Shown here: piece by piece, positions 1 through 64,000 of the stretch
How the letters are laid out: the number at the start of each line of letters is the position of its first letter
How positions within the stretch are numbered: position 1 is the first letter of the stretch
Assembly: GCF_025997915.1 (NCBI RefSeq)
Contig: NZ_AP026677.1
Span: forward strand, 868,001 to 932,000
Reading direction: 5' to 3'
Origin: Aquiluna sp. KACHI24
GTDB lineage: Bacteria; Actinomycetota; Actinomycetes; Actinomycetales; Microbacteriaceae
Length of the DNA: 64,000 nt
Made by a program: the position numbers and the translations under genes
The notes under the pieces: generated by a model
What the model saw: only the letters and a program-made list of their open reading frames with translations
Database searches by the model: none
Told to the model about the DNA's origin: nothing

Positions 1-252
1 GATAAAGAGCACCGGAGAAGAGTTGAACCACTTCAACTCGGAAACTTTGATGGTCTTCCCAAACCAAGGAGAGTCCTCGGGAACCTGAAGTTCGAACTCA
101 GCGCCCTTTACAAAGCGCTCGTTTGGGGAATCTGTATATAGCTCAAGCTTGATTGCTCCCTTTAGACCGTGGGCCTTCAGGAGCCTTGCGACGCGGAGCT
201 TGGTGGAACTAGAAATCTGTGTCCACCACGTCGACTCGAACCCTCTTACCAT
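1..252 (-). CDS. rimM: 16S rRNA processing protein RimM, N-terminal part (cut by window edge)
   Basis: RimM binds the 30S head near protein S19 and assists late maturation of the small subunit. Only the N-terminal part is present; the frame runs off the left edge. The visible core has the family N-terminal signature LRVARLLKAHGLKG, followed by KLELYTDSPNERF. It is the third gene of rpsP-khpA-rimM, the usual actinobacterial order. The start is uncertain. The first in-frame ATG is at 252, which overlaps khpA by 44 bases and adds an unusual tryptophan-containing leader (FESTWWTQ). The family's normal short N-terminus would begin near 216, where the only possible codon is ATT. Identity is well supported; the start is not. 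Confidence 0.85.
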   Translation of the reverse strand, partial: MVRGFESTWWTQISSSTKLRVARLLKAHGLKGAIKLELYTDSPNERFVKGAEFELQVPEDSPWFGKTIKVSELKWFNSSPVLFI

Positions 253-445
253 CGGAGAGGGCGTTGATGATGGTTCTCAGGGCAGTCGCGGTTCTACCGT
301 TCTTGCCGATTACACGACCTAGGTCGTCTGGGTGCACGCGCACCTCCAGCAACTCACCGCGACCGTTGTTTCTGACGGCTACGGTTGCGTCATCCGGGTG
401 ATCCACGATGGCGCGAACAAGGTGCTGGAGGGTCGCTTGCAACAT
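209..445 (-). CDS. khpA: KH-domain RNA-binding protein KhpA (YlqC family)
   Basis: Small single-KH-domain RNA-binding protein of 78 residues, the usual family length. In Firmicutes KhpA works with KhpB/Jag on cell elongation and small RNAs. Its role in Actinobacteria is less clear, but its place between rpsP and rimM is strongly conserved. The nucleic-acid-binding GxxG loop is seen as IGKNGR (about residues 46-51), after the family's VHPDDLGRV. The start lies 5 bases below the rpsP stop, so translation is probably coupled. Its end overlaps the likely rimM start region. Confidence 0.92.
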   Translation of the reverse strand: MLQATLQHLVRAIVDHPDDATVAVRNNGRGELLEVRVHPDDLGRVIGKNGRTATALRTIINALSDGKRVRVDVVDTDF

Positions 446-450
446 AACTA

Positions 451-963
451 CTACTCAGCCTCTACTTCAGCGGCTGCCTCTTCGGCTGCTGCCTCTGCTG
501 GTGCCTCTGCCTCAGCTGCTGGAGCCTCAACTGCAGTCTCTTCAACTGCAACTTCCTCAGCAGGTGCCTCGGCTGCAGGAGCCTCAGCTGCAGGAGCCTC
601 TTCGACAGCGGCCGCCTTCTCCTTCTTTGGAAGGATTACGGACTTCTTGGCAGTGTCAGGGCTGAAAGCTTCTTTTGATGCCTGTGGCTTGACGGTGTTC
701 TTCTTCTCGCCCTTGGCGTTAGCTAGGTCACCGGTCAGCTTCAGGATTACAGCTGCCTGCTCGGTTGGCTGTGCGCCAACGGAGAGCCAGTACTGTGCAC
801 GCTCTGAGTTAACCTCAATGATTGATGGGTCGGTGGTTGGTACGTAGCGACCAATCTCCTCGATTACACGACCATCGCGGTGAGTGCGAGAGTCAGCTAC
901 CACGATGCGGTAGTGCGGGCTGCGCATCTTGCCAATGCGCTTTAGGCGGATCTTTACGGCCAC
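451..963 (-). CDS. rpsP: 30S ribosomal protein S16 with Ala/Glu-rich C-terminal tail
   Basis: Ribosomal protein S16, a 30S assembly protein. The conserved core starts [20 protein letters not shown] and contains [12 protein letters not shown] place the start at the GTG at 963, which has AGGAG just upstream; a longer frame reaches 999 but adds non-conserved residues. The protein is 170 residues, against 80-100 for minimal S16. The extra length is a C-terminal low-complexity tail (about residues 117-170) made almost only of Ala, Glu, Pro and Val, with repeats of AEAPA. Such acidic tails occur in other actinobacterial S16 proteins. It heads the rpsP-khpA-rimM unit, separated from ffh by a terminator. 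Confidence 0.95.
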
Positions 964-1091
964 AATTCTCCTGTGTGAGTGTCTGGGGCGAGTTTCCACC
1001 GTGAGCGTGGGGGCACACTCGGAGGTTTCTCAATGGTTTTCGATTTCGTCTGGATAGAGGGTCGAGACGCTCGAACTCGAAAAGTATTCCA

Positions 1092-1113
1092 GAAAAAGCT
1101 GGTTTTCGCCAGC
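1092..1113 (-). terminator. Rho-independent terminator after ffh
   Basis: Read on the minus strand, two bases after the ffh stop there is a GCTGG/CCAGC stem with a six-base CGAAAA loop, followed by TTTTT. The stem is only 5 bp, but stem plus U-tract in this position fits a terminator for smc-ftsY-ffh. It implies that rpsP-khpA-rimM has its own promoter in the roughly 130 bases between here and 963. I could not assign that promoter with confidence. Confidence 0.6.
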
Positions 1114-1114
1114 A

Positions 1115-2614
1115 CTAAAGCCCAAAAGCCGAGCCCGAGCCATCGGACTTCTCGGATCCGAAGCTCAAGCCCGCATTCTCGGCAGCTCGCTTGGCAGGGT
1201 TTCCGCTCTTGGAACCCTTCTTTTTCTTGTCGTTCCTTTTCTTGCCGCCCATAAATCCACCACCAACGGTGCCGCCGGCAAGAACGGGGTTGGTGCCTGG
1301 GATGTTGGGAACACCGCCGCGAGCCATGGTCTTCATAACTTTGGCTGCCTGTTCAAAGCGGTTCACCAGTTGATTCACTTCGGTGACCGAAGTTCCGGAA
1401 CCCTTCGCGATACGCATTCTGCGTGAGCCATTCAGCACCTTTGGGTTGTTTCGCTCCAAAGGAGTCATCGAATAGATGATCGCCTCGGTACGGGTGATCT
1501 CGCGCTCATCAAACTCTTCAAGCTGCTTCTTCATTTGACCAACGCCTGGCAACATGCCAAGCAGGTTCTTCATGTTGCCCATTTTCTTGAGCTGCTGCAT
1601 TTGCTCAAGGAAGTCCTGAAGAGTGAATTCCTCTTTGGCTAGCTTCTCGGCGAGACGCTTGGACTCTTCCTCATCGAAGTTCTTCTGAGCCTGCTCGATC
1701 AGGGTGAGAATGTCACCCATGTCCAGAATGCGACTTGCCATGCGGTCCGGATAGAACGGCTCAAAGGCATCTAGGCCCTCACCGGTAGAGCTGAACAGAA
1801 TTGGCGCGCCAGTGACCGTAGCAACCGAAAGTGCTGCACCACCGCGGGAATCACCATCAAGCTTGGTTAGCACCACACCGGTGACGCCAACACCGTCATG
1901 GAAGGCCTTTGCAACATTCACAGCATCTTGACCCAGCATGCTGTCCACAACAAACAGCACCTCGTCAGGATTGACCGCGGCTCGAATGTCTCGAGCCTGC
2001 TTCATCATCTCCTCGTCAACACCTAGACGACCAGCGGTGTCGACGATTACAACCGAATACTGCTGCTTCTTAGCAAAAGCAATTGAATCCTGCGAAACCT
2101 TAACTGGGTTACCAACCCCATTGCCAGCCTCCGGGGCAAACACCGGAACTCCGACCTTCTCTCCCAAAACCTGGAGCTGGGTAACAGCATTTGGGCGCTG
2201 CAGGTCAGCCGCAACCAAAAGTGGGGTGTGACCCTGTTCCTTCAGCCACTTGGCGAGCTTGCCGGCGAGTGTGGTCTTACCGCTACCCTGCAGACCAGCC
2301 AACATAATCACGGTTGGTGGGTTCTTCGAGAATGAAAGTTTTCTTGCCTCGCCGCCCAAGATTGCCTTGAGCTCATCGTTGACGATCTGAACAACCTGCT
2401 GAGCAGGGTTCAGAGCCTTGGAAACCTCATCACCGAGTGCCCGGTCCCGAACCTTGCCCGTGAAGGTCTTGACGACCTCGAGGGCAACATCGGCTTCGAG
2501 CAGAGCACGGCGAATGTCGCGCAGGGTCCCATCGATGTCGGCAGCCGAAAGCTTGCCCTTACCCCGAAGGTTTTTGAAGGTATCCGAGAGTCTCTCAGAG
2601 AGGTTTCCGAACAA
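1115..2614 (-). CDS. ffh: Signal recognition particle protein Ffh (SRP54)
   Basis: The SRP GTPase binds signal sequences of nascent membrane proteins and 4.5S RNA, then docks with FtsY. The 499 residues follow the family layout: N domain (1-95), G domain with GLQGSGKTT (107-115), DTAGR (192-196) and TKLD (250-253), then a Met-rich M domain (about 330-450) containing the GSGTSVTEVNQL RNA-binding helix. The C-terminus adds a Gly/Lys/Ser-rich tail. The start is TTG at 2614 with AGGAGC upstream. It lies 10 bases after ftsY, so the SRP receptor and SRP protein are probably co-transcribed. Confidence 0.97.
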   Translation of the reverse strand: MFGNLSERLSDTFKNLRGKGKLSAADIDGTLRDIRRALLEADVALEVVKTFTGKVRDRALGDEVSKALNPAQQVVQIVNDELKAILGGEARKLSFSKNPPTVIMLAGLQGSGKTTLAGKLAKWLKEQGHTPLLVAADLQRPNAVTQLQVLGEKVGVPVFAPEAGNGVGNPVKVSQDSIAFAKKQQYSVVIVDTAGRLGVDEEMMKQARDIRAAVNPDEVLFVVDSMLGQDAVNVAKAFHDGVGVTGVVLTKLDGDSRGGAALSVATVTGAPILFSSTGEGLDAFEPFYPDRMASRILDMGDILTLIEQAQKNFDEEESKRLAEKLAKEEFTLQDFLEQMQQLKKMGNMKNLLGMLPGVGQMKKQLEEFDEREITRTEAIIYSMTPLERNNPKVLNGSRRMRIAKGSGTSVTEVNQLVNRFEQAAKVMKTMARGGVPNIPGTNPVLAGGTVGGGFMGGKKRNDKKKKGSKSGNPAKRAAENAGLSFGSEKSDGSGSAFGL

Positions 2615-2624
2615 AACTTTGCTC

Positions 2625-3719
2625 CTACTTGTAAGCGACTAGGCCTTTGGCAAATTCTTCTGGCGAGAAAAAGGCGAAATCATTTACACCCTCACCAACT
2701 CCTACGAGCTTAACTGGCAGATCGAGCTCCTGTTGCAGCGCATACAAGATTCCACCCTTGGCACTGCCATCCAGTTTTGTCATGACAATCCCTGTCACCT
2801 TTGCCACCTCGGCGAATGCTTTTGCCTGGGCCATGGCATTTTGCCCAGTGGTGGCATCAATAACTAGCAGCACCTCAGAGATTCGAGCCTGTTTCTCAAC
2901 GGCTCGCCTAACCTTGCCAAGCTCATCCATCAAGTCTTTTTTGTTTTGCAATCGGCCTGCAGTATCGATGATGGCGATGTCCGCCTGCTTAGTCAATGCC
3001 AACTCAACGGTTTGATACGCAACCGATGCCGGATCCTGGCCCTCACGCTCAGGTCTAACAATCTCTGCCTCGGCGCGCTGGGCCCAGGTTGCCAGCTGAT
3101 CTACGGCTGCAGCGCGGAAAGTATCTGCAGCCCCAAGTACTACGCTCCAGTCACCATCTTTTAGCCACCTTGATAGCTTGCCGATAGTTGTGGTCTTACC
3201 TGCTCCGTTGACTCCGACCACCAAGATCACATATGGCAAATCGCCAGATGACAGATTAAGTGCGGCGTCCGATCTAGTGAGGCGTTTGGTGAGTAGGTCC
3301 TTTAGTAGCAGCCTCAGCTCAGGATCAGAGCTTGCACCAACTCGGTTCGCTTCACGCTTCAGATCGTCAGTTATCTCAAGGGCAGCATCAACCCCAAAGT
3401 CCGCCCGAATCAAAATGTCTTCCAGATCATCAAGGTCGACACCACTTGAAAACAAAGACCTGATGCCGTTGCCCAGAGAACGCTTCGGAAGCTCGACCTC
3501 AGCCAGGACTGGGGGCTCATCAGACAACTTTTCGACAGGTTGCTCAGGCTTTGGCTCGAAGGCAGGCTCTGCCTGGGCAGGCTTGGCTGGCTCTGCGACT
3601 AAATCCACAACCGCAGGTGCGGTTGGTGCTGATTGTTCAACAACCTCAGGAGCAGACTGAACCTCCAGAGAGGTCTCTGACTTTTCACCTCGAAGTCGCT
3701 TCAGAAACTTGAACATCAT
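2625..3719 (-). CDS. ftsY: Signal recognition particle receptor FtsY
   Basis: Membrane-associated GTPase that receives SRP-ribosome complexes and passes them to SecYEG. It has 364 residues. After a short basic amphipathic start (MMFKFLKRLRG), residues about 12-75 are an Ala/Glu/Pro-rich acidic spacer, then the NG domain with GVNGAGKTTTIGKL, DTFRAAAVDQL, DTAGR and TKLDGSAKGG. The ATG overlaps the smc stop by four bases (ATGA), so the pair is translationally coupled. The smc-ftsY-ffh order is typical of this bacterial group. Confidence 0.97.
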   Translation of the reverse strand: MMFKFLKRLRGEKSETSLEVQSAPEVVEQSAPTAPAVVDLVAEPAKPAQAEPAFEPKPEQPVEKLSDEPPVLAEVELPKRSLGNGIRSLFSSGVDLDDLEDILIRADFGVDAALEITDDLKREANRVGASSDPELRLLLKDLLTKRLTRSDAALNLSSGDLPYVILVVGVNGAGKTTTIGKLSRWLKDGDWSVVLGAADTFRAAAVDQLATWAQRAEAEIVRPEREGQDPASVAYQTVELALTKQADIAIIDTAGRLQNKKDLMDELGKVRRAVEKQARISEVLLVIDATTGQNAMAQAKAFAEVAKVTGIVMTKLDGSAKGGILYALQQELDLPVKLVGVGEGVNDFAFFSPEEFAKGLVAYK

Positions 3720-6700
3720 TTGTCCTTGTCTAGCTTCTGGCCAACGACCTGACTCATACCGTCTTGACGCATTGAAACACCGTATAGCGCATCGGCAATC
3801 TCCATCGTGCGCTTTTGGTGGGTAACGATGATCAACTGCGACGAGGTTCTCAAACTGTCGATCACATCGAGCAGTCGACCAAGGTTTGCATCGTCCAAGG
3901 CAGCCTCAACCTCATCAAGCACATAGAAGGGGCTTGGTCTTGCCTTGAATATGGCGATCAACAGTGCTACGGCCGCGAGGGAGCGCTCACCGCCCGATAG
4001 CAAAGACATCCGCTCAATGCGCTTTCCAACCGGTCTGACCGACACCTCAACACCGGTTTCAAGCAGGTTCTCAGGTTCGGTTAGCGAAATAGATCCGGTT
4101 CCGCCGGGGAATAGCACTGGGAAGACCTTTTCGAACTCACGCTTGGTGTCCTCAAACGCGGCAGCGAAAATGTGCTGCATCTTCGTGTCTAGGTCCTTGA
4201 TGATTCCGATTAGGTCGGCACGAGCTTTACCAAGGTCCTCAAGCTGCTCGCTCAAATACTTGTGACGCTCCTCAAGTGCTGCAAACTCCTCAAGGGCGAG
4301 AGGGTTGAAGGCGCCGAGCTGGTTCATCTTTTGCTCAGCGGAACGAAGTTCCTTCTCCAGTTCCTCGCGAGTTTCATCTGCCAGCACGGTCTCAGCCAGG
4401 AGCGTGTCGACGTCGAGCGAAAGTTCGGAGCTCACCCGTTCGGTTAGGTTTGCCAGGTTGAGTCTGAGCTCATGATTTTGCATCTCGACCTCGTGAACAC
4501 CCTGATTGAGCTCGTTGAATCGCTGCTCAAGCGAGGACGCCTGCTGTCTCAGAACTGCTAAGCGATCGGTTCGCTGAATACGCTGAGCCTCAAGGTCTCT
4601 GACCTGGACTCGCAGAGCGCTCGATAGGGTTTCGACCTTTGCTAAAGCCGCCGGAATTAGCTGAATAGCGCTCTGAGCACTGGCCAACTGTCGAGATCTT
4701 TGCTCAAGGACAATTCGGTCTTTCTCCATCGCAGCGGTTGCCTCTGCCAACCGGCCCTTCAGGGTTGCAACCAGCTTCGAAGCTGCAATAAGTCTCTCTG
4801 AGACCGTCCCAACTGAGATGCGAATCTCTAGTTCTGCTTGACGCGCCGTTTCAAGTTGTCCCGCAAGTTCTTGGCGCACGGCCTCATTCTCTGCAGCAAC
4901 CTGAACTTCAGGCATTTGAGCCAGCCTGGCTCTCAGAGCCTCGAGCTCTAACTCAGCCTCATGCTTACTCGCTTGAAGAACTTGACTATCCCGCTCAAGC
5001 TTCTGAACCTCAGACTTTGCCGCCTCATGTTGAGCAATAATTCGTCCAACTCGCTCAGCCCTGGCTGCAAGTTCGGCATCATGCTGCTGCAACGCGGCGA
5101 GCGCCGACCTAACACCTTGTTCAGCAGCCGTGGCTTCGTTGCGAGCCTGTTCAAGCTCGTAGGAAAGTTTTTCAATTGTTTTGGCGAGCGTGGAAAGTTG
5201 TTCGCTCGCACTCTCTCGCTCGGCTGCAAGCTCAAGCTTGGAAGGAGCCTTTGTTCCACCACCACGAACCAGCGACTCGGATACCAGGTCACCATCGAGC
5301 GTGATCACACTCTTACCGGCCATTGCCTTATCGCCCAGGGCCAAAACGGCCGAGTTGAGATCAGGAGCAATCAGGAACGGATCAAGCACCGCCAGAACCG
5401 CTTCTGGGGCCTTCACAACCGATCCCGCCGGAACGAGCCCTGCAATCTCTGTTTTTGGGCGGCTAGCGGTATCACCCGATACCACCACGAAGTCGGCTCG
5501 CCCAAGACCCTCGGACCTCAGGTATTTCAGGGCAGCTACGGCCTGTTCACGGCTGGTCGCCACCACAGCATCGGAGAGCGCTCCCAGCGCAACTGCAATT
5601 GCAACCTCATAGCCCTTCTCGATTGAGACCGATTCTGCAAGTAAACCCTTGATGCCAGCCAGTTTTGCCTTGCGAACCTCATTTGAGCCATCAGCCTGCT
5701 CGAGGGTGAGACCCAGTGCAGCATGTTTCGCAGCAACAGCATCACGCTCACGCTCTGCACCGTGAAGCGCCTCTCGCGCCAGGTCAACCTTCGTGCGAAG
5801 TTCAAGCTCTGCCGCTTGAGCCTTTTCATAAGCAACTCTTAGGGCATCATCACTGGATGACTCAGCTGTCGGGGCAAGCTCCTGCTGCTGTGAACCTAGC
5901 TCTGCAGCGCGAGCGCTCGCATCTTGAATTGCTTTTGCTATGGCTGAAATTTGCCCTGCAAAGCCCTCAATCTTGCTTTCCTGAACTGAAATCGCGCCAG
6001 CCACCTGATTGCGCTCTCGGTCCTTGCTTTCCGCCTCACTGCGAAGTCGAAGTTGCTGCGCATCGTGCTCGCTCAAGGCTCTGTTTGCAATCTCTCGCTG
6101 GGCCTCACGTTCACGCAAGGTTGTCGCTAGCTGCTCAATCTCAGTTTCAAGTGCACCCAGTTCAGCCTCAGACCTTGCAAGTTCTGAGGAAATTTCGGCA
6201 ATCTCAATGTCGCGAGAAGTGATTTCCTGCTGACTCAAGAGAGTGATTCTCTGTTGCGCGAGGTTTTGCAATGACCGGAGCTTGGTTTCTTGTGATTCAA
6301 GGCCATAAAGCCTTTTGCGCTTGTCATCTAGCTCCGCTGAAACAAGCTGTGACTCGAGCTCGTGAATTCCAGCCCGAGCCGATGCCAACTGCTGCTGGGC
6401 CATCGCAGACTCAGCCTTGCGCTCACTCTCACTCTTGGAGGCAATGTCAAGCTGAGCCCTGAGAGCCTTGATCTGAAAAGCCAGCAGCTTAGCTTTAGCC
6501 TCGCGGGCTATGGCACCGATCTGCTGAGCTTGACGAGCAACCTCAGCCTGGCGACCTAGAGGCTTCAGGTTTCTTCTTAGCTCGGCGGTTAGATCCTGAA
6601 GGCGAACAAGGTTTACCTGCATCGCGTCAAGCTTGCGCTCAGTCTTCTCTTTGCGTCTGCGGTATTTCAGAATTCCGGCGGCTTCTTCAATCAGCGCCCT

Positions 6701-7171
6701 GCGCTCGATTGGGGTGGCTCTGAGCACCGTGTCAAGCTGACCTTGGCCAACAATCACATGCATTTCTCGGCCCAGACCCGAGTCGCTCAATAGCTCCTGA
6801 ACATCAAGCAGACGACACTGCTCTCCGTTGATCGCGTATTCGCTGGCACCGTTTCTAAACAACACTCGAGAGATGGTGACCTCGGAGTATTCAATCGGCA
6901 GCGCGCCGTCAGAGTTGTCAATTGTGAGCTGGACCTCGGCACGACCGAGCGGACCTTTGGTTGCGGTGCCAGCAAATATGACATCTTCCATCTTGCCGCC
7001 GCGCAGGGTTTTAGCTCCCTGCTCGCCCATTACCCAGGCAAGCGCATCAACAACGTTTGATTTGCCAGAACCGTTTGGGCCAACAACGCAGGTAATGCCT
7101 GGCTCAAAGACCAAAGATGTGGGCTGGGCGAAGGACTTAAAGCCTTTTAGGGTGATGCTCTTTAGATGCAA
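3716..7171 (-). CDS. smc: Chromosome partition protein SMC
   Basis: Condensin ATPase that compacts and separates sister chromosomes with ScpA/ScpB. The 1151 residues have the full SMC plan: N-terminal head with Walker A GPNGSGKSNVVDALAWVMG (about 32-50), long coiled coil, a hinge in the middle (around 500-650, including GGGTKAPSKLELAAE at its end), return coiled coil, and a C-terminal head with signature LSGGERSLAAVALLIAIF and Walker B VLDEVEAALDD. The start is TTG at 7171 with AAGGGGTGA upstream. It is the first gene of the smc-ftsY-ffh unit, diverging from typA. In many relatives it follows mutM; here it does not. Confidence 0.97.
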   Translation of the reverse strand: MHLKSITLKGFKSFAQPTSLVFEPGITCVVGPNGSGKSNVVDALAWVMGEQGAKTLRGGKMEDVIFAGTATKGPLGRAEVQLTIDNSDGALPIEYSEVTISRVLFRNGASEYAINGEQCRLLDVQELLSDSGLGREMHVIVGQGQLDTVLRATPIERRALIEEAAGILKYRRRKEKTERKLDAMQVNLVRLQDLTAELRRNLKPLGRQAEVARQAQQIGAIAREAKAKLLAFQIKALRAQLDIASKSESERKAESAMAQQQLASARAGIHELESQLVSAELDDKRKRLYGLESQETKLRSLQNLAQQRITLLSQQEITSRDIEIAEISSELARSEAELGALETEIEQLATTLREREAQREIANRALSEHDAQQLRLRSEAESKDRERNQVAGAISVQESKIEGFAGQISAIAKAIQDASARAAELGSQQQELAPTAESSSDDALRVAYEKAQAAELELRTKVDLAREALHGAERERDAVAAKHAALGLTLEQADGSNEVRKAKLAGIKGLLAESVSIEKGYEVAIAVALGALSDAVVATSREQAVAALKYLRSEGLGRADFVVVSGDTASRPKTEIAGLVPAGSVVKAPEAVLAVLDPFLIAPDLNSAVLALGDKAMAGKSVITLDGDLVSESLVRGGGTKAPSKLELAAERESASEQLSTLAKTIEKLSYELEQARNEATAAEQGVRSALAALQQHDAELAARAERVGRIIAQHEAAKSEVQKLERDSQVLQASKHEAELELEALRARLAQMPEVQVAAENEAVRQELAGQLETARQAELEIRISVGTVSERLIAASKLVATLKGRLAEATAAMEKDRIVLEQRSRQLASAQSAIQLIPAALAKVETLSSALRVQVRDLEAQRIQRTDRLAVLRQQASSLEQRFNELNQGVHEVEMQNHELRLNLANLTERVSSELSLDVDTLLAETVLADETREELEKELRSAEQKMNQLGAFNPLALEEFAALEERHKYLSEQLEDLGKARADLIGIIKDLDTKMQHIFAAAFEDTKREFEKVFPVLFPGGTGSISLTEPENLLETGVEVSVRPVGKRIERMSLLSGGERSLAAVALLIAIFKARPSPFYVLDEVEAALDDANLGRLLDVIDSLRTSSQLIIVTHQKRTMEIADALYGVSMRQDGMSQVVGQKLDKDK

Positions 7172-7200
7172 GCGTCGTCACCCCTTTCGTTGTCTCACAA

Positions 7201-7206
7201 AGCCTA
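7201..7206 (-). promoter_or_regulatory. Candidate -10 box for smc operon
   Basis: TAGGCT on the minus strand, 29 bases before the smc TTG. A start site about 7 bases downstream would leave a leader of roughly 23 bases that carries the AAGGGGTGA ribosome site. No convincing -35 is visible. The same hexamer sits just upstream of rsmD and the EamA gene. Confidence 0.35.
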
Positions 7207-7281
7207 GCCAAAACTAGCGTCCGAGATTCTTTGGCAAGCACCCTAAACCCATCAAATAGCCATAAATCAGGCATCAGCCCC

Positions 7282-7287
7282 TAGACT
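7282..7287 (+). promoter_or_regulatory. Candidate -10 box for typA
   Basis: TAGACT, matching the TAnnnT -10 pattern. Seven bases separate it from an in-frame TTG at 7295, so transcription could begin at that codon (leaderless), or the ATG at 7319 could be used with a 24-base leader. No clear -35 is visible. Confidence 0.35.
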
Positions 7288-7318
7288 GACGTGGTTGACC
7301 CTCTCAGAGAAATCCTCC

Positions 7319-9220
7319 ATGAAACAAAACGAACTTCTTAGAAATGTTGCCATTGTCGCTCACGTAGACCACGGCAAGACCACCCTTGTAGACGCGATGC
7401 TCAAGCAGACCGGTGCATTTTCAGCTCACCAGGCTGTCGACGAACGAGTCATGGACTCTGGTGACCTAGAGCGCGAAAAGGGCATCACCATCCTTGCCAA
7501 GAACACTGCAGTCTCCTACTCGGGTCCTGCAGCTCAGGGCAAAACCATCACCATCAACGTCATTGACACCCCCGGTCACGCAGACTTCGGTGGCGAGGTT
7601 GAGCGCGGTCTCTCGATGGTTGACGGTGTGGTTCTTCTTGTAGATGCGTCTGAGGGCCCACTGCCCCAGACTCGCTTCGTGCTTCGTAAGGCACTTGAGG
7701 CTCAGCTTCCTGTAATTCTTTTGGTCAACAAGACCGACCGTCCAGATGCTCGCATCGATGAGGTTGTCGAAGAGAGCCACGACCTGCTGCTAGGTCTAGC
7801 TTCAGACCTTCACGACACTGTGCCAGATCTTGATGTCGACGCCATCTTGGACCTACCTGTCATTTATGCCTCAGGTCGTGCAGGTCGGGCATCGCTGAAC
7901 AAGCCAGCCGATGGCTCACTGCCAGACTCAGACAACCTAGAGCCGCTATTTGAGGCGATTCTCAAGTACATCCCTGCACCCACCTACGACGAGAGCATCC
8001 CGCTTCAGGCTCACGTCACCAACTTGGATGCAAGCCCATTCCTTGGTCGTCTAGCCCTGCTCCGCATCTACAACGGTGAGATCAAAAAGGGACAGCAGGT
8101 TGCCTGGGTTCGCCAGGATGGCACCACCCAGACCGTAAAGATCACCGAGCTACTCGGCACCAAGGCTCTTGAGCGATTGCCAATTGAAAAGGCTGGCCCT
8201 GGTGACATCGTTGCTGTTGCGGGTATCGAAGAAATCACCATTGGTGAGTCACTCTGTGACCCAAATGACATTCGCCCACTACCGCTTATCAAGGTCGATG
8301 ACCCTGCCATCTCCATGACCATCGGTATCAACACCTCACCGATGGCAGGTCGAGTAAAGGGTGCAAAGGTCACTGCGCGTTTGGTTAAGGACCGCCTTGA
8401 TCGCGAGCTAATCGGTAACGTGTCAATCAAGGTGCTACCAACCGAGCGTCCAGATGCTTGGGAGGTTCAGGGCCGTGGTGAGCTAGCGCTTGCCATCCTG
8501 GTTGAGCAAATGCGCCGTGAGGGCTACGAGCTAACCGTTGGTAAGCCACAGGTTGTTACCAAGAAGGTCGATGGCAAGATTCACGAGCCAGTTGAAGACC
8601 TAACCATTGATACTCCTGAGGAGTTCTTGGGCTCGGTAACTCAGCTTCTGGCTGCTCGCAAGGGTCGCATGACCAACATGATCAACAATGGCACCGGCTG
8701 GGTTCGCATCGAATTCCGCGTGCCATCAAGAGGTCTGATTGGTTTCAGAACCGAGTTCCTGACCACCACAAAGGGCGCTGGTATCGCCAACGCTCTTGCA
8801 GCAGGCTATGAACCTTGGGCTGGCGATATTCAAACTCGCCAGAATGGCTCCATGGTTGCTGACCGTGCCGGTGTCGCTACCCCGTTTGCCATGATCGCAC
8901 TTCAAGAGCGCGGCACATTCTTTGTCGAGCCAACCAGCGAGGTCTATGGCGGCATGGTGGTTGGAGAGAACTCTCGTGCCGATGACATGGAAGTAAATAT
9001 CACTAAGGAGAAGCAGCTCACCAACATGCGTGCTGCCTCGGCCGATAGCTTTGTGGGTCTGACTCCTCCAAAGAAGCTTTCGCTTGAAGAGTGCCTGGAG
9101 TTTGCCCGTGAGGACGAGTGTGTCGAGGTAACCCCGGAAGCGATTCGCATTCGCAAGGTTGAGCTTGATCCAAACATTCGCGCACGCCAGGCATCTGCTC
9201 GCAAGCGAGCCAGCCAGTAG
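7319..9220 (+). CDS. typA: Translational GTPase TypA/BipA
   Basis: Ribosome-associated GTPase of the elongation-factor family, linked to 50S assembly and stress or cold adaptation. Motifs are AHVDHGKTTLVDAML (G1), DTPGHADFGGEVERGL (G3) and NKTDRPDAR (G4), followed by domain II, EF-G-like domains and the TypA-specific C-terminal domain. It is 633 residues from the ATG at 7319, a usual length. I chose this ATG because homologues begin just before the LRNVAIVAHVDHGKTT block. A TTG at 7295 would add eight residues and is the alternative. It is followed after 15 bases by the PIG-L deacetylase gene. Confidence 0.95.
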   Translation: MKQNELLRNVAIVAHVDHGKTTLVDAMLKQTGAFSAHQAVDERVMDSGDLEREKGITILAKNTAVSYSGPAAQGKTITINVIDTPGHADFGGEVERGLSMVDGVVLLVDASEGPLPQTRFVLRKALEAQLPVILLVNKTDRPDARIDEVVEESHDLLLGLASDLHDTVPDLDVDAILDLPVIYASGRAGRASLNKPADGSLPDSDNLEPLFEAILKYIPAPTYDESIPLQAHVTNLDASPFLGRLALLRIYNGEIKKGQQVAWVRQDGTTQTVKITELLGTKALERLPIEKAGPGDIVAVAGIEEITIGESLCDPNDIRPLPLIKVDDPAISMTIGINTSPMAGRVKGAKVTARLVKDRLDRELIGNVSIKVLPTERPDAWEVQGRGELALAILVEQMRREGYELTVGKPQVVTKKVDGKIHEPVEDLTIDTPEEFLGSVTQLLAARKGRMTNMINNGTGWVRIEFRVPSRGLIGFRTEFLTTTKGAGIANALAAGYEPWAGDIQTRQNGSMVADRAGVATPFAMIALQERGTFFVEPTSEVYGGMVVGENSRADDMEVNITKEKQLTNMRAASADSFVGLTPPKKLSLEECLEFAREDECVEVTPEAIRIRKVELDPNIRARQASARKRASQ

Positions 9221-9235
9221 GGATAAGTTAGTTAC

Positions 9236-9943
9236 ATGGCTAACTTCAACCCACAGCGCTTGATGGTGGTTCATGCCCACCCGGATGATGAGACCATTTT
9301 CACCGGTCACGTCATTGCCCACGCGCTGAGGGCTGATGCTCAGGTGCAGCTGGTGACACTGACTCGCGGCGAGCGCGGAAACAGCAGAAACCCCAACCTG
9401 CGCTCACTAAATGGCAGCCCTGCAGACATGGCGAACTACAGATCTAACGCGCTGCTTCGTGCAATTGAGTCATTCGAGGGTCTCGAGCACACATTCTTTG
9501 GAACTCGGGCCTATCTGGAAACGAGTCAAGACTCAACTGGACTGGGCAAAATCTTCGATCGCGACCCGCTTTATCCCCTGACTCTCACTGGTTCGGGTGC
9601 AACCGTGGTGGCAGAGGAGCTTGTGCCGGTTCTGAAGAGATTTAGACCTGACACAGTTGTTACCCTCTCGCCCAAGAATCCCCACTCAGATCACAAGATG
9701 GCTTACAAAGCCGTCAAAAAGGCGATCAAGCTCCTCAAAACCTCCAGGCCCCCGAAGCACTTCGTTGTTGCAGAACCGGGTGATTCGGCAGAGGTTCGAA
9801 TTGGTGATTCTTCAACCGCAAGTATCAAGAAGCACGCAATGGCCAGCTATGCGGACTTTGTAACAATTAGCGAAAACTCATTCGACTTTGGAACCGGCGA
9901 AATCAAGTTCTCAGAGCAGGAAAAGCTTCGTCTTGTCCGCTAG
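9236..9943 (+). CDS. PIG-L/LmbE family deacetylase
   Basis: Zinc-dependent N-deacetylase of the LmbE/PIG-L family, 235 residues. The metal site is seen in AHPDDE (residues 14-19) and in the downstream HSDHKMAY. Actinobacterial relatives include MshB and Mca, which act on mycothiol precursors or conjugates. This protein is shorter than MshB (about 290-300 residues), so I do not assign mycothiol deacetylation. It follows typA by 15 bases and overlaps the start of the membrane-protein gene. The typA, PIG-L, small membrane protein order is common in Actinobacteria. The true substrate is unknown. Confidence 0.85.
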   Translation: MANFNPQRLMVVHAHPDDETIFTGHVIAHALRADAQVQLVTLTRGERGNSRNPNLRSLNGSPADMANYRSNALLRAIESFEGLEHTFFGTRAYLETSQDSTGLGKIFDRDPLYPLTLTGSGATVVAEELVPVLKRFRPDTVVTLSPKNPHSDHKMAYKAVKKAIKLLKTSRPPKHFVVAEPGDSAEVRIGDSSTASIKKHAMASYADFVTISENSFDFGTGEIKFSEQEKLRLVR

Positions 9944-10289
9944 GGCCAGGCTCTCTCAAATCGCCTCAGGAGCCCTTTTGGGGGCTGCTATCGCGGTGCT
10001 AGGGACAGTCTTTCACCAGGCGTGGATCCAAGGTTTTCCCTACGGCCTGATGATTTCCTTCGGCCTGGTCGTCTGGGCGATGGTTTCACTCAGGCGAATT
10101 AGGAGCAGAATTCCGGCTTGGGCGTGCGTTGTGGTTTCTGGGGCATTTGTCTTTCTATTTGCCCAACCCAATACAGATGTCATGATCCCGGCAAACTTCT
10201 CAGGATTGGCATGGAGTTATGGGTCGATAACTCTGGCTGTCCTGATAGCGGCTTTCCCGAGGATCAGAGGACTCGGTCAGAGTTCGTAA
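9933..10289 (+). CDS. Small integral membrane protein downstream of PIG-L deacetylase
   Basis: Hypothetical membrane protein of about 118 residues with four hydrophobic segments: IASGALLGAAIAVLGTVF, GLMISFGLVVWAMVSL, ACVVVSGAFVFLFA and YGSITLAVLIAAF. I set the start at TTG 9933, which overlaps the deacetylase stop by 11 bases and has CAGGAAA upstream; another TTG at 9888 is possible. It resembles in size and context a family of small membrane proteins found next to mshB-like genes in Actinobacteria (DUF6113, from memory). No catalytic motif is visible. Its last 13 bases overlap the convergent GT4 gene. Confidence 0.7.
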   Translation: MSARARLSQIASGALLGAAIAVLGTVFHQAWIQGFPYGLMISFGLVVWAMVSLRRIRSRIPAWACVVVSGAFVFLFAQPNTDVMIPANFSGLAWSYGSITLAVLIAAFPRIRGLGQSS

Positions 10290-11398
10290 AAAGTTCTAGC
10301 AATCTTGCTGACCTCGGATGCATTTGCCTTGCGCCTTATCGTCTCTCGATTCACGGTTGCGTTCATCGGGTCTTCTGAAAGCTCAAGGGCACGCAAAATC
10401 CCTGCGGCGACAATTCCGGGCTCGATTTGATGGATAGCGACCCCAGTCGAAGTAAACCACTCATCGCAACAAGCGGTGGCGGTTTGAACCGGGATGGCAC
10501 CCATCGCCATGGCCTCCAATAGTGAGGTTGAAATTCCATCGCTCTCAGATAGTCCAATGTAGATTTTCGACTCGGCGAAAAGTTCCAGGACTTGTCTATG
10601 ACTCATCGCACCCTTGGGGTAGATAGTGAACCTAAGACCGGTTCTTTTCTCAACCTCGCGCGCGTACCTGATGGTCTTCAAATTGGCTGAGTAAATGACC
10701 AACTCATAATCTGAAAGTGATCCTGAGATTGACTCAATCGCTTCCAGAGCCGTCACCGCTCGCCCCACCCAGCCTTGGTAGCCCTTGATGGCAATCTTGG
10801 ATCGCGCATCGGACGGCCTCAAAGCTTGTTCCAGCTCCTGCTGACCGAATCCCCCAGCATTTGGGATAACAGGCATTGCTTTGCCAACAAATCCGAGTCG
10901 CTTGGCCAAGGCGACATCTCGACTGCACTCCGCCGAGTAATAGTCGGCAATCTTCAAGAGCTGTTTCAGCTTGGCCAAGTGCTGTGGAAACTGCTGGAAC
11001 CAAAAAATGTCACTGCCCCAGTTGGTCACCATCAGCTTGAATGGGCGAGATCTATCGCCAAATGCCTGCAGCGAAATGTAACCGGCATTTTGAAGCTCTA
11101 GAGCGTGAACTAAATCTGGCCTAAAAGTCTTTGCAGCTATCCGGACTAGACTCCCACGAATCAAATTTCCAAAAAACTTGTCTGCAATCCAAAACGGAAG
11201 TCCGAATAAGCGAGAAAGCGGAAAGAGGTTGTAGCTGGCAGCGCCAGAGTTTCCAAGAAGGGCTTTTAGCTCGGGACGAATTCTGCGGTGTGGAGAGGAT
11301 GGGAATAGCAGGAACTCATAATCTGTGTCTTTGAATTGAGCGAGCCAGCGAGCAGAGTGGATGCTGTCATACATACAAATAACGAGAATCTTTTTCAC
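10277..11398 (-). CDS. GT4-family glycosyltransferase (GT-B fold)
   Basis: Retaining glycosyltransferase with a two-Rossmann GT-B fold, 373 residues. The start is GTG at 11398 (VKKILVICMYDSIHSARW), with GGGGAG upstream; a longer frame to 11479 would run into mutM. The C-terminal nucleotide-sugar site has the family E(x7)E pattern in ESDGISTSLLEAMAMGAIPV. The N-terminal half has the HALELQNAGYISL stretch typical of the acceptor domain. The sugar and acceptor cannot be told. It lies 28 bases after mutM, as the last gene of the coaD-rpmF-rnc-mutM strand, about 8 kb from the main glycan island. Confidence 0.85.
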   Translation of the reverse strand: MKKILVICMYDSIHSARWLAQFKDTDYEFLLFPSSPHRRIRPELKALLGNSGAASYNLFPLSRLFGLPFWIADKFFGNLIRGSLVRIAAKTFRPDLVHALELQNAGYISLQAFGDRSRPFKLMVTNWGSDIFWFQQFPQHLAKLKQLLKIADYYSAECSRDVALAKRLGFVGKAMPVIPNAGGFGQQELEQALRPSDARSKIAIKGYQGWVGRAVTALEAIESISGSLSDYELVIYSANLKTIRYAREVEKRTGLRFTIYPKGAMSHRQVLELFAESKIYIGLSESDGISTSLLEAMAMGAIPVQTATACCDEWFTSTGVAIHQIEPGIVAAGILRALELSEDPMNATVNRETIRRKANASEVSKIARTFYEL

Positions 11399-11426
11399 AC
11401 ACTCCCCCTCTCTAACTCTGGACAGG

Positions 11427-12323
11427 CTAGCGTCTTTGGCACTTAGGGCAGTAGTGAGAACCTCTGTTTGCCCAAGCATCGCGCTTTATCAAAGCACCGC
11501 ATCGATTGCAGGGTAAGCCAGTCTGCCCATAGGCATTTAGGGACTGGGAAAAGTAGCCGCTCTCACCATTGACGTTCTTGTATTGCTCATCAAACGAAGT
11601 CCCGCCCTGCTCAACCGCCTTAGCTAGGACTTCCTTGGCAATTGATAAGAGTTCTAGGTGCTTCTTTTTGGTTATTGAACTGGCGGGCTTGTCGTAATGA
11701 AGCTTTGCTAGCCAGAGGGATTCATCGGCGTAGATGTTCCCGATGCCACTCAGTAGACCTTGGTCCAGAAGCACTCGCTTGATGCCAGAGTTTTTCTTGG
11801 TCATTTTGATGGCAACCTGGATGTCATCAAATAGCGGGTCAAGTAGGTCTCGGGCGATGTGGGAGACAGTGGTAGGGATGTAGGCGCCTGTGGGCGCTTC
11901 TGGACTAAACCCACCAGGACCTAGGTCCTTGGTCAAAACCAAGTCATCAAACATCAGACCACCAAAAAGTCTCTGATCAACAAATCGAATTTGCAGATCT
12001 TGCCCCGAGGTAGTTTCGACATCAATCACCACTCGAGTTTGGGGATCGGGTGCATGATCCGGGGTTCGTACCAATATTTGACCACTCATTCCCAAGTGAC
12101 CAACTAGTGCTCGCGAGGTTGAAGTAGGCAGCCAAAGAAACTTACCTCGCCTAACAACAGACTCTAGTTGCGCCCCCAACACCTCAGTCTTAAAACCCTG
12201 GACTCCGCCTAAGTTCTTTTTGAGAGAGCGGGCATCCAAAACCTCAAGACCAGTCACCTTTGCCCCGACCAAGTGCTGAGCAAGACCAGCACGAACTGTT
12301 TCCACTTCTGGTAGTTCAGGCAT
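11427..12323 (-). CDS. mutM: Formamidopyrimidine-DNA glycosylase MutM (Fpg)
   Basis: Bifunctional DNA glycosylase/AP lyase that removes 8-oxoguanine and formamidopyrimidines. The N-terminus MPELPEVETVRAGL has the catalytic Pro2 and Glu3. The middle carries the QGLLSGIGNIYADESLW helix-two-turn-helix. The C-terminal zinc finger shows two CxxC pairs (CNRCGALIKRD, CPKC). It is 298 residues, close to family length. The start overlaps the rnc stop by one base (TGATG), a sign of coupling. The rnc-mutM pair is standard in Actinobacteria. Confidence 0.96.
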   Translation of the reverse strand: MPELPEVETVRAGLAQHLVGAKVTGLEVLDARSLKKNLGGVQGFKTEVLGAQLESVVRRGKFLWLPTSTSRALVGHLGMSGQILVRTPDHAPDPQTRVVIDVETTSGQDLQIRFVDQRLFGGLMFDDLVLTKDLGPGGFSPEAPTGAYIPTTVSHIARDLLDPLFDDIQVAIKMTKKNSGIKRVLLDQGLLSGIGNIYADESLWLAKLHYDKPASSITKKKHLELLSIAKEVLAKAVEQGGTSFDEQYKNVNGESGYFSQSLNAYGQTGLPCNRCGALIKRDAWANRGSHYCPKCQRR

Positions 12324-12994
12324 CAGTTACTCAACAACTTCAAGGCCGCGATGGCAGCTTCGGTTTCAGCGCTTCGTTTAGTAGACGATTGCCCTTGAGC
12401 AACCAGCTTCGAACCGACAAAACACTTCGCCGTGTAGATCATTTGGTGATCCGGGCCTTCACCCTCAACTTCGTAACGAACATCCCCAAGATTTAGCTTT
12501 TGAGCCTTTTCAATGAGCGAGGTCTTGGGGTCTGCCATCTCTCGAATAGCGTCAGGATTTTCTAGAAGTGGCAGCACGAAGCGCTCAACAATTGACCTTG
12601 CCGATTCCATTCCTGAGGATAAATAGGCAGCTCCCAGGATTGCCTCAAAGGCATCGGCGAGAACATTGGTCTTTTTGCGGCCATCAGTCCTGGCCTCGCC
12701 CTTGCCTAGCCTGAGGTATTTACCCAGTTCTAGCTGAGTGGCGGCGGTTGCCAGTGCTTGCGCCGACACCACTGCATTCTTCAGCTTGGTCAGCTCACCC
12801 TCGGAAAGTTCGGAGTGCTCCTTAAAAACCGAAACGGCCACCAAGTACCCGAGGATTGAGTCCCCAAGAAACTCGAGCCGTTCGTTATCTGCTCCGCCTT
12901 TTTCGTAGGCGTAGGAGCTGTGGGTAACAGCAAGCTGCAAGAGCTCGGGGGTAATTTCAACCCCAAGCCGCTCTTGCAGCTCTGTTAGAGACAT
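12323..12994 (-). CDS. rnc: Ribonuclease III
   Basis: Double-strand-specific endoribonuclease that processes rRNA precursors and some mRNAs. The 223 residues comprise the catalytic domain with signature NERLEFLGDSILGYLVA and a second acidic site in DAFEAILGAAYL, then a C-terminal double-stranded RNA-binding domain that ends in KRSAETEAAIAALKLL. It follows rpmF by three bases. Confidence 0.96.
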   Translation of the reverse strand: MSLTELQERLGVEITPELLQLAVTHSSYAYEKGGADNERLEFLGDSILGYLVAVSVFKEHSELSEGELTKLKNAVVSAQALATAATQLELGKYLRLGKGEARTDGRKKTNVLADAFEAILGAAYLSSGMESARSIVERFVLPLLENPDAIREMADPKTSLIEKAQKLNLGDVRYEVEGEGPDHQMIYTAKCFVGSKLVAQGQSSTKRSAETEAAIAALKLLSN

Positions 12995-12997
12995 TGG

Positions 12998-13201
12998 TTA
13001 GGCGTCAGCGACCTTGCGGCCCTTGTACTCCATGTAGAGTTCGGTGCCAACAGAATCGGTTACAACCTTTGCGCGGTGAGGAAGGCTGTAGACAGTCTTG
13101 CCATTCTCAACGGTCTTGACCAGGGTTACAGGCTCTGCCTTCCACTGGGAACGACGAGCGTGAGTGTTAGCGCGAGACTTGCGGCGCTTTGGTACTGGCA
13201 T
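12998..13201 (-). CDS. rpmF: 50S ribosomal protein L32
   Basis: 67-residue basic protein beginning [20 protein letters not shown], the L32 signature. The four zinc-binding cysteines found in some L32 proteins are absent, so this is the zinc-independent type. It lies between the DUF177 gene (2 bases) and rnc (3 bases), the classic order. Confidence 0.95.
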
Positions 13202-13203
13202 GG

Positions 13204-13713
13204 CTACTCTTCCTTGCTTATAAGACCTTCTAGGGCACTAAACCTTGAATCAATCTTGGCTTCGTGCTTGTGATCCGGATTCTCACTCAACCTAAAACCA
13301 CACTCAACACACAAACCAAGGCAATCTGGGCTGCATACGGGCTGGAAAGGAAGACTCAGAACCACCGAATCTCTTACGACCTGCTCTAAATCAATGTGAT
13401 CGCCATCAACCAAGAGCTCGTCGTCCGAAGAAGAAGAATAGGCGAAAAGCTCCTGAAAATCCACCTCAATTGGCAGATTCATCTCGTCTAGGCAGCGAGA
13501 GCACTCGGTTTTAGCCTCAGTTAATACCTCACCTGTAGCCAAGATGCCCTCGTGAACCGACTCTAGGCGAAGATCAAGTTTCAGCCATTGCCCCTTGGGG
13601 ACTGCCGCGTAACCGGTACCTAGCTCGTGATCCATGTCAAACTGCATGACAAGTTCACGCATCTCACCCGGGCGTTTGATCAGCTCATGGACTGGAATAG
13701 AAAACATAACCAT
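13204..13713 (-). CDS. DUF177/YceD family protein
   Basis: YceD-family protein, 169 residues, linked to 23S rRNA accumulation in other bacteria and nearly always found next to rpmF. Visible marks are the [15 protein letters not shown]-terminus, the CSRCLDEM pair, and a second cysteine group ([13 protein letters not shown]) that suggests metal binding. A start two codons downstream (MFSIPVHEL) is equally possible. Confidence 0.9.
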
Positions 13714-13726
13714 GAAACCTTACTCG

Positions 13727-14200
13727 TTAGCTAAGGGCTCGAAGCACCGTTTTAGTGACATACGAAGAGACATCTCCCCCAAGCGAGGAGACCTGCTTCA
13801 CAAGAGAAGATGAAACGTAGCCATAGCCCGGTTCTGATGGCAAGAAGACTGTTTCTATGCCAGATAGGTCGCGGTTCACCTGGGCCATCGGGATTTCGTA
13901 TTCGATATCTCCAGCCGTTCTGAAGCCCTTGACTATTGCTCTGGCTTGCAGTCGCTGAGCGGCCTCCACCATTAGGCCTGACTCCACAGAGGAAACCGAG
14001 ATTGCCCCTGGAATTCCCAGCTCTGCAACGGATTCTCGGATTAGGGCTTCACGCTCTGGAGCTGAGAACTTGGCGTTCTTGTCTGGGTTATGAACCACCA
14101 AAACATGCAACTCGTCAAAAAGCTTCGCGGCTCTAGCCAAAACTGATAGGTGACCAAGCGTCACTGGGTCAAAGGATCCCGGGTAGATGGCAACTGTCAT
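13727..14200 (-). CDS. coaD: Phosphopantetheine adenylyltransferase
   Basis: Penultimate step of coenzyme A synthesis: adenylylates 4'-phosphopantetheine to dephospho-CoA. The 157 residues carry the nucleotidyltransferase T/HxGH motif in YPGSFDPVTLGHLSV (residues 6-20), the KGFRTAGDIEYEIPMAQVNR substrate segment, and VSSSLVK near the C-terminus (the ISSTxVR equivalent). It is separated from recG by 9 bases and from the DUF177 gene by 13, so it probably belongs to the long minus-strand unit down to mutM. Confidence 0.96.
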   Translation of the reverse strand: MTVAIYPGSFDPVTLGHLSVLARAAKLFDELHVLVVHNPDKNAKFSAPEREALIRESVAELGIPGAISVSSVESGLMVEAAQRLQARAIVKGFRTAGDIEYEIPMAQVNRDLSGIETVFLPSEPGYGYVSSSLVKQVSSLGGDVSSYVTKTVLRALS

Positions 14201-14209
14201 GGCTACAGG

Positions 14210-16318
14210 CTACCCGCGAGCCAGGGCCTGTGCATCAATCTCTTTCAGCACAGTCTCTAACGCAGCGTCCAGGCCACTCTGGATCAGTTCCACTGCAAGG
14301 TCTCTGGTGTGTTCAATAAGCGCTGCATCTCTAGTTACCCTCAGCAACTTTAGCTGGGACCTGCCGCCTGATTGATTTGCCCCAAGCACATCTCCTTCAC
14401 CTCTTAGCTCGAGGTCAACCTCGGAGAGCCTGAATCCATCCTGAGTTGACGCCACGGCATCGAGTCGCTGCATCGCTAAGCTTCCTGGCTCTGCAGCGGT
14501 GAGCATCAGGCAGATACCTGCGTGTGAACCACGACCTACTCGACCTCGCAACTGATGTAGCTGAGAGATACCAAACCGATCTGCGTCAAGAATCACCATG
14601 GCAGTTGCGTTAGGCACGTTTACCCCAACCTCAATAACGGTTGTGGCAACCAAAAGCTGTATTTCCCCAGCAGCGAAGGCCTGCATGACACTGTCTTTTG
14701 TGGCTGAATCGAGCTTTCCATGCAGCAATCCCATTGAAACGCCTACCAAACTTGGGTTTAGTTTGAGGGCTTCAAAAACCTCAACCGCAGAAGCTGGCGG
14801 CACCTTCTCCTCGAGCTCTATCTCTTCACTCTCACCCTCCTCGAAGCTGCCTGCTTCGATGCGAGGACAAACAACAAAGGCCTGCCTTCCGGCCGAGATT
14901 TCCTCTGCTACGCGGTGCCAGACCCTAGAAACCAACTTAGATTCAGAGACCGGCACCACATGACTAGAAATTGGCTGTCGGCCTGCCGGAAGCTCGGTCA
15001 ACGTGGAAACATCTAGATCTCCAAAAACCGTTATCGCCATGGTTCTTGGAATCGGAGTTGCTGTCATGGTCAAAGTGTGGGGAGCAAGCTTGGCTTTAGC
15101 TCTCAAAGCTTCTCGTTGATTAACCCCGAACCTGTGTTGTTCATCGATAACCACCAGCGCCAAATCAGCAAACTCGGCCTGATTTGAAATCAGAGCGTGA
15201 GTTCCAACCACTAGCCGGGCTTTACCGCTTGCAACATCAAGCAGCGCTCGCTTCTTATCAGCAGCGCCGAGCTGGCCCGTGAGGAGGCGGAGTCCAATTT
15301 GACTTGAGAGCTCCTCGCCGAGGGTCTTTTGAATACTGGAGAAATGCTGACTCGCCAAAACCTCAGTCGGAGCTAGCAGTGCGGCCTGAAACCCAGCATC
15401 GATAGCGGTCAACATCGCTCGAAGCGCAACTACAGTCTTTCCTGATCCAACCTCGCCCTGAACCAGTCGGTGCATTGGATGCCCAGAAGCTAGATCCCGC
15501 TCAATCTCTTCGTTGACTATTCGCTGCCCTTGCGTGAACTCAAATGGCAAAAGTTTGTCAAAAGTACCGACCAGTTCACCAGGTTTCAGCTTGTGAGATT
15601 GCTGGTGCGAATTTGCAGCCCTTCTTTGACCAAGTCGAAGCTGCAACAAAAGTGCCTCACGAAACCTCAGTGAGTCTCGTGCTGACTGCCACTCTGGTTG
15701 GACTTTAGGTTGATGAATCTTTCTGATGGCATCATCAAAAGTGAGAACTCCCTCACTTTGGATTAGCTGAGGGTCTAGGTATTCATCTAGCGTCGGCAAG
15801 CTCTCCAATACGATCTGGACCGACTTTTGTATCTTCCAAGTCGTTAGAGTGCTTGTCGCCGGATAGATCGGTATCGGCAGTTCAGCCCAAGCCTCAGCTG
15901 CCTTCTGATCTAACTGTTCAAACAGTTCGTAGTCAGGGTGGGCAAGTTGCAACTTTCCCGAAAAGGATCCGATTTTTCCAGAAAATAACCCCCGGGCTCC
16001 CGGATGCAGATCTTTCTGACGCCAGGCCTGATTGAAAAAAGCAAGGGTGATTCGGTCTTTACCGTCGGTTACCAAGACCTCAAGTATTGAACCTGAGCGG
16101 CCCTTGATGTGCCTGACATTGGTGCCAACCACTTCTCCAACAACCGTGACCATCTCGCCGACTGGCAGGGTTGATAGTGGAGTTAGTTCACCGCGCCTTG
16201 AGTATCGCCTCGGATAGTGTGCGAGCAAGTCCCCTGCCGTGCTAATTCCGAGTTGCTTCTCAAAGGCCTTGGCGGTCTTATCGCCAAGGAATGAGGAAAG
16301 CTTCGATTGCAGGGTCAC
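14210..16318 (-). CDS. recG: ATP-dependent DNA helicase RecG
   Basis: Superfamily 2 helicase that reverses stalled forks and branch-migrates Holliday junctions. It has 702 residues: an N-terminal wedge/OB domain (LPVGEMVTVVGEVVGTNVRH), Walker A GEVGSGKTVVALRA (about 287-300), DEQH box VVIDEQHRFG, motif III TATPIPRTM, and the motif VI block QLRGRVGRGSHAGICLM. An acidic Glu-rich insert (EEGESEEIELEEK) sits in helicase domain 2. It diverges from rsmD, with about 50 bases between. Confidence 0.96.
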   Translation of the reverse strand: MTLQSKLSSFLGDKTAKAFEKQLGISTAGDLLAHYPRRYSRRGELTPLSTLPVGEMVTVVGEVVGTNVRHIKGRSGSILEVLVTDGKDRITLAFFNQAWRQKDLHPGARGLFSGKIGSFSGKLQLAHPDYELFEQLDQKAAEAWAELPIPIYPATSTLTTWKIQKSVQIVLESLPTLDEYLDPQLIQSEGVLTFDDAIRKIHQPKVQPEWQSARDSLRFREALLLQLRLGQRRAANSHQQSHKLKPGELVGTFDKLLPFEFTQGQRIVNEEIERDLASGHPMHRLVQGEVGSGKTVVALRAMLTAIDAGFQAALLAPTEVLASQHFSSIQKTLGEELSSQIGLRLLTGQLGAADKKRALLDVASGKARLVVGTHALISNQAEFADLALVVIDEQHRFGVNQREALRAKAKLAPHTLTMTATPIPRTMAITVFGDLDVSTLTELPAGRQPISSHVVPVSESKLVSRVWHRVAEEISAGRQAFVVCPRIEAGSFEEGESEEIELEEKVPPASAVEVFEALKLNPSLVGVSMGLLHGKLDSATKDSVMQAFAAGEIQLLVATTVIEVGVNVPNATAMVILDADRFGISQLHQLRGRVGRGSHAGICLMLTAAEPGSLAMQRLDAVASTQDGFRLSEVDLELRGEGDVLGANQSGGRSQLKLLRVTRDAALIEHTRDLAVELIQSGLDAALETVLKEIDAQALARG

Positions 16319-16355
16319 AAATGTAATCTTCGTCCAATCAAGGGCATGAATTCAC

Positions 16356-16361
16356 TAGGCT
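16356..16361 (+). promoter_or_regulatory. Candidate -10 box for leaderless rsmD
   Basis: TAGGCT, followed by seven bases and then the rsmD GTG. The spacing would place the transcript start on or next to the start codon. No ribosome-binding site precedes that codon, which fits a leaderless mRNA. Confidence 0.4.
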
Positions 16362-16368
16362 CACACGA

Positions 16369-16929
16369 GTGAGCAGAATCATCTCTGGCCTGGCGGGTTC
16401 AATAAAACTAAAGACTGCCGCCAAGTCCACTCGACCAACGAGCGATCGAGTGAAAGAGAGCCTGTTTGGAAAGCTTGAAAATCTCGGTGTTCTCGAAGGA
16501 GCCAAGGTTCTTGATCTATACGCAGGATCAGGTGCATTAGGGCTTGAAGCTGCATCCAGGGGCGCATCTGAAGTGATCCTGGTTGAGAAAGATAAAGCCG
16601 CAGCCGAGGTGATCAAAGAAAACATTCGTTTGGTGTCAAAGGCCCTTGGTGCAAAGCCCCTGATTACCCTGCAATCCAAAGAGGTCAAGAAGTTCCTTGG
16701 GCAGCTAGCGGCGAACTATGACCTGGTCTTTATCGACCCGCCATACGAATTAGCAAATTCAGAAATCAGCGAAAATCTCGAGGCCCTGTTGCAGAACCTA
16801 GAGCGAGAATCCCTCGTGATAGTCGAGCGATCTTCTCGAAGCGAGGATTTCGCATGGCCCATCGGCTTTGAACTTGAAGACAAAAAAACCTACGGCGATA
16901 CTGCCGTCTACGTTCTTCGCTTTAGTTAA
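16369..16929 (+). CDS. rsmD: 16S rRNA (guanine966-N2)-methyltransferase RsmD
   Basis: SAM-dependent methyltransferase that modifies G966 of 16S rRNA. The 186 residues begin MSRIISGLAGS with the RPTSDRVKESLFGKL block. The SAM-binding loop is VLDLYAGSGALGLEA (about 47-61) and the catalytic motif is DPPYE (124-128). The start is GTG at 16369 without a ribosome site. In many relatives rsmD runs with recG and coaD; here it faces away from recG and ends four bases inside the gltA stop. Confidence 0.95.
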   Translation: MSRIISGLAGSIKLKTAAKSTRPTSDRVKESLFGKLENLGVLEGAKVLDLYAGSGALGLEAASRGASEVILVEKDKAAAEVIKENIRLVSKALGAKPLITLQSKEVKKFLGQLAANYDLVFIDPPYELANSEISENLEALLQNLERESLVIVERSSRSEDFAWPIGFELEDKKTYGDTAVYVLRFS

Positions 16930-18206
16930 ATCGAGCGCTGGTTGTGTCCGGTGTAGACCTGCTGAGGCCTACCAATTCGAGTAGTCGAGTCGGCATTCTG
17001 TTCGCGCCAATGTGCAATCCAGCCAGGTAGACGACCGACTGCAAACAGTGGGGTGAACATGCGAGCTGGGAAACCCATCGCCTTGTAGATGACGCCAGTG
17101 TAGAAGTCAACGTTCGGGTATAGCTTGCGCTCGACGAAGTATTCATCCGCTAGCGCTGCGACCTCTAGCTCCTTAGCGATGTCAAGAAGCGGGTCAGAGA
17201 CGCCTAATTCGTTGAGAACCTGGTCAGCGTGAGACTTTACGATTCGAGCACGAGGGTCAAAGGACTTGTAGACGCGGTGACCAAAACCCATGAGGCGAAT
17301 GCCGTCTTCTTTGTTCTTGACCCGCTCGACATACTTCTGAACCGAGTCACCAGACTCGTGAATAAAGGTGAGCATGTCCAAAACCGCCTCGTTAGCTCCA
17401 CCATGAAGCGGTCCTGATAGCGCGTTGATTCCTGACGCAACCGATGCAAAGAGGTTTGCTTGCGATGAACCGACCAAGCGAACGGTTGAAGTCGAACAGT
17501 TCTGTTCGTGATCTGCGTGCAAAAGTAGCAATGTGTCAAGAGCCTTTGTGACCACAGGATTCTGAACGTAGTCCTCAGCCTTGTTGCCAAAAGTCATCTT
17601 GAGGAAGTTCTGAACCAGTGACAGCTCGTTGTCGGGGTATATGAACGCCTGACCCATCAGTGCTTTGTGCGTGTAAGCGGCTAGCACCGGCAGCTTCGCA
17701 AGAAGCCGCATTGTTGATAGCTCGACTTGCTCGGGGTCTCTGGGATCGGTCGAGTCATCGTAGAAGGTAGATAAAACGGAAACTGATGCCGAAAGCACCG
17801 CCATGGGATGAGCCGAAGATTGGAATGTGTCAAAGAACTTCAAGACACTCTCATGCACCAAGGTGTGGTGACGAAGCTTCTGGTCGAATTCGGCCAATTG
17901 GTCTGAGGTCGGGAGCTCACCATAGATTAGGAGATAGGCGACGTCAAGGTACGTCTTGTGCTCGGCTAGCTGCTCAATTGGGTAGCCACGGTGGCGAAGA
18001 ATCCCCTGCTCGCCGTCGATATAAGTGATGGCACTCTTGGTCGAAGATGTGTTTACAAAACCTTGATCGTATGAGCTTAGGCCTGTGGTTGCCATGAGCT
18101 TCGAGATATCAATTCCACCAGGGCCTTCAGTGGAGGGGATCACATTGAATTCGGCACTCAGATCGCCGTATTTAATTGATACCTTGTCGCTCGAACTCAA
18201 TGCCAC
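16926..18206 (-). CDS. gltA: Citrate synthase (type II)
   Basis: First step of the TCA cycle: oxaloacetate plus acetyl-CoA to citrate. It has 426 residues, the length of type II (hexameric-type) enzymes. Catalytic surroundings visible are GPLHGGANEAVLDML and GFGHRVYKSFDPRARIVK, plus the C-terminal RPQQVYTGHNQR. The start is GTG at 18206 with AAAGGAGCT upstream. It lies 27 bases after dapC on the same strand and ends four bases inside the convergent rsmD. Confidence 0.96.
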   Translation of the reverse strand: MALSSSDKVSIKYGDLSAEFNVIPSTEGPGGIDISKLMATTGLSSYDQGFVNTSSTKSAITYIDGEQGILRHRGYPIEQLAEHKTYLDVAYLLIYGELPTSDQLAEFDQKLRHHTLVHESVLKFFDTFQSSAHPMAVLSASVSVLSTFYDDSTDPRDPEQVELSTMRLLAKLPVLAAYTHKALMGQAFIYPDNELSLVQNFLKMTFGNKAEDYVQNPVVTKALDTLLLLHADHEQNCSTSTVRLVGSSQANLFASVASGINALSGPLHGGANEAVLDMLTFIHESGDSVQKYVERVKNKEDGIRLMGFGHRVYKSFDPRARIVKSHADQVLNELGVSDPLLDIAKELEVAALADEYFVERKLYPNVDFYTGVIYKAMGFPARMFTPLFAVGRLPGWIAHWREQNADSTTRIGRPQQVYTGHNQRSI

Positions 18207-18233
18207 AGCTCCTTTTGGGACTCGCTTTTGCGC

Positions 18234-19340
18234 CTAGCCTAGAGCATTCAAAAGCCGCTCTGCGGCCCTTTGAATCTCATCATCAGTGGCAGTGATCGAA
18301 AATCTCACAAATTTTTTGCCAGCCTCGCCATAGAACTCTCCCGGCACCGCCACAATCCCAAGCTCAGCTAGTTCTTGAATGTCCTGCCAGCAGTCGTTTC
18401 CCCTGGTTGCCCATAGGTAGAGACCTGCCTCCGAGTTGGAGATTTCGAACCCAAAGGCCCTGACAGCTGGCAACAAGATGTCCCTGCGCCTGCGATAGAT
18501 ATCTTTTTGCTTCGCAACATGCTCATGGTCGCCTAAGGCTGCAGCGATAGCTTTTTGCACTGGCATCGGGACCATCATGCCTGAGTGCATGCGAAGGTTA
18601 ACTAAGCCCTTGATTAGCTTTTCATCACCTGCAGCAAATGCAGCACGGTAGCCAGCAAGGTTGGATTGCTTGCTTAGCGAGTAAATCGAAAGAACGTTGT
18701 CCAGGTTGCCATCTGTGACTTCAGGGTCCAGCATGCATGGGATGTAGGTCTCATAATCCCCACCCCAGCCAAGTTCAGCGTAGCACTCATCATTGACAAT
18801 GACTGCCCCCAGCTCTCGAGCCCTGGTGAGAGCCTTCCTCAGTCGCTCGACCGATAACACCTCACCACTTGGGTTTCCTGGGCTATTCAGCCAAATGAGC
18901 TTTGTGTTTTCGGGCCACTCGCTCGGTTCATCACCCACAAATACGTCAGCCCCGCAGAACTTTGCGCCAACTTCGTAGGCGGTGTAGGCATAGGTTGGCT
19001 GGACAACCAAATCGCCTGGCCCAAGACCAAGCATGAGCGGGAGCCATGAAATGAACTCTTTGGACCCGATGGTCAATAAGACCTGTTCAGGGCTAAGCCC
19101 AGGCGACCTGCGGCGCGTGGCGTACCAAACACAAACGGACTGTCGGGCTAAATGCTCTCCCCAAGTTGTTGGGTATCCGGGTGAGTCCGAGGCTCCGTCT
19201 AAGGCGTTTTGAATGACTTTAGGGGTTGGATCGACTGGGTTTCCAACTGATAGATCAATTGAGCCTTCAGGGTGTTGACTGGCCAACTCTCGGTAGGGCT
19301 TGAGTCTCTGCCAGGGGTACTCCGAAAGCCGATCGAACAC
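18234..19340 (-). CDS. dapC: Succinyldiaminopimelate transaminase DapC
   Basis: PLP-dependent class I aminotransferase of the lysine/meso-diaminopimelate pathway (N-succinyl-2-amino-6-ketopimelate to N-succinyl-LL-DAP). The 368 residues show LNSPGNPSGEVLS, VNDECYAELGW, and the PLP-lysine motif SLSKQSNLAGYRAAF. The stop of fdxA and the start here share a base, and fdxA-dapC is a hallmark actinobacterial pair, which supports this role over other class I aminotransferases. Confidence 0.92.
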   Translation of the reverse strand: MFDRLSEYPWQRLKPYRELASQHPEGSIDLSVGNPVDPTPKVIQNALDGASDSPGYPTTWGEHLARQSVCVWYATRRRSPGLSPEQVLLTIGSKEFISWLPLMLGLGPGDLVVQPTYAYTAYEVGAKFCGADVFVGDEPSEWPENTKLIWLNSPGNPSGEVLSVERLRKALTRARELGAVIVNDECYAELGWGGDYETYIPCMLDPEVTDGNLDNVLSIYSLSKQSNLAGYRAAFAAGDEKLIKGLVNLRMHSGMMVPMPVQKAIAAALGDHEHVAKQKDIYRRRRDILLPAVRAFGFEISNSEAGLYLWATRGNDCWQDIQELAELGIVAVPGEFYGEAGKKFVRFSITATDDEIQRAAERLLNALG

Positions 19341-19660
19341 TACTCGCCCTGTGGGGGTAGGGCAGAGACTAGAGGGTGGTCACCTGGAATCGGGCCAACC
19401 TTTGCAGCACCTCCTGGTGATCCAACCTCAGAGAAGAAATCAACGTTCACCCTGTAGTAGTCAGACCACTCGCCAGGAAGGTCATCCTCGTAATAGATAG
19501 CCTCAACTGGACACACAGGTTCACAAGCACCGCAGTCCACACACTCATCGGGGTGGATGTAAAGCATGCGGTCACCCTCGTAAATGCAGTCCACTGGACA
19601 CTCGTCAATGCATGCCCTGTCTTTAACATCGACACATGGAAGAGCGATTACGTACGTCAT
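19340..19660 (-). CDS. fdxA: 7Fe ferredoxin FdxA
   Basis: Small soluble electron carrier with one 3Fe-4S and one 4Fe-4S cluster. The first cysteine group is C9, C17, C21 and C25 (CIDECPVDC) and the second is CVDCGACEPVC (C40, C43, C46, C50). The 106 residues match the family. It is the first gene of fdxA-dapC-gltA and has AGGTTGGA upstream of its ATG. The 59-base gap to the GT6 gene holds both divergent promoters. Confidence 0.95.
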   Translation of the reverse strand: MTYVIALPCVDVKDRACIDECPVDCIYEGDRMLYIHPDECVDCGACEPVCPVEAIYYEDDLPGEWSDYYRVNVDFFSEVGSPGGAAKVGPIPGDHPLVSALPPQGE

Positions 19661-19693
19661 GTTTCCAACCTCACCTTACGAGCGTCTCGACAC

Positions 19694-19723
19694 TAAACTA
19701 CCAGCATGGAGTCCAGTCTATGA
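19694..19723 (+). promoter_or_regulatory. Candidate promoter and five-codon leader ORF ahead of GT6 gene
   Basis: TAAACT (19694-19699) is a good -10 match. Six bases later an ATG at 19706 opens a five-codon frame (Met-Glu-Ser-Ser-Leu) whose TGA at 19721-19723 overlaps the GT6 ATG at 19720. The same bases provide GGAG for the GT6 start. This could be a leaderless uORF that couples translation to the GT6 gene, or simply the GT6 ribosome site. Confidence 0.35.
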
Positions 19724-20532
19724 TTCGACCCAAGATACTCGTTGTGACTATTGCGACCGGCAAGTACCTTGGCTACTTCGAGCGAAATCTGCCTGGTTGG
19801 AGACGTGCATTCGGAGCTGCGGGCGAGGTCACCTTCCAGGTCCTAACTGACAGCATCAGGGAAGGGGGTCATAACCTCGGCCCGGATGTCGAGGTCATGT
19901 TTCAAAAGCAACTCGAGTGGCCTATGATCACGCTACTCCGATATGAGATTCTGCTGAGCCAGGTGAATTTCAGCTCATTTGACTTCGTGGTTTGGTTGGA
20001 TGCCGACATGGAGGCCGTTGGCAATGTGCCCGCCTCGATATTTGAGCACCGCAGCATTGTTTTAGCGCGTCATCCCGGTTATGAGCTCCCGATAATTCGC
20101 CCAAGTCGAAAGTCTTGGCCAAGCCGAATTCTGAGCGTCATAGCGATTCTTATTCGCGCAAACACAGGTTATTTCGCCTTGGGTGACTGGGAGTGCAGAG
20201 AATCTTCAACTGCATTTGTCCCGCGCAAATCGAGAAAATCCTATGTCCACGGTGCAGTATGGCTTGGGCCATCCATGGAACTAAGGGAAATGTGCTCCCT
20301 TCTCGCTGAGCGGACTTCAGAGGACCTTAGGAATGGAATAATCGCCATCTGGCACGACGAAAGCCACCTCAACTGGTACGCCGCAAATTTCAAACCAGTT
20401 CTAGCGGATTTGGGATTTTCGGATTGGGAAGAATCAACGAACTTTGGCACCAGACCAACAATATTCTTGAGCCAAGATAAAGCGGTCCTGGACGCCGCTT
20501 TCAATGATGGGGACGGCGAGGACTTGAGTTGA
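19720..20532 (+). CDS. GT6-family (ABO/alpha-1,3-Gal(NAc) transferase-like) glycosyltransferase
   Basis: 270-residue retaining glycosyltransferase of the histo-blood-group family GT6. Family members move Gal or GalNAc in alpha-1,3 linkage, usually to fucosylated galactose. The most telling motif is WHDESHLNWY (residues 211-220), nearly the same as the vertebrate WHDESHLNKY. YVHGAVWLGP (175-184) matches the YxxGAxxGG region, and WLDADMEAVG (92-101) holds a DxD. The start is ATG at 19720 with GGAG nine bases upstream; a longer frame would run through fdxA's promoter. No signal peptide or membrane anchor is visible, unlike the Golgi enzymes. It is followed by GT4 and GT11 genes in a coupled operon. 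Family assignment is strong; the exact donor is not known. Confidence 0.85.
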   Translation: MIRPKILVVTIATGKYLGYFERNLPGWRRAFGAAGEVTFQVLTDSIREGGHNLGPDVEVMFQKQLEWPMITLLRYEILLSQVNFSSFDFVVWLDADMEAVGNVPASIFEHRSIVLARHPGYELPIIRPSRKSWPSRILSVIAILIRANTGYFALGDWECRESSTAFVPRKSRKSYVHGAVWLGPSMELREMCSLLAERTSEDLRNGIIAIWHDESHLNWYAANFKPVLADLGFSDWEESTNFGTRPTIFLSQDKAVLDAAFNDGDGEDLS

Positions 20533-21578
20533 GCCTTAGGTCAAGCTTGGGGATTATTTACACTGCGTTAAGGAAAAGCTTTTCAGGACCTCGGCAGTTT
20601 TGGGGTGTAGCTAAAGGCTCGACTGGTCCGAGAATTCTCATCGTTGCCCCAGGAGAAAAAACGATGCCAGTGGAGGGCTGGGGAGCGGTAGAGGCCATTT
20701 GCTTTGACCTTTACCGAGGCTTGAGTGGGCGCGGGCAAACCGTAGCGATGCTCAATTCCTGGAACATCCTCTACTGGTTCAAGGCGTTTGCCTGGGGCCC
20801 GACCGTGGTTGTCAATCACTACGACATTTTTTCAAAGGCACTTGGAATACTTTGCCGAGCATTCAGGATGAAGCTAATTACGGTTTCGCATTACGGATAC
20901 GCAGGCTTTCCAGAGCTTTGGTCGAAGGAGACTAGAGGTGTCATGAAGGCGACTGCTGAGTCGGACTTGGTAGTTTGCCTCAGCAGGAAAATTCGTGATG
21001 TCTGGACACGTGAATTCCAGATCAAAAACTCAACCGTGATACCCAATTACGTAAAGGCCGAAGTTTTCCTCACAAAGAAGGCTGCCGCTCGAAGGTTTAT
21101 TTGTGTAGGGAAAGTTGAACCTCGCAAGAGACAGGTTGATTTGGTCCAACTTCTGGGCGATGCGGTCAGCATTGAATTCGTAGGGGAGATAGTTGACAGC
21201 CGGTTCCACTCACTCCCTAAAAAGGCAAAAGAATGTTTTCTCGGGCCTTGGGATAGAAGTACCTTGGTGGAGAGGCTCTCTGATTACGAATATCTAGTAC
21301 TCCCATCCGATGGTGAGGCGGATGCTCTAGTTCTTTACGAGGGACAGGCCGCCGGATTGGGTCTGATTTGTACTCCTGAATCAATGGGTGCACAAGATGA
21401 CAATCTTGATTGGGTTCAAATTTCACCCTTGAGCGAAATGAAACATGTCCTTTTGCGCGCTCCCAAAATGACTGGAGCCCAGAGGGCTGAAATTCACACC
21501 CACGCCCGAGAGCACTATTCTCTTGAAAAATGGCTAGATGCGTGGCAACGCTGTATCGATAGCCTGGGCACCAAGTGA
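20529..21578 (+). CDS. GT4-like glycosyltransferase
   Basis: 349-residue GT-B type glycosyltransferase. Visible marks are the N-terminal GPRILIVAPGEKTMPVEGWG loop, the linker VIPNYVKAEVFL that normally precedes the donor domain, FICVGKVEPRKRQVDLVQLL, and LPSDGEADALVLYEGQAAGLGLI, where the family E(x7)E region sits. The TTG start overlaps the GT6 stop (TTGA), and its stop overlaps the GT11 start (GTGA), so all three genes should be translated together. Donor and acceptor are unknown. Confidence 0.8.
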   Translation: MSLRSSLGIIYTALRKSFSGPRQFWGVAKGSTGPRILIVAPGEKTMPVEGWGAVEAICFDLYRGLSGRGQTVAMLNSWNILYWFKAFAWGPTVVVNHYDIFSKALGILCRAFRMKLITVSHYGYAGFPELWSKETRGVMKATAESDLVVCLSRKIRDVWTREFQIKNSTVIPNYVKAEVFLTKKAAARRFICVGKVEPRKRQVDLVQLLGDAVSIEFVGEIVDSRFHSLPKKAKECFLGPWDRSTLVERLSDYEYLVLPSDGEADALVLYEGQAAGLGLICTPESMGAQDDNLDWVQISPLSEMKHVLLRAPKMTGAQRAEIHTHAREHYSLEKWLDAWQRCIDSLGTK

Positions 21579-22414
21579 AATTCCTTCTGCGCGGAGGCCT
21601 AGGTAACAGGCTCTTCATAATCTCCGCGGCCGTTCACTTCAAGACTGCTTTCGGCCCTTCATGCATTGTGATTCCAAAAGGGCTGACACTGACTCCATTT
21701 GAAAGAAGGATCTGCACAGAGCTAGAGATTCTAGTAATGGAAGAGCGCCTCATTGATAAGGCACGGAGATCTGCTGAGACCAGATTACCTACCTGTTGTT
21801 CCAACGCTGTATCTTGGCCCAGATGGAAGCTACTAAGGCAGACGGGGTGCGTGCCAATCGACCAAATCGCAGGAAGCCACGGAGTTATTGGGTACTTCCA
21901 ATGCGCCAATTATGCAGCGAACGCTTCGGACTGGTCTAGCTGGCTGGAAGACACTGTCATTTCGAATTCAAAAAGCATAATTCCGTCTCCAATCCCTAGA
22001 ATCCAAAAAGTTGCGCTCCAGATACGACGCGGGGATTATTTAGCGCATCAGGATCTATACGGATATTTGCCTAAGGCGTATTTCGAACAAGCGATAGATA
22101 AACTTGGAGCGCGTCTAGGTGAATGCGTTGTTTTCACGGATGATGAGAAATTTGTCAGGGACGAGTTCCGTGATTGGATGCGAGAGGCGAAATTTGCGTC
22201 GCAGTACTTTAATTCCTCAGATTCAGTGGAAAACCTTTACCTGCTATCTCGATTTGACCGCCTTGTGATCTCCAACTCAAGCTTCGGCTGGTGGGGGTCT
22301 CACCTCTCGGGTGGTGAAACGGTTGCGCCAGCAATTTGGGCCCATCAAAGCGTCGCACCTTCAGGCGTGCTGAAAGACGACTGGAAGCTTATCCACGATT
22401 TCGTTACGTTCTGA
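21575..22414 (+). CDS. GT11-family alpha-1,2-fucosyltransferase-like protein
   Basis: 279-residue GT11 enzyme; family members transfer fucose from GDP-fucose in alpha-1,2 linkage to galactose. The three family blocks are present: GGLGNRLF (7-14), LQIRRGDY (148-155, the HxRRxDY motif, with Gln where His is usual) and SNSSFGWWGSHL (233-244). The GTG start overlaps the preceding stop. Codon use looks less like the housekeeping genes (more ATA, TTA, AGG and AGA), suggesting transfer. No GDP-fucose synthesis genes (gmd, fcl) lie in this window. The last 11 bases overlap the convergent GT2 gene. Confidence 0.85.
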   Translation: MKFLLRGGLGNRLFIISAAVHFKTAFGPSCIVIPKGLTLTPFERRICTELEILVMEERLIDKARRSAETRLPTCCSNAVSWPRWKLLRQTGCVPIDQIAGSHGVIGYFQCANYAANASDWSSWLEDTVISNSKSIIPSPIPRIQKVALQIRRGDYLAHQDLYGYLPKAYFEQAIDKLGARLGECVVFTDDEKFVRDEFRDWMREAKFASQYFNSSDSVENLYLLSRFDRLVISNSSFGWWGSHLSGGETVAPAIWAHQSVAPSGVLKDDWKLIHDFVTF

Positions 22415-23249
22415 AGTCGTAGACGGGTTCACACCTACAGATGCTCCGCAGTAGGAAACGTAAGTGTCCGATGGCGGAAGGCCGAATTCGAATGATGTCA
22501 ACAACGAACAGCAGCATGACCTCAAGATATAAATGCCGCATCGAAAACACTTCAGGATACTTAGCCACTAGCCTCCTTCTCATGTAATTCCACTTCAGCG
22601 TGGAATGTATCGCTCCTAATCTGCCCCGGGAATCAGGGAAATGCTGTAAGCCAAGGTTGGGCTGAAGCAGTATCCGACCATGACTCTTGAAGCACATTTG
22701 GAAAGCGATATCTTCTGTGAGCATTCTGATTTCTGTGGGGAAGCCAACGCTTAGAAATACTTCAACATGTCCCGCCATGCAAAAGCCTGGGACCCAACCA
22801 ACTTCTTCCAGTCGCGGTGGCGTTCTTCCCAGGTGAGCCAGAGCCCCTTTCGAAATCCAATTTGCCCTTCGTAAAAGGGGCAAAAACTTCCACCCAGCAT
22901 CCATTTCTGAATCATTTGTCCCAATCAAATCTCGGGGGTTGGCAAGGACTGGAACCATAATTCGTTCAAGAAAATCTGGGGGGATTGAGACGTCGTCATC
23001 CAAAAATACAACTGTATTCGCCCCTAGTGCCGCAGCTCTTTCTAGGCCGATTTGCCGCTGAAAAGGCAGCCCAGGTAATGAATGGATAAAATGCAAGTTA
23101 CGATCTGCGAGAACTAATCCCAAATTGTCGTCAGAGGAGTCAACGACGATAATGAAATCAGGCGGAAGCGTCTGGTTTGAGAGTAGTCCCAGCAACTGCG
23201 TTAGTCGATCCGGTCTGTTGCGCGAACAAACTACCGTTGCGACCGACAT
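22404..23249 (-). CDS. GT2-family glycosyltransferase
   Basis: 281-residue GT-A fold glycosyltransferase. The N-terminus MSVATVVCSRNRPDRLTQLL is the usual nucleotide-binding strand and the metal-binding acidic site is FLDDDVSIPPDF (DDD at 84-86). I start it at ATG 23249, 20 bases after the epimerase stop; a longer frame to 23381 would overlap that gene and adds no GT2 sequence. There is no good ribosome site. It is the last gene of the minus-strand sugar-nucleotide operon and may add that sugar. The C-terminus holds a hydrophobic stretch (LYLEVMLLFVVDII). Confidence 0.8.
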   Translation of the reverse strand: MSVATVVCSRNRPDRLTQLLGLLSNQTLPPDFIIVVDSSDDNLGLVLADRNLHFIHSLPGLPFQRQIGLERAAALGANTVVFLDDDVSIPPDFLERIMVPVLANPRDLIGTNDSEMDAGWKFLPLLRRANWISKGALAHLGRTPPRLEEVGWVPGFCMAGHVEVFLSVGFPTEIRMLTEDIAFQMCFKSHGRILLQPNLGLQHFPDSRGRLGAIHSTLKWNYMRRRLVAKYPEVFSMRHLYLEVMLLFVVDIIRIRPSAIGHLRFLLRSICRCEPVYDFRT

Positions 23250-23268
23250 TAGCGAGCCCGAGTGCGAG

Positions 23269-24381
23269 CTACTGAGCTCGCCATCCTTTCCAAAAGTGCG
23301 CCTGCGCTGCAGTAGAAGCCAAGAATCGCAAAATGCTGGAAGAAAAATCACTCGCATCATAACCCTCAGGTATGCCATCAAATGCCGGAGCCTGTTCAGA
23401 TATCCTTACAGCGGCGATTAGTGATGGTGCATCGAACGCCCAGCTAACCATCCTCATGGCTTCAGCGCGTTCCCCGGATTGGCGAAAACTCACTGCTTTA
23501 AAACCGAGTATCGTCGCCTCTTCGCTAATTGTTCCTGAGTCTGAAATCACGCACTTGGCACTCAATTGAAGCCTGTTGTAGTCGAGGTAACCAAATGGTT
23601 CGTGAAAGTTGAAGCCGGGGAGAGAATCACTAGATATTGCCTCCAGGCGTTTGCGAGTTCTGGGATGGGTGGAAACAAGTATCGGAAGATTCCACTCATG
23701 ACGAACAGCAATCAACGATTCAAGGGCCAACTTCAGCCTTTGGGGCGAATCCACGTTCTCTTGGCGGTGAAGGCTAACGAGAAAGTACCCCCCCTTCTTC
23801 AACCCGAGGCGCTCAACCACATCAGAGGCTGCAATCTTGTCTTTGTAGTGCTCATAGATCTCTCGCACAGGCGAACCGGTTTTGTGAATAAAGCGCGGGT
23901 GAATCCCTTCGTTTAGAAGGTTCCGCATTGAATAGTCGTTGTAAGGAAGATTGAAGGTAGCGACGTGATCAACCATCTTTCGGTTGAGCTCCTCAGGAAC
24001 GTTGTTGTCGAAGGACCTGTTGCCAGCCTCCATGTGATAAACGGGGATGTGCATGCGCTCTGCGACCACTGCAGCAATCGCCGAGTTGGTGTCTCCAAGA
24101 ATCATCACGGCATCAGGATTCTCTTTGAGAAAGACCTCTTCGGACTTCTTTAGGGTGTCCCCCATCACGGTGCCAAAGGATGTGGTGTCCACGTTCAGGT
24201 AGTAGTCGGGTTTGCGAAGCTCAAGGTCTTCAAAGAAGACGTCATTTAACTGGCGATCGTAGTTCTGGCCGGTGTGAACCAAGATGTGATCGGTGTACTC
24301 ATCGAGTTTCGGAATGAGCCTCGAGAGCCTGATGATCTCTGGCCTTGTGCCGACAATCGTGATTACTTTGAGTTTCTTCAA
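23269..24381 (-). CDS. wecB: UDP-N-acetylglucosamine 2-epimerase (WecB/CapG/FnlC type)
   Basis: Non-hydrolysing UDP-HexNAc 2-epimerase, 370 residues. Visible marks are TIVGTRPEIIRLSRLIP, HTGQNYDRQLNDVFF, ILGDTNSAIAAVVAERM, HMEAGNRSFDNNVPEELNRK and SDSGTISEEATILGFKAV. It lies directly after a CapE/FnlA-like dehydratase (four-base overlap) and an RmlD-like reductase, so its likely role is the last step to UDP-N-acetyl-L-fucosamine or UDP-N-acetyl-L-quinovosamine rather than making UDP-ManNAc. The last 20 residues or so look divergent. Confidence 0.9.
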   Translation of the reverse strand: MKKLKVITIVGTRPEIIRLSRLIPKLDEYTDHILVHTGQNYDRQLNDVFFEDLELRKPDYYLNVDTTSFGTVMGDTLKKSEEVFLKENPDAVMILGDTNSAIAAVVAERMHIPVYHMEAGNRSFDNNVPEELNRKMVDHVATFNLPYNDYSMRNLLNEGIHPRFIHKTGSPVREIYEHYKDKIAASDVVERLGLKKGGYFLVSLHRQENVDSPQRLKLALESLIAVRHEWNLPILVSTHPRTRKRLEAISSDSLPGFNFHEPFGYLDYNRLQLSAKCVISDSGTISEEATILGFKAVSFRQSGERAEAMRMVSWAFDAPSLIAAVRISEQAPAFDGIPEGYDASDFSSSILRFLASTAAQAHFWKGWRAQ

Positions 24382-25400
24382 CGTGCTAGCTCCTGGCGAA
24401 CCTCGGGAATTGTAAGAAGTAGTTGCTTCACTCCCTCGACATCTAGTCTCTCGGTGTTATGTGAAGTGTAAGACTCAAGCTCTGGCGCTCTACTTTCGCC
24501 CTGCTCGAAAAACAGTGAGTAGTTGAGGTCTCGAGCATCGAGGGGCACTCTGAAGTATCCACCTCTATCCTCGGCCTTTACCCTCTCCTCAACACTGAGA
24601 AGCGACTCGTATAGTTTCTCTCCATGCCTGAATCCAATGTTCTGAATTTGATTCGCGTTTCCGCCGAACATTTCAATGAGGGCAATTGCAAGGTCCTGAA
24701 TCGTTGATGCCGGAGCCTTTCTCACGAATAGGTCACCCGTTTCGGCGTTTGAAAACGCGTATTCAACCAGATCGACAGACTCAGCCAAGGACATCAGGAA
24801 CCTTGTCATAGTCGGATCCGTGATGGTCACGGGTTTTCCGCTCTTGATTTGTGAAATGAACAAAGGAATGACAGAACCCCTGGAATACATCACGTTTCCA
24901 TAGCGGGTAACTGCAATTGTGGTTTTTGAATCCTGATAGTCGCGTGCGAACGCCATCGCAGTCTTTTCCATCAATGCCTTTGACATACCCATGGCATTTA
25001 TCGGATAGACGGCCTTGTCTGTACTTAGACAAACAACACCGGAAACCTCGTTCTCTATTGCCGAGCGCAACACATTGGCCGAGCCGTTGATGTTTGTTTT
25101 CACCGCCTCCAAGGGGAAAAACTCAGCCGATGGGACCTGCTTGAGGGCAGCCGCATGGAATATCAAATTTGAGCCTCGGACAGCACGCTCAACTGATTCA
25201 GGATCGCGGGTGTCTCCGATGTAGAACTTCACTCGACTGTCGCCAAGGGCATGACGCATGGCGTCCTGCTTAGCCTCATCGCGACTTAGGATGCGAACTT
25301 CCTCCACACCCCTGGTAAGCAAATGTCTCGCCATGGTTGAACCAAACGATCCAGTGCCCCCGGTAATGAGAACCGTTGAGCCGTCAATCTTTTGAGTCAT
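24378..25400 (-). CDS. CapE/FnlA-type UDP-GlcNAc 4,6-dehydratase/5-epimerase
   Basis: Extended short-chain dehydrogenase, 340 residues. It has the NAD(P) site ITGGTGSFGS (12-21) and an AlaLeuLysGlnValPro block typical of inverting dehydratases of the FlaA1/CapE group. The usual YxxxK is replaced by MGMSK, as in CapE/WbjB enzymes, which supports an L-sugar product over the PseB type. It converts UDP-GlcNAc to 4-keto-6-deoxy intermediates. It lies between the reductase (21 bases) and the 2-epimerase (four-base overlap). The metabolic role is inferred from this trio. Confidence 0.88.
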   Translation of the reverse strand: MTQKIDGSTVLITGGTGSFGSTMARHLLTRGVEEVRILSRDEAKQDAMRHALGDSRVKFYIGDTRDPESVERAVRGSNLIFHAAALKQVPSAEFFPLEAVKTNINGSANVLRSAIENEVSGVVCLSTDKAVYPINAMGMSKALMEKTAMAFARDYQDSKTTIAVTRYGNVMYSRGSVIPLFISQIKSGKPVTITDPTMTRFLMSLAESVDLVEYAFSNAETGDLFVRKAPASTIQDLAIALIEMFGGNANQIQNIGFRHGEKLYESLLSVEERVKAEDRGGYFRVPLDARDLNYSLFFEQGESRAPELESYTSHNTERLDVEGVKQLLLTIPEVRQELAR

Positions 25401-25421
25401 GCTTCCCCTCTTGCTACCGCA

Positions 25422-26291
25422 CTAGTTTGCCAGTTCAGCGCAAAGTTCCTCGACCATTTGAGCAACAGTCGGAACCTCGGGGTAACCAGCTGCCATAAAA
25501 AGCGCCTTATTTCTCGACTGGTTTTGCGTCGACAGAGTTCTGTCGACTCGATGGGTCGCCTCGGTGGAAGTAACCACAACATCGGATCTGCCTAGTGCGC
25601 TCAGTTCGAATCGAACTAACTCGTCCTTTGTCAATTTGTCTTTAGGAACGAGGTGTTGGATTCCCGGAGAGAACAGATTTTGTTCGACAATCGCTCTTGC
25701 AATTTTGGCAAAGGCGGCTGAGCTTAGGCCGTTCCAGACGTGGTTGGTAAAGCCATTGATGTGGGAATTTGCAGGCTGTTGTCTAACCCACTCAAAGAAT
25801 AGAGAATTGCGTCCAAGCTCAGGGCCAATCAAGGAGCAACGCAGGTGCATCACCGAATCCGAGGGAGATTCCCCCAAGCTCTTGGTTTTGCCGTAAACGT
25901 CGAGAGCGTCATGCTCTGCATCCTCAGCGTATGAGCCGACCTGCCCAGAAAAAACACAGTCTGTCGCTACCTGAATGACCTTGACTCCGAGCTTTTCAGC
26001 ATATAAGGCAAGCTGGTTGGGGAAATCAACGTTTAGGCGGACTGCAAGAGCCCTGCTAGGAATCGATGACTCATCGATGCGCGCTTTAGTTAGGCCCACG
26101 CAGTTGATGACAAAATCACCTTCACCAATCCCGCTGCGAGTAAGCAGATCGCTTACCTCAAGATTTCTGGCATCAAAAGCAACTCCACGAGTCCTCGACG
26201 CCTCTTCCACGTTTGCACCTGCACGAAGGAATTCTGAAAAAACTGCAGAGCCCAACATTCCAGTCGAGCCAAGCACTAAAACCTTAGGCAC
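25422..26291 (-). CDS. RmlD-like NAD(P)-dependent sugar-nucleotide reductase
   Basis: 289-residue SDR-type reductase starting MPKVLVLGSTGMLGSAVFSE (GxxGxxG). It carries VINCVGLTKA, VATDCVFSGQ and the catalytic YGKTK. It should reduce the 4-keto intermediate made by the dehydratase encoded next door. At 289 residues it has the RmlD fold only and lacks the C-terminal cupin domain of CapF/FnlB (about 370 residues). That makes UDP-L-QuiNAc (WbvR-like) as likely as UDP-L-FucNAc. It overlaps the upstream GT4 gene by 8 bases. Confidence 0.82.
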   Translation of the reverse strand: MPKVLVLGSTGMLGSAVFSEFLRAGANVEEASRTRGVAFDARNLEVSDLLTRSGIGEGDFVINCVGLTKARIDESSIPSRALAVRLNVDFPNQLALYAEKLGVKVIQVATDCVFSGQVGSYAEDAEHDALDVYGKTKSLGESPSDSVMHLRCSLIGPELGRNSLFFEWVRQQPANSHINGFTNHVWNGLSSAAFAKIARAIVEQNLFSPGIQHLVPKDKLTKDELVRFELSALGRSDVVVTSTEATHRVDRTLSTQNQSRNKALFMAAGYPEVPTVAQMVEELCAELAN

Positions 26292-27453
26292 TCTGCGCCA
26301 CCTCTCTGCATCGTTTCTCGAATGCCTCTATCGAGCGACTCAGCGTGAAACGCTCTAAATCTAAGTCAGCGCTGTTTTCCGAGCCTTCTCCTGTCCTGCA
26401 CCACGCTATTGCCGATTCGATTACCTCTTCCGCGCTACTCACGAGTGTTAACCGGGAACCTGAGCCGAAAGTCTTCTCAAGTCCATCTAGCCTGGTTGAA
26501 ACAACCGGCAATCCTGCAGCTAAGTACTGAATCACCTTGTTAGGGATTGCAGCGTTGGCAACCAGGCTGCGGTGCATGGGGTTGATTGCAATATCTGCAA
26601 TCTTTAGATAGCCGGGCAAATGTTCGAATGATATGAATCCCGTAAAGGTAACCCGGTTTTCAATACCGAGCTCTGAAACCAGCTCCCGCAACTCCTTATC
26701 CTGCTCTCCCCCGCCGATTAGTACCAGATGCTCTTGACCTTCAGACCTGGCAAAAGCTCGAATTACTTCTGGAAGCCCCGAGAAATAGAAGAAACTACCC
26801 ATGTAGAGAATCACCTTGGAATCCTTAGCAATCCCAAGGGATGCCTTCAATCCAGAAGGTGCAAGTGACGTCTCAAAGCGCTGAAGATCAATCGGTGGCC
26901 ATTCAACTGATGCTCTCTGAGATTTGGCACCCATCGAAACGCAATACTGGAGCATTGCGGGATTATTCGCACTCAACCAAGTCGATCGTCGATAGACGCG
27001 TTTCTCAGCAAGATAGATCAACTTTGAAAAGATGCCGGTTCTGATCTTGTGGGAGACATCAAGGGCTCGAAACAGGACCGGGACTTTAGCTCGCCTGGCG
27101 GGTGGGATCAACTGCCAACCTTGAGTAGGTACAGAGAAGCTGACTATCAGATCTGGCTTGAAGTTGGATATTACGGCCTTCGCTAACCCACCGGCCTTAA
27201 TTGCCGTCACAAGCCTCCCTATTAAGCCACCGCCTAATTGGGGAGTAAAAAGCGTGATTCTTGAGGAATTAACCACCCGGCCTTGAATCGCAGTCTTGAA
27301 TCCAAGCTCGGAAATTTGCTGCTTTGAGTACCCCTCAGGAAAGTGCCAAAACGCAACTTCGTGACCGTTGGCAGCAAGGTGCTCTGGGAATTCATGCATC
27401 TCATAGATTGGCTTGGTGAGGTAATTCACCTCATGGACAAAGAGAATCCTCAC
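26284..27453 (-). CDS. GT4-family glycosyltransferase
   Basis: 389-residue GT-B glycosyltransferase. The start MRILFVHEVNYLTKPIYEM and VSFSVPTQGW belong to the acceptor domain. ILYMGSFFYFSGLPEVIRAF, LVLIGGGEQDKEL and AAIPNKVIQYLAAGLPVVST form the donor domain with the E/K(x7) region. It is the first gene of the minus-strand operon that makes an N-acetyl-6-deoxyhexosamine. It lies 7 bases below the GT-C gene, so that gene may share the transcript. The sugar transferred is not known. Confidence 0.87.
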   Translation of the reverse strand: MRILFVHEVNYLTKPIYEMHEFPEHLAANGHEVAFWHFPEGYSKQQISELGFKTAIQGRVVNSSRITLFTPQLGGGLIGRLVTAIKAGGLAKAVISNFKPDLIVSFSVPTQGWQLIPPARRAKVPVLFRALDVSHKIRTGIFSKLIYLAEKRVYRRSTWLSANNPAMLQYCVSMGAKSQRASVEWPPIDLQRFETSLAPSGLKASLGIAKDSKVILYMGSFFYFSGLPEVIRAFARSEGQEHLVLIGGGEQDKELRELVSELGIENRVTFTGFISFEHLPGYLKIADIAINPMHRSLVANAAIPNKVIQYLAAGLPVVSTRLDGLEKTFGSGSRLTLVSSAEEVIESAIAWCRTGEGSENSADLDLERFTLSRSIEAFEKRCREVAQSA

Positions 27454-27460
27454 CTAACGC

Positions 27461-29191
27461 CTAGCCCTTGAGCTTGTAAAGCTTGTAGCCGTCGCCCTCG
27501 ATAACTTCTTCGAAGTCACCGACTGCACCCAAATCACCAACAGAAATGATGAACCTGGTGCCTTCAGGGGCAAGAGTTGCGTCGTACTGAGATCCAGGGC
27601 CAAAGAGTTCGTATGGCATGTTAGCGACGTCAGCCCAGATGGCCACGTTGGTTGCTTCGAAGCGAGAACCAGCCAGGACCAGAGTGTCTTCGCGATCAGC
27701 TTCGGACCAGTTTGCATAAACAAACTGACCAGCCTTGTCAGCTGCATTTGGAGTAGCTCTAAAGCCTTGGTACTGATCCTGAATCTGCCACCCAGTTCCC
27801 ACCATCGAGAACGGCAGGATCAAAACAAAAGTCCACTTCAGAAACTTTGGTGCAACTGCGAAGATCAACAAAGCGAGGGCTGAGGTTAGCGCAACGCCAT
27901 TCAGCACATCTTGATTCACAACCAACCCCGCAAGATTTGGAGCGTCTGCAATTTGGATGGTCAAAGTGCCAAAGAAACCAGAGAAGGCTGGAGTTATGAG
28001 CGCTCCGACAAGTATCACCAGCGCCCAGCGAATGAATACGTTCACGTTGTCTGCGAGGCCCTTCACGACAACCGCGAGTCCGGCGAGAGGCACGATCACG
28101 AACAGGAAGTCGTAGTAGCGCAAGAGAACACGCGTCGTGTGGTCGTCACCACCACCGGTAATCCACCCGGTAAACATGACGATTTCCACCATGAGGCTGA
28201 AAAGCCAAATAAATGCGAACAAGGCAAGTGCGGTGGTCGGGGTTAGCTCCCGAGCCCTAATCAATGCCACGAGACCGACGATTAGACCAATAATCGCAAT
28301 GCCCATCAGGGAAAACACTGTTAGGAGGTGAGTGTTTAGTTGAATTCCGAACAGTCCCACAACACCGTTCATTGCACCAGATCCGACGATGCTAGTCGCT
28401 GCACCGGTGGCTGGATCAGTTGCACCACCGGTTGACGCACCCTTGGTCACTTCTTCGACGACACCCGAGCCCAGGTAAACACCAAAGAATCCCAGGGCCT
28501 TAGGTCCTGCAATAGCAAAACCAATAACCACACGACTCAGAATTGCTGCGCCTGCGATTGCACCGACAGATACCAATAGAGGCTTATAGCGAAGCCTTGC
28601 TTGAGTTAGGCCGACAACGACCATGAAGATGCCGACTGCGATTGCAGATAGCCAGGCGTGAGGCTTGATGAGCGATGTGAGTCCAATAAGGCCGCCGACT
28701 ATTGCCCAGTTCTGCCAGGTGAAGTTTGTTGCCGCCTTCAACACGGCAAGCAGAACCAACCCGAGGAAGAAGAAATACATCGACTCGGGTAGGAACATCG
28801 AAGTGTAGACACTAAGTGGGCTCAACCCCGCTGCAATTGTGAATGCATAAGCTGGCCAGAAACCCATCAGTCGCTTGGCAACTAGAAAGATGATGAAGAT
28901 GAACCCGAGAAAGAAAAATAGATTGAGGTACTTGCCGCAGGTGTAAAAGCTCGATCCACAAAGGTTGGTGGAGCTATATACCAAGTTGAACAGGTAGTTA
29001 GAGAAGTCACCTGCCGGAGACGGATCCCATGGGGCCGCCTTTCTGGCATTGATTGAATACAGGTACTCATCACCCAAGATCGCAGGGTTGACCATCCAGA
29101 CGCGCGAGTAGATCCAGCCACCCAGGATGACCAAGGTTCCCAGCATCAACTGGTTCTTCCAGTCTTTGATGAAAGTGACGAAGTTATTCAA
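27461..29191 (-). CDS. Polytopic membrane glycosyltransferase-like protein (GT-C type)
   Basis: 576-residue membrane protein with about 11-13 hydrophobic segments between residues 15 and 470 and a soluble C-terminal stretch of about 100 residues. The first extracytoplasmic loop has NPAILGDEYLYSINAR, in which the acidic DE pair matches the catalytic site of GT-C enzymes that use polyprenyl-phosphate sugars. It follows a DPM1-like GT2 gene by 8 bases, which would supply such a donor. A role as polymerase or as arm-sugar transferase is possible; I cannot decide which. Confidence 0.7.
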   Translation of the reverse strand: MNNFVTFIKDWKNQLMLGTLVILGGWIYSRVWMVNPAILGDEYLYSINARKAAPWDPSPAGDFSNYLFNLVYSSTNLCGSSFYTCGKYLNLFFFLGFIFIIFLVAKRLMGFWPAYAFTIAAGLSPLSVYTSMFLPESMYFFFLGLVLLAVLKAATNFTWQNWAIVGGLIGLTSLIKPHAWLSAIAVGIFMVVVGLTQARLRYKPLLVSVGAIAGAAILSRVVIGFAIAGPKALGFFGVYLGSGVVEEVTKGASTGGATDPATGAATSIVGSGAMNGVVGLFGIQLNTHLLTVFSLMGIAIIGLIVGLVALIRARELTPTTALALFAFIWLFSLMVEIVMFTGWITGGGDDHTTRVLLRYYDFLFVIVPLAGLAVVVKGLADNVNVFIRWALVILVGALITPAFSGFFGTLTIQIADAPNLAGLVVNQDVLNGVALTSALALLIFAVAPKFLKWTFVLILPFSMVGTGWQIQDQYQGFRATPNAADKAGQFVYANWSEADREDTLVLAGSRFEATNVAIWADVANMPYELFGPGSQYDATLAPEGTRFIISVGDLGAVGDFEEVIEGDGYKLYKLKG

Positions 29192-29199
29192 GGTGTTAC

Positions 29200-30147
29200 C
29201 TATCTTCTCTGCTTGGGAACTTTTGGTTCCGACTGGACATCGTAGGAGAGGAAGGAGAGTAGTAGCTGCACTCCCAAAATGATTCCGATAGCTGCCAAGG
29301 TGACCTGACCAGCCGTGGTCGCTCTACCTGCAGAGGCCGCCTCAATATAGCTAGCAAGACCAAACCAAATTCCAAAAGTTAGCATGCCGATACCAACAGG
29401 GAGTTCGATGCTTGCGACCGACCACTCCCTCAAGTAGTAACGGTAAAATACTCGCTTGAGTAGGTTCACCGTGTGACGCCATGGAAACTCAACGAGAACC
29501 TTACGGATCTTTAGGTGACTCTTCTCATCCCCATAAACAGCCTTCATAGGAATGTCTGCGACAACGGCGTTCACGATACTCAGACGGAACAACAGGTCGG
29601 ACTCAAAGAAGTAGGACTTTCGAAGTTTGTCTAGGTGAATGTTTTCTAGAACTCTCCGATGAATTGCGGTGAATCCATTGGTTGGGTCGGTTACCGACCA
29701 ATAACCTGTGGATAGCTTTGACCATAGCGAAAGCACCGCATTGCCAAAAATACGCACCCGCGGCATTTCGTAGAGATCCTCGAGGCTGTCGAAGCGATTT
29801 CCCTTGGAGTAGTCGGCCTCGCCGTCAACCAGCGGGCGAATAAGCCTGGGTATCAGCCTTGGATCCATCTGACCATCGCCATCAACCTTGACCACGATGT
29901 CTGCTCCCGCTTCAAGAGCAGCTCGATAGCCAGTGATTACTGCACCACCCACACCTTGATTTTCAGAGTGGGCAAGAACAGTTACTCGCTTGTCTTTGGA
30001 GTGCTTCTTGACGAATTCACCTGAGTTATCAGGACAGGCGTCATCAACAACAAAAATCTGACCGACCTCAGGGCCGATTAGCTTCAGAACATCAAGAATG
30101 TGATTCGTAACACGATACGAAGGGATCACAACAGCAACAGCGCTCAT
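29200..30147 (-). CDS. Polyprenyl-phosphate glycosyltransferase (GT2, DPM1/GtrB-like)
   Basis: 315-residue GT2 enzyme that probably loads a sugar on undecaprenyl phosphate. It starts MSAVAVVIPSYRVTNHILD. The acidic site is VVKVDGDGQMDP (DGD), with GVGGAVITGYRAAL and DPTNGFTAIHR as further family marks. Two hydrophobic segments near the C-terminus (IELPVGIGMLTFGIWFGL and TLAAIGIILGVQLLLSFL) anchor it in the membrane, as in GtrB. It heads the minus-strand set with the GT-C gene. Confidence 0.85.
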   Translation of the reverse strand: MSAVAVVIPSYRVTNHILDVLKLIGPEVGQIFVVDDACPDNSGEFVKKHSKDKRVTVLAHSENQGVGGAVITGYRAALEAGADIVVKVDGDGQMDPRLIPRLIRPLVDGEADYSKGNRFDSLEDLYEMPRVRIFGNAVLSLWSKLSTGYWSVTDPTNGFTAIHRRVLENIHLDKLRKSYFFESDLLFRLSIVNAVVADIPMKAVYGDEKSHLKIRKVLVEFPWRHTVNLLKRVFYRYYLREWSVASIELPVGIGMLTFGIWFGLASYIEAASAGRATTAGQVTLAAIGIILGVQLLLSFLSYDVQSEPKVPKQRR

Positions 30148-30200
30148 TTCCCCTCCAATCGCTCTCTGAATTCTAGTAACCCAGGCTCAAAAGGCTGGGA

Positions 30201-30674
30201 TTACCAGTCTTTACCTTTGGTGGACATCGCTCTTGCCGCTTCGCGCTTGTCTTGCTGCTCTTTCAAAGTCTGACGTTTGTCCCAGTCTTTCTTACCCTGA
30301 GCAAGGGCAATTTCAACCTTGGCCCTACCGTCTTTGAAGTAAAGCGACAAGGGGACAATCGTCAAACCAGATTCCTTGACTTTGCCGCCGAGCTTGTTGA
30401 GCTCGGCCCGATTTAGAAGCAGTTTGCGCCTGCGGCGAGTGGCGTGATTAGTCCAGCTCCCAGCAAGGAACTCGGGGATGTGGACATTCTCAAGCCAAGC
30501 TTCTCCCCCATCGATGGTTGCATAACCATCGATTAGGGATGCGCGCCCAGCACGCAATGATTTAACCTCTGTTCCAGTTAGCACAAGGCCGGCCTCATAC
30601 ACGTCCAAAATGTGGTAATCGTGTCGGGCCTTGCGATTGGATGCAACCAACTTTTGGCCGCGTTCCCTGGGCAA
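30201..30674 (-). CDS. smpB: SsrA-binding protein SmpB
   Basis: Partner of tmRNA in rescue of stalled ribosomes. The 157 residues contain [20 protein letters not shown] and [14 protein letters not shown] near the N-terminus and the basic C-terminal tail [19 protein letters not shown] that enters the mRNA channel. It follows ftsX by 9 bases, the common actinobacterial prfB-ftsE-ftsX-smpB order. I see no ssrA gene nearby in this window. Confidence 0.96.
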
Positions 30675-30683
30675 GATGTGCTC

Positions 30684-31598
30684 CTAGATCTTGAGGTATC
30701 TCCTGATAGAGACTCCTGATGCGATAACCGCAAGAATAACACCTAGGCCAACCAGATAGGGAGCTACAGTTAGCGCATCGGAGAGACCAACGAAGCTCGT
30801 GAAAGGGAGTTGCAGCGCTAGATAATCGGTAACCAGGTACCTCACTACTGCGAGCGTGGCGCCGGCGGCTAACAATCCACCGAATAAGGCAGCGAATATG
30901 CCTTCCAGCACAAACGGAAGCTGGATTGAGAAATTCGACGCCCCCACAAGTCTCATGATCGAGATTTCTCGGCGTCTAGAGAAAGCGCTAAGCCTGATGG
31001 TCGTTGCAATCAGGAGCGTGGCACTGAGCAACATCACTCCAGCAACCCCGGCTGCCGCCAGGCTACCCACGTTCATGAATGAGAAGATCTGGTCCAGATA
31101 GCCGCGCTGGTCACGAACCTCTTCGACCCCTTCAAGACCTGAGAAGCTCTCAGCGATGAGTTGGCTATCCGAGGGGTTTTTGAGATTTACCCAGAATGCT
31201 TGATTGAGTTGTTCTGGAGAGATGAACTCTAAAACGGTTGATCCGGCAAACTCCTCAGAAAATTTCTCATATGCCGCCTCGTGTGTCTCGAAGAAATACT
31301 CTTCGACGTATGGAGTAATGGCTGCAGAGTCCAATTGCGACTTGACGGCCGCAATTTGCTCTTCGGTTACTCCCCCGACCGGGCAAGCTGCCTCAGGAGA
31401 AAAATCTGTGCAGAGGTAAACGGCAACTTGAGCACGGTCATACCAGTAGTTCTTCATCTCGCCGATTTGTAGCTGAAGCAGTGCCGCTATTCCAACAAAA
31501 GTCAGCGAAATGAAGGTCACGAGAATGATCGAAAAGACCATCGAGACGTTACTCTTTAGGCCCGCCCACATCTCGGAGAGAATGAAGCTTGGACTCAT
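30684..31598 (-). CDS. ftsX: Cell division protein FtsX
   Basis: Membrane subunit of the FtsEX complex, which controls peptidoglycan hydrolases at the septum. It is 304 residues with four transmembrane segments: one near residues 19-42, then three in the C-terminal half ([57 protein letters not shown]). Between the first two lies a large extracytoplasmic loop of about 130 residues with two cysteines. The start overlaps the ftsE stop by four bases. Confidence 0.95.
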
Positions 31599-32350
31599 AG
31601 CGACCCCTCGCCGTCTAGGCTCCAGCTACCGGTGTTCGGGTCCACTATGTCCACCGGATTACTTGGTAGTTCACGGTAGCTGGCAGTCTGGGCGTCACGC
31701 ACAATTTCGCCGCTACGAATTTCAATGACTCGCTTCTGCATCCGGTCAACAATTGATCGGTCGTGTGTAGCCATGACAACGGTTGTACCCGATAGGTTGA
31801 TTCGCTCAAGAAGGTTCATGATTTCGGTGCTGGTGGCGGGATCAAGATTTCCAGTTGGCTCATCAGCCAAGAGCACCTCGGGCCGATTCACCAAAGCCCT
31901 GGCAACGGCAACTCTCTGCTGCTCTCCTCCGGACAATTCGCTGGGTAGTCGGTTGGCTTTTTCGTCTAAACCGACGAGCTTCAACACGTCTGGCACTGCG
32001 GTCTCAATAAAAGCTTTTGACTTACCAATCACCTTGAGGGCGAAAGCGACGTTTTGATAAACCGACTTATTTGGAAGCAGTCTAAAGTCTTGAAAAACAA
32101 CGCCTAGTTTCCGGCGAAACTGCGGCACTCGTCTTGATGGGAGGCGGCCGAGATTCTCCCCGAGCACCAAGACCGAACCAGTGTCAGGTCTTTCCTCGCG
32201 AAGCATCAATCGCAAAAGGGTTGATTTACCCGATCCTGAGGTGCCAACAAGAAATACAAACTCACCTCGGGCAATGTCAAGCGAGACCCCCTTTAGGGCT
32301 TGGCTATTTGAACCTTGGTATGTCTTGGTGACTTCTTCTAGTCGGATCAT
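31595..32350 (-). CDS. ftsE: Cell division ATP-binding protein FtsE
   Basis: ABC ATPase that drives FtsX. The 251 residues have Walker [16 protein letters not shown], signature [15 protein letters not shown], and Walker [14 protein letters not shown]. It carries a C-terminal extension of about 25 residues rich in Asn, Pro and Ser beyond the usual 225-230. It sits between prfB and ftsX with a 62-base gap to prfB that may hold its own promoter. Confidence 0.95.
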
Positions 32351-32412
32351 TGTGGCTAAAGCCTAAAAAGCGATTACTGCTTATTACCCAAGACTCTCCG
32401 AGGCTTAGGTAA

Positions 32413-33519
32413 TTACACCTCTTGCTGCTTTCTCCAGCGGATACCCGCCTGGATAAAACCATCGATCTCACCGTCAAACACATCGTCAGGGTTATTGACC
32501 TCATAACCGGTTCTGAGGTCCTTGACCATCTGATACGGAGCAAGCACATAGGAGCGCATCTGTTCTCCCCAGCTCGCCTTCACATCGCCGGCGAGCTGCT
32601 TTTTCTTGGCTTCTTCCTCTTGGCGCTTGATTTCCAGAAGCCTCGATTGCAGAACCCTCATAGCTGCAACCTTGTTTTGCAGCTGGCTCTTCTCGTTTTG
32701 GCAAGAAACAACAATTCCAGTTGGAATGTGGGTGATGCGGACTGCAGAGTCAGTCGTGTTAACAGACTGACCTCCAGGTCCCGATGAGCGAAAGACGTCA
32801 ACCCTGATTTCAGAATCGGGAATATCAACCGCATCCGTTGTCTCCACGAGCGGAACAACCTCAACTGCGGCAAAGGAGGTTTGCCTCTTACCCGCTGCAT
32901 TGAATGGACTCATACGAACTAAGCGATGAGTCCCAGATTCAACAGAGATGTTTCCGTATGCGTAAGGAGCATCTAATTCAAAGGTGGCGGACTTGATGCC
33001 AGCACCCTCTGCATAAGAGATGTCCAGCACCTGAGCCTTGATGCCCTGCTTTTCTGCGAAACGCAGATACATACGCATTAACATCTCGGCAAAATCAGTT
33101 GCATCGTCTCCGCCTGCGCCGCTTCGGATAGTCACCACCGCACCTCGAGAGTCATACTCTCCATTCAGCAAAGTTTCGATTTCAAGTGCGTCTAGTTTTG
33201 AGCGAAGGCTTGTAATTTCCGACTGAACCTCAGTCTCCAAGCTGGCGTCGCCGGATTCAACAGACATGTCGAGCAGAACATCAAGATCGTCGATTGCCGA
33301 CCTAAGGGATGTGATTTTCTCAAGTTTGGTTCTTACTCTCGACAACTCACCCGTGACCTGCTGGGCTTTGGTTTGATCATCCCAGAGCTTCGGATCGCTG
33401 GCCTGAGCTTCTAGCTCTTGCACCCTTTTGCCGAGCGCGTCAGGCTCGAGAACTGCAGCAATAGCTGAATAGGTCTGCCTCAGTGAGGCTAGGTCCTGTC
33501 TCAGTTCATATTCAGCCAT
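32413..33519 (-). CDS. prfB: Peptide chain release factor 2
   Basis: Terminates translation at UGA and UAA. The 368-residue frame is uninterrupted, so there is no programmed +1 frameshift. The stop-codon recognition tripeptide SPF lies in [19 protein letters not shown], and the catalytic GGQ loop is [25 protein letters not shown] on the minus strand (33529-33534) lies nine bases before the ATG, which hints at a very short leader. It diverges from the ABC exporter. Confidence 0.96.
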
Positions 33520-33593
33520 AACCAGCTAAGTTTAGGCTCTAAAGGGCCTCGGAACCCGCTCGCGAATAGACTCTGTAATTGTTGAGGGGTCAC

Positions 33594-35390
33594 ATGCAAA
33601 AACTAACCTTCCGATCAATCGGAAAGATTCTCGAAAAGCCAGTTAGGCGCAAGTTGCTGCTTTTGGCAATCGCTCGAATCGCTGCCAACTTGCTGGACCT
33701 GCTTGGCCTTGCAGGCATCGCCCTATTGGCCACGGCATTTGGTTCTTTAGCCTCTGGATCGGCTGAACGCGCTCCATTGAATTTGCCGCTTGTCGGCGAG
33801 TGGTACATCAATGAATACGAAGCAGTCTTCATCGCAATGGGCGTTGCCGTGGTGTTTCTTCTGAAATCTGGCTTCTCGATTTGGCTCAATCTTCAGACCT
33901 CCCTCACAGTGGCAGGACTCGAAGGCAAGCACTCTCGTGAACTTGCGGAATCCTTTTTCTCGCCGATATCAAAGGGAGTTACCAACCAAGAGTCTGTCGC
34001 AGAGTTCCAAAACCGAGTCATGTACTCGACTGGCGCACTTACTTCCTTTTTGAACGCGAGAATCACGTTCATGGCAGAGGCCTCTTTGCTAGTTGCAATG
34101 GTGCTTATGTTTCTGCTCGTGAATCCGATAGCTACAGTTTCGATGTTTCTCTTCATGGGCGGCGTCCTTCTGGTGTTAAACCGAATGATCAACATCCGAA
34201 TTGTTCGCAATGGACAGAACCAGATGAGGGGCTACGAGGCGAGCCTACAGACCAGCAGGGACCTCTTCGGGGTCAAGCGAGAGGCTCTAAGCGCTGGTGT
34301 TGCAGAGTCCTGGCTGGAGAAGTTCACGCGGAGCCGCTATCAGGCGGCGCAAGGCGGAGCTGTAATTTATACACTCAACTCCCTCCCTCGATATGTTGTG
34401 GAGACCTCACTGATCCTTGGCATCTTTGCCTTCATCGGCGGCGTTGTAGTCTTCTCTGACCTACCATCCCAGGCAATAACAATCGGGGTATTTCTCGCTG
34501 GGGGTCTCAGACTAATTGCATCTGTGCTCCCTCTCCAGGCCGCAATCAGCATGATGAAAGACGGTGCGAACAGGGGGCACCTTGCATACGAGGCCCTAGT
34601 GGCTCGACAGTCAAGATCTGAGGCCCGACAAGACAGGCCACTGGATGTTTCGGCAATGAGTGGCATGTCATTCAACGACGTTCATTTCAAGTACCCAACC
34701 GGCCAGACAGAAGTCCTGTCATCGATCTCCCTCACCGTTCATCCACTCACTAAGGTCGCGATCGTTGGTCGATCGGGAGCTGGAAAGTCAACCATCTTTG
34801 ATCTTGCCACGGGCTTCCTTGAGCCAACCTCAGGCGAAATCAAAATTGGCAACCACACACCACGCGAGATCCTGTTTGGCGCTCCTGGAACCTTCGGAAT
34901 CGTTACCCAAAGACCACATCTTGTTACCGGCAGCCTGGTTGAGAACGTTTCTTTGGTTGACGACTCTTCATCAGACCGAGCAAAGGTGGAGCAGTCTCTA
35001 AACCGTGCGGGTTTGTCAAAGTTCACCTCACAGCCAAACTGGTGGGAGTTGCAGATAAAGCCTGACTCTGGGCAACTCTCAGGCGGTGAGATTCAAAGAC
35101 TTGGGCTTGCAAGAGCTCTTTATCGTGATCCAAAGATCCTGTTCCTCGATGAGGCAACCAGTGCGCTAGATGCTGAGACCGAAGCCGAAATCACCAAGGT
35201 GCTCCAAGAACTCAAGAATGAAATGACCGTGGTTCTGATTGCTCACAGACTTTCAACGGTCATGGGTGCAGACAAGATCATCTACCTCGACTCAGGACGC
35301 ATCGTCGCCGAGGGTACATTCCAAGAACTCAAGGCTTCAGTTCCCGACTTCGCTCGCGCTGTCGAGCTGATGGACCTAAGCGATAAATAG
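33594..35390 (+). CDS. ABC exporter, fused transmembrane and ATPase domains
   Basis: 598-residue half-transporter of the type IV exporter family. The membrane domain spans about residues 15-325 with six predicted segments. The ATPase domain (about 355-598) has Walker A GRSGAGKSTIFDLA (392-405), signature QLSGGEIQRLGLARAL, Walker B ILFLDEATSALD and AHRLSTV. ATG 33594 has GAGGGG upstream and a possible -10 TAGACT at 33567. A longer frame with two TTG codons at 33579 is less likely. Substrate is unknown. Lipid-linked glycan flippases of the PglK type have this design, and a glycan island lies 3.5 kb away, but that link is inference. Confidence 0.88.
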   Translation: MQKLTFRSIGKILEKPVRRKLLLLAIARIAANLLDLLGLAGIALLATAFGSLASGSAERAPLNLPLVGEWYINEYEAVFIAMGVAVVFLLKSGFSIWLNLQTSLTVAGLEGKHSRELAESFFSPISKGVTNQESVAEFQNRVMYSTGALTSFLNARITFMAEASLLVAMVLMFLLVNPIATVSMFLFMGGVLLVLNRMINIRIVRNGQNQMRGYEASLQTSRDLFGVKREALSAGVAESWLEKFTRSRYQAAQGGAVIYTLNSLPRYVVETSLILGIFAFIGGVVVFSDLPSQAITIGVFLAGGLRLIASVLPLQAAISMMKDGANRGHLAYEALVARQSRSEARQDRPLDVSAMSGMSFNDVHFKYPTGQTEVLSSISLTVHPLTKVAIVGRSGAGKSTIFDLATGFLEPTSGEIKIGNHTPREILFGAPGTFGIVTQRPHLVTGSLVENVSLVDDSSSDRAKVEQSLNRAGLSKFTSQPNWWELQIKPDSGQLSGGEIQRLGLARALYRDPKILFLDEATSALDAETEAEITKVLQELKNEMTVVLIAHRLSTVMGADKIIYLDSGRIVAEGTFQELKASVPDFARAVELMDLSDK

Positions 35391-35431
35391 CAAATCGACC
35401 GGGAACTTTCGCTCACCGGTCGATTGCTTTT
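35391..35431. terminator. Hairpin terminator between convergent genes
   Basis: A perfect 10-bp stem (AATCGACCGG at 35393-35402 with CCGGTCGATT at 35416-35425) and 13-base loop starts three bases after the ABC exporter stop and is followed by GCTTTTG. On the other strand it follows the importer ATPase gene, with a weaker U-tract. It probably serves both directions. Confidence 0.65.
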
Positions 35432-35441
35432 GAAGCTTGTT

Positions 35442-37076
35442 CTAGATAGCTCTTCTAAGCTCTCTTCTTCTGGCCTGCTCGACTGGGTCTGGAACAGGAA
35501 CTGCGGAGATAAGACGCTTGGTGTATTCCATCTGTGGGTTCTTCAGAATCTGGTCACGCTCACCAATCTCAACCAGCTTGCCATGCTGCATAACTGCAAT
35601 TCGGTGGGCAAGCATGTCGACGACTGCTAGGTCGTGAGAGATAAAGAGACATGCGAACTTGAGCTGGTCTTGAAGCTCCAAAAGAAGCTCTAGGAATCTA
35701 GCCTGAACCGAAACGTCAAGTGCTGAGGTTGGCTCGTCTGCGATCAGTAGGTCTGGGCGCAGTGCTAGCGCGCGGGCAATACCAACACGCTGGCGCTGGC
35801 CACCTGATAGCTCGTGTGGGTAGCGGTTGCGGTAGCTGCGTGGTAGCTCTACTGAGTCAAGGAGGTCTTCGACCATTTTGTTCAGCTCATCACCTTTGGC
35901 ACGGCCTGCTAGAAGCAATGGCTCTCCAATTGACTCACCGATTGGAAGACGTGGGTTAAGCGATGAACCTGGGTCTTGGAAGACGATACCGGTGTGCTGA
36001 CGGATCTCACGAAGCTGCTTCTGGTTGGCCTTTGAAATGTCTCGACCTACCAGCTGGATTGAACCTGCGGCGGTTGGTAGTAGGCCAATAGCTGCACGAC
36101 CAACGGTGGTCTTTCCAGAACCTGACTCACCAACCAAACCAAGAATCTCTCCCGGGTAGATTTCAAAGCTGATGTCTTTGGCTGCTGTGAAAGCAGGGAT
36201 ACGACCGCGCTTTGGATAGGTGATTTCAACACCCTCAAGCTTTAGAACAGGTTCGGGCTTAGTGATCTCAAGCTCACGCTTAGCCACCGAACCAAGCTTT
36301 GGCACTGCGGCCAATAGCTGCTGGGTGTATGGGTGCTCTGGGCGGTTGAAGATCTGATCTGCAGTACCCTGCTCAACAGTGAAGCCGTCCTTCATGACCA
36401 AGATTCGGTCAGCTAGGTCAGCAACTACACCCATGTCGTGGGTGATTAGCAGAACAGCTGAGTTCAGCTTGTCCTTGAGGTTTCTCATCAGGTCAAGAAT
36501 TTCTGCCTGCACAGTCACGTCAAGCGCAGTGGTTGGCTCATCAGCAATTAGCAGCGATGGCTCACAGGCAAGCGACTGCGCGATCATTGCGCGCTGACGC
36601 TGACCACCGGAGAGCTGGTGAGGGTACTTGTCAACCGACTGAGCTGGGTTTGGAATCTCAACCATTTCCAAAAGCTCGATGGCTCTGGCCCGAGCTGCCT
36701 TTGGAGTTAGGTCGAAGTGAGTTCTCAGCGTCTCAGAGATCTGAAAGCCAATGGTGTAGAGCGGGTTTAGGGCCGTCATTGGCTCCTGGAAGATGTAAGC
36801 AACTTCCTTACCCCTAAAGCTCTGGAGCTGCTTTGGCTTCGCGCCAAGCATTTCGGTGCCCTTGACCTTGACCGAACCAGAGGTGCGGGCGTTTGACGCT
36901 AGTAGGCCCATGAGACCCATGGAGCTTGATGACTTACCAGAGCCAGACTCACCCACGATGGCGAGCACCTCTCCTGGTCGGATCTCGTAGTTCATGTCGA
37001 TGGCAGCTGGATACCAGACACCGTCTACCCAGAAATCAACGTTGTAGTTCTCGACCTTCAAAATTGGCTCGGTCAT
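35442..37076 (-). CDS. Peptide/nickel-type ABC importer, fused dual ATPase (DppD-DppF-like)
   Basis: 544-residue ATPase with two complete nucleotide-binding domains. Each has Walker A ([18 protein letters not shown]), signature LSGGQRQR, and Walker B ([24 protein letters not shown]). Each domain ends with the oligopeptide-transporter C-terminal region ([24 protein letters not shown]). It powers the two permeases encoded at 37733-40347. Unusually, a plus-strand PH-domain gene lies between it and those permeases, so it may need its own promoter. Confidence 0.93.
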
Positions 37077-37126
37077 TTACCCATTCCTTTCGGGCTTGAA
37101 ACAAATTGTCGTGAAAAGATTCTTGA

Positions 37127-37729
37127 GTGAAGCGCATCGAATACCGACCCCCCACCGCAATTGCATTTGCAATCACCACTTGGGTTCTCACCCTCGGAGT
37201 CCTGGGAGCCGAACTTTATGTTCAGTTCAACCCCGCCGCGATTCTGATCGCACTCGCAGTTTGCTACGGAGCGTTTCTGATTTTCATCAGACCAAAGGTT
37301 GTCGTTGATGGCGACGGCATCGAAATCATCAACCCGCTGGTTCGCTACGAAATCGGCTGGCAGCAGGTCGAAGCCGTTGATGCTCGCTTCAGCTTCTTCG
37401 TTCAGGTCAATGGTAAGAAGATTCATGCCTTCGCTGCCGTTGCTTCCGGTCGCTACGCAAACCTCAAGCCCGGTGGCCTTAGACCCTTTGGAGGCTTTTT
37501 CGGACACCGTGTCGAAGGATCTGAAATCAAAGACACCGGAGTCAACGTTGAGGATGGCTCGATCAGGGCCGTTGAGTCCCCAAGATCCGATACCGGTGCA
37601 GCACTTGCCATGGCGCGCCACTACCTCGAGAGGTTCGAGGGAAGCGGAAGGCAGGGCAACGTCAGAGTGGATTACTTCTCTGTTGTGCTGCTTTCCGCGA
37701 TTCTCCTCACGGCGACCGTTTTGATTTAG
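37127..37729 (+). CDS. Membrane-anchored bacterial PH-domain protein (bPH_6-like)
   Basis: 200-residue protein with two adjacent hydrophobic segments (AIAFAITTWVLTLGVLGAEL and AAILIALAVCYGAFLIFI), then a soluble domain beginning RPKVVVDGDGIEIINPL and containing YEIGWQQVEAVDARF, the pattern of the actinobacterial bPH_6 domain. A last hydrophobic segment closes the protein (VVLLSAILLTATVL). GTG 37127 is the start. Function is unknown. It is on the plus strand between genes of a minus-strand importer operon and fills the gap almost exactly, ending three bases from the permease stop. The reverse frame over the same bases is Asn/Gly-rich and looks non-coding. Confidence 0.75.
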   Translation: MKRIEYRPPTAIAFAITTWVLTLGVLGAELYVQFNPAAILIALAVCYGAFLIFIRPKVVVDGDGIEIINPLVRYEIGWQQVEAVDARFSFFVQVNGKKIHAFAAVASGRYANLKPGGLRPFGGFFGHRVEGSEIKDTGVNVEDGSIRAVESPRSDTGAALAMARHYLERFEGSGRQGNVRVDYFSVVLLSAILLTATVLI

Positions 37730-37732
37730 CAA

Positions 37733-38800
37733 TTAGGCCTTCTTAGCCTCGCGAGCCAAAGCACGATCCTTCTTGGTGATGCGGCGCTTTTGACGTGGGT
37801 CAAAGGCGTCACGAAGACCATCACCGATGAAGTTGATGCTTAGAGCAATCGAGATGATGAAGAAGCCTGGCCACCAGAACAACCAAGGACGAGTGGTAAA
37901 CGCGTTCTGGTACTGGTTGATTAGCTGACCCAGCGAAACATCTGGTGGCACAACTCCAAAGCCCAAGAAGGACAGCGCGCTCTCTAACAGGATTGCTCCT
38001 GACATCAGAAGGGTCACCGCAACGATGATGACACCAACGGCATTTGGCAGGATGTGCTTGAAGATGATGCGGCGGTTTGAAGCACCAGCCACTCGAGCTG
38101 CATCCACAAACTCGCGCTCACGCAAGGTTAGGAACTCAGCTCTGACCAATCGGGCAAGCCCTGTCCAAGCGAAGAATCCGAGCATCACCGCCAATACCAC
38201 GGCACCTAGGTTTCCAAACTGGAAACCGATCACCGAACCCAGGATGATGGTTGGAATGGTGATGATGAAGTCGGTGAAGCGCATCAGGATGGCATCTGGC
38301 CAACCGCGTAGGTAGCCGGAGACTGCTCCGATAACGGTTCCGATGGTTGCGGCTAGCAAACCGATGATCACCATAACGACGATGGACTGCTGAGCACCTC
38401 GCATAACAAGAGCGAAGTAGTCACGACCGATGTCGTCCTGACCGAATGGGTGCTCACCAATCTGAACTCCGGTGCCATCGATGAACTCTGGGAACAGATC
38501 CAGGGTTGGGCAGCCAATGGTGCCATCTGGGCAGTCCTCGTACTGAAGCTCTGGTAGGTCGGTGATGGAGTACTTCCACCAACCTGGAACCGTGATCGGC
38601 TCCTCCTCGCTACCTAGGTGTAGACCACCAGCGGTGAATACAAATAGCACGATGCCGATTAGCGATACCAGCGAGATCATCGCGGCACGGTGACGGAAGA
38701 AGCGGCGGCGAACAATCTGAGACTGGCTTAGGCCCTCGGTCTCTTTGTTGGCAATTGCGTTCTCGTTGCCCTGGCTGTCAGGGTTCTTAGTTTCTGCCAT
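37733..38800 (-). CDS. Peptide/nickel-type ABC permease (DppC-like)
   Basis: 355-residue inner-membrane permease. A hydrophilic N-terminus of about 35 residues is followed by a first membrane segment (ISLVSLIGIVLFVFTAGGL), a long extracytoplasmic loop that includes two cysteines (YEDCPDGTIGCPTL), and the five-segment BPD domain with the EAA-type loop EFLTLREREFVDAARVAGAS and KHILPNAVGVIIV. It lies two bases from the DppB-like gene. Confidence 0.92.
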   Translation of the reverse strand: MAETKNPDSQGNENAIANKETEGLSQSQIVRRRFFRHRAAMISLVSLIGIVLFVFTAGGLHLGSEEEPITVPGWWKYSITDLPELQYEDCPDGTIGCPTLDLFPEFIDGTGVQIGEHPFGQDDIGRDYFALVMRGAQQSIVVMVIIGLLAATIGTVIGAVSGYLRGWPDAILMRFTDFIITIPTIILGSVIGFQFGNLGAVVLAVMLGFFAWTGLARLVRAEFLTLREREFVDAARVAGASNRRIIFKHILPNAVGVIIVAVTLLMSGAILLESALSFLGFGVVPPDVSLGQLINQYQNAFTTRPWLFWWPGFFIISIALSINFIGDGLRDAFDPRQKRRITKKDRALAREAKKA

Positions 38801-38802
38801 TT

Positions 38803-40347
38803 TTACTTACCACTTCCTACGCGGATACGAGGGTCTAGTGCGGAGTAAAGCAGGTCCGCTACTAGGTTTGCCGTCAGGGCAAGGAAAGCCGTCAGGATGA
38901 ATACACCCATCAGCAGGTTCAGGTCATAGCCGTTGATGGCTCGGTTGAACAGGTTTCCCATTCCGTACCAGCCGAAGATCTGCTCGGTGATGATTGCACC
39001 ACCGATAACACCGGCGAAGTCCACGACCACGATGGTGGCGATTGGAATCAGGGTGTTACGGAAAGCGTGACGCATGATCACGGTGCGCTCATTCAAACCC
39101 TTAGCTCGTGCGGTGCGAATGTAGTCCTGGTTCAAGACCTCAAGCATTGCGCCACGGGTGTAGCGAACATAACCAGCAAATGAAATCAGGGTTAGTGCAA
39201 TCGTTGGCAAGAACAGGTGCAGCAGAATGTCCAGCGCGGTGAACCAGAAGTTATCGGTTCCCAGCAATGGGTTTACCTGACCGGCAGTTGGGATTGGACG
39301 ACCGGCAATAGCGTCGGTGGCGGCATATGGAGCCCACTCGACCATGAGCTTGTCGGTGTAAACCAAAACCCACATCACGATTGAGGTGATGATTGTGGTC
39401 CTTACCACTGGACCGCGGTCGACTTTCGCAAACACGATCGAAAGCACCACTGCAATAACAATCGACGCAATCAACATCAAGGTGAAGTTACCCAAGCGGC
39501 CACGCATGTCAAAGATGTCGTTGATAAAGCCATAGGACAGAGCAAAGACTGCAACCATGCTCAGTGAGGCGAACAGGGCCTGACGGTTTTGAAGACCAAC
39601 GGATAGCTGCACGACTCCAACCGCCGCACCGGCACCAAGGCCGGCAACCAATATTGGTCCAAGCGATGGGTTTGCGAACCAGCCGGTGGCACTCAGCAGT
39701 GACAGTAGGCCAAAGGTAGATGCGAAAGCGACACCGAATACGGTCAGCACTCTTGCTCTGGAGCCAGAGATAACACCAGCCCAGAAGAATCCCGCAAAGA
39801 CCGACAGACCAATCAACCACGGCATTGTGATCTTGGGGTCATAGAGGAAGTCATTGAAACCAATTGCGAGGTACTGCTTTAGCAAAACCGCTACCCAGAA
39901 GATTGGTAGCGAGAACAGCAAGAAGGCAACAAAGGTCATCGTGTAGTCAAAGCGTGAGTACTGTCGAAGACCAGAAACGATACCCAGGGTGATACCCAGC
40001 AGCATTGCCAGGATGGTCGCACCTAGGACCAGGCGAATTGAGGTTGGGATAGCAGCCCCAACCAGCTCTGCTACCGGATAACCGTCACGCGCGGTGCCAA
40101 GGTCAAATTGACCGATGAATGCACCGAGGACGCCTCGTAGCCAGAGGAAGTATCGAAGTGGTGGCGGAACATCGAGGTTCAGCTCCCTGGTCAAGGTAGC
40201 AATCTGCTGCTCCTTGGCTGGGTCTGAGCTCAGTCTGAGATCCGCCAACGGGTCTGCGGAATAGGCAGACATGTTGTAGATAAGAAAACTTGAACCTAAG
40301 AGGATGACCGCTGTCGTAGCGAGTCTCCTCAGGATGTAAGAGAACAC
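38803..40347 (-). CDS. Peptide/nickel-type ABC permease (DppB-like) with large internal insert
   Basis: 514-residue permease, against about 310-340 for DppB/OppB. The N-terminal segment (MFSYILRRLATTAVILLGSSF), the block around 80-165, and the C-terminal EAA loop (MLEVLNQDYIRTARAKGL, then FRNTLIPIATI) are normal. Residues about 172-345 form an insert with five or six extra hydrophobic segments. Similar enlarged permeases occur in some Actinobacteria, but the role of the insert is unknown. The gene starts 89 bases after the binding-protein gene, with a strong hairpin in between. Confidence 0.9.
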   Translation of the reverse strand: MFSYILRRLATTAVILLGSSFLIYNMSAYSADPLADLRLSSDPAKEQQIATLTRELNLDVPPPLRYFLWLRGVLGAFIGQFDLGTARDGYPVAELVGAAIPTSIRLVLGATILAMLLGITLGIVSGLRQYSRFDYTMTFVAFLLFSLPIFWVAVLLKQYLAIGFNDFLYDPKITMPWLIGLSVFAGFFWAGVISGSRARVLTVFGVAFASTFGLLSLLSATGWFANPSLGPILVAGLGAGAAVGVVQLSVGLQNRQALFASLSMVAVFALSYGFINDIFDMRGRLGNFTLMLIASIVIAVVLSIVFAKVDRGPVVRTTIITSIVMWVLVYTDKLMVEWAPYAATDAIAGRPIPTAGQVNPLLGTDNFWFTALDILLHLFLPTIALTLISFAGYVRYTRGAMLEVLNQDYIRTARAKGLNERTVIMRHAFRNTLIPIATIVVVDFAGVIGGAIITEQIFGWYGMGNLFNRAINGYDLNLLMGVFILTAFLALTANLVADLLYSALDPRIRVGSGK

Positions 40348-40379
40348 AGTGTTGCCTTTCCAAATGCCTTACCGCAGTA

Positions 40380-40413
40380 AAGGTGGCACCTAGACAAGTC
40401 TAGGTGCCACCTT
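40380..40413 (-). terminator. Strong intergenic hairpin between binding-protein and permease genes
   Basis: A perfect 16-bp inverted repeat with a two-base centre (arms 40380-40395 and 40398-40413, core GGTGGCACCTAGAC). On the minus strand it is followed by TTTACTGC, so the U-tract is weak. Such hairpins after a binding-protein gene usually stabilise that mRNA and let only part of the transcripts go on into the permease genes. Confidence 0.6.
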
Positions 40414-40436
40414 ATACGGCTTGTACTAGTTAGCTA

Positions 40437-42290
40437 CTAGTACTTCCACTCCCAGAAGTTCCAAACCAGGTTTGGAGATAGAGGAGCTGGCTTCACATTC
40501 TTCAAAGTAGCGTTGTGAGCGGTTACAGCAGGGTGCTGGAAGATACCTAGGGTTACTGCGTCCTTGATCAGTAGCTGCTCTGCCACACCGATGGTGGAGA
40601 TTAGCTCTGACTTGGATAGCTTGCCCTCTAGGCGAGCAAGAGCGGCGTCCATTGCGTCAGACTTGTAGCCCAAGAAGTTGTTCGCTCCGTCGGACTTGAA
40701 GTTGGCGTTGGTACCGGTCTGGCTGACCGAGGTTGGGCACCATGCGAAGAATGCAGCGTCGTACTTGTTAGAAGTAAGAGCTCCACCCCATGCAGAGTTA
40801 CCGGTTGCCTCAACATCAAAACCAGCCTTTGCAGCCTCAGCCTTGATTAGAGCAGCCTCAGCTGCACGACGAGCGTTCGATGGGGTACCCCATAGAAGCT
40901 TGATCTTTACAGGAGTGTTTCCTGCACCAGCGGTTGGGTAGTACTGCTTTACAAGTTGTAGCGCCTTAGCGGTGCGGCTTGCCTGAGTTCCAGCGGTGTA
41001 CTTAGACACACCAGACTTTGCGGTTACCTGCTCGTAGCCCTCCTGGCCAGGTAGTAGGAACACGGAGTTCACTAGCTTGGCGCTTGGGTTGATTGGCTTG
41101 ATCAGGGTGTCAACGATCTGCTGACGTGGAACCGAAAGTAGGAATGCGGTACGTAGGTCACGAGCCTTCTTGCCGTTACCTGCGAATACACCGGTGTAGG
41201 AGTCTGGCTCGTCTGGGCCGTCACCAACGCGAACGTCGATGTGCTCGTAGCAAGCGTTAACTCCACCGATGACCTTGACACCCTGCATTGCCTTTAGCTG
41301 AGCAACTGCGTCAGCGGTTGCCTGGCCCTGGTAGATGTCAATTTCCTTGTTCTGAAGTGCCTGAGAAGCAGCAGTCGAGTCAGAGAGCATACGGAAGACG
41401 ATGGTCTTGATTCCGTTGGTCTTTGGACCGGAGTTGTACTTCGGGTTTAGCTTCAGGGTTACGCTCTGGTCTGCGACAGCGTTGTCAACCATGTAGGCAC
41501 CGTTTACAACCAGGATTAGTGGGTTGGTGGAGCCGTTGATGGTCTTGGTGTCGTAAACAGTTGACCAGACGTTACCGATCTTCTTTAGGTTTGCGGTGTC
41601 CTTCTTCTCGAAGTACTGAAGGAACTTGGCCTTAGCTGCAACGTTCTCAGCTGCGGTGCCTAGCTTCTTCTTGCCCTCTGCCATGAGAACTAGGGTGTGA
41701 ACTGGTGAAACACCAGGGCCTAGGATCTCCCAGTCTGGAAGGAACTTCTTGTAAGTGATGGTCACGCTCATCTTGTCCGCGGACAAAACTGGGGTTCCAA
41801 CAACGTTCTCGTCGTAGAGACCACCGTATCCGAGCGAGTCGAATGCAGGGGCTACGTCACCGGCTGCTGGGTCACCAAGCTTGGCGTCCTTGGAGTACTT
41901 CGATGAGGAAAGCACGTGGCTCAATAGAAGGTCAACACCGTCGATTGGGGTGCCGTCTGACCAGACGCGACCCTTGTTGATGGTGTACTGAACCTTCAGT
42001 CCCTTGGAGTCGTTAGAAACGATCTTGTAGGAACCTAGAACATTGTTCTTCTTGAGGTTTCGGTTGTTGTCGTAGTAAATGAAGCCCATGCTCTGCACGT
42101 AGCTAATGTCACCGTTAATGGTGACGTTAGTGTCTGGCTGAGATGGGTTCAATGAGGTGAAAATGTTTGAAGTCACGATTACTACCGTGCTTCGGGTTGC
42201 TGCTTCAGCTGGGCCGATTAGACCTGCTGTCGCAAGCGCCGCAGTGGCAAGACCTGCAACCGCAGTCTTCAAAGAGCGCTTTAGCTTCAT
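40437..42290 (-). CDS. Peptide-type ABC transporter substrate-binding protein
   Basis: 617-residue SBP family 5 protein. The N-terminus is a signal peptide: basic MKLKRSLK, a hydrophobic stretch to about residue 24, and a likely AEA-A cleavage near 30. The mature part has the usual family 5 blocks, such as YTINKGRVWSDGTPIDGVDLLLS and TVSITKY-like strands. No lipobox cysteine is present, which is odd for a Gram-positive binding protein. It ends in aromatic NLVWNFWEWKY. The ATG has GGAGAG upstream, and a good promoter lies at 42366-42393. It is probably the most highly expressed gene of the importer. Confidence 0.9.
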   Translation of the reverse strand: MKLKRSLKTAVAGLATAALATAGLIGPAEAATRSTVVIVTSNIFTSLNPSQPDTNVTINGDISYVQSMGFIYYDNNRNLKKNNVLGSYKIVSNDSKGLKVQYTINKGRVWSDGTPIDGVDLLLSHVLSSSKYSKDAKLGDPAAGDVAPAFDSLGYGGLYDENVVGTPVLSADKMSVTITYKKFLPDWEILGPGVSPVHTLVLMAEGKKKLGTAAENVAAKAKFLQYFEKKDTANLKKIGNVWSTVYDTKTINGSTNPLILVVNGAYMVDNAVADQSVTLKLNPKYNSGPKTNGIKTIVFRMLSDSTAASQALQNKEIDIYQGQATADAVAQLKAMQGVKVIGGVNACYEHIDVRVGDGPDEPDSYTGVFAGNGKKARDLRTAFLLSVPRQQIVDTLIKPINPSAKLVNSVFLLPGQEGYEQVTAKSGVSKYTAGTQASRTAKALQLVKQYYPTAGAGNTPVKIKLLWGTPSNARRAAEAALIKAEAAKAGFDVEATGNSAWGGALTSNKYDAAFFAWCPTSVSQTGTNANFKSDGANNFLGYKSDAMDAALARLEGKLSKSELISTIGVAEQLLIKDAVTLGIFQHPAVTAHNATLKNVKPAPLSPNLVWNFWEWKY

Positions 42291-42365
42291 ATATCTCTCC
42301 TTCGAGGTGGGCCCTAGGTTGCTGAAACAGCCTCGTTAAAGGCAGTCCTGTCCCCAGGTGCTAAA

Positions 42366-42393
42366 ACTATAAACCTAAAGTTCACCCTGACAA
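42366..42393 (-). promoter_or_regulatory. Promoter of ABC importer operon
   Basis: On the minus strand TTGTCA (42388-42393) and TATAGT (42366-42371) are separated by 16 bases, a close match to the sigma-70 consensus. The predicted start leaves a leader of about 65-70 bases before the binding-protein ATG. Confidence 0.6.
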
Positions 42394-42508
42394 CACCCTG
42401 TAGACACTTTCGTTACCTGTTTTAAACAAATAACGACAAAATCGGAAATCACCCCTTAGCCGCGTTAGCAGAAATCGTTTACATTCCTCCCGCATTTACG
42501 CCTGACAT

Positions 42509-42514
42509 TAGGCT
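42509..42514 (+). promoter_or_regulatory. Candidate -10 box for leaderless EamA gene
   Basis: TAGGCT followed by six bases and the GTG start of the transporter gene. No ribosome-binding site lies in those six bases, which fits a leaderless transcript, as at rsmD. No -35 is at the right distance. Confidence 0.35.
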
Positions 42515-42520
42515 TTCAGG

Positions 42521-43351
42521 GTGAAAAGCGATCTTGCGGCCTTGGGTGCCGTTTTACTTTGGTCTTCGCTTGCCACCCTGGGCGTAACACTTGTTCACAT
42601 TCCTCCAATTTTGCTAACCGGTCTGGGTCTTCTTATCGGATCCGCCATCTCGCTGGTCGGCTCAAAATTCAAAATCCGAGAACTTTTGGTTCCACCAAAG
42701 GCTCTACTAATCGGCGTCTATGGCCTTCTCGGTTTTCATCTCGCGCTATTTGCTGCATTTCAAACCGCTCCGGTCGTTTCGGCAAACCTGATCAACTACC
42801 TGTGGCCTTTGCTTTTGGTCCTGCTCGCGCCTCTGTTTACTAAGTCCAAACTCAAGTTCACTCACGTGATTGCTGCACTAATTGGTTTTGCCGGGGCGGC
42901 AATCGCAATCCTCTCGGGAGGTGGGGCTGGGTTCAGTCTTGAGATCGGCTATCTATTCGCTCTACTTGCAGCGATCATTTGGGCGACCTATTCACTAATG
43001 AGTGCCAAGCTCGAGGGGTTGAGTAGCAACTCTGTTGGCAGCTTTGCCTTTGTCTCGGGAGCATTGGCGCTGGGTCTGCACTTTGTACTCGAGCAGCCAG
43101 TTGCAATCACCCCGCAGGACTGGTTCTTCATCTTGCTGATGGGTCTAGGCCCGCTTGGTGGAGCTTTTTATCTGTGGGACTATGCACTGAAAACCGGTAA
43201 TCCTCAGCGAGCAGGTTTGATTTCTTTTGCGACTCCAGTGCTGTCAACGACTTTTCTGGTGATCGCTCAGGGCAAGGCACCAAGTTTTGAGATCTTCCTG
43301 GCTGCAGCGCTGATTGTCGTTGCAGCTTGGATCGGTAGGAGTGTGAAGTGA
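42521..43351 (+). CDS. EamA/DMT-family transporter
   Basis: 276-residue membrane protein with ten hydrophobic segments in two EamA repeats, from LAALGAVLLWSSLATLGVTL to the last segment IFLAAALIVVAAWIGRSV. Aromatic exporters of the YddG type have similar size, but the substrate cannot be deduced. The GTG start has no ribosome site. The stop overlaps the MFS gene start, so the two transporters are co-translated. Confidence 0.88.
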   Translation: MKSDLAALGAVLLWSSLATLGVTLVHIPPILLTGLGLLIGSAISLVGSKFKIRELLVPPKALLIGVYGLLGFHLALFAAFQTAPVVSANLINYLWPLLLVLLAPLFTKSKLKFTHVIAALIGFAGAAIAILSGGGAGFSLEIGYLFALLAAIIWATYSLMSAKLEGLSSNSVGSFAFVSGALALGLHFVLEQPVAITPQDWFFILLMGLGPLGGAFYLWDYALKTGNPQRAGLISFATPVLSTTFLVIAQGKAPSFEIFLAAALIVVAAWIGRSVK

Positions 43352-44523
43352 GTTTTCAAAAGCGCTCTTTGGTTCGCCCAATTTACGCCCCCTCGCTGTT
43401 GCTAAATGCCACCGAGGCGGCGCTACTACCGGTCCTGCCAGTGAGCGCAGTTAGCTATGGGCTCGGGCTTGCCGAAGCCGGTGTCGTGGTTACCGTGATG
43501 ATGGTCTCGGCCATGCTTTTTGAGATTCCAGCGAGCTGGCTCACCACTCGCCTTGGCGAGCGCCGAGCCATGCTGCTAGCCACCGTCTCCGCAACCGCAT
43601 TGCTCTCGCTTGCCTACTTCAACCTTGGCTATGTTGCACTCTTGGTGGCAGCCGCTGGTTTTGGTTGCAGCTATGCGCTGTTTGGACTTTCGAGACACTC
43701 TCTCCTCACCCACCTCACCCCTCCTGAAGTGAGGCCCAGGGCCATGGCGCTTCTGGGTGGAATGTTTCGAGGTGGTTGGGCACTTGGACCAATCATCGGT
43801 TCGTTTGTGATTGCATTCTTTGGTCTGCAGAGCGCTTACCTTCTTGCCATGGCGCTGGCAATTGCATCAGGTGTGATTGTCTACTCAGTCAAGGCCGAGA
43901 AGCTGGCCTCTCCCCCATCTGGCCAACACGGCAATGTCTGGGCCGTGGCAAAACGTGAGGCTCCCAAGCTACTGACCCTCGGTGTTGCCTCAGGCATCAT
44001 CTCGGGCGCAAGGGCCATCAGGCTCATCGGGCTACCGCTTCTAGCAGTTGCACTTGGCATCGATGCTGCAACCAGCTCGTTTATATTCGGCGTAACAGGA
44101 CTTATTGACTTCGCACTGTTCTATGTCTCTGGCATCATCATGGAGAAATACGGTAAATTCTGGTCTTCGGTCCCCACCTTGATGATGCTTGGGGTTGCCT
44201 ACCTTTTCGCCTTCTTTGTGACAGACCTGACCACCTTCTGGATCCTGGCTGCCATCACATCGCTGGCCAATGCGCTTTCAGCCGGTATCAACATGGTTCT
44301 CGGGGCGGATCTCGCCCCCGAGGGAGCAAGAAGTGAGTTCTTGGCCTCGTTCCGCCTACTAACCTCCGGGGGTAGCGCCTTTGCACCGGCCTTGATTTCA
44401 GGCATCACGGCATTTGCTGGGTTACCAGCAGCTTTGACAATCACGGGGCTAACCAATTTCGTCGGAGCGTATTTATTTTGGAAGTACCTACCCATCTATG
44501 CACCGGACCGGTCAAGGGATTAG
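43348..44523 (+). CDS. Major facilitator superfamily transporter
   Basis: 391-residue MFS protein with about 12 hydrophobic segments. The loop after segment 2 carries LTTRLGERRAMLLATV (a variant of the G-x-x-x-D/E-R-x-G-R-R motif). The second half has a shorter central loop than sugar porters. It resembles drug-type exporters, but no substrate can be assigned. GTG at 43348 overlaps the EamA stop by four bases, and its last 12 bases overlap the convergent pilus gene. Confidence 0.87.
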   Translation: MSFQKRSLVRPIYAPSLLLNATEAALLPVLPVSAVSYGLGLAEAGVVVTVMMVSAMLFEIPASWLTTRLGERRAMLLATVSATALLSLAYFNLGYVALLVAAAGFGCSYALFGLSRHSLLTHLTPPEVRPRAMALLGGMFRGGWALGPIIGSFVIAFFGLQSAYLLAMALAIASGVIVYSVKAEKLASPPSGQHGNVWAVAKREAPKLLTLGVASGIISGARAIRLIGLPLLAVALGIDAATSSFIFGVTGLIDFALFYVSGIIMEKYGKFWSSVPTLMMLGVAYLFAFFVTDLTTFWILAAITSLANALSAGINMVLGADLAPEGARSEFLASFRLLTSGGSAFAPALISGITAFAGLPAALTITGLTNFVGAYLFWKYLPIYAPDRSRD

Positions 44524-44919
44524 GTAGCTCTGCGCGCTCGATCTTTTGCAAATCAGCTGGCGACTGGTACTTATCGGCAACTGCACTTTCGCACACAGTT
44601 CTAGGGTCGATCTAGCTCCAGAGACAGTGGCTCTGGAGCTGTGTATTTCGAGCCCAGACGCTGCGATGTTGGCCAAATAGTGGTTCAGGTTATCTCTTAG
44701 CGCAGCCAGCTGAGGGGCTCCGACCCGGAGCGATCGCTCGTGAGCATAGATAATGCCAAGATCGGCCACCCCTTGCAATCTGTTCGCCAAAGCCATGGCG
44801 GACACCACGTTGGCTGAGAGCATAAAGGTCAGGATCAAAAGAGCCAAATAGCCAGCAACCAAAGGAGCTATGGTTCCGTCATCTTGGTCCAAGCGCTGAG
44901 CTTTGAACAGCTGTGGCAT
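44512..44919 (-). CDS. Tad-locus secreted/minor pilin-like protein (Rv3654c type)
   Basis: 135-residue protein with a short basic/acidic leader (QRLDQDDG), then one hydrophobic segment (TIAPLVAGYLALLILTFMLSANVV) and a soluble domain with two cysteines. This is the plan of the last gene in actinobacterial tad loci (Rv3654c-like). The position +5 after DDG is not Glu, so normal prepilin cleavage is doubtful. It overlaps the upstream TadE-like gene by 41 bases. Confidence 0.65.
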   Translation of the reverse strand: MPQLFKAQRLDQDDGTIAPLVAGYLALLILTFMLSANVVSAMALANRLQGVADLGIIYAHERSLRVGAPQLAALRDNLNHYLANIAASGLEIHSSRATVSGARSTLELCAKVQLPISTSRQLICKRSSAQSYLIP

Positions 44920-45244
44920 TACCTATCACCACCTCAAGGTGGACGAGGTTTCCTTTGGGGCAACTACCTGAACATCGCATACTCACCGAGCGCAGTTGTT
45001 TACCCCAGCTTTGCGCGAGATACGCAGCCTGTTGATAGCTCAGCTGCCTCACTTCAGCGTTGCTATCAGAACCGAGAGTGGCAAACCGCAGCGCATTTCT
45101 AGCGATGGATTCGGCTGCAAGCTGGTCGCTGAGTTGCGAGTAGAGCGCGAGTCCTGGACCAATCGGTGCGATGAGCAACACAATCCACACCACCAGCTCT
45201 AGAACCGTTGAGCCGCTAGAGCCTCTCAGTAGCTGCCTGAACAC
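44879..45244 (-). CDS. TadE-like minor pilin
   Basis: 121-residue TadE-type protein. The leader FRQLLRGSSG is followed by STVLELVVWIVLLIAPIGPG, where Glu sits at +5 after Gly. That is the prepilin-peptidase site expected for Flp/TadE proteins, and the only clear one in this locus. A soluble domain with two cysteines (CSGSCPKG) follows. It overlaps its neighbours on both sides, so the three small genes are tightly coupled. Confidence 0.72.
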   Translation of the reverse strand: MFRQLLRGSSGSTVLELVVWIVLLIAPIGPGLALYSQLSDQLAAESIARNALRFATLGSDSNAEVRQLSYQQAAYLAQSWGKQLRSVSMRCSGSCPKGNLVHLEVVIGNATAVQSSALGPR

Positions 45245-45572
45245 TTATTTGCCCTGCGGGTTCACCCATCAACCCCATGCCTGGAATCGAATACTGAACC
45301 GTAATCTGAGTCAGCAAGTCGCCCTTTTGCTCCTGAACTTGAAAGCTCGCCAGCTCTGGGAGTGATAGCTGAAGCCGCTGTAGCAAATACTCTCGCTGCG
45401 ATGCAGCTCCGTAGTTAGCCAACTTGCTGGCCGACTCAATTGCCAGATCGCGTATTACCAGTGAGTAGTAGCCGGCCATCGCTAATGCCAAAACACTGAG
45501 AGTGATAAGGGTGGCAAATACGATGTTTGCCAAACCTGCCAACACTGCGCTGCCGCGATCAGAACGAAACAA
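45216..45572 (-). CDS. TadE-like pilus protein
   Basis: 118-residue protein: short leader MFRSDRG, hydrophobic segment SAVLAGLANIVFATLITLSVLALAM, then a soluble region. The plan is that of TadE, but the +5 position is Ala, not Glu. The start is a TTG at 45572, which overlaps the small Flp-like gene by 14 bases; I chose it because the conserved DRGSAVL stretch begins right after it. Identity is by context and shape. Confidence 0.65.
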   Translation of the reverse strand: MFRSDRGSAVLAGLANIVFATLITLSVLALAMAGYYSLVIRDLAIESASKLANYGAASQREYLLQRLQLSLPELASFQVQEQKGDLLTQITVQYSIPGMGLMGEPAGQISVQAATERL

Positions 45573-45714
45573 CTCGGTCCATAGCCTGTTCGAATACCCC
45601 CTGCAGGGCAGGGCCAGCGAAGGCCCAGATCAAAACCACCAGCCCTGCAGTCATCAGCGTTATCAAAACCCAACCCGGGACGTCACCTTTGTCTGCTTGA
45701 AGAAACTTCTTCAC
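45559..45714 (-). CDS. Flp-like pilin or small Tad membrane protein (51 aa)
   Basis: A 51-residue frame, GTG at 45714 with GAGAGG upstream, stop at 45559. The sequence begins MKKFLQADKGDVPGWVLITL and continues as one hydrophobic helix ending near AFAGPALQGV. Size and position, just before the TadE-like genes, match the Flp slot of actinobacterial tad loci, and the GDVPGWVLIT block recurs there as far as I know. It lacks the E+5 of a standard Flp pilin, so it may be processed differently. Confidence 0.65.
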   Translation of the reverse strand: MKKFLQADKGDVPGWVLITLMTAGLVVLIWAFAGPALQGVFEQAMDRVVSF

Positions 45715-45867
45715 TTCAACCTCTCTTTCGAGAGTGAAGTCTTATCAATCTCAGAATTCTCTGATTTAGGTTTTCCACAGCATGATCGGTAGCTATTCGT
45801 TCGGGTATCCGAAACAAGCGACGCTCTTGCCTCCTTCTCTTCCTAAACTTTCCACTGGAGGAACAAA

Positions 45868-47775
45868 ATGAAACTTCGACCCGCCGCGGGCTCACTCGCC
45901 CTGGGAATTCTCACGAGCTTTATCACATGGTTACCAATTCCCGCCCAAGCGAGTGGGTCAGGCGTGGACTACTACATCTCAGCGCCATTCGTCCAGAACT
46001 CCCACGTTGATCTGAATGCCGCCACTACATATTTCGAGGATTTCAACAACTTCTCCCTCGCGGGATCGACAACTTCAGCCAATGGCACTGTTTCCTGGAG
46101 TTCTCCCGCTGTTGAACAGACTTCGACAGCGGATGTCTATGGTGGAGCAACTTCAACGAGCTCTAGTCCTGTTGTCGGCGGGAGCGGTTCACGCTACATT
46201 CGCCCCGCCCGAGTCGGATCTGAACCTCAATCGATAACTGTGTCATTCGCTACAGCGCAGCGGTATCTGGGGTTTTGGTGGTCAGCGGGAAGCCCAAGCA
46301 ATGAAGTGAGATTCCTAAGCCAGGGGCAAGATGTCCTCACTTTGACAACGGCAGACCTGCGTAATCTTTTTGGAACTGCCCCCACATCCAATCAGGTCAT
46401 TAATCAGTCCAATGCTTTGACTTTCACTGATGGAACGACAACTAGGACCTACCCAAAGGGTTATTACTTTGGAAATCCACGCGGCTATAGCACGACGACC
46501 CCGACTCAGAACCTCAACACCTTCGCATACAACGAGCCGTTCACTTACCTAAACGTTTTTGCAACTGGATCATTCTCATTCGATCAGGTCGTGTTCTCAG
46601 GCGGGGGATTTGAGTTTGACAACTTGGTGACGTCTTCCCTGGCCCAAACCCCGAACCTCTTGATTCACTACCAAGTTGGTTCGATTTACCCTGCTGTCAC
46701 GTTCAACAACAATGGCGGGCAGGGCACGATGGCCCAGCAGATGAGCAGCAACTCTGCCCCCCTGAATGCAAACACCTTCACTCGTAACGGACATCAATTC
46801 TTGGGATGGAACACTGCCCCAGACGGATCCGGTACCACCTATTCAAACCAAGCAAACTTCGGATTTGTCTCAAACAGGACTCTCTATGCGCAATGGGGGC
46901 CAAACGAAATCAGTTTTGATGCAAACGGTGGATCAGGTTCTATGCCGAATCAATCTGGCACTCAGTCTGCCTCCATCTCGCCGAACACATTTACGCGAGC
47001 CGGATACACATTCGCTGGCTGGAACTCATCCCAGGGCGGATCGGGAACGAGCTATGCCGATGAATCCACCTATTCGTTTGCGTCATCGACAACCCTCTAC
47101 GCTCAGTGGCAGGCCCTAGCGGCACCAGCTTCGCCAGAGCCATCCAGGTATGAAGGCCCAACCGTAGAGCTTCGAGAGACCTTCCTGCAGTCAAATCAGC
47201 CCATCAAAGTAGTTGTGAGGGGCAACAAACTTGACCGAATCACTTCAGTGTCCGTTCTGGGCAAGGCGATCCCTATCGACTCGCAGAGTCGAACCGAACT
47301 GACCTTCACCTTCACCCCATTGAGCCTTGGTGTATTTGCAGTGGATTTCGTGTCCGAGTTCGGCAAGCTGACTGCGCTGGATGCCATTACAGTTCTCGCA
47401 CCGCCCGTAGTCGTGACTCCCGACTCGGAGTCTCCGGAGATAACTCAGCCTCGGCCAGAGCCTTTTATCGCAACCAAGCGCTTCTTCAACTTCATCGGAG
47501 ATAGAAGCCTCTTGGTTAGCAAAGACCGAAGAGCCATAACAACATGGATTTCGGCTTACGAGGGAATACAGGAAGTTACCTGTCTTGGCAGCACGTCAGG
47601 CGTACCCATGATTGTCACTGACCCTTCACTTGCTCGCAAGAGAGCCACAAACGCGTGCAATGCGATTGCGAAGCAACTGCCCAACGCGCGGATTGTCATC
47701 AAGATTGAAAACGGCAAGGGTATTGGTCAGTTCTTCCGAGCAGTCCAAGTAACCATCAAAGGTGTCAAGGGCTAA
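45868..47775 (+). CDS. Secreted InlB-repeat protein with C-terminal OmpA-like domain
   Basis: 635-residue surface protein. Residues 1-28 are a signal peptide (PIPAQASG). Residues about 35-265 form a Ser/Thr-rich beta domain that looks like exosortase-type surface lectin domains. Two InlB B-repeats follow (277-343 and 348-414), each with an NGG, an FxGWN and a LYAQW block. A TIG/IPT-like domain spans about 430-510, and residues 535-632 look like an OmpA-type peptidoglycan-binding domain (RKRATNACNAIAKQLP, RAVQVTI). No LPXTG sorting signal is seen. GGAGG lies before the ATG. It is inverted inside the tad locus, and its stop is seven bases from the tadC stop. An adhesin role is inferred. Confidence 0.82.
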   Translation: MKLRPAAGSLALGILTSFITWLPIPAQASGSGVDYYISAPFVQNSHVDLNAATTYFEDFNNFSLAGSTTSANGTVSWSSPAVEQTSTADVYGGATSTSSSPVVGGSGSRYIRPARVGSEPQSITVSFATAQRYLGFWWSAGSPSNEVRFLSQGQDVLTLTTADLRNLFGTAPTSNQVINQSNALTFTDGTTTRTYPKGYYFGNPRGYSTTTPTQNLNTFAYNEPFTYLNVFATGSFSFDQVVFSGGGFEFDNLVTSSLAQTPNLLIHYQVGSIYPAVTFNNNGGQGTMAQQMSSNSAPLNANTFTRNGHQFLGWNTAPDGSGTTYSNQANFGFVSNRTLYAQWGPNEISFDANGGSGSMPNQSGTQSASISPNTFTRAGYTFAGWNSSQGGSGTSYADESTYSFASSTTLYAQWQALAAPASPEPSRYEGPTVELRETFLQSNQPIKVVVRGNKLDRITSVSVLGKAIPIDSQSRTELTFTFTPLSLGVFAVDFVSEFGKLTALDAITVLAPPVVVTPDSESPEITQPRPEPFIATKRFFNFIGDRSLLVSKDRRAITTWISAYEGIQEVTCLGSTSGVPMIVTDPSLARKRATNACNAIAKQLPNARIVIKIENGKGIGQFFRAVQVTIKGVKG

Positions 47776-47781
47776 GTCCGC

Positions 47782-48330
47782 CTAAACCGTCTTCCCCAGC
47801 ACCTGCAACGACGGGAAGATCGCAAACAGCACCGTGATGGGCAGAATGAAAAAGATGATTGGTATCAGCATCTTGGTCTCATTGCTTCCGGCTTGACGAA
47901 GCAGTTTTCGCTGCAGCTCAGCCCTCGCGCTTTGGGCATGAGCAATCACTTGGTGAGAAATCGGTGCGCCACGAACGATCGCTACCCGCAGTTTTTCGGC
48001 AAGTTCGGCCAAGCCTTGATTCGGGTGGTGGGCCAAATCGCCCAATAGTTCAACCGGGTCAGCCCCCAGCTCGAGTTCAGCCAGCAGGTATCCAAAAAGC
48101 TGTGAGATCTCCCCCTGAGATCGGGGCGTCAGCCAACCCAGGGCGACAGTCGCTGGCAAACCGTTGGCTAGCAGCAAGCCAAGCGCCGCAGCGAAATCCG
48201 GTAGCTCGTAGTCGATGCTGTTGCGCTGCTTCTTGGCGGTGAGGACCTTATTTAGCCACACCCTCAGTTCAAGAAATGGTTCTGATTTTGGTGGCTTCAA
48301 GCTAGCCAGGACGCGATCACGAAGTGCCAT
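47782..48330 (-). CDS. Tad pilus inner-membrane protein TadC-like
   Basis: 182-residue protein with the type II secretion F domain: YELPDFAAALGLLLANGLPATVALGWL and LRVAIVRGAPISHQVIAHA, with one strong hydrophobic hairpin at the C-terminus (MLIPIIFFILPITVLFAIF). It is shorter than TadC of Gram-negatives but close to the actinobacterial form (Rv3657c-like). It overlaps tadB by 14 bases. Confidence 0.82.
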   Translation of the reverse strand: MALRDRVLASLKPPKSEPFLELRVWLNKVLTAKKQRNSIDYELPDFAAALGLLLANGLPATVALGWLTPRSQGEISQLFGYLLAELELGADPVELLGDLAHHPNQGLAELAEKLRVAIVRGAPISHQVIAHAQSARAELQRKLLRQAGSNETKMLIPIIFFILPITVLFAIFPSLQVLGKTV

Positions 48331-49081
48331 AAAAGATCCTTCTCGGCAAAGTGAGCTTGGCTAAACGGTTTACAAAGAAGTAGGCGAGGGCTGAAAGCAG
48401 TAGGCCCAGAATCAAAACCACAGCTCCAAGCTCAGAAGCAAACGCGGTTCGGTTCTGCTCGAGCTGAATCAACACGATCGCTATCAACCAGGGTGCGGCA
48501 AGCGAGATTTTTGCAGATCCGAGTACCCAGCCCTGCTTTGCCAACACCTGACCAAAAAGTGCCTGCTCACTCCTCAGCTCAGCTGCAGCGCTCTCCCAGG
48601 TCTTGGACATCGAGTTGCTGCCCAACTCGTTTGATAGCTCTATAAGTAGGGCTAAGAAATCAGCATGTCGAGAACCAATGGCCGAGCGAAAAGCTCCCAG
48701 AGCTACCTGCGGTTCATCACCTCTCTCTAGTTCGAATCGCAATTTTGCAAAATGAGGCCTGATTCTGATCGGTCCCCCTTGCTCCAAATACTCAAGTTGC
48801 TCAAGTAGTGAGATAGAGCTTTGTGCCGCGTTTTGAAAGGAGTCGAAGACCTGAGGCCAAAGAGCATCGAACTTCTGAGCTCTCGCACCGGCAATCACAC
48901 GAATGACCTCGAGCGATGCGGCCAGTACCAGGAGGGCAATACAGCCCGCCAAAGCGGCAATACCAGTTACGAGAGTCACGGCCAGGTAGCTGAAGGTGAC
49001 AGCCAGCACCAAGCCAGCATTGAGCTCCTTACGCCGGTCACTCAGACCGGCAGCCTCAACCAGCTCACGATAGAACCTCAT
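48317..49081 (-). CDS. Tad pilus inner-membrane protein TadB-like
   Basis: 254-residue platform protein with a type II secretion F domain. Two hydrophobic segments near the N-terminus (VLAVTFSYLAVTLVTGIAAL, IALLVLAASLEVIRVI) and two near the C-terminus enclose a helical cytoplasmic region with FDSFQNAAQSSISLLEQLEYL and ELSNELGSNSMSKTWESAAAEL. It overlaps the ATPase gene by 17 bases and tadC by 14. Confidence 0.84.
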   Translation of the reverse strand: MRFYRELVEAAGLSDRRKELNAGLVLAVTFSYLAVTLVTGIAALAGCIALLVLAASLEVIRVIAGARAQKFDALWPQVFDSFQNAAQSSISLLEQLEYLEQGGPIRIRPHFAKLRFELERGDEPQVALGAFRSAIGSRHADFLALLIELSNELGSNSMSKTWESAAAELRSEQALFGQVLAKQGWVLGSAKISLAAPWLIAIVLIQLEQNRTAFASELGAVVLILGLLLSALAYFFVNRLAKLTLPRRIFYGTS

Positions 49082-50123
49082 CAGTCACCTCCAGTATCTC
49101 TGCCACGTAGCGCCTTCCCGAGGGATCACGCTTACAGAAGACGGCATAGTCAAAGGCGCCAAGAATTGTTGGCTTCAAAAAAGCCTCGGTGATGTTCTCG
49201 CCAGCCAGCAATGGGAGTGTCAACAGTTTCCTCACGGCAGCCCTTGCTGAGTTTGCATGCAGGGTGCAGAGCCCAGGTATGCCGGAGTTCAGTGCGACCA
49301 GCATGTCCAAGGCTTCCGCCCCTCGGACCTCGCCGATCACCAACCGGCTTGGTCTCATACGAAGCGCCTGCCTCACCAACTCTCTAAGACTGATCTCAGG
49401 AGCTCCTTCGATGGAGGCTGGCCTAGTCTGCATCGCGACCCAGTCGTTGTGTTTGAGCGATAGCTCAAAGGTGTCCTCACATGAGACCAAGCGCTCATCG
49501 GTCGATAGCTCGTTGAGCAATGCGGTCATCAGGGTGGTTTTTCCAGCTTGGGTTGCACCAGCAATGAGCATGCTCTTGTGCGAGTGCATTGCTGTGGTCA
49601 AAAACTCCCGTTGGGACTGTGTAATAACCGATTGGGCCTGGAGATCATCAAGTCGAGTGAGCGACTTACGAAACTTTCTAATGTTTATCGACCAGTGCGC
49701 TCTAGTCACCTCAGGAATTACCACGTGCAGTCGAGAACCGTCGGTCAGCGCTGCATCGACATAGGGAGTGATTCGATCGATGCGGCGGCCGGAATCTTTG
49801 AGCATTCGAAACACGAGCGACCTAATCTGAGCAAACGACAGGTCCAGCTCAACTTGGTGATGACCGCGCGAATCAAAGTAATGAATCTCGTTGGGCCGAT
49901 TGATCCAAATCTCTTCAATGCCGGGGTTGTCCATATAAGGCTGAAGCTGCCCGAGACCAGTGAGCTCCTTTACGGCAAGCTCAAAAAGCTCTGCTTCACT
50001 GCGCCCCAAACCACCTTGCTCAGCCTTCTCATCGATTGCCAATAGCGATGCGGATTCCACAGCTTGGTTGCCACTGAGGATCAGACGTCTCGAAGTTTTC
50101 AGGATTTCAGTTAGGTCACTCAC
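49065..50123 (-). CDS. Tad pilus assembly ATPase TadA (CpaF family)
   Basis: 352-residue secretion ATPase that powers pilin polymerisation. It has IEEIWINRPNEIHYF in the N-domain, Walker A GATQAGKTT (189-197), an Asp box CEDTFEL, and Walker B RLVIGEVRGAEALDML (260-275). It is shorter than full CpaF, as usual in Actinobacteria. GTG at 50123 is the start. It heads tadA-tadB-tadC. No tadZ/ssd-like gene or prepilin peptidase is next to it. Confidence 0.9.
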   Translation of the reverse strand: MSDLTEILKTSRRLILSGNQAVESASLLAIDEKAEQGGLGRSEAELFELAVKELTGLGQLQPYMDNPGIEEIWINRPNEIHYFDSRGHHQVELDLSFAQIRSLVFRMLKDSGRRIDRITPYVDAALTDGSRLHVVIPEVTRAHWSINIRKFRKSLTRLDDLQAQSVITQSQREFLTTAMHSHKSMLIAGATQAGKTTLMTALLNELSTDERLVSCEDTFELSLKHNDWVAMQTRPASIEGAPEISLRELVRQALRMRPSRLVIGEVRGAEALDMLVALNSGIPGLCTLHANSARAAVRKLLTLPLLAGENITEAFLKPTILGAFDYAVFCKRDPSGRRYVAEILEVTDEVLS

Positions 50124-50204
50124 GCCCGAAGCTTTTCAAAAACAGCTAATTCTCACTTCGAGTTTTCCACAGCGAGATTTTTCGCTAAGCTATCCGAGTT
50201 CCAT

Positions 50205-50286
50205 GCGGGTGTGGCGAAATTGGCAGACGCACCAGATTTAGGTTCTGGCGCCGAGAGGCGTGGGGGTTCAAGTCCCTTCACCCGCA
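50205..50286 (+). tRNA. tRNA-Leu (anticodon TAG)
   Basis: Full cloverleaf: 7-bp acceptor stem GCGGGTG/CACCCGC, D arm TGGCGAAATTGGCAGACGCA, anticodon stem CCAGA/TCTGG around loop TTTAGGT (anticodon TAG, reads CUA), a long variable arm (CGCCGAGAGGCG) typical of leucine, and T loop GGTTCAAGTCC. CCA is not encoded. TAAGCT at 50186-50191 is a possible -10. Confidence 0.95.
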
Positions 50287-50287
50287 C

Positions 50288-50315
50288 AAAAGGCCCTGTT
50301 TACAGGGCCTTTTTC
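50288..50315 (+). terminator. Rho-independent terminator of tRNA-Leu
   Basis: Nine-bp stem AGGCCCTGT/ACAGGGCCT (50291-50299 and 50302-50310) with a two-base centre, then TTTT, right after the tRNA. The rest of the stretch up to 50,460 has no gene that I can see. Confidence 0.85.
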
Positions 50316-50384
50316 CTTACCCAAAACCTTGAGTGGCAATAAAGTCCCCTCGCCCAATCACCGGCGGTAAGAAACCTTGTCATA

Positions 50385-50436
50385 AACAACAAGACCCCTG
50401 ATCTCGGAGATGTCCAAGCTCAAGGGCCTTGTTGAT
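50385..50436 (-). terminator. Weak hairpin after beta-galactosidase gene
   Basis: CAACAAG (50387-50393) pairs with CTTGTTG (50428-50434), extended by an imperfect CCCT/AGGG step. It lies 25 bases after the GH42 stop on the minus strand. The U-tract is poor (TTTATG), so this is only a possible terminator. Confidence 0.35.
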
Positions 50437-50460
50437 ACTTTCCGCTAAAGCGCGGCGCGG

Positions 50461-52365
50461 TTAGTGCTTCGTGATGCTCACCGTGTTGGCCTTGTGGTCA
50501 ATCTCGAAGCGGTAGGGTCCGCGGTGGACAACCTCGGCGTGATCTGAGCCCTCTGACTTGATGCCCAGCTCAGCTGCAATCCCCGAGAAGAACTTCTTCT
50601 GAGATTCCAAGGTGAGCTCAGTGCCTTGGTACCAGGCGGTTGAAGAGCCTAGGTTGCGCTTGGCAATAGCCACTGAGCCATCAACATCGCTGCCCGAGAA
50701 ACTTGCTACCAGCTCGGCACCATTTAGCCTTGATAGCTCGCTCCAAAGCTTCGCCTCGAGGCCATTAGTCAGCTTCAGAGTCTGGTCTGGTCTGAGCGGG
50801 TAGAACTCCTCTACATAGACACCGATTAGCTCTTTCACAAGCTGTCCGCCGTATCCACCAAGCTTTACCCTCAGGGTGCGGTCAGAGATGTTCGAGAAGT
50901 AGCCAACCACCAGGTTTCCACCCTGCTTGGCATAGTTTGAGAACTCGGCCTCTTGCTTGTCTGAAAGCATGTGAACCATCGGCATCAGCACCAGCTTGTA
51001 TTGGCTGAGTTCTACTGCGGTGGCGTCTGGGTGAACAAAGTCGACCCTTAGGCCTGACTCCCAGAGTGAGCGGTACCAGGTGGCAACCGTCTCTGGGTAA
51101 CTCAGATCCTCAGTTGGCATATTTGCCTGCATCAATGCCCAGAACTGCTCATAGTCATAGACCATCGCAATCTCAGCCCGGTCGGTTTCATACTGCGAGA
51201 TGTCCGGGTGAGCCTTGAGAAGTGCACCAAGCTCGGATACCTCACGGTAAACCCTGGTGTCCTCACCGGCGTGTGGAACCAATGCGGAGTGGAAGCGCTC
51301 CGAACCGGCCTGACTCTGACGCCACTGGAAGTACATGGCACCTTGAGAGCCACGGGCGACGAAACTCATCGAGTTGCGCTTTTCCTGACCCGGAGTCTTG
51401 GCATAGTTTCTTGGCTGCCAGTTCACTGCTGAGGAGCTGTGCTCCATCAAAAGCCACTGCTTGCCCTTTGCGAAACCACGAGTCAAGTCAGCCTGCTGAG
51501 CTAGATCGATGTAGTTGTGTGGGTCATGCTGAGCTAGGTAGTGGTCGGTTGAAACGAAGTCGACCTCCTTTGCCCACTCGAAGTAGTCCATCGCATAGGT
51601 GAACTTCATAGACATGAAGTTGGTGGTCACCGGGTTCACCTTGTCGTAGCGCTTGATGATGTCGCGCTCCATCTTGAATAGCTCGAGGGTGACATCAGAT
51701 GAGAAGCGCTTGAAATCGATTTGCTGACCAGGGTTTGGGTGTGTGCCATCTGGAGTTCTCGATGGCACTGGAACCTCATCAAAGCTGTAGTAGCGCTGTG
51801 ACCAGAAGTCGGTACCCCAACTGCTGTTGAGGTCCTCGATGGAGGCATAGCGCTTCTTGAGCCAGTCCTGGAATGACTTCTTGGACTGATCGCAATAGCA
51901 GTAGGGGGCGTGGCAACCGTACTCGTTGTTCACGTGCCACATCACAACCGCTGGGTGCTTTGCATAGCGCTCGGCAATCTTCTCGACCAGCGCTGCTGCC
52001 TTGGTGCGATAAACCTCGCTTGCTGCGCAGTAGGCCTGGCGGCCCCCGTGAACCAAGGTGACGCCGTCAAAGTTGACGGGCAAAACCTCTGGATACTTTT
52101 TGGTCAACCAGGCCGGTGGCGATGCAGTGGCGGTTGCCATGTCAATCGAGATCCCACCCTCGTGCAGCATCTCGATGATTTCATCGAGCCAACTGAAGTC
52201 GTACTGCCCCTCGGAGCGCTCGATGTTGGCCCAGGAGAATATACCCAGCGAAACCAGGTTGACTCCAGCCTTTTGCATCAGGCGAATATCCTCGGCCCAA
52301 ACCTCCTTGGGCCACTGTTCTGGGTTGTAGTCGCCACCAAAGTGCAAGTGGTTTGCTTTGAGCAT
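50461..52365 (-). CDS. GH42 beta-galactosidase
   Basis: 634-residue glycoside hydrolase family 42 enzyme; retaining hydrolysis of beta-galactosides. The TIM barrel starts FGGDYNPEQWPKEVWAEDI. The acid/base is Glu148 in HVNNEYG and the nucleophile Glu308 in WLLMEHSSSAVNW. The family zinc cysteines are present (Cys113, and Cys151, Cys156 and Cys158 in CHAPYCYC). A trimerisation domain and a small beta domain follow, as usual. No signal peptide, so it is cytoplasmic. It starts right at the end of the GH36 gene. No sugar importer is next to it in this window. Confidence 0.94.
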   Translation of the reverse strand: MLKANHLHFGGDYNPEQWPKEVWAEDIRLMQKAGVNLVSLGIFSWANIERSEGQYDFSWLDEIIEMLHEGGISIDMATATASPPAWLTKKYPEVLPVNFDGVTLVHGGRQAYCAASEVYRTKAAALVEKIAERYAKHPAVVMWHVNNEYGCHAPYCYCDQSKKSFQDWLKKRYASIEDLNSSWGTDFWSQRYYSFDEVPVPSRTPDGTHPNPGQQIDFKRFSSDVTLELFKMERDIIKRYDKVNPVTTNFMSMKFTYAMDYFEWAKEVDFVSTDHYLAQHDPHNYIDLAQQADLTRGFAKGKQWLLMEHSSSAVNWQPRNYAKTPGQEKRNSMSFVARGSQGAMYFQWRQSQAGSERFHSALVPHAGEDTRVYREVSELGALLKAHPDISQYETDRAEIAMVYDYEQFWALMQANMPTEDLSYPETVATWYRSLWESGLRVDFVHPDATAVELSQYKLVLMPMVHMLSDKQEAEFSNYAKQGGNLVVGYFSNISDRTLRVKLGGYGGQLVKELIGVYVEEFYPLRPDQTLKLTNGLEAKLWSELSRLNGAELVASFSGSDVDGSVAIAKRNLGSSTAWYQGTELTLESQKKFFSGIAAELGIKSEGSDHAEVVHRGPYRFEIDHKANTVSITKH

Positions 52366-54480
52366 TTAAATTGCCTCGATTTCTATTAGTAGGGCGTTTT
52401 CTGGGAACAAAATTGGTGCGCGAAGACCCTGGGTCATCAGTAGTGAGCCCGAAAGCGTGACGCCCTCGAACCACTGAACCTGAGCTCTTTGCAAGTAGCT
52501 TGGTTCGCCGGCCGGGAAGACGGCCTTTACTTTGTAATCTCGACTGGTTTCAAGCCCTGCAAATCGAATGCCCGCAGAGCGCGACTCCTGCGCGGTTTCC
52601 AACAGCGCGTAAGCAAATATGCCTCTAGAGCCATCCTGAGCCATAACGCCGTGCACAAACGCCGAATCGGTGGTTTCGACCATGATCATTTTGCCCGAGT
52701 GGATTAGATCGCGATTGTGCTTGTAATAGCTAACCCAGCTCTTCAGATGCGCGCGCTCTTCAGGAGTGGTTTGAGTGATGTCCCACTCCAAACCAGCGTG
52801 ACCGAACAGCGCAGTGACTGCTCTGAACGAGAGGTTTTGAGTGCGGTAGGTGGTGTGTGCCGTGGTGGGGCCAATATGGCTACCCAAAAGCTCCGGTGGG
52901 ATACCAAACTGGGTGTAACGCTGAATGTACTGACGCTCCAAGGCATCGTTGCAATCGGAGGTCCAGAAGCGGTCCGCATGTTGCGCCATACCAAAGTCAA
53001 TGCGACCGCCACCGGAGGCGCAGCTCTCGATTTCAAGACCTGGGTGACGACGCTTCAGCTCATCAAAGAGTCGGTAGATCGCCTGGGTTTGATTGTGAAC
53101 GGCTGCGCGGTTCTCATGACCTGGCTCCAAGATGAACTTGTTGTGATCCCACTTGATGTAGGCGATGTTGTAGTCAGATAGCAGCGCTGAGGTCTGCTCC
53201 AAAACGTGGGCATAGGCACCCGGGTGGGTGATGTCCAGCACGTGCTGTCTTCTGCCCTCAGGTGGCACTCGACCGTGTGAATTCAATATCCACTCAGGGT
53301 GAGCTCGATACAGATCGCTGTCGACCTGAACCATCTCACCCTCAAACCAGAGCCCAAACTCCATGCCGTTGGCATGGACCTTTTCAATCAACGGTCCAAG
53401 CCCCATGGGCCAGACATCTCTTGATACAACCCAGTCACCGAGACCCTGATGGTCATTACGTCGAGCACCGAACCAGCCGTCATCCAGCACAAAGCGCTCG
53501 ACGCCAATTTCCTTCGCCACATCCGCGAGTTCGGAAAGCTTTTCTAGGTTGTGGTCGAAGTACACCGCTTCCCAAACATTGAGCGTGAGCGGTCTTGGCC
53601 TTACGTTTGTTGGGTGATTTGGCCTTGCCCTGAGCCAGCGGTAACTGCGATCGGTGATCTCATCAAAGCCATTGGCCGAGTAAATCATGGCGACATCTGG
53701 TGTGGCATAGCTCTGCCCCGGCTGCAAAATAACTTCACCTGGGAGCAATAACTCCGAGGCAAACATGGTGGTCCTGCCACCGGGTTGCTTTTCGATCTGG
53801 TGTCGGAGGTTCCCCGAGAAGAGAATTCCCATCGCGAAGACTTCACCACTTTGATATCCGGCACCCTCAGTCATGGCCAGCTGCATGATGGTGTAGTCGT
53901 GAGAAGAGCGACCCTCGCGAAGCTCTCTGGAGAAGATGCCTGACTGAATCTCGCGACGCTGCGGCTGACGCTCCTTGATCCAGCGACCCGTAAAGTCCAT
54001 CGACTCAGTGATTTGATCCGGCAGCGGAAGCGCTACCGCCAGCTCATCAACGGTGTAGTCGGAGGCACCGAGGTTTGTGATCTGGTTGCTCGCAAGCACC
54101 ACACCGCCGGTCTTGATCTCAAACTTTGCCAACAGCTCAATACCTGCAGCCAGGTCTTGGGCCTTGATTCGGATGCTATTGGAATCAGACTCGACTGAAA
54201 CCAACTCAAGTTTGTGTGAGAAGTCCTGGCCTTGGCGATGACCCAAGATTGCTGGCTTACCAATGTTTCCTCGCGAGTTCTCGCGCCACAGACCAACAAA
54301 GGCTGGGTCATCTAACTCAGCATGGGCGACTGGCTCCATGCGCGCCTTCACCAAATCAGCGCTCGAGCCAATGTTTCCCAGAGCTTGGCCGAAGTGCAGG
54401 ATTTCTGGGGTTCCGGTAGAAAAGTCGATAAGGAGCGAGACGCCATCTTTTGGGATGTGGGCAAAAGCTGGAATGCTCAA
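52366..54480 (-). CDS. GH36 alpha-galactosidase
   Basis: 704-residue glycoside hydrolase family 36 enzyme that removes terminal alpha-galactose from melibiose/raffinose-type sugars or galactolipids. It has an N-terminal beta-supersandwich, then a barrel with VLDDGWFGARRND, nucleophile in YIKWDHNKF (Asp445), SCASGGGRIDFGM, and the acid/base region TSDCNDALERQ. I place the start at TTG 54480 with GAAGGAA just upstream; a frame to 54558 would cross the promoter. No signal peptide. It stops one base before the GH42 start, so the two are one operon. It diverges from the DeoR gene and has a matching palindrome 30 bases upstream. Confidence 0.92.
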   Translation of the reverse strand: MSIPAFAHIPKDGVSLLIDFSTGTPEILHFGQALGNIGSSADLVKARMEPVAHAELDDPAFVGLWRENSRGNIGKPAILGHRQGQDFSHKLELVSVESDSNSIRIKAQDLAAGIELLAKFEIKTGGVVLASNQITNLGASDYTVDELAVALPLPDQITESMDFTGRWIKERQPQRREIQSGIFSRELREGRSSHDYTIMQLAMTEGAGYQSGEVFAMGILFSGNLRHQIEKQPGGRTTMFASELLLPGEVILQPGQSYATPDVAMIYSANGFDEITDRSYRWLRARPNHPTNVRPRPLTLNVWEAVYFDHNLEKLSELADVAKEIGVERFVLDDGWFGARRNDHQGLGDWVVSRDVWPMGLGPLIEKVHANGMEFGLWFEGEMVQVDSDLYRAHPEWILNSHGRVPPEGRRQHVLDITHPGAYAHVLEQTSALLSDYNIAYIKWDHNKFILEPGHENRAAVHNQTQAIYRLFDELKRRHPGLEIESCASGGGRIDFGMAQHADRFWTSDCNDALERQYIQRYTQFGIPPELLGSHIGPTTAHTTYRTQNLSFRAVTALFGHAGLEWDITQTTPEERAHLKSWVSYYKHNRDLIHSGKMIMVETTDSAFVHGVMAQDGSRGIFAYALLETAQESRSAGIRFAGLETSRDYKVKAVFPAGEPSYLQRAQVQWFEGVTLSGSLLMTQGLRAPILFPENALLIEIEAI

Positions 54481-54509
54481 CTTGTTTCCTTCGCTAGCTG
54501 CGCGGTAGA

Positions 54510-54519
54510 TGCAATTGCA
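54510..54519. promoter_or_regulatory. Palindrome upstream of alpha-galactosidase (candidate DeoR operator)
   Basis: Perfect 10-bp palindrome TGCAATTGCA, 30 bases before the GH36 start. Its GCAATTGC core recurs 99 bases away next to the DeoR-family gene. It would overlap or lie just after the GH36 transcription start. Confidence 0.5.
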
Positions 54520-54607
54520 GTGCGATAAATCTACGCCCAAAAAAGCAAAAAACCGCACTAAAAGCGACAGAAGTAATCACTCCGTTAGCAAATCATTCAG
54601 TTTCGAA

Positions 54608-54619
54608 CGGCAATTGCCG
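54608..54619. promoter_or_regulatory. Palindrome upstream of deoR-family gene (candidate autoregulatory operator)
   Basis: Perfect 12-bp palindrome CGGCAATTGCCG, immediately before TAGCCT (54621-54626), a possible -10 for the regulator gene. It shares the GCAATTGC core with the site at 54510-54519. Binding here would block the promoter. Confidence 0.5.
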
Positions 54620-54651
54620 CTAGCCTTTTGCCATTGAACTGAGGTGATCAC

Positions 54652-55425
54652 GTGTTAGCAGCGCAGCGCAAGGCCAGAATCCTCGAGGAGGTTGGCCAAA
54701 AGGGGGCAGTTCGCATCTCCGAGATCGCGGATGCACTAAAGGTTTCTGAGGTTACGATCCGTCGCGATGTTGAGGCCTTGGCAGCCCAGGGACTGGTCAA
54801 TAAGGTCCACGGTGGTGTTACCGCAAACTCGCTCTCCTCAACCGTTGAGCCACCATTTGCCACCAACTCAATGCGTGAGCAAAACGCCAAGAATGCAATC
54901 GCTGCCGAGGCGCTCAAGCTCGTCAAGCCGGGCATGGCAGTAGCCCTAATGGGTGGTAGCTCGGTCTATGCCCTGGCCCAGAAACTTCGTGAGGTTCCCC
55001 ACCTCACGATCGTTACCAACTCAGTACCAATTTCTGACCTCTATGCCCAAGAGCAGCGCGGTGACCAAACCGTCGTGCTGACCGGTGGCTTTAGAACCCC
55101 AACCGATTCACTAGTTGGCAAGATCACCTCAGAGGTATTCTCTCGATTCAACCTCGACCTGGTCTTCATGGGCACCTTTGGTATGCATGGTGACTTTGGT
55201 TTCAGCTCACCGAATTTGATGGAGGCTGAAACTAACCGAGACGTAATCCAACGCGCGGCTCAGTTTGTCGTGCTAGCCGATCACACCAAGTGGGGCGGTC
55301 GCGGTTTCACGTCGTTTGCATCGTTAGAAGACGCCGATGTGGTCATCACTACGGATGGAATTAGCCCACAGGCTCTGAAGACCCTTAGATCAAGGGTCAA
55401 GGATGTTCGGGTAGCTAGCCTTTAG
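54652..55425 (+). CDS. DeoR-family transcriptional regulator
   Basis: 257-residue repressor-type protein. The N-terminal winged helix-turn-helix is RISEIADALKVSEVTIRRDVEAL (about 20-42), the standard DeoR signature, followed by VNKVHGGV. The C-terminal sugar-phosphate sensing domain has MGGSSVYALAQKL, ILTNS-like VTNSVPISDLY, and DHTKWG. GTG 54652 has GAGGTGAT upstream. It diverges from the galactosidase operon, which it probably controls. The inducer is not known. Confidence 0.9.
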   Translation: MLAAQRKARILEEVGQKGAVRISEIADALKVSEVTIRRDVEALAAQGLVNKVHGGVTANSLSSTVEPPFATNSMREQNAKNAIAAEALKLVKPGMAVALMGGSSVYALAQKLREVPHLTIVTNSVPISDLYAQEQRGDQTVVLTGGFRTPTDSLVGKITSEVFSRFNLDLVFMGTFGMHGDFGFSSPNLMEAETNRDVIQRAAQFVVLADHTKWGGRGFTSFASLEDADVVITTDGISPQALKTLRSRVKDVRVASL

Positions 55426-55999
55426 GAAGGCTCAGCGAAAACAAGTAGCTGCCAATCGGTCTACCAAACCGAACTGCAACTTTTGCCAGATGTCCCTGTT
55501 CGACAAACCCAAATTTCTTGTGGATTGCAATTGACGCATCGGCACCACGGTCCGCAATCACCGCAATAATCTCTCGGATTCCAATTTGTTTAGCCTTTGA
55601 AATCAAAGCCAGCATCAGTTTTGACCCAAAACCCTTAGATGTCGCGGGTGCAGAAAGATAAATACTGGTCTCCACCACTTTTTGATACCCAGCCCGCTGG
55701 CGCCAGGGCTGAAGGTACGCAAAACCAATCACCTCTCCCCCGCGATCCAGCACCAAAAAAGGCAGCTCCAATTTGGTGAGAAGTTCATGGAGCTCGGTCC
55801 AGTGCCGCAAATCCAGCGGTTTGTCATCGAAAGTGATCGCAGTGTTTCTGATGAAGTAGTTGTAGATGTCCTTGATGGCGGGGAGATCTCCATACCTGGC
55901 ATCACGGATGACCTCGGTAATCTGCTGCGGCTGCGGTTTCTGACGTAGCTTTCGAACCAGCCGCCATCTAGTTTCGGAATCCACCGCTAGCAGCTCCAA
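55415..55999 (-). CDS. GNAT-family N-acetyltransferase (phosphinothricin acetyltransferase-like)
   Basis: 194-residue acetyltransferase. From about residue 30 it follows the Pat/YncA subgroup: IRDARYGDLPAIKDIYNYFI, then TAITFDDKPLD, VIGFAYLQPWRQRAGYQKVVETSIYL, the acetyl-CoA loop SKGFGSKLM and IHKKFGFVEQGHL. The first 28 residues are not conserved in the family, so the true start may be internal. It overlaps ung by 13 bases and the convergent DeoR gene by 11. The substrate is unknown. Confidence 0.82.
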   Translation of the reverse strand: MELLAVDSETRWRLVRKLRQKPQPQQITEVIRDARYGDLPAIKDIYNYFIRNTAITFDDKPLDLRHWTELHELLTKLELPFLVLDRGGEVIGFAYLQPWRQRAGYQKVVETSIYLSAPATSKGFGSKLMLALISKAKQIGIREIIAVIADRGADASIAIHKKFGFVEQGHLAKVAVRFGRPIGSYLFSLSLPKG

Positions 56000-56625
56000 T
56001 CAATCTCTGGTTCGCCCAACTCTAAAAGCAGTTTGTTACAACTAGAAAACGGTTGAGAACCAAAGAACCCGCGGTAGCTCGAAAGTGGTGATGGGTGTGC
56101 CGATGAGATCACTCGAGCATCTTTCAATACCGGAGCCAACTCCTGAGCCTTTTGACCCCAGAGAATCGCAACTAATTTCTCACCCCGCACCTTGCACAAC
56201 GCAGCTACCGCTGCGGAGGTGAACTCGCCCCAACCAAAGTTCAGATGAGCTGCGGAGTTATTTGCCGAGGTGGAAAGGTGCCGGTTTAGAAGCATCACAC
56301 CCCTTTGGGCCCAAACCGAAATATCGGCGGTTTTGACCACGGAGACGCCCAGATCTGAGCGGAGCTCTTTGAATATGTTTCCCAAAGTAGGAGGCAAAGG
56401 CTGAGTTTCGGGTGGAACTGCGAAGGCCAATCCGATGGCATGCTCGGGGGTTGGGTATGGGTCCTGGCCGAGGATCAAAACTCGATAGTGCTCGGGAGGA
56501 AATTGGAATGCCCGAAGTAGGTTTTTTCGCTCCGGTATGGCATTTGGATCTTGGTCGTAGCGACTGAGAATCTCGGCCAAGAGCCAACGTTTATCCTCAA
56601 GCAGTGCCTGCCAGCTTGGATGCAT
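55987..56625 (-). CDS. ung: Uracil-DNA glycosylase (family 1)
   Basis: Removes uracil from DNA. The catalytic water-activating motif is GQDPYPTPEHAIGLAF, the uracil-binding region has LLNRHLSTSANNSAAH, and the minor-groove loop is HPSPLSSYRGFFGS. It is 212 residues from ATG 56625, which has GAGGAA just upstream; a longer frame to 56682 would overlap the divergent gene's leader. It diverges from the M20 gene. Confidence 0.95.
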   Translation of the reverse strand: MHPSWQALLEDKRWLLAEILSRYDQDPNAIPERKNLLRAFQFPPEHYRVLILGQDPYPTPEHAIGLAFAVPPETQPLPPTLGNIFKELRSDLGVSVVKTADISVWAQRGVMLLNRHLSTSANNSAAHLNFGWGEFTSAAVAALCKVRGEKLVAILWGQKAQELAPVLKDARVISSAHPSPLSSYRGFFGSQPFSSCNKLLLELGEPEIDWSC

Positions 56626-56684
56626 TTCCTCGAACACAAACCCCAGTCTAAAAAGTGGCAGGATTGTGAGCCTAAGGAGCAACG

Positions 56685-57878
56685 ATGCGAACTGCGAAAG
56701 AACTGCTAGAAGAAGCCAGCAACTACTCCCAGGTACTTACTCAAATCAGACGAGAGCTTCACCAGATTCCAGAGTTTGGTTTGGACCTCCCAAAGACCCA
56801 AGCGCGTATCTTGCAATCTATCGAGGGCCTAGGTGAGATCACCCTCGGCAAAAACCTAAACTCCATCGGCCTGCTGATTCGTGGCGCAAAACCAGGACCA
56901 ACCGTTTTGCTCCGAGCTGACATGGACGCCCTGAGTATTCGAGAAGAAACCGGACTCGAGTTCGCATCCACAAACGGTTTCATGCACGCCTGCGGTCACG
57001 ACCTGCACATGACCGCTGGCATTGGTGCCGCGCACCTATTGGCCACCCACAAAGACGAGCTAAACGGAAATGTTTTGATCTGGTTCCAACCAGGTGAAGA
57101 GGGTCATCACGGAGCTGATGTGATGATCGAGGAAGGCTTCTTGGAGCTCAGTGGTGAAAGACCGATCGCTGCATACGGCCTGCATGTTTTCACTTCACTG
57201 CCGCTTGGTGCAATCACAACAAAACCTGGTCCGATGATGGCGAGCGCCGGAGATATGCATGTCACATTCCACGGATCGAGCGGACACGGCTCGATGCCCT
57301 GGCTCTCGAAGGACCCGATCAGCCCAATGATCGAGGCGATCGCAGCGCTTCAGAACATGCTGAATAAGCGCTTTGATCAGTTTGACCCGGTGATCCTAAA
57401 TGTCGGTTGGATTCGAGCCGGTGACGATGCCACCACCAACGTGATTGCAGACAGTGCCTCATTCGGCGCAACGGTCAGAACTTTCTCCGAGAAGAACACG
57501 AAGCTGCTTCACGAGCTTGCGCCGAAGCTGATTCACTCGATCGCCGAGGGTTTCGGCCTGACCGCAGAGGTTAGCTTTGGTCGTGCCACCAAAGTATTGA
57601 TGAATGACCCCCAAGCAGTTGAGCGAGTGCGCAAGGTCGCTACAGAGTTGGTAGGGCCTGGCTATATGGACATGCCTAACCCGATCGCCGGTGGCGAGGA
57701 CTTTGCATCGATTGTCGATGAAGTGCCGGGAGCGTTCGTTTTCGTAGGGGCCTGCCCGCCGGAAATTGACCACACCAAGGCCCCAACCAATCACAGCGCT
57801 AAGGCGATGTTTGATGATTCGGTCTTGCCGCTGTGTGCTTCGCTACTGGCAGCACTTGCCTACGAGCATCTAGGCTAA
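56685..57878 (+). CDS. M20-family amidohydrolase
   Basis: 397-residue zinc amidohydrolase of subfamily M20D, which hydrolyses N-acyl amino acids, hippurate-like compounds or similar. The metal ligands are in RADMDAL, HACGHDLHMTAG and QPGEEGHHGA. The dimerisation domain has SSGHGSMPWLSKDPI, and the last ligand region is NHSAKAMFDD. ATG with AAGGAG upstream. It lies 79 bases before metY and may be transcribed alone. The substrate cannot be told from sequence. Confidence 0.88.
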   Translation: MRTAKELLEEASNYSQVLTQIRRELHQIPEFGLDLPKTQARILQSIEGLGEITLGKNLNSIGLLIRGAKPGPTVLLRADMDALSIREETGLEFASTNGFMHACGHDLHMTAGIGAAHLLATHKDELNGNVLIWFQPGEEGHHGADVMIEEGFLELSGERPIAAYGLHVFTSLPLGAITTKPGPMMASAGDMHVTFHGSSGHGSMPWLSKDPISPMIEAIAALQNMLNKRFDQFDPVILNVGWIRAGDDATTNVIADSASFGATVRTFSEKNTKLLHELAPKLIHSIAEGFGLTAEVSFGRATKVLMNDPQAVERVRKVATELVGPGYMDMPNPIAGGEDFASIVDEVPGAFVFVGACPPEIDHTKAPTNHSAKAMFDDSVLPLCASLLAALAYEHLG

Positions 57879-57902
57879 AGTTACGGCTAATTACAAGGCA
57901 TG

Positions 57903-57929
57903 TTGCCCAACGGTGCGCAATCTTAGATA
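57903..57929 (+). promoter_or_regulatory. Candidate promoter of metY-metX operon
   Basis: TTGCCC (57903-57908) and TAGATA (57924-57929) are 15 bases apart, a plausible but not ideal spacing. A ribosome site, AAGGAAGAGG, precedes the metY ATG. The 79-base gap is too short for a SAM riboswitch, and none is seen. Confidence 0.4.
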
Positions 57930-57957
57930 GTTGTGAAACCAAGGAAGAGGGATTGAC

Positions 57958-59253
57958 ATGACTGATGCAACCAACTGGGGTTTTGAGACCGCGCAGATTC
58001 ACGCCGGAGCAACCCCTGACCCAGCCACCAATGCACGCGCAGTGCCTATCTATAAGACCACCGCGTACACCTTCAACTCAGCTGAGCACGCTCGCAACCT
58101 GTTCGGACTAGCGGAGTTTGGCAACATCTACACCCGCATCATGAACCCAACTCAGGATGTTGCGGAGAAGCGAATTGCCGCCCTCGAGGGTGGAACCGCA
58201 GCGCTATTGCTTTCATCAGGTCAGGCAGCCGAGACCTTTGCAATTTTGAACATCGCTCAGGCCGGAGACCACATCGTGTCTTCTTCGACTCTGTATGGCG
58301 GTACCTACAACCTCTTCAAGTACACCCTTGCCAAGTTGGGCATCGAGGTCACTTTTGTTGAGAACCAGGATGATGAGAACGAGTGGCAGAGTGCGGTTCG
58401 TCCAAACACCAAGCTGTTCTTTGCAGAGACCATTGGAAACCCAAAGGTTTCGATTCTCGACATCCGCAAGGTTGCTGACATTGCTCACAAAAACGGTGTT
58501 CCACTGATCGTTGACAACACCGTTGCGACGCCTTACTTGATCAAGCCACTGGAGCACGGTGCTGACATCGTGGTTCACTCCGCTACTAAGTTCCTAGGCG
58601 GCCACGGCACCGTCGTCGCCGGAGCAATCGTTGACGGTGGCAAGTTTGAGTGGTCAAATTCAGACAAGTTCCCAGGTCTTACTGAGCCAGACCCTAGCTA
58701 CCACGGCGTGGTTTACACCCAGGCCCTGGGTGATGGAATCGCCTACATCATCAAGGCGCGCGTGCAGCTGCTGCGCGACATCGGAGCTGCCGTCTCCCCC
58801 GACACCGCCTTCTCGCTGATTCAGGGTATTGAGACGCTGTCGCTTCGTATGGAGCGTCACGTTGAGAACGCTCAGAAGATTGCCAAGTGGCTCTCCGAGC
58901 ACCAGCAGGTTCTGAGCGTGAACTATGCGGGTCTACCAACCTCGCCCTATTACGAGGCTCACCAAAAGTACGCACCAAAGGGTGCTGGTGCGATCGTTTC
59001 ATTTGAGATCGCAGGTGGCGTTGAAGCCGGTGTGAAGTTTGTTGATGCCCTGGAGCTATTTAGCCACGTTGCAAACATCGGAGATGTTCGCTCGCTGGTT
59101 ATTCACCCAGCGTCAACCACTCACTCCCAGCTGAGCCCAGCTGACCTAGCCACCACCGGTGTGACTCCTGGTCTAGTTCGTCTATCGGTTGGTCTTGAGA
59201 CCTACCAAGACCTGATCGCAGATCTGCAGAAGGGTTTTGCCGCGGCACGCTAA
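57958..59253 (+). CDS. metY: O-acetylhomoserine sulfhydrylase MetY
   Basis: PLP enzyme of the Cys/Met metabolism family that makes homocysteine from O-acetylhomoserine and sulfide. The 431 residues show TTAYTFNSAEHARNLF, the MNPTQDVAEKRIAALEGG block, and the PLP lysine in HSATKFLGGHGTVVAG. The C-terminus has SVGLETYQDLIADLQKGF. The stop is directly followed by the metX ATG, the classic pair for direct sulfhydrylation. Confidence 0.96.
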   Translation: MTDATNWGFETAQIHAGATPDPATNARAVPIYKTTAYTFNSAEHARNLFGLAEFGNIYTRIMNPTQDVAEKRIAALEGGTAALLLSSGQAAETFAILNIAQAGDHIVSSSTLYGGTYNLFKYTLAKLGIEVTFVENQDDENEWQSAVRPNTKLFFAETIGNPKVSILDIRKVADIAHKNGVPLIVDNTVATPYLIKPLEHGADIVVHSATKFLGGHGTVVAGAIVDGGKFEWSNSDKFPGLTEPDPSYHGVVYTQALGDGIAYIIKARVQLLRDIGAAVSPDTAFSLIQGIETLSLRMERHVENAQKIAKWLSEHQQVLSVNYAGLPTSPYYEAHQKYAPKGAGAIVSFEIAGGVEAGVKFVDALELFSHVANIGDVRSLVIHPASTTHSQLSPADLATTGVTPGLVRLSVGLETYQDLIADLQKGFAAAR

Positions 59254-60459
59254 ATGGATTTCCAGATATCTGAAGACTCTGCTCCCTCGGAATTTATCTC
59301 CGAGGAGCAGCGTCGTCAGCTGGTGGGGAGACCACCTGCAACTGGAGCATGGCTTGCCGGAGACCCAGTTGGTCAACGGAAGTTTTCGGAAGTCTTTGAT
59401 CTTGAGACAGAGTCTGGCGAAAACCTAGTGGGTGCAAGGCTTGCCTATGAGAGCTGGGGTGAGCTCAATGAAGATGCATCTAATGCGATTTTGGTTCTGC
59501 ACGCCCTAACCGGTGATAGCCACGCGATTGGAAATGCCGGGGATGGCCATGCCACGGCCGGTTGGTGGAACGGCATCATCGGCCCGCGTTTGGCAATTGA
59601 CACGGACAAGTACTTCGTTATCACTCCAAACGTTCTGGGGGGTTGTCAGGGTTCAACCGGACCGTCATCACTTGATCGAAATGGTCGTGAATACGGACCA
59701 TCATTTCCCCAGCTAACCATTCGCGATCAAGCCAAGGCCTTTGAGATCCTGGGTCGTTCGCTGGGCATTGAAACTTGGTATGCAATCGTCGGCGGCTCAA
59801 TGGCCGGCATGCACGCCCTAGAAATGGCGATCGAAAATCCCAAGCTCATGCAACGCCTTGCGCTACTGGCTGCACCACCATTTTCAACGGCGGATCAAAT
59901 TGCGCTGAACACCGTTCAGCTCGAGGCAATTCGCTCGGATTCCAACTTTGCAGCCGGTTGGTATTACGACGCGAAACCAGGATTTGGGCCGCATCGCGGC
60001 CTAGCGCTGGCTAGACGCATGGCGCTTTTGAACTACCGCTCCCCAGAGGAGCTCAACGAGAGATTCGGGCGCTCTTGGCAATCGCAGGTCAGTCCCCTGA
60101 CTCAACGCGGTAAGTATGCCGTTGAGAGCTACCTGGATTTCCATGGCAATAAGTTTGTAAGGCGCTTTGATGCCAATAGCTACATCACCCTTGTGAGTGC
60201 CATGAACTCTCATGACATTGCTCGTGGTAGAGAGTCAGTCGAAGCCGCCCTAGCAAACATCAGCTGCCCGACCCTGGTGCTGGGTATTGACTCCGATCGC
60301 CTCTTCCCGATCTCGGGACAGGAGCAGATTGCCGCTGGCATCAAGGGCGAGCTCGTTGGCGGTGGGTTGCAAGTTATCCAGAGCGAGTTTGGGCACGACG
60401 GCTTCTTGATTGAAATCGAGGCCGTGGGCAAGCAGCTGGAGGCACTGCTTCAGGCATAG
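59254..60459 (+). CDS. metX: Homoserine O-acetyltransferase MetX
   Basis: Alpha/beta hydrolase-fold enzyme that acetylates homoserine and so feeds MetY. The 401 residues contain LHALTGDSHA, NVLGGCQGSTGPSS, the nucleophile elbow GGSMAGMHALEMA, and the C-terminal catalytic Asp and His (GIDSDRLFP, GHDGFLIE). It starts directly at the metY stop. A 30-residue N-terminal extension precedes the conserved core. Confidence 0.95.
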   Translation: MDFQISEDSAPSEFISEEQRRQLVGRPPATGAWLAGDPVGQRKFSEVFDLETESGENLVGARLAYESWGELNEDASNAILVLHALTGDSHAIGNAGDGHATAGWWNGIIGPRLAIDTDKYFVITPNVLGGCQGSTGPSSLDRNGREYGPSFPQLTIRDQAKAFEILGRSLGIETWYAIVGGSMAGMHALEMAIENPKLMQRLALLAAPPFSTADQIALNTVQLEAIRSDSNFAAGWYYDAKPGFGPHRGLALARRMALLNYRSPEELNERFGRSWQSQVSPLTQRGKYAVESYLDFHGNKFVRRFDANSYITLVSAMNSHDIARGRESVEAALANISCPTLVLGIDSDRLFPISGQEQIAAGIKGELVGGGLQVIQSEFGHDGFLIEIEAVGKQLEALLQA

Positions 60460-60469
60460 AGTTGAAACC

Positions 60470-61633
60470 GTGAATCTTTTGAAGTCCAAAATCGCGGTCT
60501 CCTTCTTCTTCCTCTCCGGGGGTATGTCGTTAGCTCTCTGGGCCGTGCACATTCCACTCATTGAAAAGACCGTTGGGGTTAGCTATGCCCAACTTGGTGG
60601 ACTGCTGGTTTTCTCGGCACTGGGTGGCTTTTTCGCAATGCAGATTGCCGGTTGGCTGATCGATCACATCGGAGCCAAAACCACCACGATGCTCGGTGGC
60701 ATTGTGGTTGGACTTGCGCTGTTGGGACCAGCAGTTGCGGATTCACCACTTTGGTTAGCGGTGGCTATTTTTGGCATCGGTTTTGGACTCTCGGGTGTGG
60801 ATGTTCCGATGAACGCTGCTGCGCTGCAGGTTGAGAAGGCCAATAAGCGAGCAATCTTCACCTTCTTCCACCTGTTCTGGTCGGTAGGCGGTCTGGTTGG
60901 TGCAGCGCTTGGTTTTTGGACCATATCGATGGGTTTTGTGCAAAGCCAAACTTTGCCAGTTGTTGGATTGACCCTAAGTGCACTTGCAATCTTCTTTTCC
61001 ACCTGGCTACTACCAAATGAGATCAATGCCACCCGCGAGAACAAGGTTGAAAACAAGCAGGCATCCAAATCAAACCGAAGAGTCTTGGCCTTCGTGTTGC
61101 TTGCCGGTTTGATGTCAGCCTCGGGTGGAATTATCGAAGGCGTGGCGCAAGACTGGTCCGCGCTTTATCTAAGAGATGTTCAAAACTTCAGCGTGGCCCT
61201 GGCTGCATGGGGGCTAGCTGCATTCAACATCGGCATGATTCTCGGCCGAATTTTTATCGACCGAATCGTAGAGCGCAAGGGTCGCGGCTTCGTGATTCAG
61301 TGGGGTTCCCTGGTCGCAGCAATCGCAATCGCACTTCAAGCCATCGCACCATCGGGCGAAGTCTCACTCGCGCTTTGGTTTCTGCTTGGACTAGGCATCT
61401 CGGGTGTGGTGCCGCAGATCTTTGCCGCCGCTGGCGAAATTGGGGAGCCAACCCATCAGGGTAGAAACATGGCCAAGGTGGTGGGTATTACCTACATCGG
61501 AACCCTTGCGGGGCCCTCGATCATTGGACTACTAACCGTTGCCTTCCCACTCGAGTGGGCGATTGGCTGGGGTGCGGTTTTGGGTATCTTTATCGTCCTG
61601 GCAAATCCAAAGTTGGAGAAACTACCTAAATGA
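60470..61633 (+). CDS. Major facilitator superfamily transporter
   Basis: 387-residue MFS protein with 12 hydrophobic segments and a central loop of about 30 hydrophilic residues (NATRENKVENKQASKSNRR). The loop after segment 2 is WLIDHIGAKTT, with GxxxDxxG-type residues. It resembles the FucP/YbjJ-like subgroup in size. GTG at 60470 lies 10 bases after metX, so it may be co-expressed with the methionine genes, but that does not set the substrate. The stop overlaps the flavin reductase start. Confidence 0.87.
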   Translation: MNLLKSKIAVSFFFLSGGMSLALWAVHIPLIEKTVGVSYAQLGGLLVFSALGGFFAMQIAGWLIDHIGAKTTTMLGGIVVGLALLGPAVADSPLWLAVAIFGIGFGLSGVDVPMNAAALQVEKANKRAIFTFFHLFWSVGGLVGAALGFWTISMGFVQSQTLPVVGLTLSALAIFFSTWLLPNEINATRENKVENKQASKSNRRVLAFVLLAGLMSASGGIIEGVAQDWSALYLRDVQNFSVALAAWGLAAFNIGMILGRIFIDRIVERKGRGFVIQWGSLVAAIAIALQAIAPSGEVSLALWFLLGLGISGVVPQIFAAAGEIGEPTHQGRNMAKVVGITYIGTLAGPSIIGLLTVAFPLEWAIGWGAVLGIFIVLANPKLEKLPK

Positions 61634-62706
61634 CATTGCTTTTTAGCCCCATCAAGATCCGTTCGGTTGAGGTGAGGAACCGCATTTGGGTTTCTCCGAT
61701 GTGCATGTATTCGTGCGAAAACCAAGACGGTATGCCGAACGATTGGCACCTGGTACACCTGGGAGCAAGAGCTGTCGGTGGCGCAGGTTTAGTGATGGCC
61801 GAGGCAACCGCTGTGGTGCCGGAGGGTCGAATCACCCCTTGGTGCACTGGTATCTGGAACGACGAACAGATTCCTGCCTGGAAGCGAGTTACTGACTTCA
61901 TTCACGCCCAGGGTGCGACCAGTTCAATCCAACTGGCCCATGCCGGTCGCAAGGCTTCTACCTACAGAGCTCAGTCGGGATCTGGTTCCGTGCCTTTGGG
62001 CGAAGGTGGCTGGGAGACCGTTTCCTCAACCAGTGAGGCCTTCCCTGGTTATGCCGCTCCGAGAGAACTTAGCACCGAGGAGATTGAGGCCATCCCGGCT
62101 TATTTTGCAGCTGCTGCGAAGAGGTCTATTTCAGCTGGTTTTCAAAGCATTGAGATTCACGCTGCTCACGGCTACCTAATGCACCAGTTCCTCTCTCCGC
62201 TAACCAACAAGCGAACCGATAAGTACGGTGGGTCTTTGCAAAACAGAGCGCGACTGCTCCTTGAGACAGTGAGCGCGGTCCGAGAGACCATTGGCCCCGC
62301 GATACCGCTGTTCGTTAGGTTCAGTGCCACCGACTACGTCGAAGGCGGCTGGGACCAGGCCCAAACCAACCAGGTTGCTGCCTGGTGCCATGAGCTGGGA
62401 GCTGACCTGTTTGACATTTCATCTGGTGGCTTGGTCATGGGTGTAAAGATTCCAACTGGCCCCGGTTACCAGGTGCCACTCGCTGAAAATCTAAAGAGCG
62501 AGGCTCATACACCGGTTGGAGCAGTGGGCCAAATCACCTCAGGCGGTCAGGCCGAAGAAATTTTGCAGCGCGGTTTGGTTGATGTGGTGTTGGTGGGACG
62601 AGAGTTTCTAAGGGATCCGCAGTTCCCACTGCGTGCCGCACACGAACTTGGCGAGGAGATTACCTGGCCGGTGCAGTACGAACGAGGCAGATTCCCTAGC
62701 GCCTAG
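61630..62706 (+). CDS. Old Yellow Enzyme-family NADH:flavin oxidoreductase (YqjM-like)
   Basis: 358-residue FMN enzyme with a TIM barrel that reduces activated C=C bonds. The marker SPMCMYSCENQDGMPNDWH has the YqjM-type redox cysteine (Cys24). HAAHGYLMHQFLSP is the substrate-binding His pair, and GAVGQITSG and VGREFLRDP bind FMN. The ATG overlaps the MFS stop by four bases. The natural substrate is not known. The last 11 bases overlap the convergent CBS gene. Confidence 0.92.
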   Translation: MTLLFSPIKIRSVEVRNRIWVSPMCMYSCENQDGMPNDWHLVHLGARAVGGAGLVMAEATAVVPEGRITPWCTGIWNDEQIPAWKRVTDFIHAQGATSSIQLAHAGRKASTYRAQSGSGSVPLGEGGWETVSSTSEAFPGYAAPRELSTEEIEAIPAYFAAAAKRSISAGFQSIEIHAAHGYLMHQFLSPLTNKRTDKYGGSLQNRARLLLETVSAVRETIGPAIPLFVRFSATDYVEGGWDQAQTNQVAAWCHELGADLFDISSGGLVMGVKIPTGPGYQVPLAENLKSEAHTPVGAVGQITSGGQAEEILQRGLVDVVLVGREFLRDPQFPLRAAHELGEEITWPVQYERGRFPSA

Positions 62707-63730
62707 TGGCGTCTTCAATCTCACCCACGAGCTCCTCGATGATGTCTTCCAAAAAGACACAGCCGACCACGGTGCCATCGGGCGAGAATGAGCGTGCGAT
62801 GTGAGCGCCGGCCTTTCGCATCTGAGCCAAGGCATCCTCGAGCTCAGCAGTTTGCGGAATCGAGATCATAGCGCGCATCAACTTATGTGGAAGCGGTGAA
62901 TCCAGCTGGTCGCTGACCGCAACCAAAGAGTCTTTCAGGTGCCAGTACCCAAGCAGCTCGTTGTTTTGCACCACTGGAAAACGCGAGAAGCCACGATCCG
63001 AGACCAGTTCCTGTAGATCCTTAGCCGAAGCACCAAGCGGCAGCGATACCAGCTGATCGATCGGCACCGTGATATCCAGCACGCGCTTTTCGGTGAACTC
63101 GAAGGCCTTGGTGATGGTTCCACCCTGGTCTTGCAAAACACCGGTCTTGGTGCTCTCCTCAACGATTCCTTCAACCTCTACAAGAGTGAAGGCGGTGTTG
63201 GCCTCATCCCTGGGCTCAAAGCCAAACAGCTTGAGAATCAAGTTTGAAAGCTGATTCAACGTCCAAACCAGTGGTCTAACCGCTTGGGCGATGAAGTAGA
63301 TTGCTGGACCCAAAACCAGAGCTGCCTTCTCCGGCAGTGCAATTGCGAAGTTCTTCGGGAGCATCTCCCCCAACACCACGTGCAGGTAGGTGACGAGCAA
63401 AAGTGCGATTACGAAGGCGGTTACCGAGGTGGTCGCATAACCAAGGCCAAGCGCTGAGAGTGGTATCTCGAGCAGGTGGTGAATCGCAGGCTCGGCAATA
63501 ACCAGGATCAATAGCGATGAAACCGTGATTCCAAGCTGAGCCGTGGCCAGCATCAGCGAAACCTGCTCCATGGCCTTGAGGGTAATCTTGGCCAAGCCAT
63601 TTCCGGCGTCTGCCTTGGGTTCGATTTGAGAGCGCCTTGCCGAGATGACTGCAAACTCAGCTCCCACAAAAAAGGCGTTAGTTGCGAGCAACACGACGAG
63701 CCAAATTAGGCCCATTAGATCCTCATTCAT
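62696..63730 (-). CDS. CNNM/CBS-domain transporter (hemolysin C-like)
   Basis: 344-residue protein of the CNNM/CorC group linked to Mg/Co efflux. The DUF21 membrane domain (residues about 1-140) has segments LIWLVVLLATNAFFVGAEFAV, LLILVIAEPAI and VTAFVIALLLVTYLHVVLGEM, and a conserved ARRSQIEP. Two CBS domains follow (about 185-335). The CorC_HlyC domain is absent. The ATG overlaps the stop of the upstream paralogue by 8 bases, so the two paralogues form a tandem pair, common in Actinobacteria. Confidence 0.9.
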   Translation of the reverse strand: MNEDLMGLIWLVVLLATNAFFVGAEFAVISARRSQIEPKADAGNGLAKITLKAMEQVSLMLATAQLGITVSSLLILVIAEPAIHHLLEIPLSALGLGYATTSVTAFVIALLLVTYLHVVLGEMLPKNFAIALPEKAALVLGPAIYFIAQAVRPLVWTLNQLSNLILKLFGFEPRDEANTAFTLVEVEGIVEESTKTGVLQDQGGTITKAFEFTEKRVLDITVPIDQLVSLPLGASAKDLQELVSDRGFSRFPVVQNNELLGYWHLKDSLVAVSDQLDSPLPHKLMRAMISIPQTAELEDALAQMRKAGAHIARSFSPDGTVVGCVFLEDIIEELVGEIEDATRR

Positions 63731-64000
63731 CGCTCACCTCCGGGGTGAAGCGAAGTCGGTCAACTCGTCGACCGTCCATGCGGGTCACTGAGATAACTCC
63801 ACCCTGAACCATGATTTTGTCGCCGACCTCTGGGATGCGACCAAGCTCCGCCATCACAAAACCAGAGACAGTGTCGTAATCCTCATCCTCGGCGATCTTG
63901 AGATCAAAATCTTCCAGCTCGCCTGGGCGAGTGAGACCTGAGAAGCTCAAGGTGCCATCGGCGTAGCGAGCGATTCCGAATCGCGCCCGATCGTGCTCAT
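63723..64000 (-). CDS. CNNM/hemolysin C-like transporter, C-terminal part (cut by window edge)
   Basis: Open frame to the right edge. The visible 91 residues, from EHDRARFGIARYADGTLSFSG to the stop, form a CorC_HlyC transporter-associated domain: YDTVSGFVMAELGRIPEVGD and VTRMDGRRVDRLRF are its usual blocks. Its membrane and CBS domains would lie outside the window. It precedes the CBS paralogue with an 8-base overlap. Confidence 0.88.
   Translation of the reverse strand, partial: EHDRARFGIARYADGTLSFSGLTRPGELEDFDLKIAEDEDYDTVSGFVMAELGRIPEVGDKIMVQGGVISVTRMDGRRVDRLRFTPEVSDE

Follow-up and report, generated by a model that had tools for sequence, protein, structure and literature searches.

Known GT6–GT11 Systems

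Blood-group-like glycans of bacteria have been discussed mostly for host-associated species and as host mimicry. Family GT6, to which some of the enzymes building them belong, also includes the vertebrate alpha-3-galactosyltransferase, which requires no fucose. In Escherichia coli O86, a GT6 alpha-3-galactosyltransferase, WbnI, and a GT11 alpha-2-fucosyltransferase make Gal-alpha-1,3[Fuc-alpha-1,2]Gal, a blood-group-B O antigen (PMC4202792). The same review, which likewise deals with such glycans mostly in host-associated bacteria and as host mimicry, names the fucosyltransferase WbwK, and the name WbnK used in the initial annotation of the present locus is corrected accordingly. The review tabulates WbnI and BoGT6a of Bacteroides ovatus with fucosylated acceptors. 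BoGT6a is reported as an NxN enzyme, metal-independent and using UDP-GalNAc as the donor (PMC3961637). GT6 in phages has been noted as well; a 2014 paper counted two cyanophages with GT6 (PMC3961637), and in compost soil, both GT6 and GT11 were named as phage genes by a 2025 paper (PMC12016548). In the literature covered, mostly non-subscription papers, we found no description of a GT6–GT11 gene neighbourhood beyond E. coli O86. The recurrence of the pairing across bacteria and viruses is new here.

The GT6–GT4–GT11 Genes of Aquiluna sp. KACHI24

The window is the whole stretch of 64,000 nucleotides that was analysed. Between 19720 and 22414 it holds three open frames on the same strand, encoding GT6, GT4-type and GT11 enzymes (Table 1); the outer two resemble the enzymes that make the sugars of human ABO blood groups. 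The initial annotation had described them as coupled, and the open frames agree; there are four-base overlaps at both junctions, TTGA and then GTGA, so that the GT6 and GT11 genes are predicted to form one transcription unit via the GT4 gene. The motifs WHDESHLNWY, LQIRRGDY and SNSSFGWWG are present in the translations as it reported. All three proteins have Pfam matches above cut-off, each at E <= 2e-7. The family pair is that of the O86 locus, as known from the literature, but in the trio the GT6 has DxD, a GT4 gene intervenes, the GT11 reads QIRRGDY, and the genes for GDP-fucose are elsewhere. Base composition gives no sign of a recent import of foreign DNA, with GC at 0.49-0.52 over positions 20000-30000 and 0.50-0.54 around them.

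Table 1. Glycan-related genes of the window, with the profile matches and motifs that characterize them.
Feature	Coordinates	Strand	Evidence
GT6 glycosyltransferase, 270 aa	19720..20532	+	PF03414 47.1 bits; DAD metal motif, WHDESHLN catalytic motif, His-Gly-Ala donor triad
GT4-type glycosyltransferase, 349 aa, TTG start	20529..21578	+	PF13439 32 bits, cut-off 28.5
GT11 glycosyltransferase, 279 aa, GTG start	21575..22414	+	PF01531 60.9 bits; QIRRGDY replaces HxRRGDY
GT2 glycosyltransferase, convergent with the trio, start uncertain	22404..23381	-	PF00535 32.3 bits
UDP-GlcNAc 2-epimerase-like (FnlC/WecB type)	23269..24381	-	PF02350 278 bits; TIGR00236 209.0, cut-off 210.15
FnlA-type UDP-GlcNAc 4,6-dehydratase/5-epimerase	24378..25400	-	TIGR04130 459.4 bits, cut-off 730; PseB 284
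RmlD-like reductase, 289 aa	25422..26291	-	PF04321 66.5 bits; TIGR01214 61.2, cut-off 224.05
Second GT4-type glycosyltransferase	26284..27453	-	Glycosyltransferase models matched only under cut-off
Large protein, probably membrane glycosyltransferase (judged by eye)	27461..29191	-	No NCBIfam match
Polyprenyl-phosphate glycosyltransferase-like GT2	29200..30147	-	AglJ/PpgS-type matches under cut-off; 71-77% in L037, L038, L039
ABC transporter, MsbA/PglK kind, candidate flippase	33579..35390	+	MsbA 212.9, PglK 147.3 bits, both well under cut-off

The GT6 Enzyme

The PF03414 match (cut-off 25) covers profile positions 207-276 of 313, and the stricter subfamily model Gltr_6 (NF041524) scores 105.6 bits, under its cut-off of 250. 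ABO transferases in the PDB match the sequence at E 1.7e-10. For the structural model (mean pLDDT 87.9), all 50 fold matches listed are ABO transferases or BoGT6a, the latter at E 1.8e-18. The features of CAZy GT6 are present, namely a predicted GT-A fold like that of the ABO transferases, DxD in the form DAD, WHDESHLN with the catalytic Glu, and a C-terminal lysine, K254. BoGT6a, another bacterial GT6, likewise carries WHDES and ends with the conserved Lys region; the trio enzyme differs from it in having DxD, and therefore a metal is expected, and in a donor triad leaning to UDP-Gal. The frame could be extended upstream to an ATG at 19636, but the N-termini of the relatives favour the start at 19720.

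Among 161 GT6 rows, the only other His-Gly-Ala triad is that of L056, a Bacteroidota locus. Human A transferase altered to His-Ala-Ala is reported with B activity at 39-48% of control and A activity at 0.3-0.6% (PMC6351642, Table 2). The triad of the trio enzyme leans to UDP-Gal over UDP-GalNAc as the probable donor, and therefore a B-like product is a better guess than an A-like one.

A search with the single window protein found no GT6 relatives in the genome contigs or viral contigs; the relatives used here were gathered with an alignment query. The nearest come from metagenome-assembled genomes.

The GT11 Enzyme

The match to PF01531 (cut-off 23.9) is confined to profile positions 165-276 of 298. 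The HxRRxD donor motif is present with one change: both Arg (R151, R152) and the Asp (D154) are kept, but Q149 takes the place of the His found in 114/117 relatives. Since the motif fails at that position, membership in GT11 rests on the profile and the fold. In WbsJ, the first Arg of the motif is reported to be of particular importance (PMC4202792). W239 and W240 are retained, and two further conserved positions are replaced, with R12 for Q (Q in 108/117) and G238 for S (S in 113/117). The structural model has a mean pLDDT of 82.3. Fucosyltransferases (POFUT1, POFUT2, AtFUT1 and FUT8) fill the first nine places among its PDB fold matches, at a distance (TM 0.36-0.45, rmsd 9-12 A), and the heptosyltransferase WaaC is tenth; no more than six matches reach E <= 0.001. 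The modelled fold thus appears to resemble GDP-fucose fucosyltransferases distantly. Searches with the sequence found no relative in the PDB by phmmer and none in the viral contigs as a single-protein query. In the tree, its end branch is 2.4, with 26% identity to the nearest row. On Pfam profiles and predicted folds, both proteins stay in the families first assigned to them.

The trees were quick ones with SH-aLRT support, of 59 and 41 rows; because frames >420 aa were left out, the GT6 tree lacks L056 and the GT11 tree lacks L052. The long end branches (1.41 and, for the GT11, 2.4) and the replacements at conserved GT11 positions could be read as an operon in decay, from which the active enzyme pair is no longer made. 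That is very improbable, since the three frames are intact with overlapping starts, the GT6 retains DxD, WHDESHLN and K254, and the GT11 retains the two Arg, the Asp and the two Trp. Residue L182 of the GT6, a Gly in 152/161 relatives, was considered as a further sign of decay and rejected, because every L050-L056 row also lacks the Gly (M, F or W).

Recurrence of the GT6–GT11 Pair

We examined the neighbourhoods of GT6 relatives in 80 of 249 confirmed bacterial loci and in 79 distinct viral loci among the best 80 of at least 429 confirmed, both sets picked by similarity to the window protein. With stop-to-stop frames >= 120 aa and HMM E <= 1e-5, a GT11 gene lies within 3 kb of GT6 in 41/80 bacterial and 53/79 viral loci. 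The two abut on one strand, fusions counted, in 22 bacterial and 40 viral loci, while after 1000 shuffles of the gene positions the mean number of abutting loci was 5.9 (highest 13) for bacteria and 16.6 (highest 27) for viruses; the samples and shuffles include kin, such as many Gemmiger and near-identical phages, and the shuffle statistics ignore relatedness. The viral 3-kb count of 53 is inside the shuffle range (mean 46.7, highest 56). Two bacterial loci, L081 and L122, encode GT11-GT6 fusion proteins. No GT11 was found in 34 of the 80 bacterial loci, where loci ended by contig ends were scored as lacking it.

These GT11-free stretches, and the resemblance of the donor triad to the HisAlaAla of alpha-3-galactosyltransferase, raise the alternative that the GT6 acts alone on an unfucosylated beta-galactoside, giving an alpha-Gal type product, and that the fucose is placed by the GT11 on another residue of that glycan. 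We consider this unlikely, given that direct abutment and the two fused proteins suggest consecutive steps, and that WbnI and BoGT6a are given with fucosylated acceptors (PMC4202792).

The GT6 group nearest to that of the trio includes metagenome-assembled loci, four from Actinomycetota (L051, L052, L054, L055) and L056. Their GT6 proteins are 30-37% identical to that of the trio, and in 5/5 a GT11 gene overlaps GT6 or is <=0.6 kb away. For the four of these five loci whose GT11 was listed, it is 25-28% identical to that of the trio; the His is retained there, unlike Q149. L056 holds a GT4 homologue (3990-5114) near its GT6 and GT11, 36% identical to the middle gene of the trio over 321 columns. 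Phage records with a match to this GT4 at E <= 1e-8 also carry GT6 in 16/16 cases. By these similarities, the middle gene is part of a recurring set with GT6 and GT11, a placement on which the initial annotation was silent.

In the cyanophages S-CAM9, B23, Bellamy, DSL-LC02, ACG-2014f and P-SSM2, GT11 is <=2 kb from GT6 in 6/6, abutting in four, and ACG-2014f also carries gmd and an fcl-like gene. These clusters differ from the trio in gene order, in GT6 identity (33.5% at best) and in the GT6 triad, which is QGC in five and AGG in P-SSM2. No GT11 was found in two more phage-collection stretches with GT6, L048 and L049.

It is a tentative proposal, held at somewhat less than even odds, that GT4, GT11 and GT6 make up an "ABO-cap" cassette, mobile and either exchanged or reinvented among cyanophages and bacteria of many phyla, its genes being reshuffled and sometimes fused. 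If so, ABO-like branches would be a widespread microbial surface trait for which imitation of vertebrates is not needed, and phages would carry genes to recoat their host. The same pair occurs in a small-genome bacterium and in cyanobacterial viruses, where no vertebrate need be involved. Confirmation of the product would raise the possibility that the ABO-type branch is an invention common among microbes, perhaps with a link to phage adsorption. With the fusions and the recurring trio at hand, the order in which the enzymes act lends itself to direct tests.

Donor Supply and Predicted Product

The supply of donor had been left open, and we searched the rest of the genome for it. A gmd gene lies outside the window at C1:148461-149423 (509.5 bits, cut-off 415), about 0.7 Mb from the trio. 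Overlapping its end is fcl, whose product has 53% identity with E. coli Fcl across 301 columns and scores 447.8 bits against an NCBIfam cut-off of 500. These matches rule out that gmd or fcl is missing. Synthesis of UDP-galactose is covered by galE (328.1 bits, cut-off 262.3). Among 22 genomes of the genus, gmd is above cut-off in six and GT11 present in two, and members without GT11 also have gmd. In the L050-L056 genomes, gmd is above cut-off in 5/7, and in a sixth the gene seems split by contig ends; in the seventh, L053, no gmd reaches cut-off and the 6.1-kb contig is free of GT11. L050, whose GT6 is the closest in the tree, carries gmd and fcl, but its contig of 6.7 kb shows no GT11. Within the bacterial loci, gmd (>= 38% identity) accompanies GT6-GT11 pairs (3/46) no more often than GT6 alone (4/34).

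Family membership, the predicted folds, the donor-pathway genes and the recurrence of the set support a reading of the trio, to which we give a probability of about 0.6, as a recurring glycan-capping set within a variable surface-glycan locus. Beyond them, we infer in which sequence the enzymes act, with which linkage and donors, and that the product is exported and displayed. The GT4 enzyme would add or prepare the acceptor sugar, and the GT11 would transfer L-fucose, with Gmd and Fcl supplying the GDP-L-fucose. The GT6 would follow with a hexose in alpha-1,3 linkage, for which galactose donated by UDP-galactose is the likeliest candidate. The predicted product is a fucosylated, H/B-like branch, with alpha-Gal next to Fuc on one acceptor, carried on a lipid-linked glycan that would be flipped outward and form part of the surface glycan. 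The initial annotation had suggested a blood-group-like Fuc/Gal(NAc) epitope. The recurrent pairing and the presence of gmd and fcl speak for it, with B-like now preferred over A-like; the Gln in place of the donor-motif His and the probable L-sugar cassette adjoining the trio leave it only partly supported. Observations that run against the capping set are the divergence of the GT11, its weak fold matches, the lack of a tie between gmd and the pairs, gmd in genus members without GT11, the GT6 loci free of GT11, the viral 3-kb count inside the shuffle range, and the vertebrate GT6 enzyme that requires no fucose.

The Adjoining Probable L-Sugar Cassette

The three genes at 23269-26291, on which the initial annotation was silent, are likely to encode synthesis of a UDP-L-hexosamine. 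The UDP-L-FucNAc pathway (FnlA, FnlB, FnlC) falls short of cut-off in all three: FnlA has 459.4 of 730 bits, WecB 209.0 of 210.15, and the RmlD-like reductase has no match to NF047837, a model of 372 aa. A route of the UDP-L-QuiNAc type that employs an RmlD-like reductase, which we take to be a possible identity of the cassette, may fit better.

The GT11 could then use UDP-L-QuiNAc or UDP-L-FucNAc from this cassette, making a branch that is blood-group-like in shape with an L-hexosamine replacing fucose. By our reading of the motif, the lost His corresponds to FUT8 His363, which with Asp453 is reported to contact the guanine base (PMC8433944). Single FnlA matches >400 bits occur in two of the 22 genus genomes, the two with GT11, and in G552 two GT11 genes lie near the cassette, at distances of ~4.5 and 9.7 kb. 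However, G547, without GT11, has a broken FnlA homologue in two pieces that sum to ~422 bits, and G542 has one of 250 bits, which makes the FnlA-GT11 association thinner than 2/2 suggests. The G552 genome is only 55% complete, and both of its GT11 proteins retain the His. FnlA (>= 38% identity, E <= 1e-20) occurs in 0/46 bacterial and 0/64 viral loci with GT6 and GT11; weaker FnlA-like best matches in 32 loci are probably other dehydratases. Both GT11-bearing genus genomes also have gmd, the best GT11 fold matches are GDP-fucose enzymes, and to our knowledge the known GT11 donors are GDP-fucose. Use of an L-hexosamine is thus quite improbable, and GDP-fucose remains the preferred donor. It may be that in this genome the capping set is changing its L-sugar donor via the His-to-Gln replacement.

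The Surrounding Glycan Locus

The same site, next to fdxA, is readable in the loci of five relatives (L037-L041); L042 is too short. GT6, the first GT4 and GT11 have no match in any of the five, and none of the glycan genes of the window has a counterpart there in L040 or L041. The large membrane gene is at the site in 3/5 (L037, L038, L039), at 46-63% identity. L038 has only that gene and the GT2, while in L037 and L039 some of the glycan genes of the window are present together with the ABC transporter, plus others (listed for L037). The ABC transporter of the window matches 187 families, and it is 30% identical to an ABC gene behind GT4 in L056.

Operon Structure and Predicted Product

The initial annotation had read a GT6 + GT11 operon as the possible source of a blood-group-like Fuc/Gal(NAc) epitope. 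The three-gene trio is real: four-base overlaps join the genes on one strand, and the products reach their Pfam cut-offs. With donor genes found in the genome and the pairing recurring in bacteria of various phyla and in phages, the ABO-like reading of the predicted product has gained ground; enzyme activity, linkage and display remain predictions. A divergent ferredoxin gene lies about 60 bases from the trio start, and the GC content of the region shows no sign of recent import.

Locations of the features discussed (C1, contig NZ_AP026677.1; L, fetched loci; G, genomes)
Feature	Location	Strand	Remark
Trio	C1:887720-890414 (window 19720-22414)	+
GT6	window 19720-20532	+	270 aa; over Pfam cut-off
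GT4-type	window 20529-21578	+	349 aa; over Pfam cut-off
GT11	window 21575-22414	+	279 aa; over Pfam cut-off
GT2		-	first downstream of trio
FnlC-, FnlA-, RmlD-like enzymes	window 23269-26291	-	after GT2
Second GT4-type		-	beyond FnlC/FnlA/RmlD-like set
Large protein		-	probable membrane protein; after second GT4-type
Polyprenyl-phosphate GT2-like		-	next to large membrane gene
smpB			beyond the preceding gene; by eye
ABC transporter, MsbA/PglK-like	window 33579-35390
Beta- and alpha-galactosidase-like pair	window 50461-54558		adjacent; by eye only
Tandem genes	L007 1757-7043
Paired GT6 genes	L052 8555-10292
GT11-GT6 fusions	L081 3774-5363; L122 870-2570
Cyanophage run	L046 316-5726
Genus relative	L043 (G552:C23:1-20000)
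Split gmd and FnlA homologues	G547:C1:326124-327084; G547:C2:436947-437911

GT6–GT11 Pairing

Aligned GT6 proteins from the window, phages and plasmids served as the query, finding 249 bacterial GT6 loci (80 kept) and at least 429 viral ones (79 kept); nearby GT11 was called by home-made HMMs. At a distance of up to 3 kb, GT6 has a GT11 neighbour in 41 of the best 80 of 249 bacterial loci and in 53/79 viral loci among those listed; the two abut in the same orientation, counting fusions, in 22/80 and 40/79, respectively. The gene called GT11 was reassigned 1000 times within the loci holding both (46 bacterial, 64 viral). Abutting pairs then averaged 5.9 (highest 13) in bacteria and 16.6 (highest 27) in viruses, against the observed 22 and 40. 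The bacterial pairs within 3 kb are also in clear excess (41 vs a mean of 22.7, highest 33), whereas the viral ones are not (53 vs 46.7, highest 56). By phylum, within the best 80 of 249, near pairs occur in Bacteroidota (10/10), Actinomycetota (4/5), Bacillota (11/18), Pseudomonadota (5/13), Melainabacteria (3/4), Verrucomicrobiota (2/3), Chlamydiota (1/4), Cyanobacteriota, Altimarinota and Spirochaetota (1/1 each), Myxococcota (0/1) and unplaced loci (2/19). Two bacterial frames fuse the domains, GT11 first (Pfam, both domains), and possibly make an A- or B-type trisaccharide with one chain. In phage and plasmid stretches fetched by record, GT11 is near GT6 in seven of nine, L048 and L049 being without.

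A GT6 tree of 59 rows places the window protein in an eight-row group (SH-aLRT 97) together with L051-L055 (Actinomycetota) and L050 (Opitutae). The best four GT11 relatives by BLAST (n = 117; L055, L056, L054, L051) all lie in loci with close GT6 relatives as well, which points to inheritance or transfer of the two genes as a unit, although similarity of GT6 was itself the basis on which loci were selected. Five of the seven genomes of L050-L056 have gmd above cut-off; in G562 it seems to straddle two contig ends, with partial matches of 309 and 145 bits, and G564, the genome of L053, whose contig has no GT11, has none above cut-off. On the L050 contig, fcl and gmd lie no more than 4 kb from GT6, and there is no GT11.

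The fetched loci also encode homologues of the window GT4-type protein. The Bacteroidota contig L056 has the order GT11, opposite-strand gene, GT6, GT4 (36% identical to the window's), and then an ABC transporter with 30% identity to the window's. A GT4-GT6 fusion is also encoded in L064 (Pfam), and a viral frame of L168 is apparently another (HMM and BLAST only). Nine viral loci share the order GT4, GT11, GT6 (L133, L136, L137, L146, L161, L164, L199, L200, L201), with L161 and L164, and L199 and L200, apparent near-copies. In a phage collection of 50,697 records, window-type GT4 at E <= 1e-8 occurs in 16, several of them isolates or duplicates of one phage; all 16 are among the 71 GT6-bearing records, the GT4 being 6-8 kb away in some. 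As a rough control, the window's second GT4 is best match in only 2 loci vs 24 for the trio GT4.

The GT6 Enzyme

The window GT6 matches ABO transferases at E 1.7e-10 (phmmer vs PDB), the strong stretch covering residues 157-228; a second stretch, not significant alone, sets its DAD opposite the human-enzyme DxD. All 50 fold matches listed for the AlphaFold model (mean pLDDT 87.9) are ABO transferases or BoGT6a. By alignment to human codons 266-268, the donor triad is His-Gly-Ala, common among 161 rows to the window GT6 and L056 only. Residue 268 is given as Ala in the B enzyme and Gly in the A enzyme in a review which states that it does not set the donor by itself (PMC4202792). Since human A transferase carrying His-Ala-Ala is recorded as making B but next to no A (PMC6351642, Table 2), the triad would make UDP-Gal the better guess.

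The DxD suggests that the enzyme is metal-dependent, a property reported for another bacterial GT6 with DxD (PMC3961637). All 79 viral GT6 rows have DxD. It is also common in the 82 bacterial rows of L050-L129 (35 DxD, 44 NxN, 3 NxT), which were selected for their similarity to a protein with DxD; the 2014 paper knew of two such bacterial enzymes (PMC3961637). L052, a Nanopelagicales contig, has two divergent GT6 genes adjoining.

The GT11 Enzyme and Its Donor

A phmmer search of the PDB found no sequence relatives of the GT11. The nine best fold matches of its model (mean pLDDT 82.3) are POFUT2, POFUT1, Arabidopsis FUT1 and FUT8 entries, and the tenth is the heptosyltransferase WaaC; the matches are distant (TM-scores 0.36-0.45, rmsd 9-12 Å). 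A point against the fucose reading is Gln149: of 117 relatives, 114 carry His at this position and not one carries Gln, and the only one of 212 fetched loci with the LQIRRGDY DNA pattern holds a copy of the window gene itself. As the His of a like motif in FUT8 is reported to contact guanine (PMC8433944), the enzyme might have switched donor, with the adjacent FnlA-type cassette supplying a UDP-L-hexosamine. Among 22 genus genomes, single FnlA matches above 400 bits are found in the two that carry GT11, but a broken FnlA homologue (about 422 bits in two pieces) occurs in G547, which lacks GT11; with this weighed in, we rate the switch improbable, slightly more so than before.

For GDP-fucose, whose supply had been left open, the Aquiluna sp. 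KACHI24 genome has gmd (509.5 bits, cut-off 415; 52% identity to E. coli Gmd) and, overlapping its end, fcl (53% identity to E. coli Fcl; below the NCBIfam cut-off). GalE is also present. Of 22 genus genomes, 6 have gmd above cut-off, including the two with GT11, so GDP-fucose would not be made for GT11 alone in the genus. A further point against the ABO-like reading is that gmd in bacterial loci is unlinked to the GT6-GT11 pair (3/46 with it vs 4/34 without; >= 38% identity, best 80 of 249). At the same identity, among the viral loci listed, it occurs in 8/64 with GT11 vs 0/15 without. In the cyanophage ACG-2014f (L046), GT11 and GT6 share a seven-gene run with an fcl-like gene (419 bits; cut-off 500) and gmd (559 bits; cut-off 415); this phage apparently carries the means of making its own GDP-fucose.

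Distribution in Relatives

The stretch adjoining fdxA is variable among same-genus relatives with readable loci (L037-L041). Two of the five have some of the glycan genes found in the window, along with others, one has the membrane gene and GT2 only, and two match none; GT6, the middle GT4 and GT11 have no match at this site in any. By PF03414, GT6 occurs in 1/150 family, 1/22 genus and 1/396 phylum genomes, each time Aquiluna sp. KACHI24, and is present in other Actinomycetota assemblies (L051-L055). GT11 occurs in 2/22 genus genomes.

In match tables, gmd and the FnlA homologue of G547 each appear as two adjacent pieces. The fetched locus L007 has three tandem genes, their products alike and secreted-looking by eye, beside a galU-like gene. 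A single locus of a genus relative, L043, combines a GT10-like fucosyltransferase (PF00852, 31.5 bits) with two His-bearing GT11 genes and an FnlA-type cassette; it also has a GHMP kinase and a nucleotidyltransferase resembling heptose-synthesis enzymes and, by eye, genes of CDP-sugar type.
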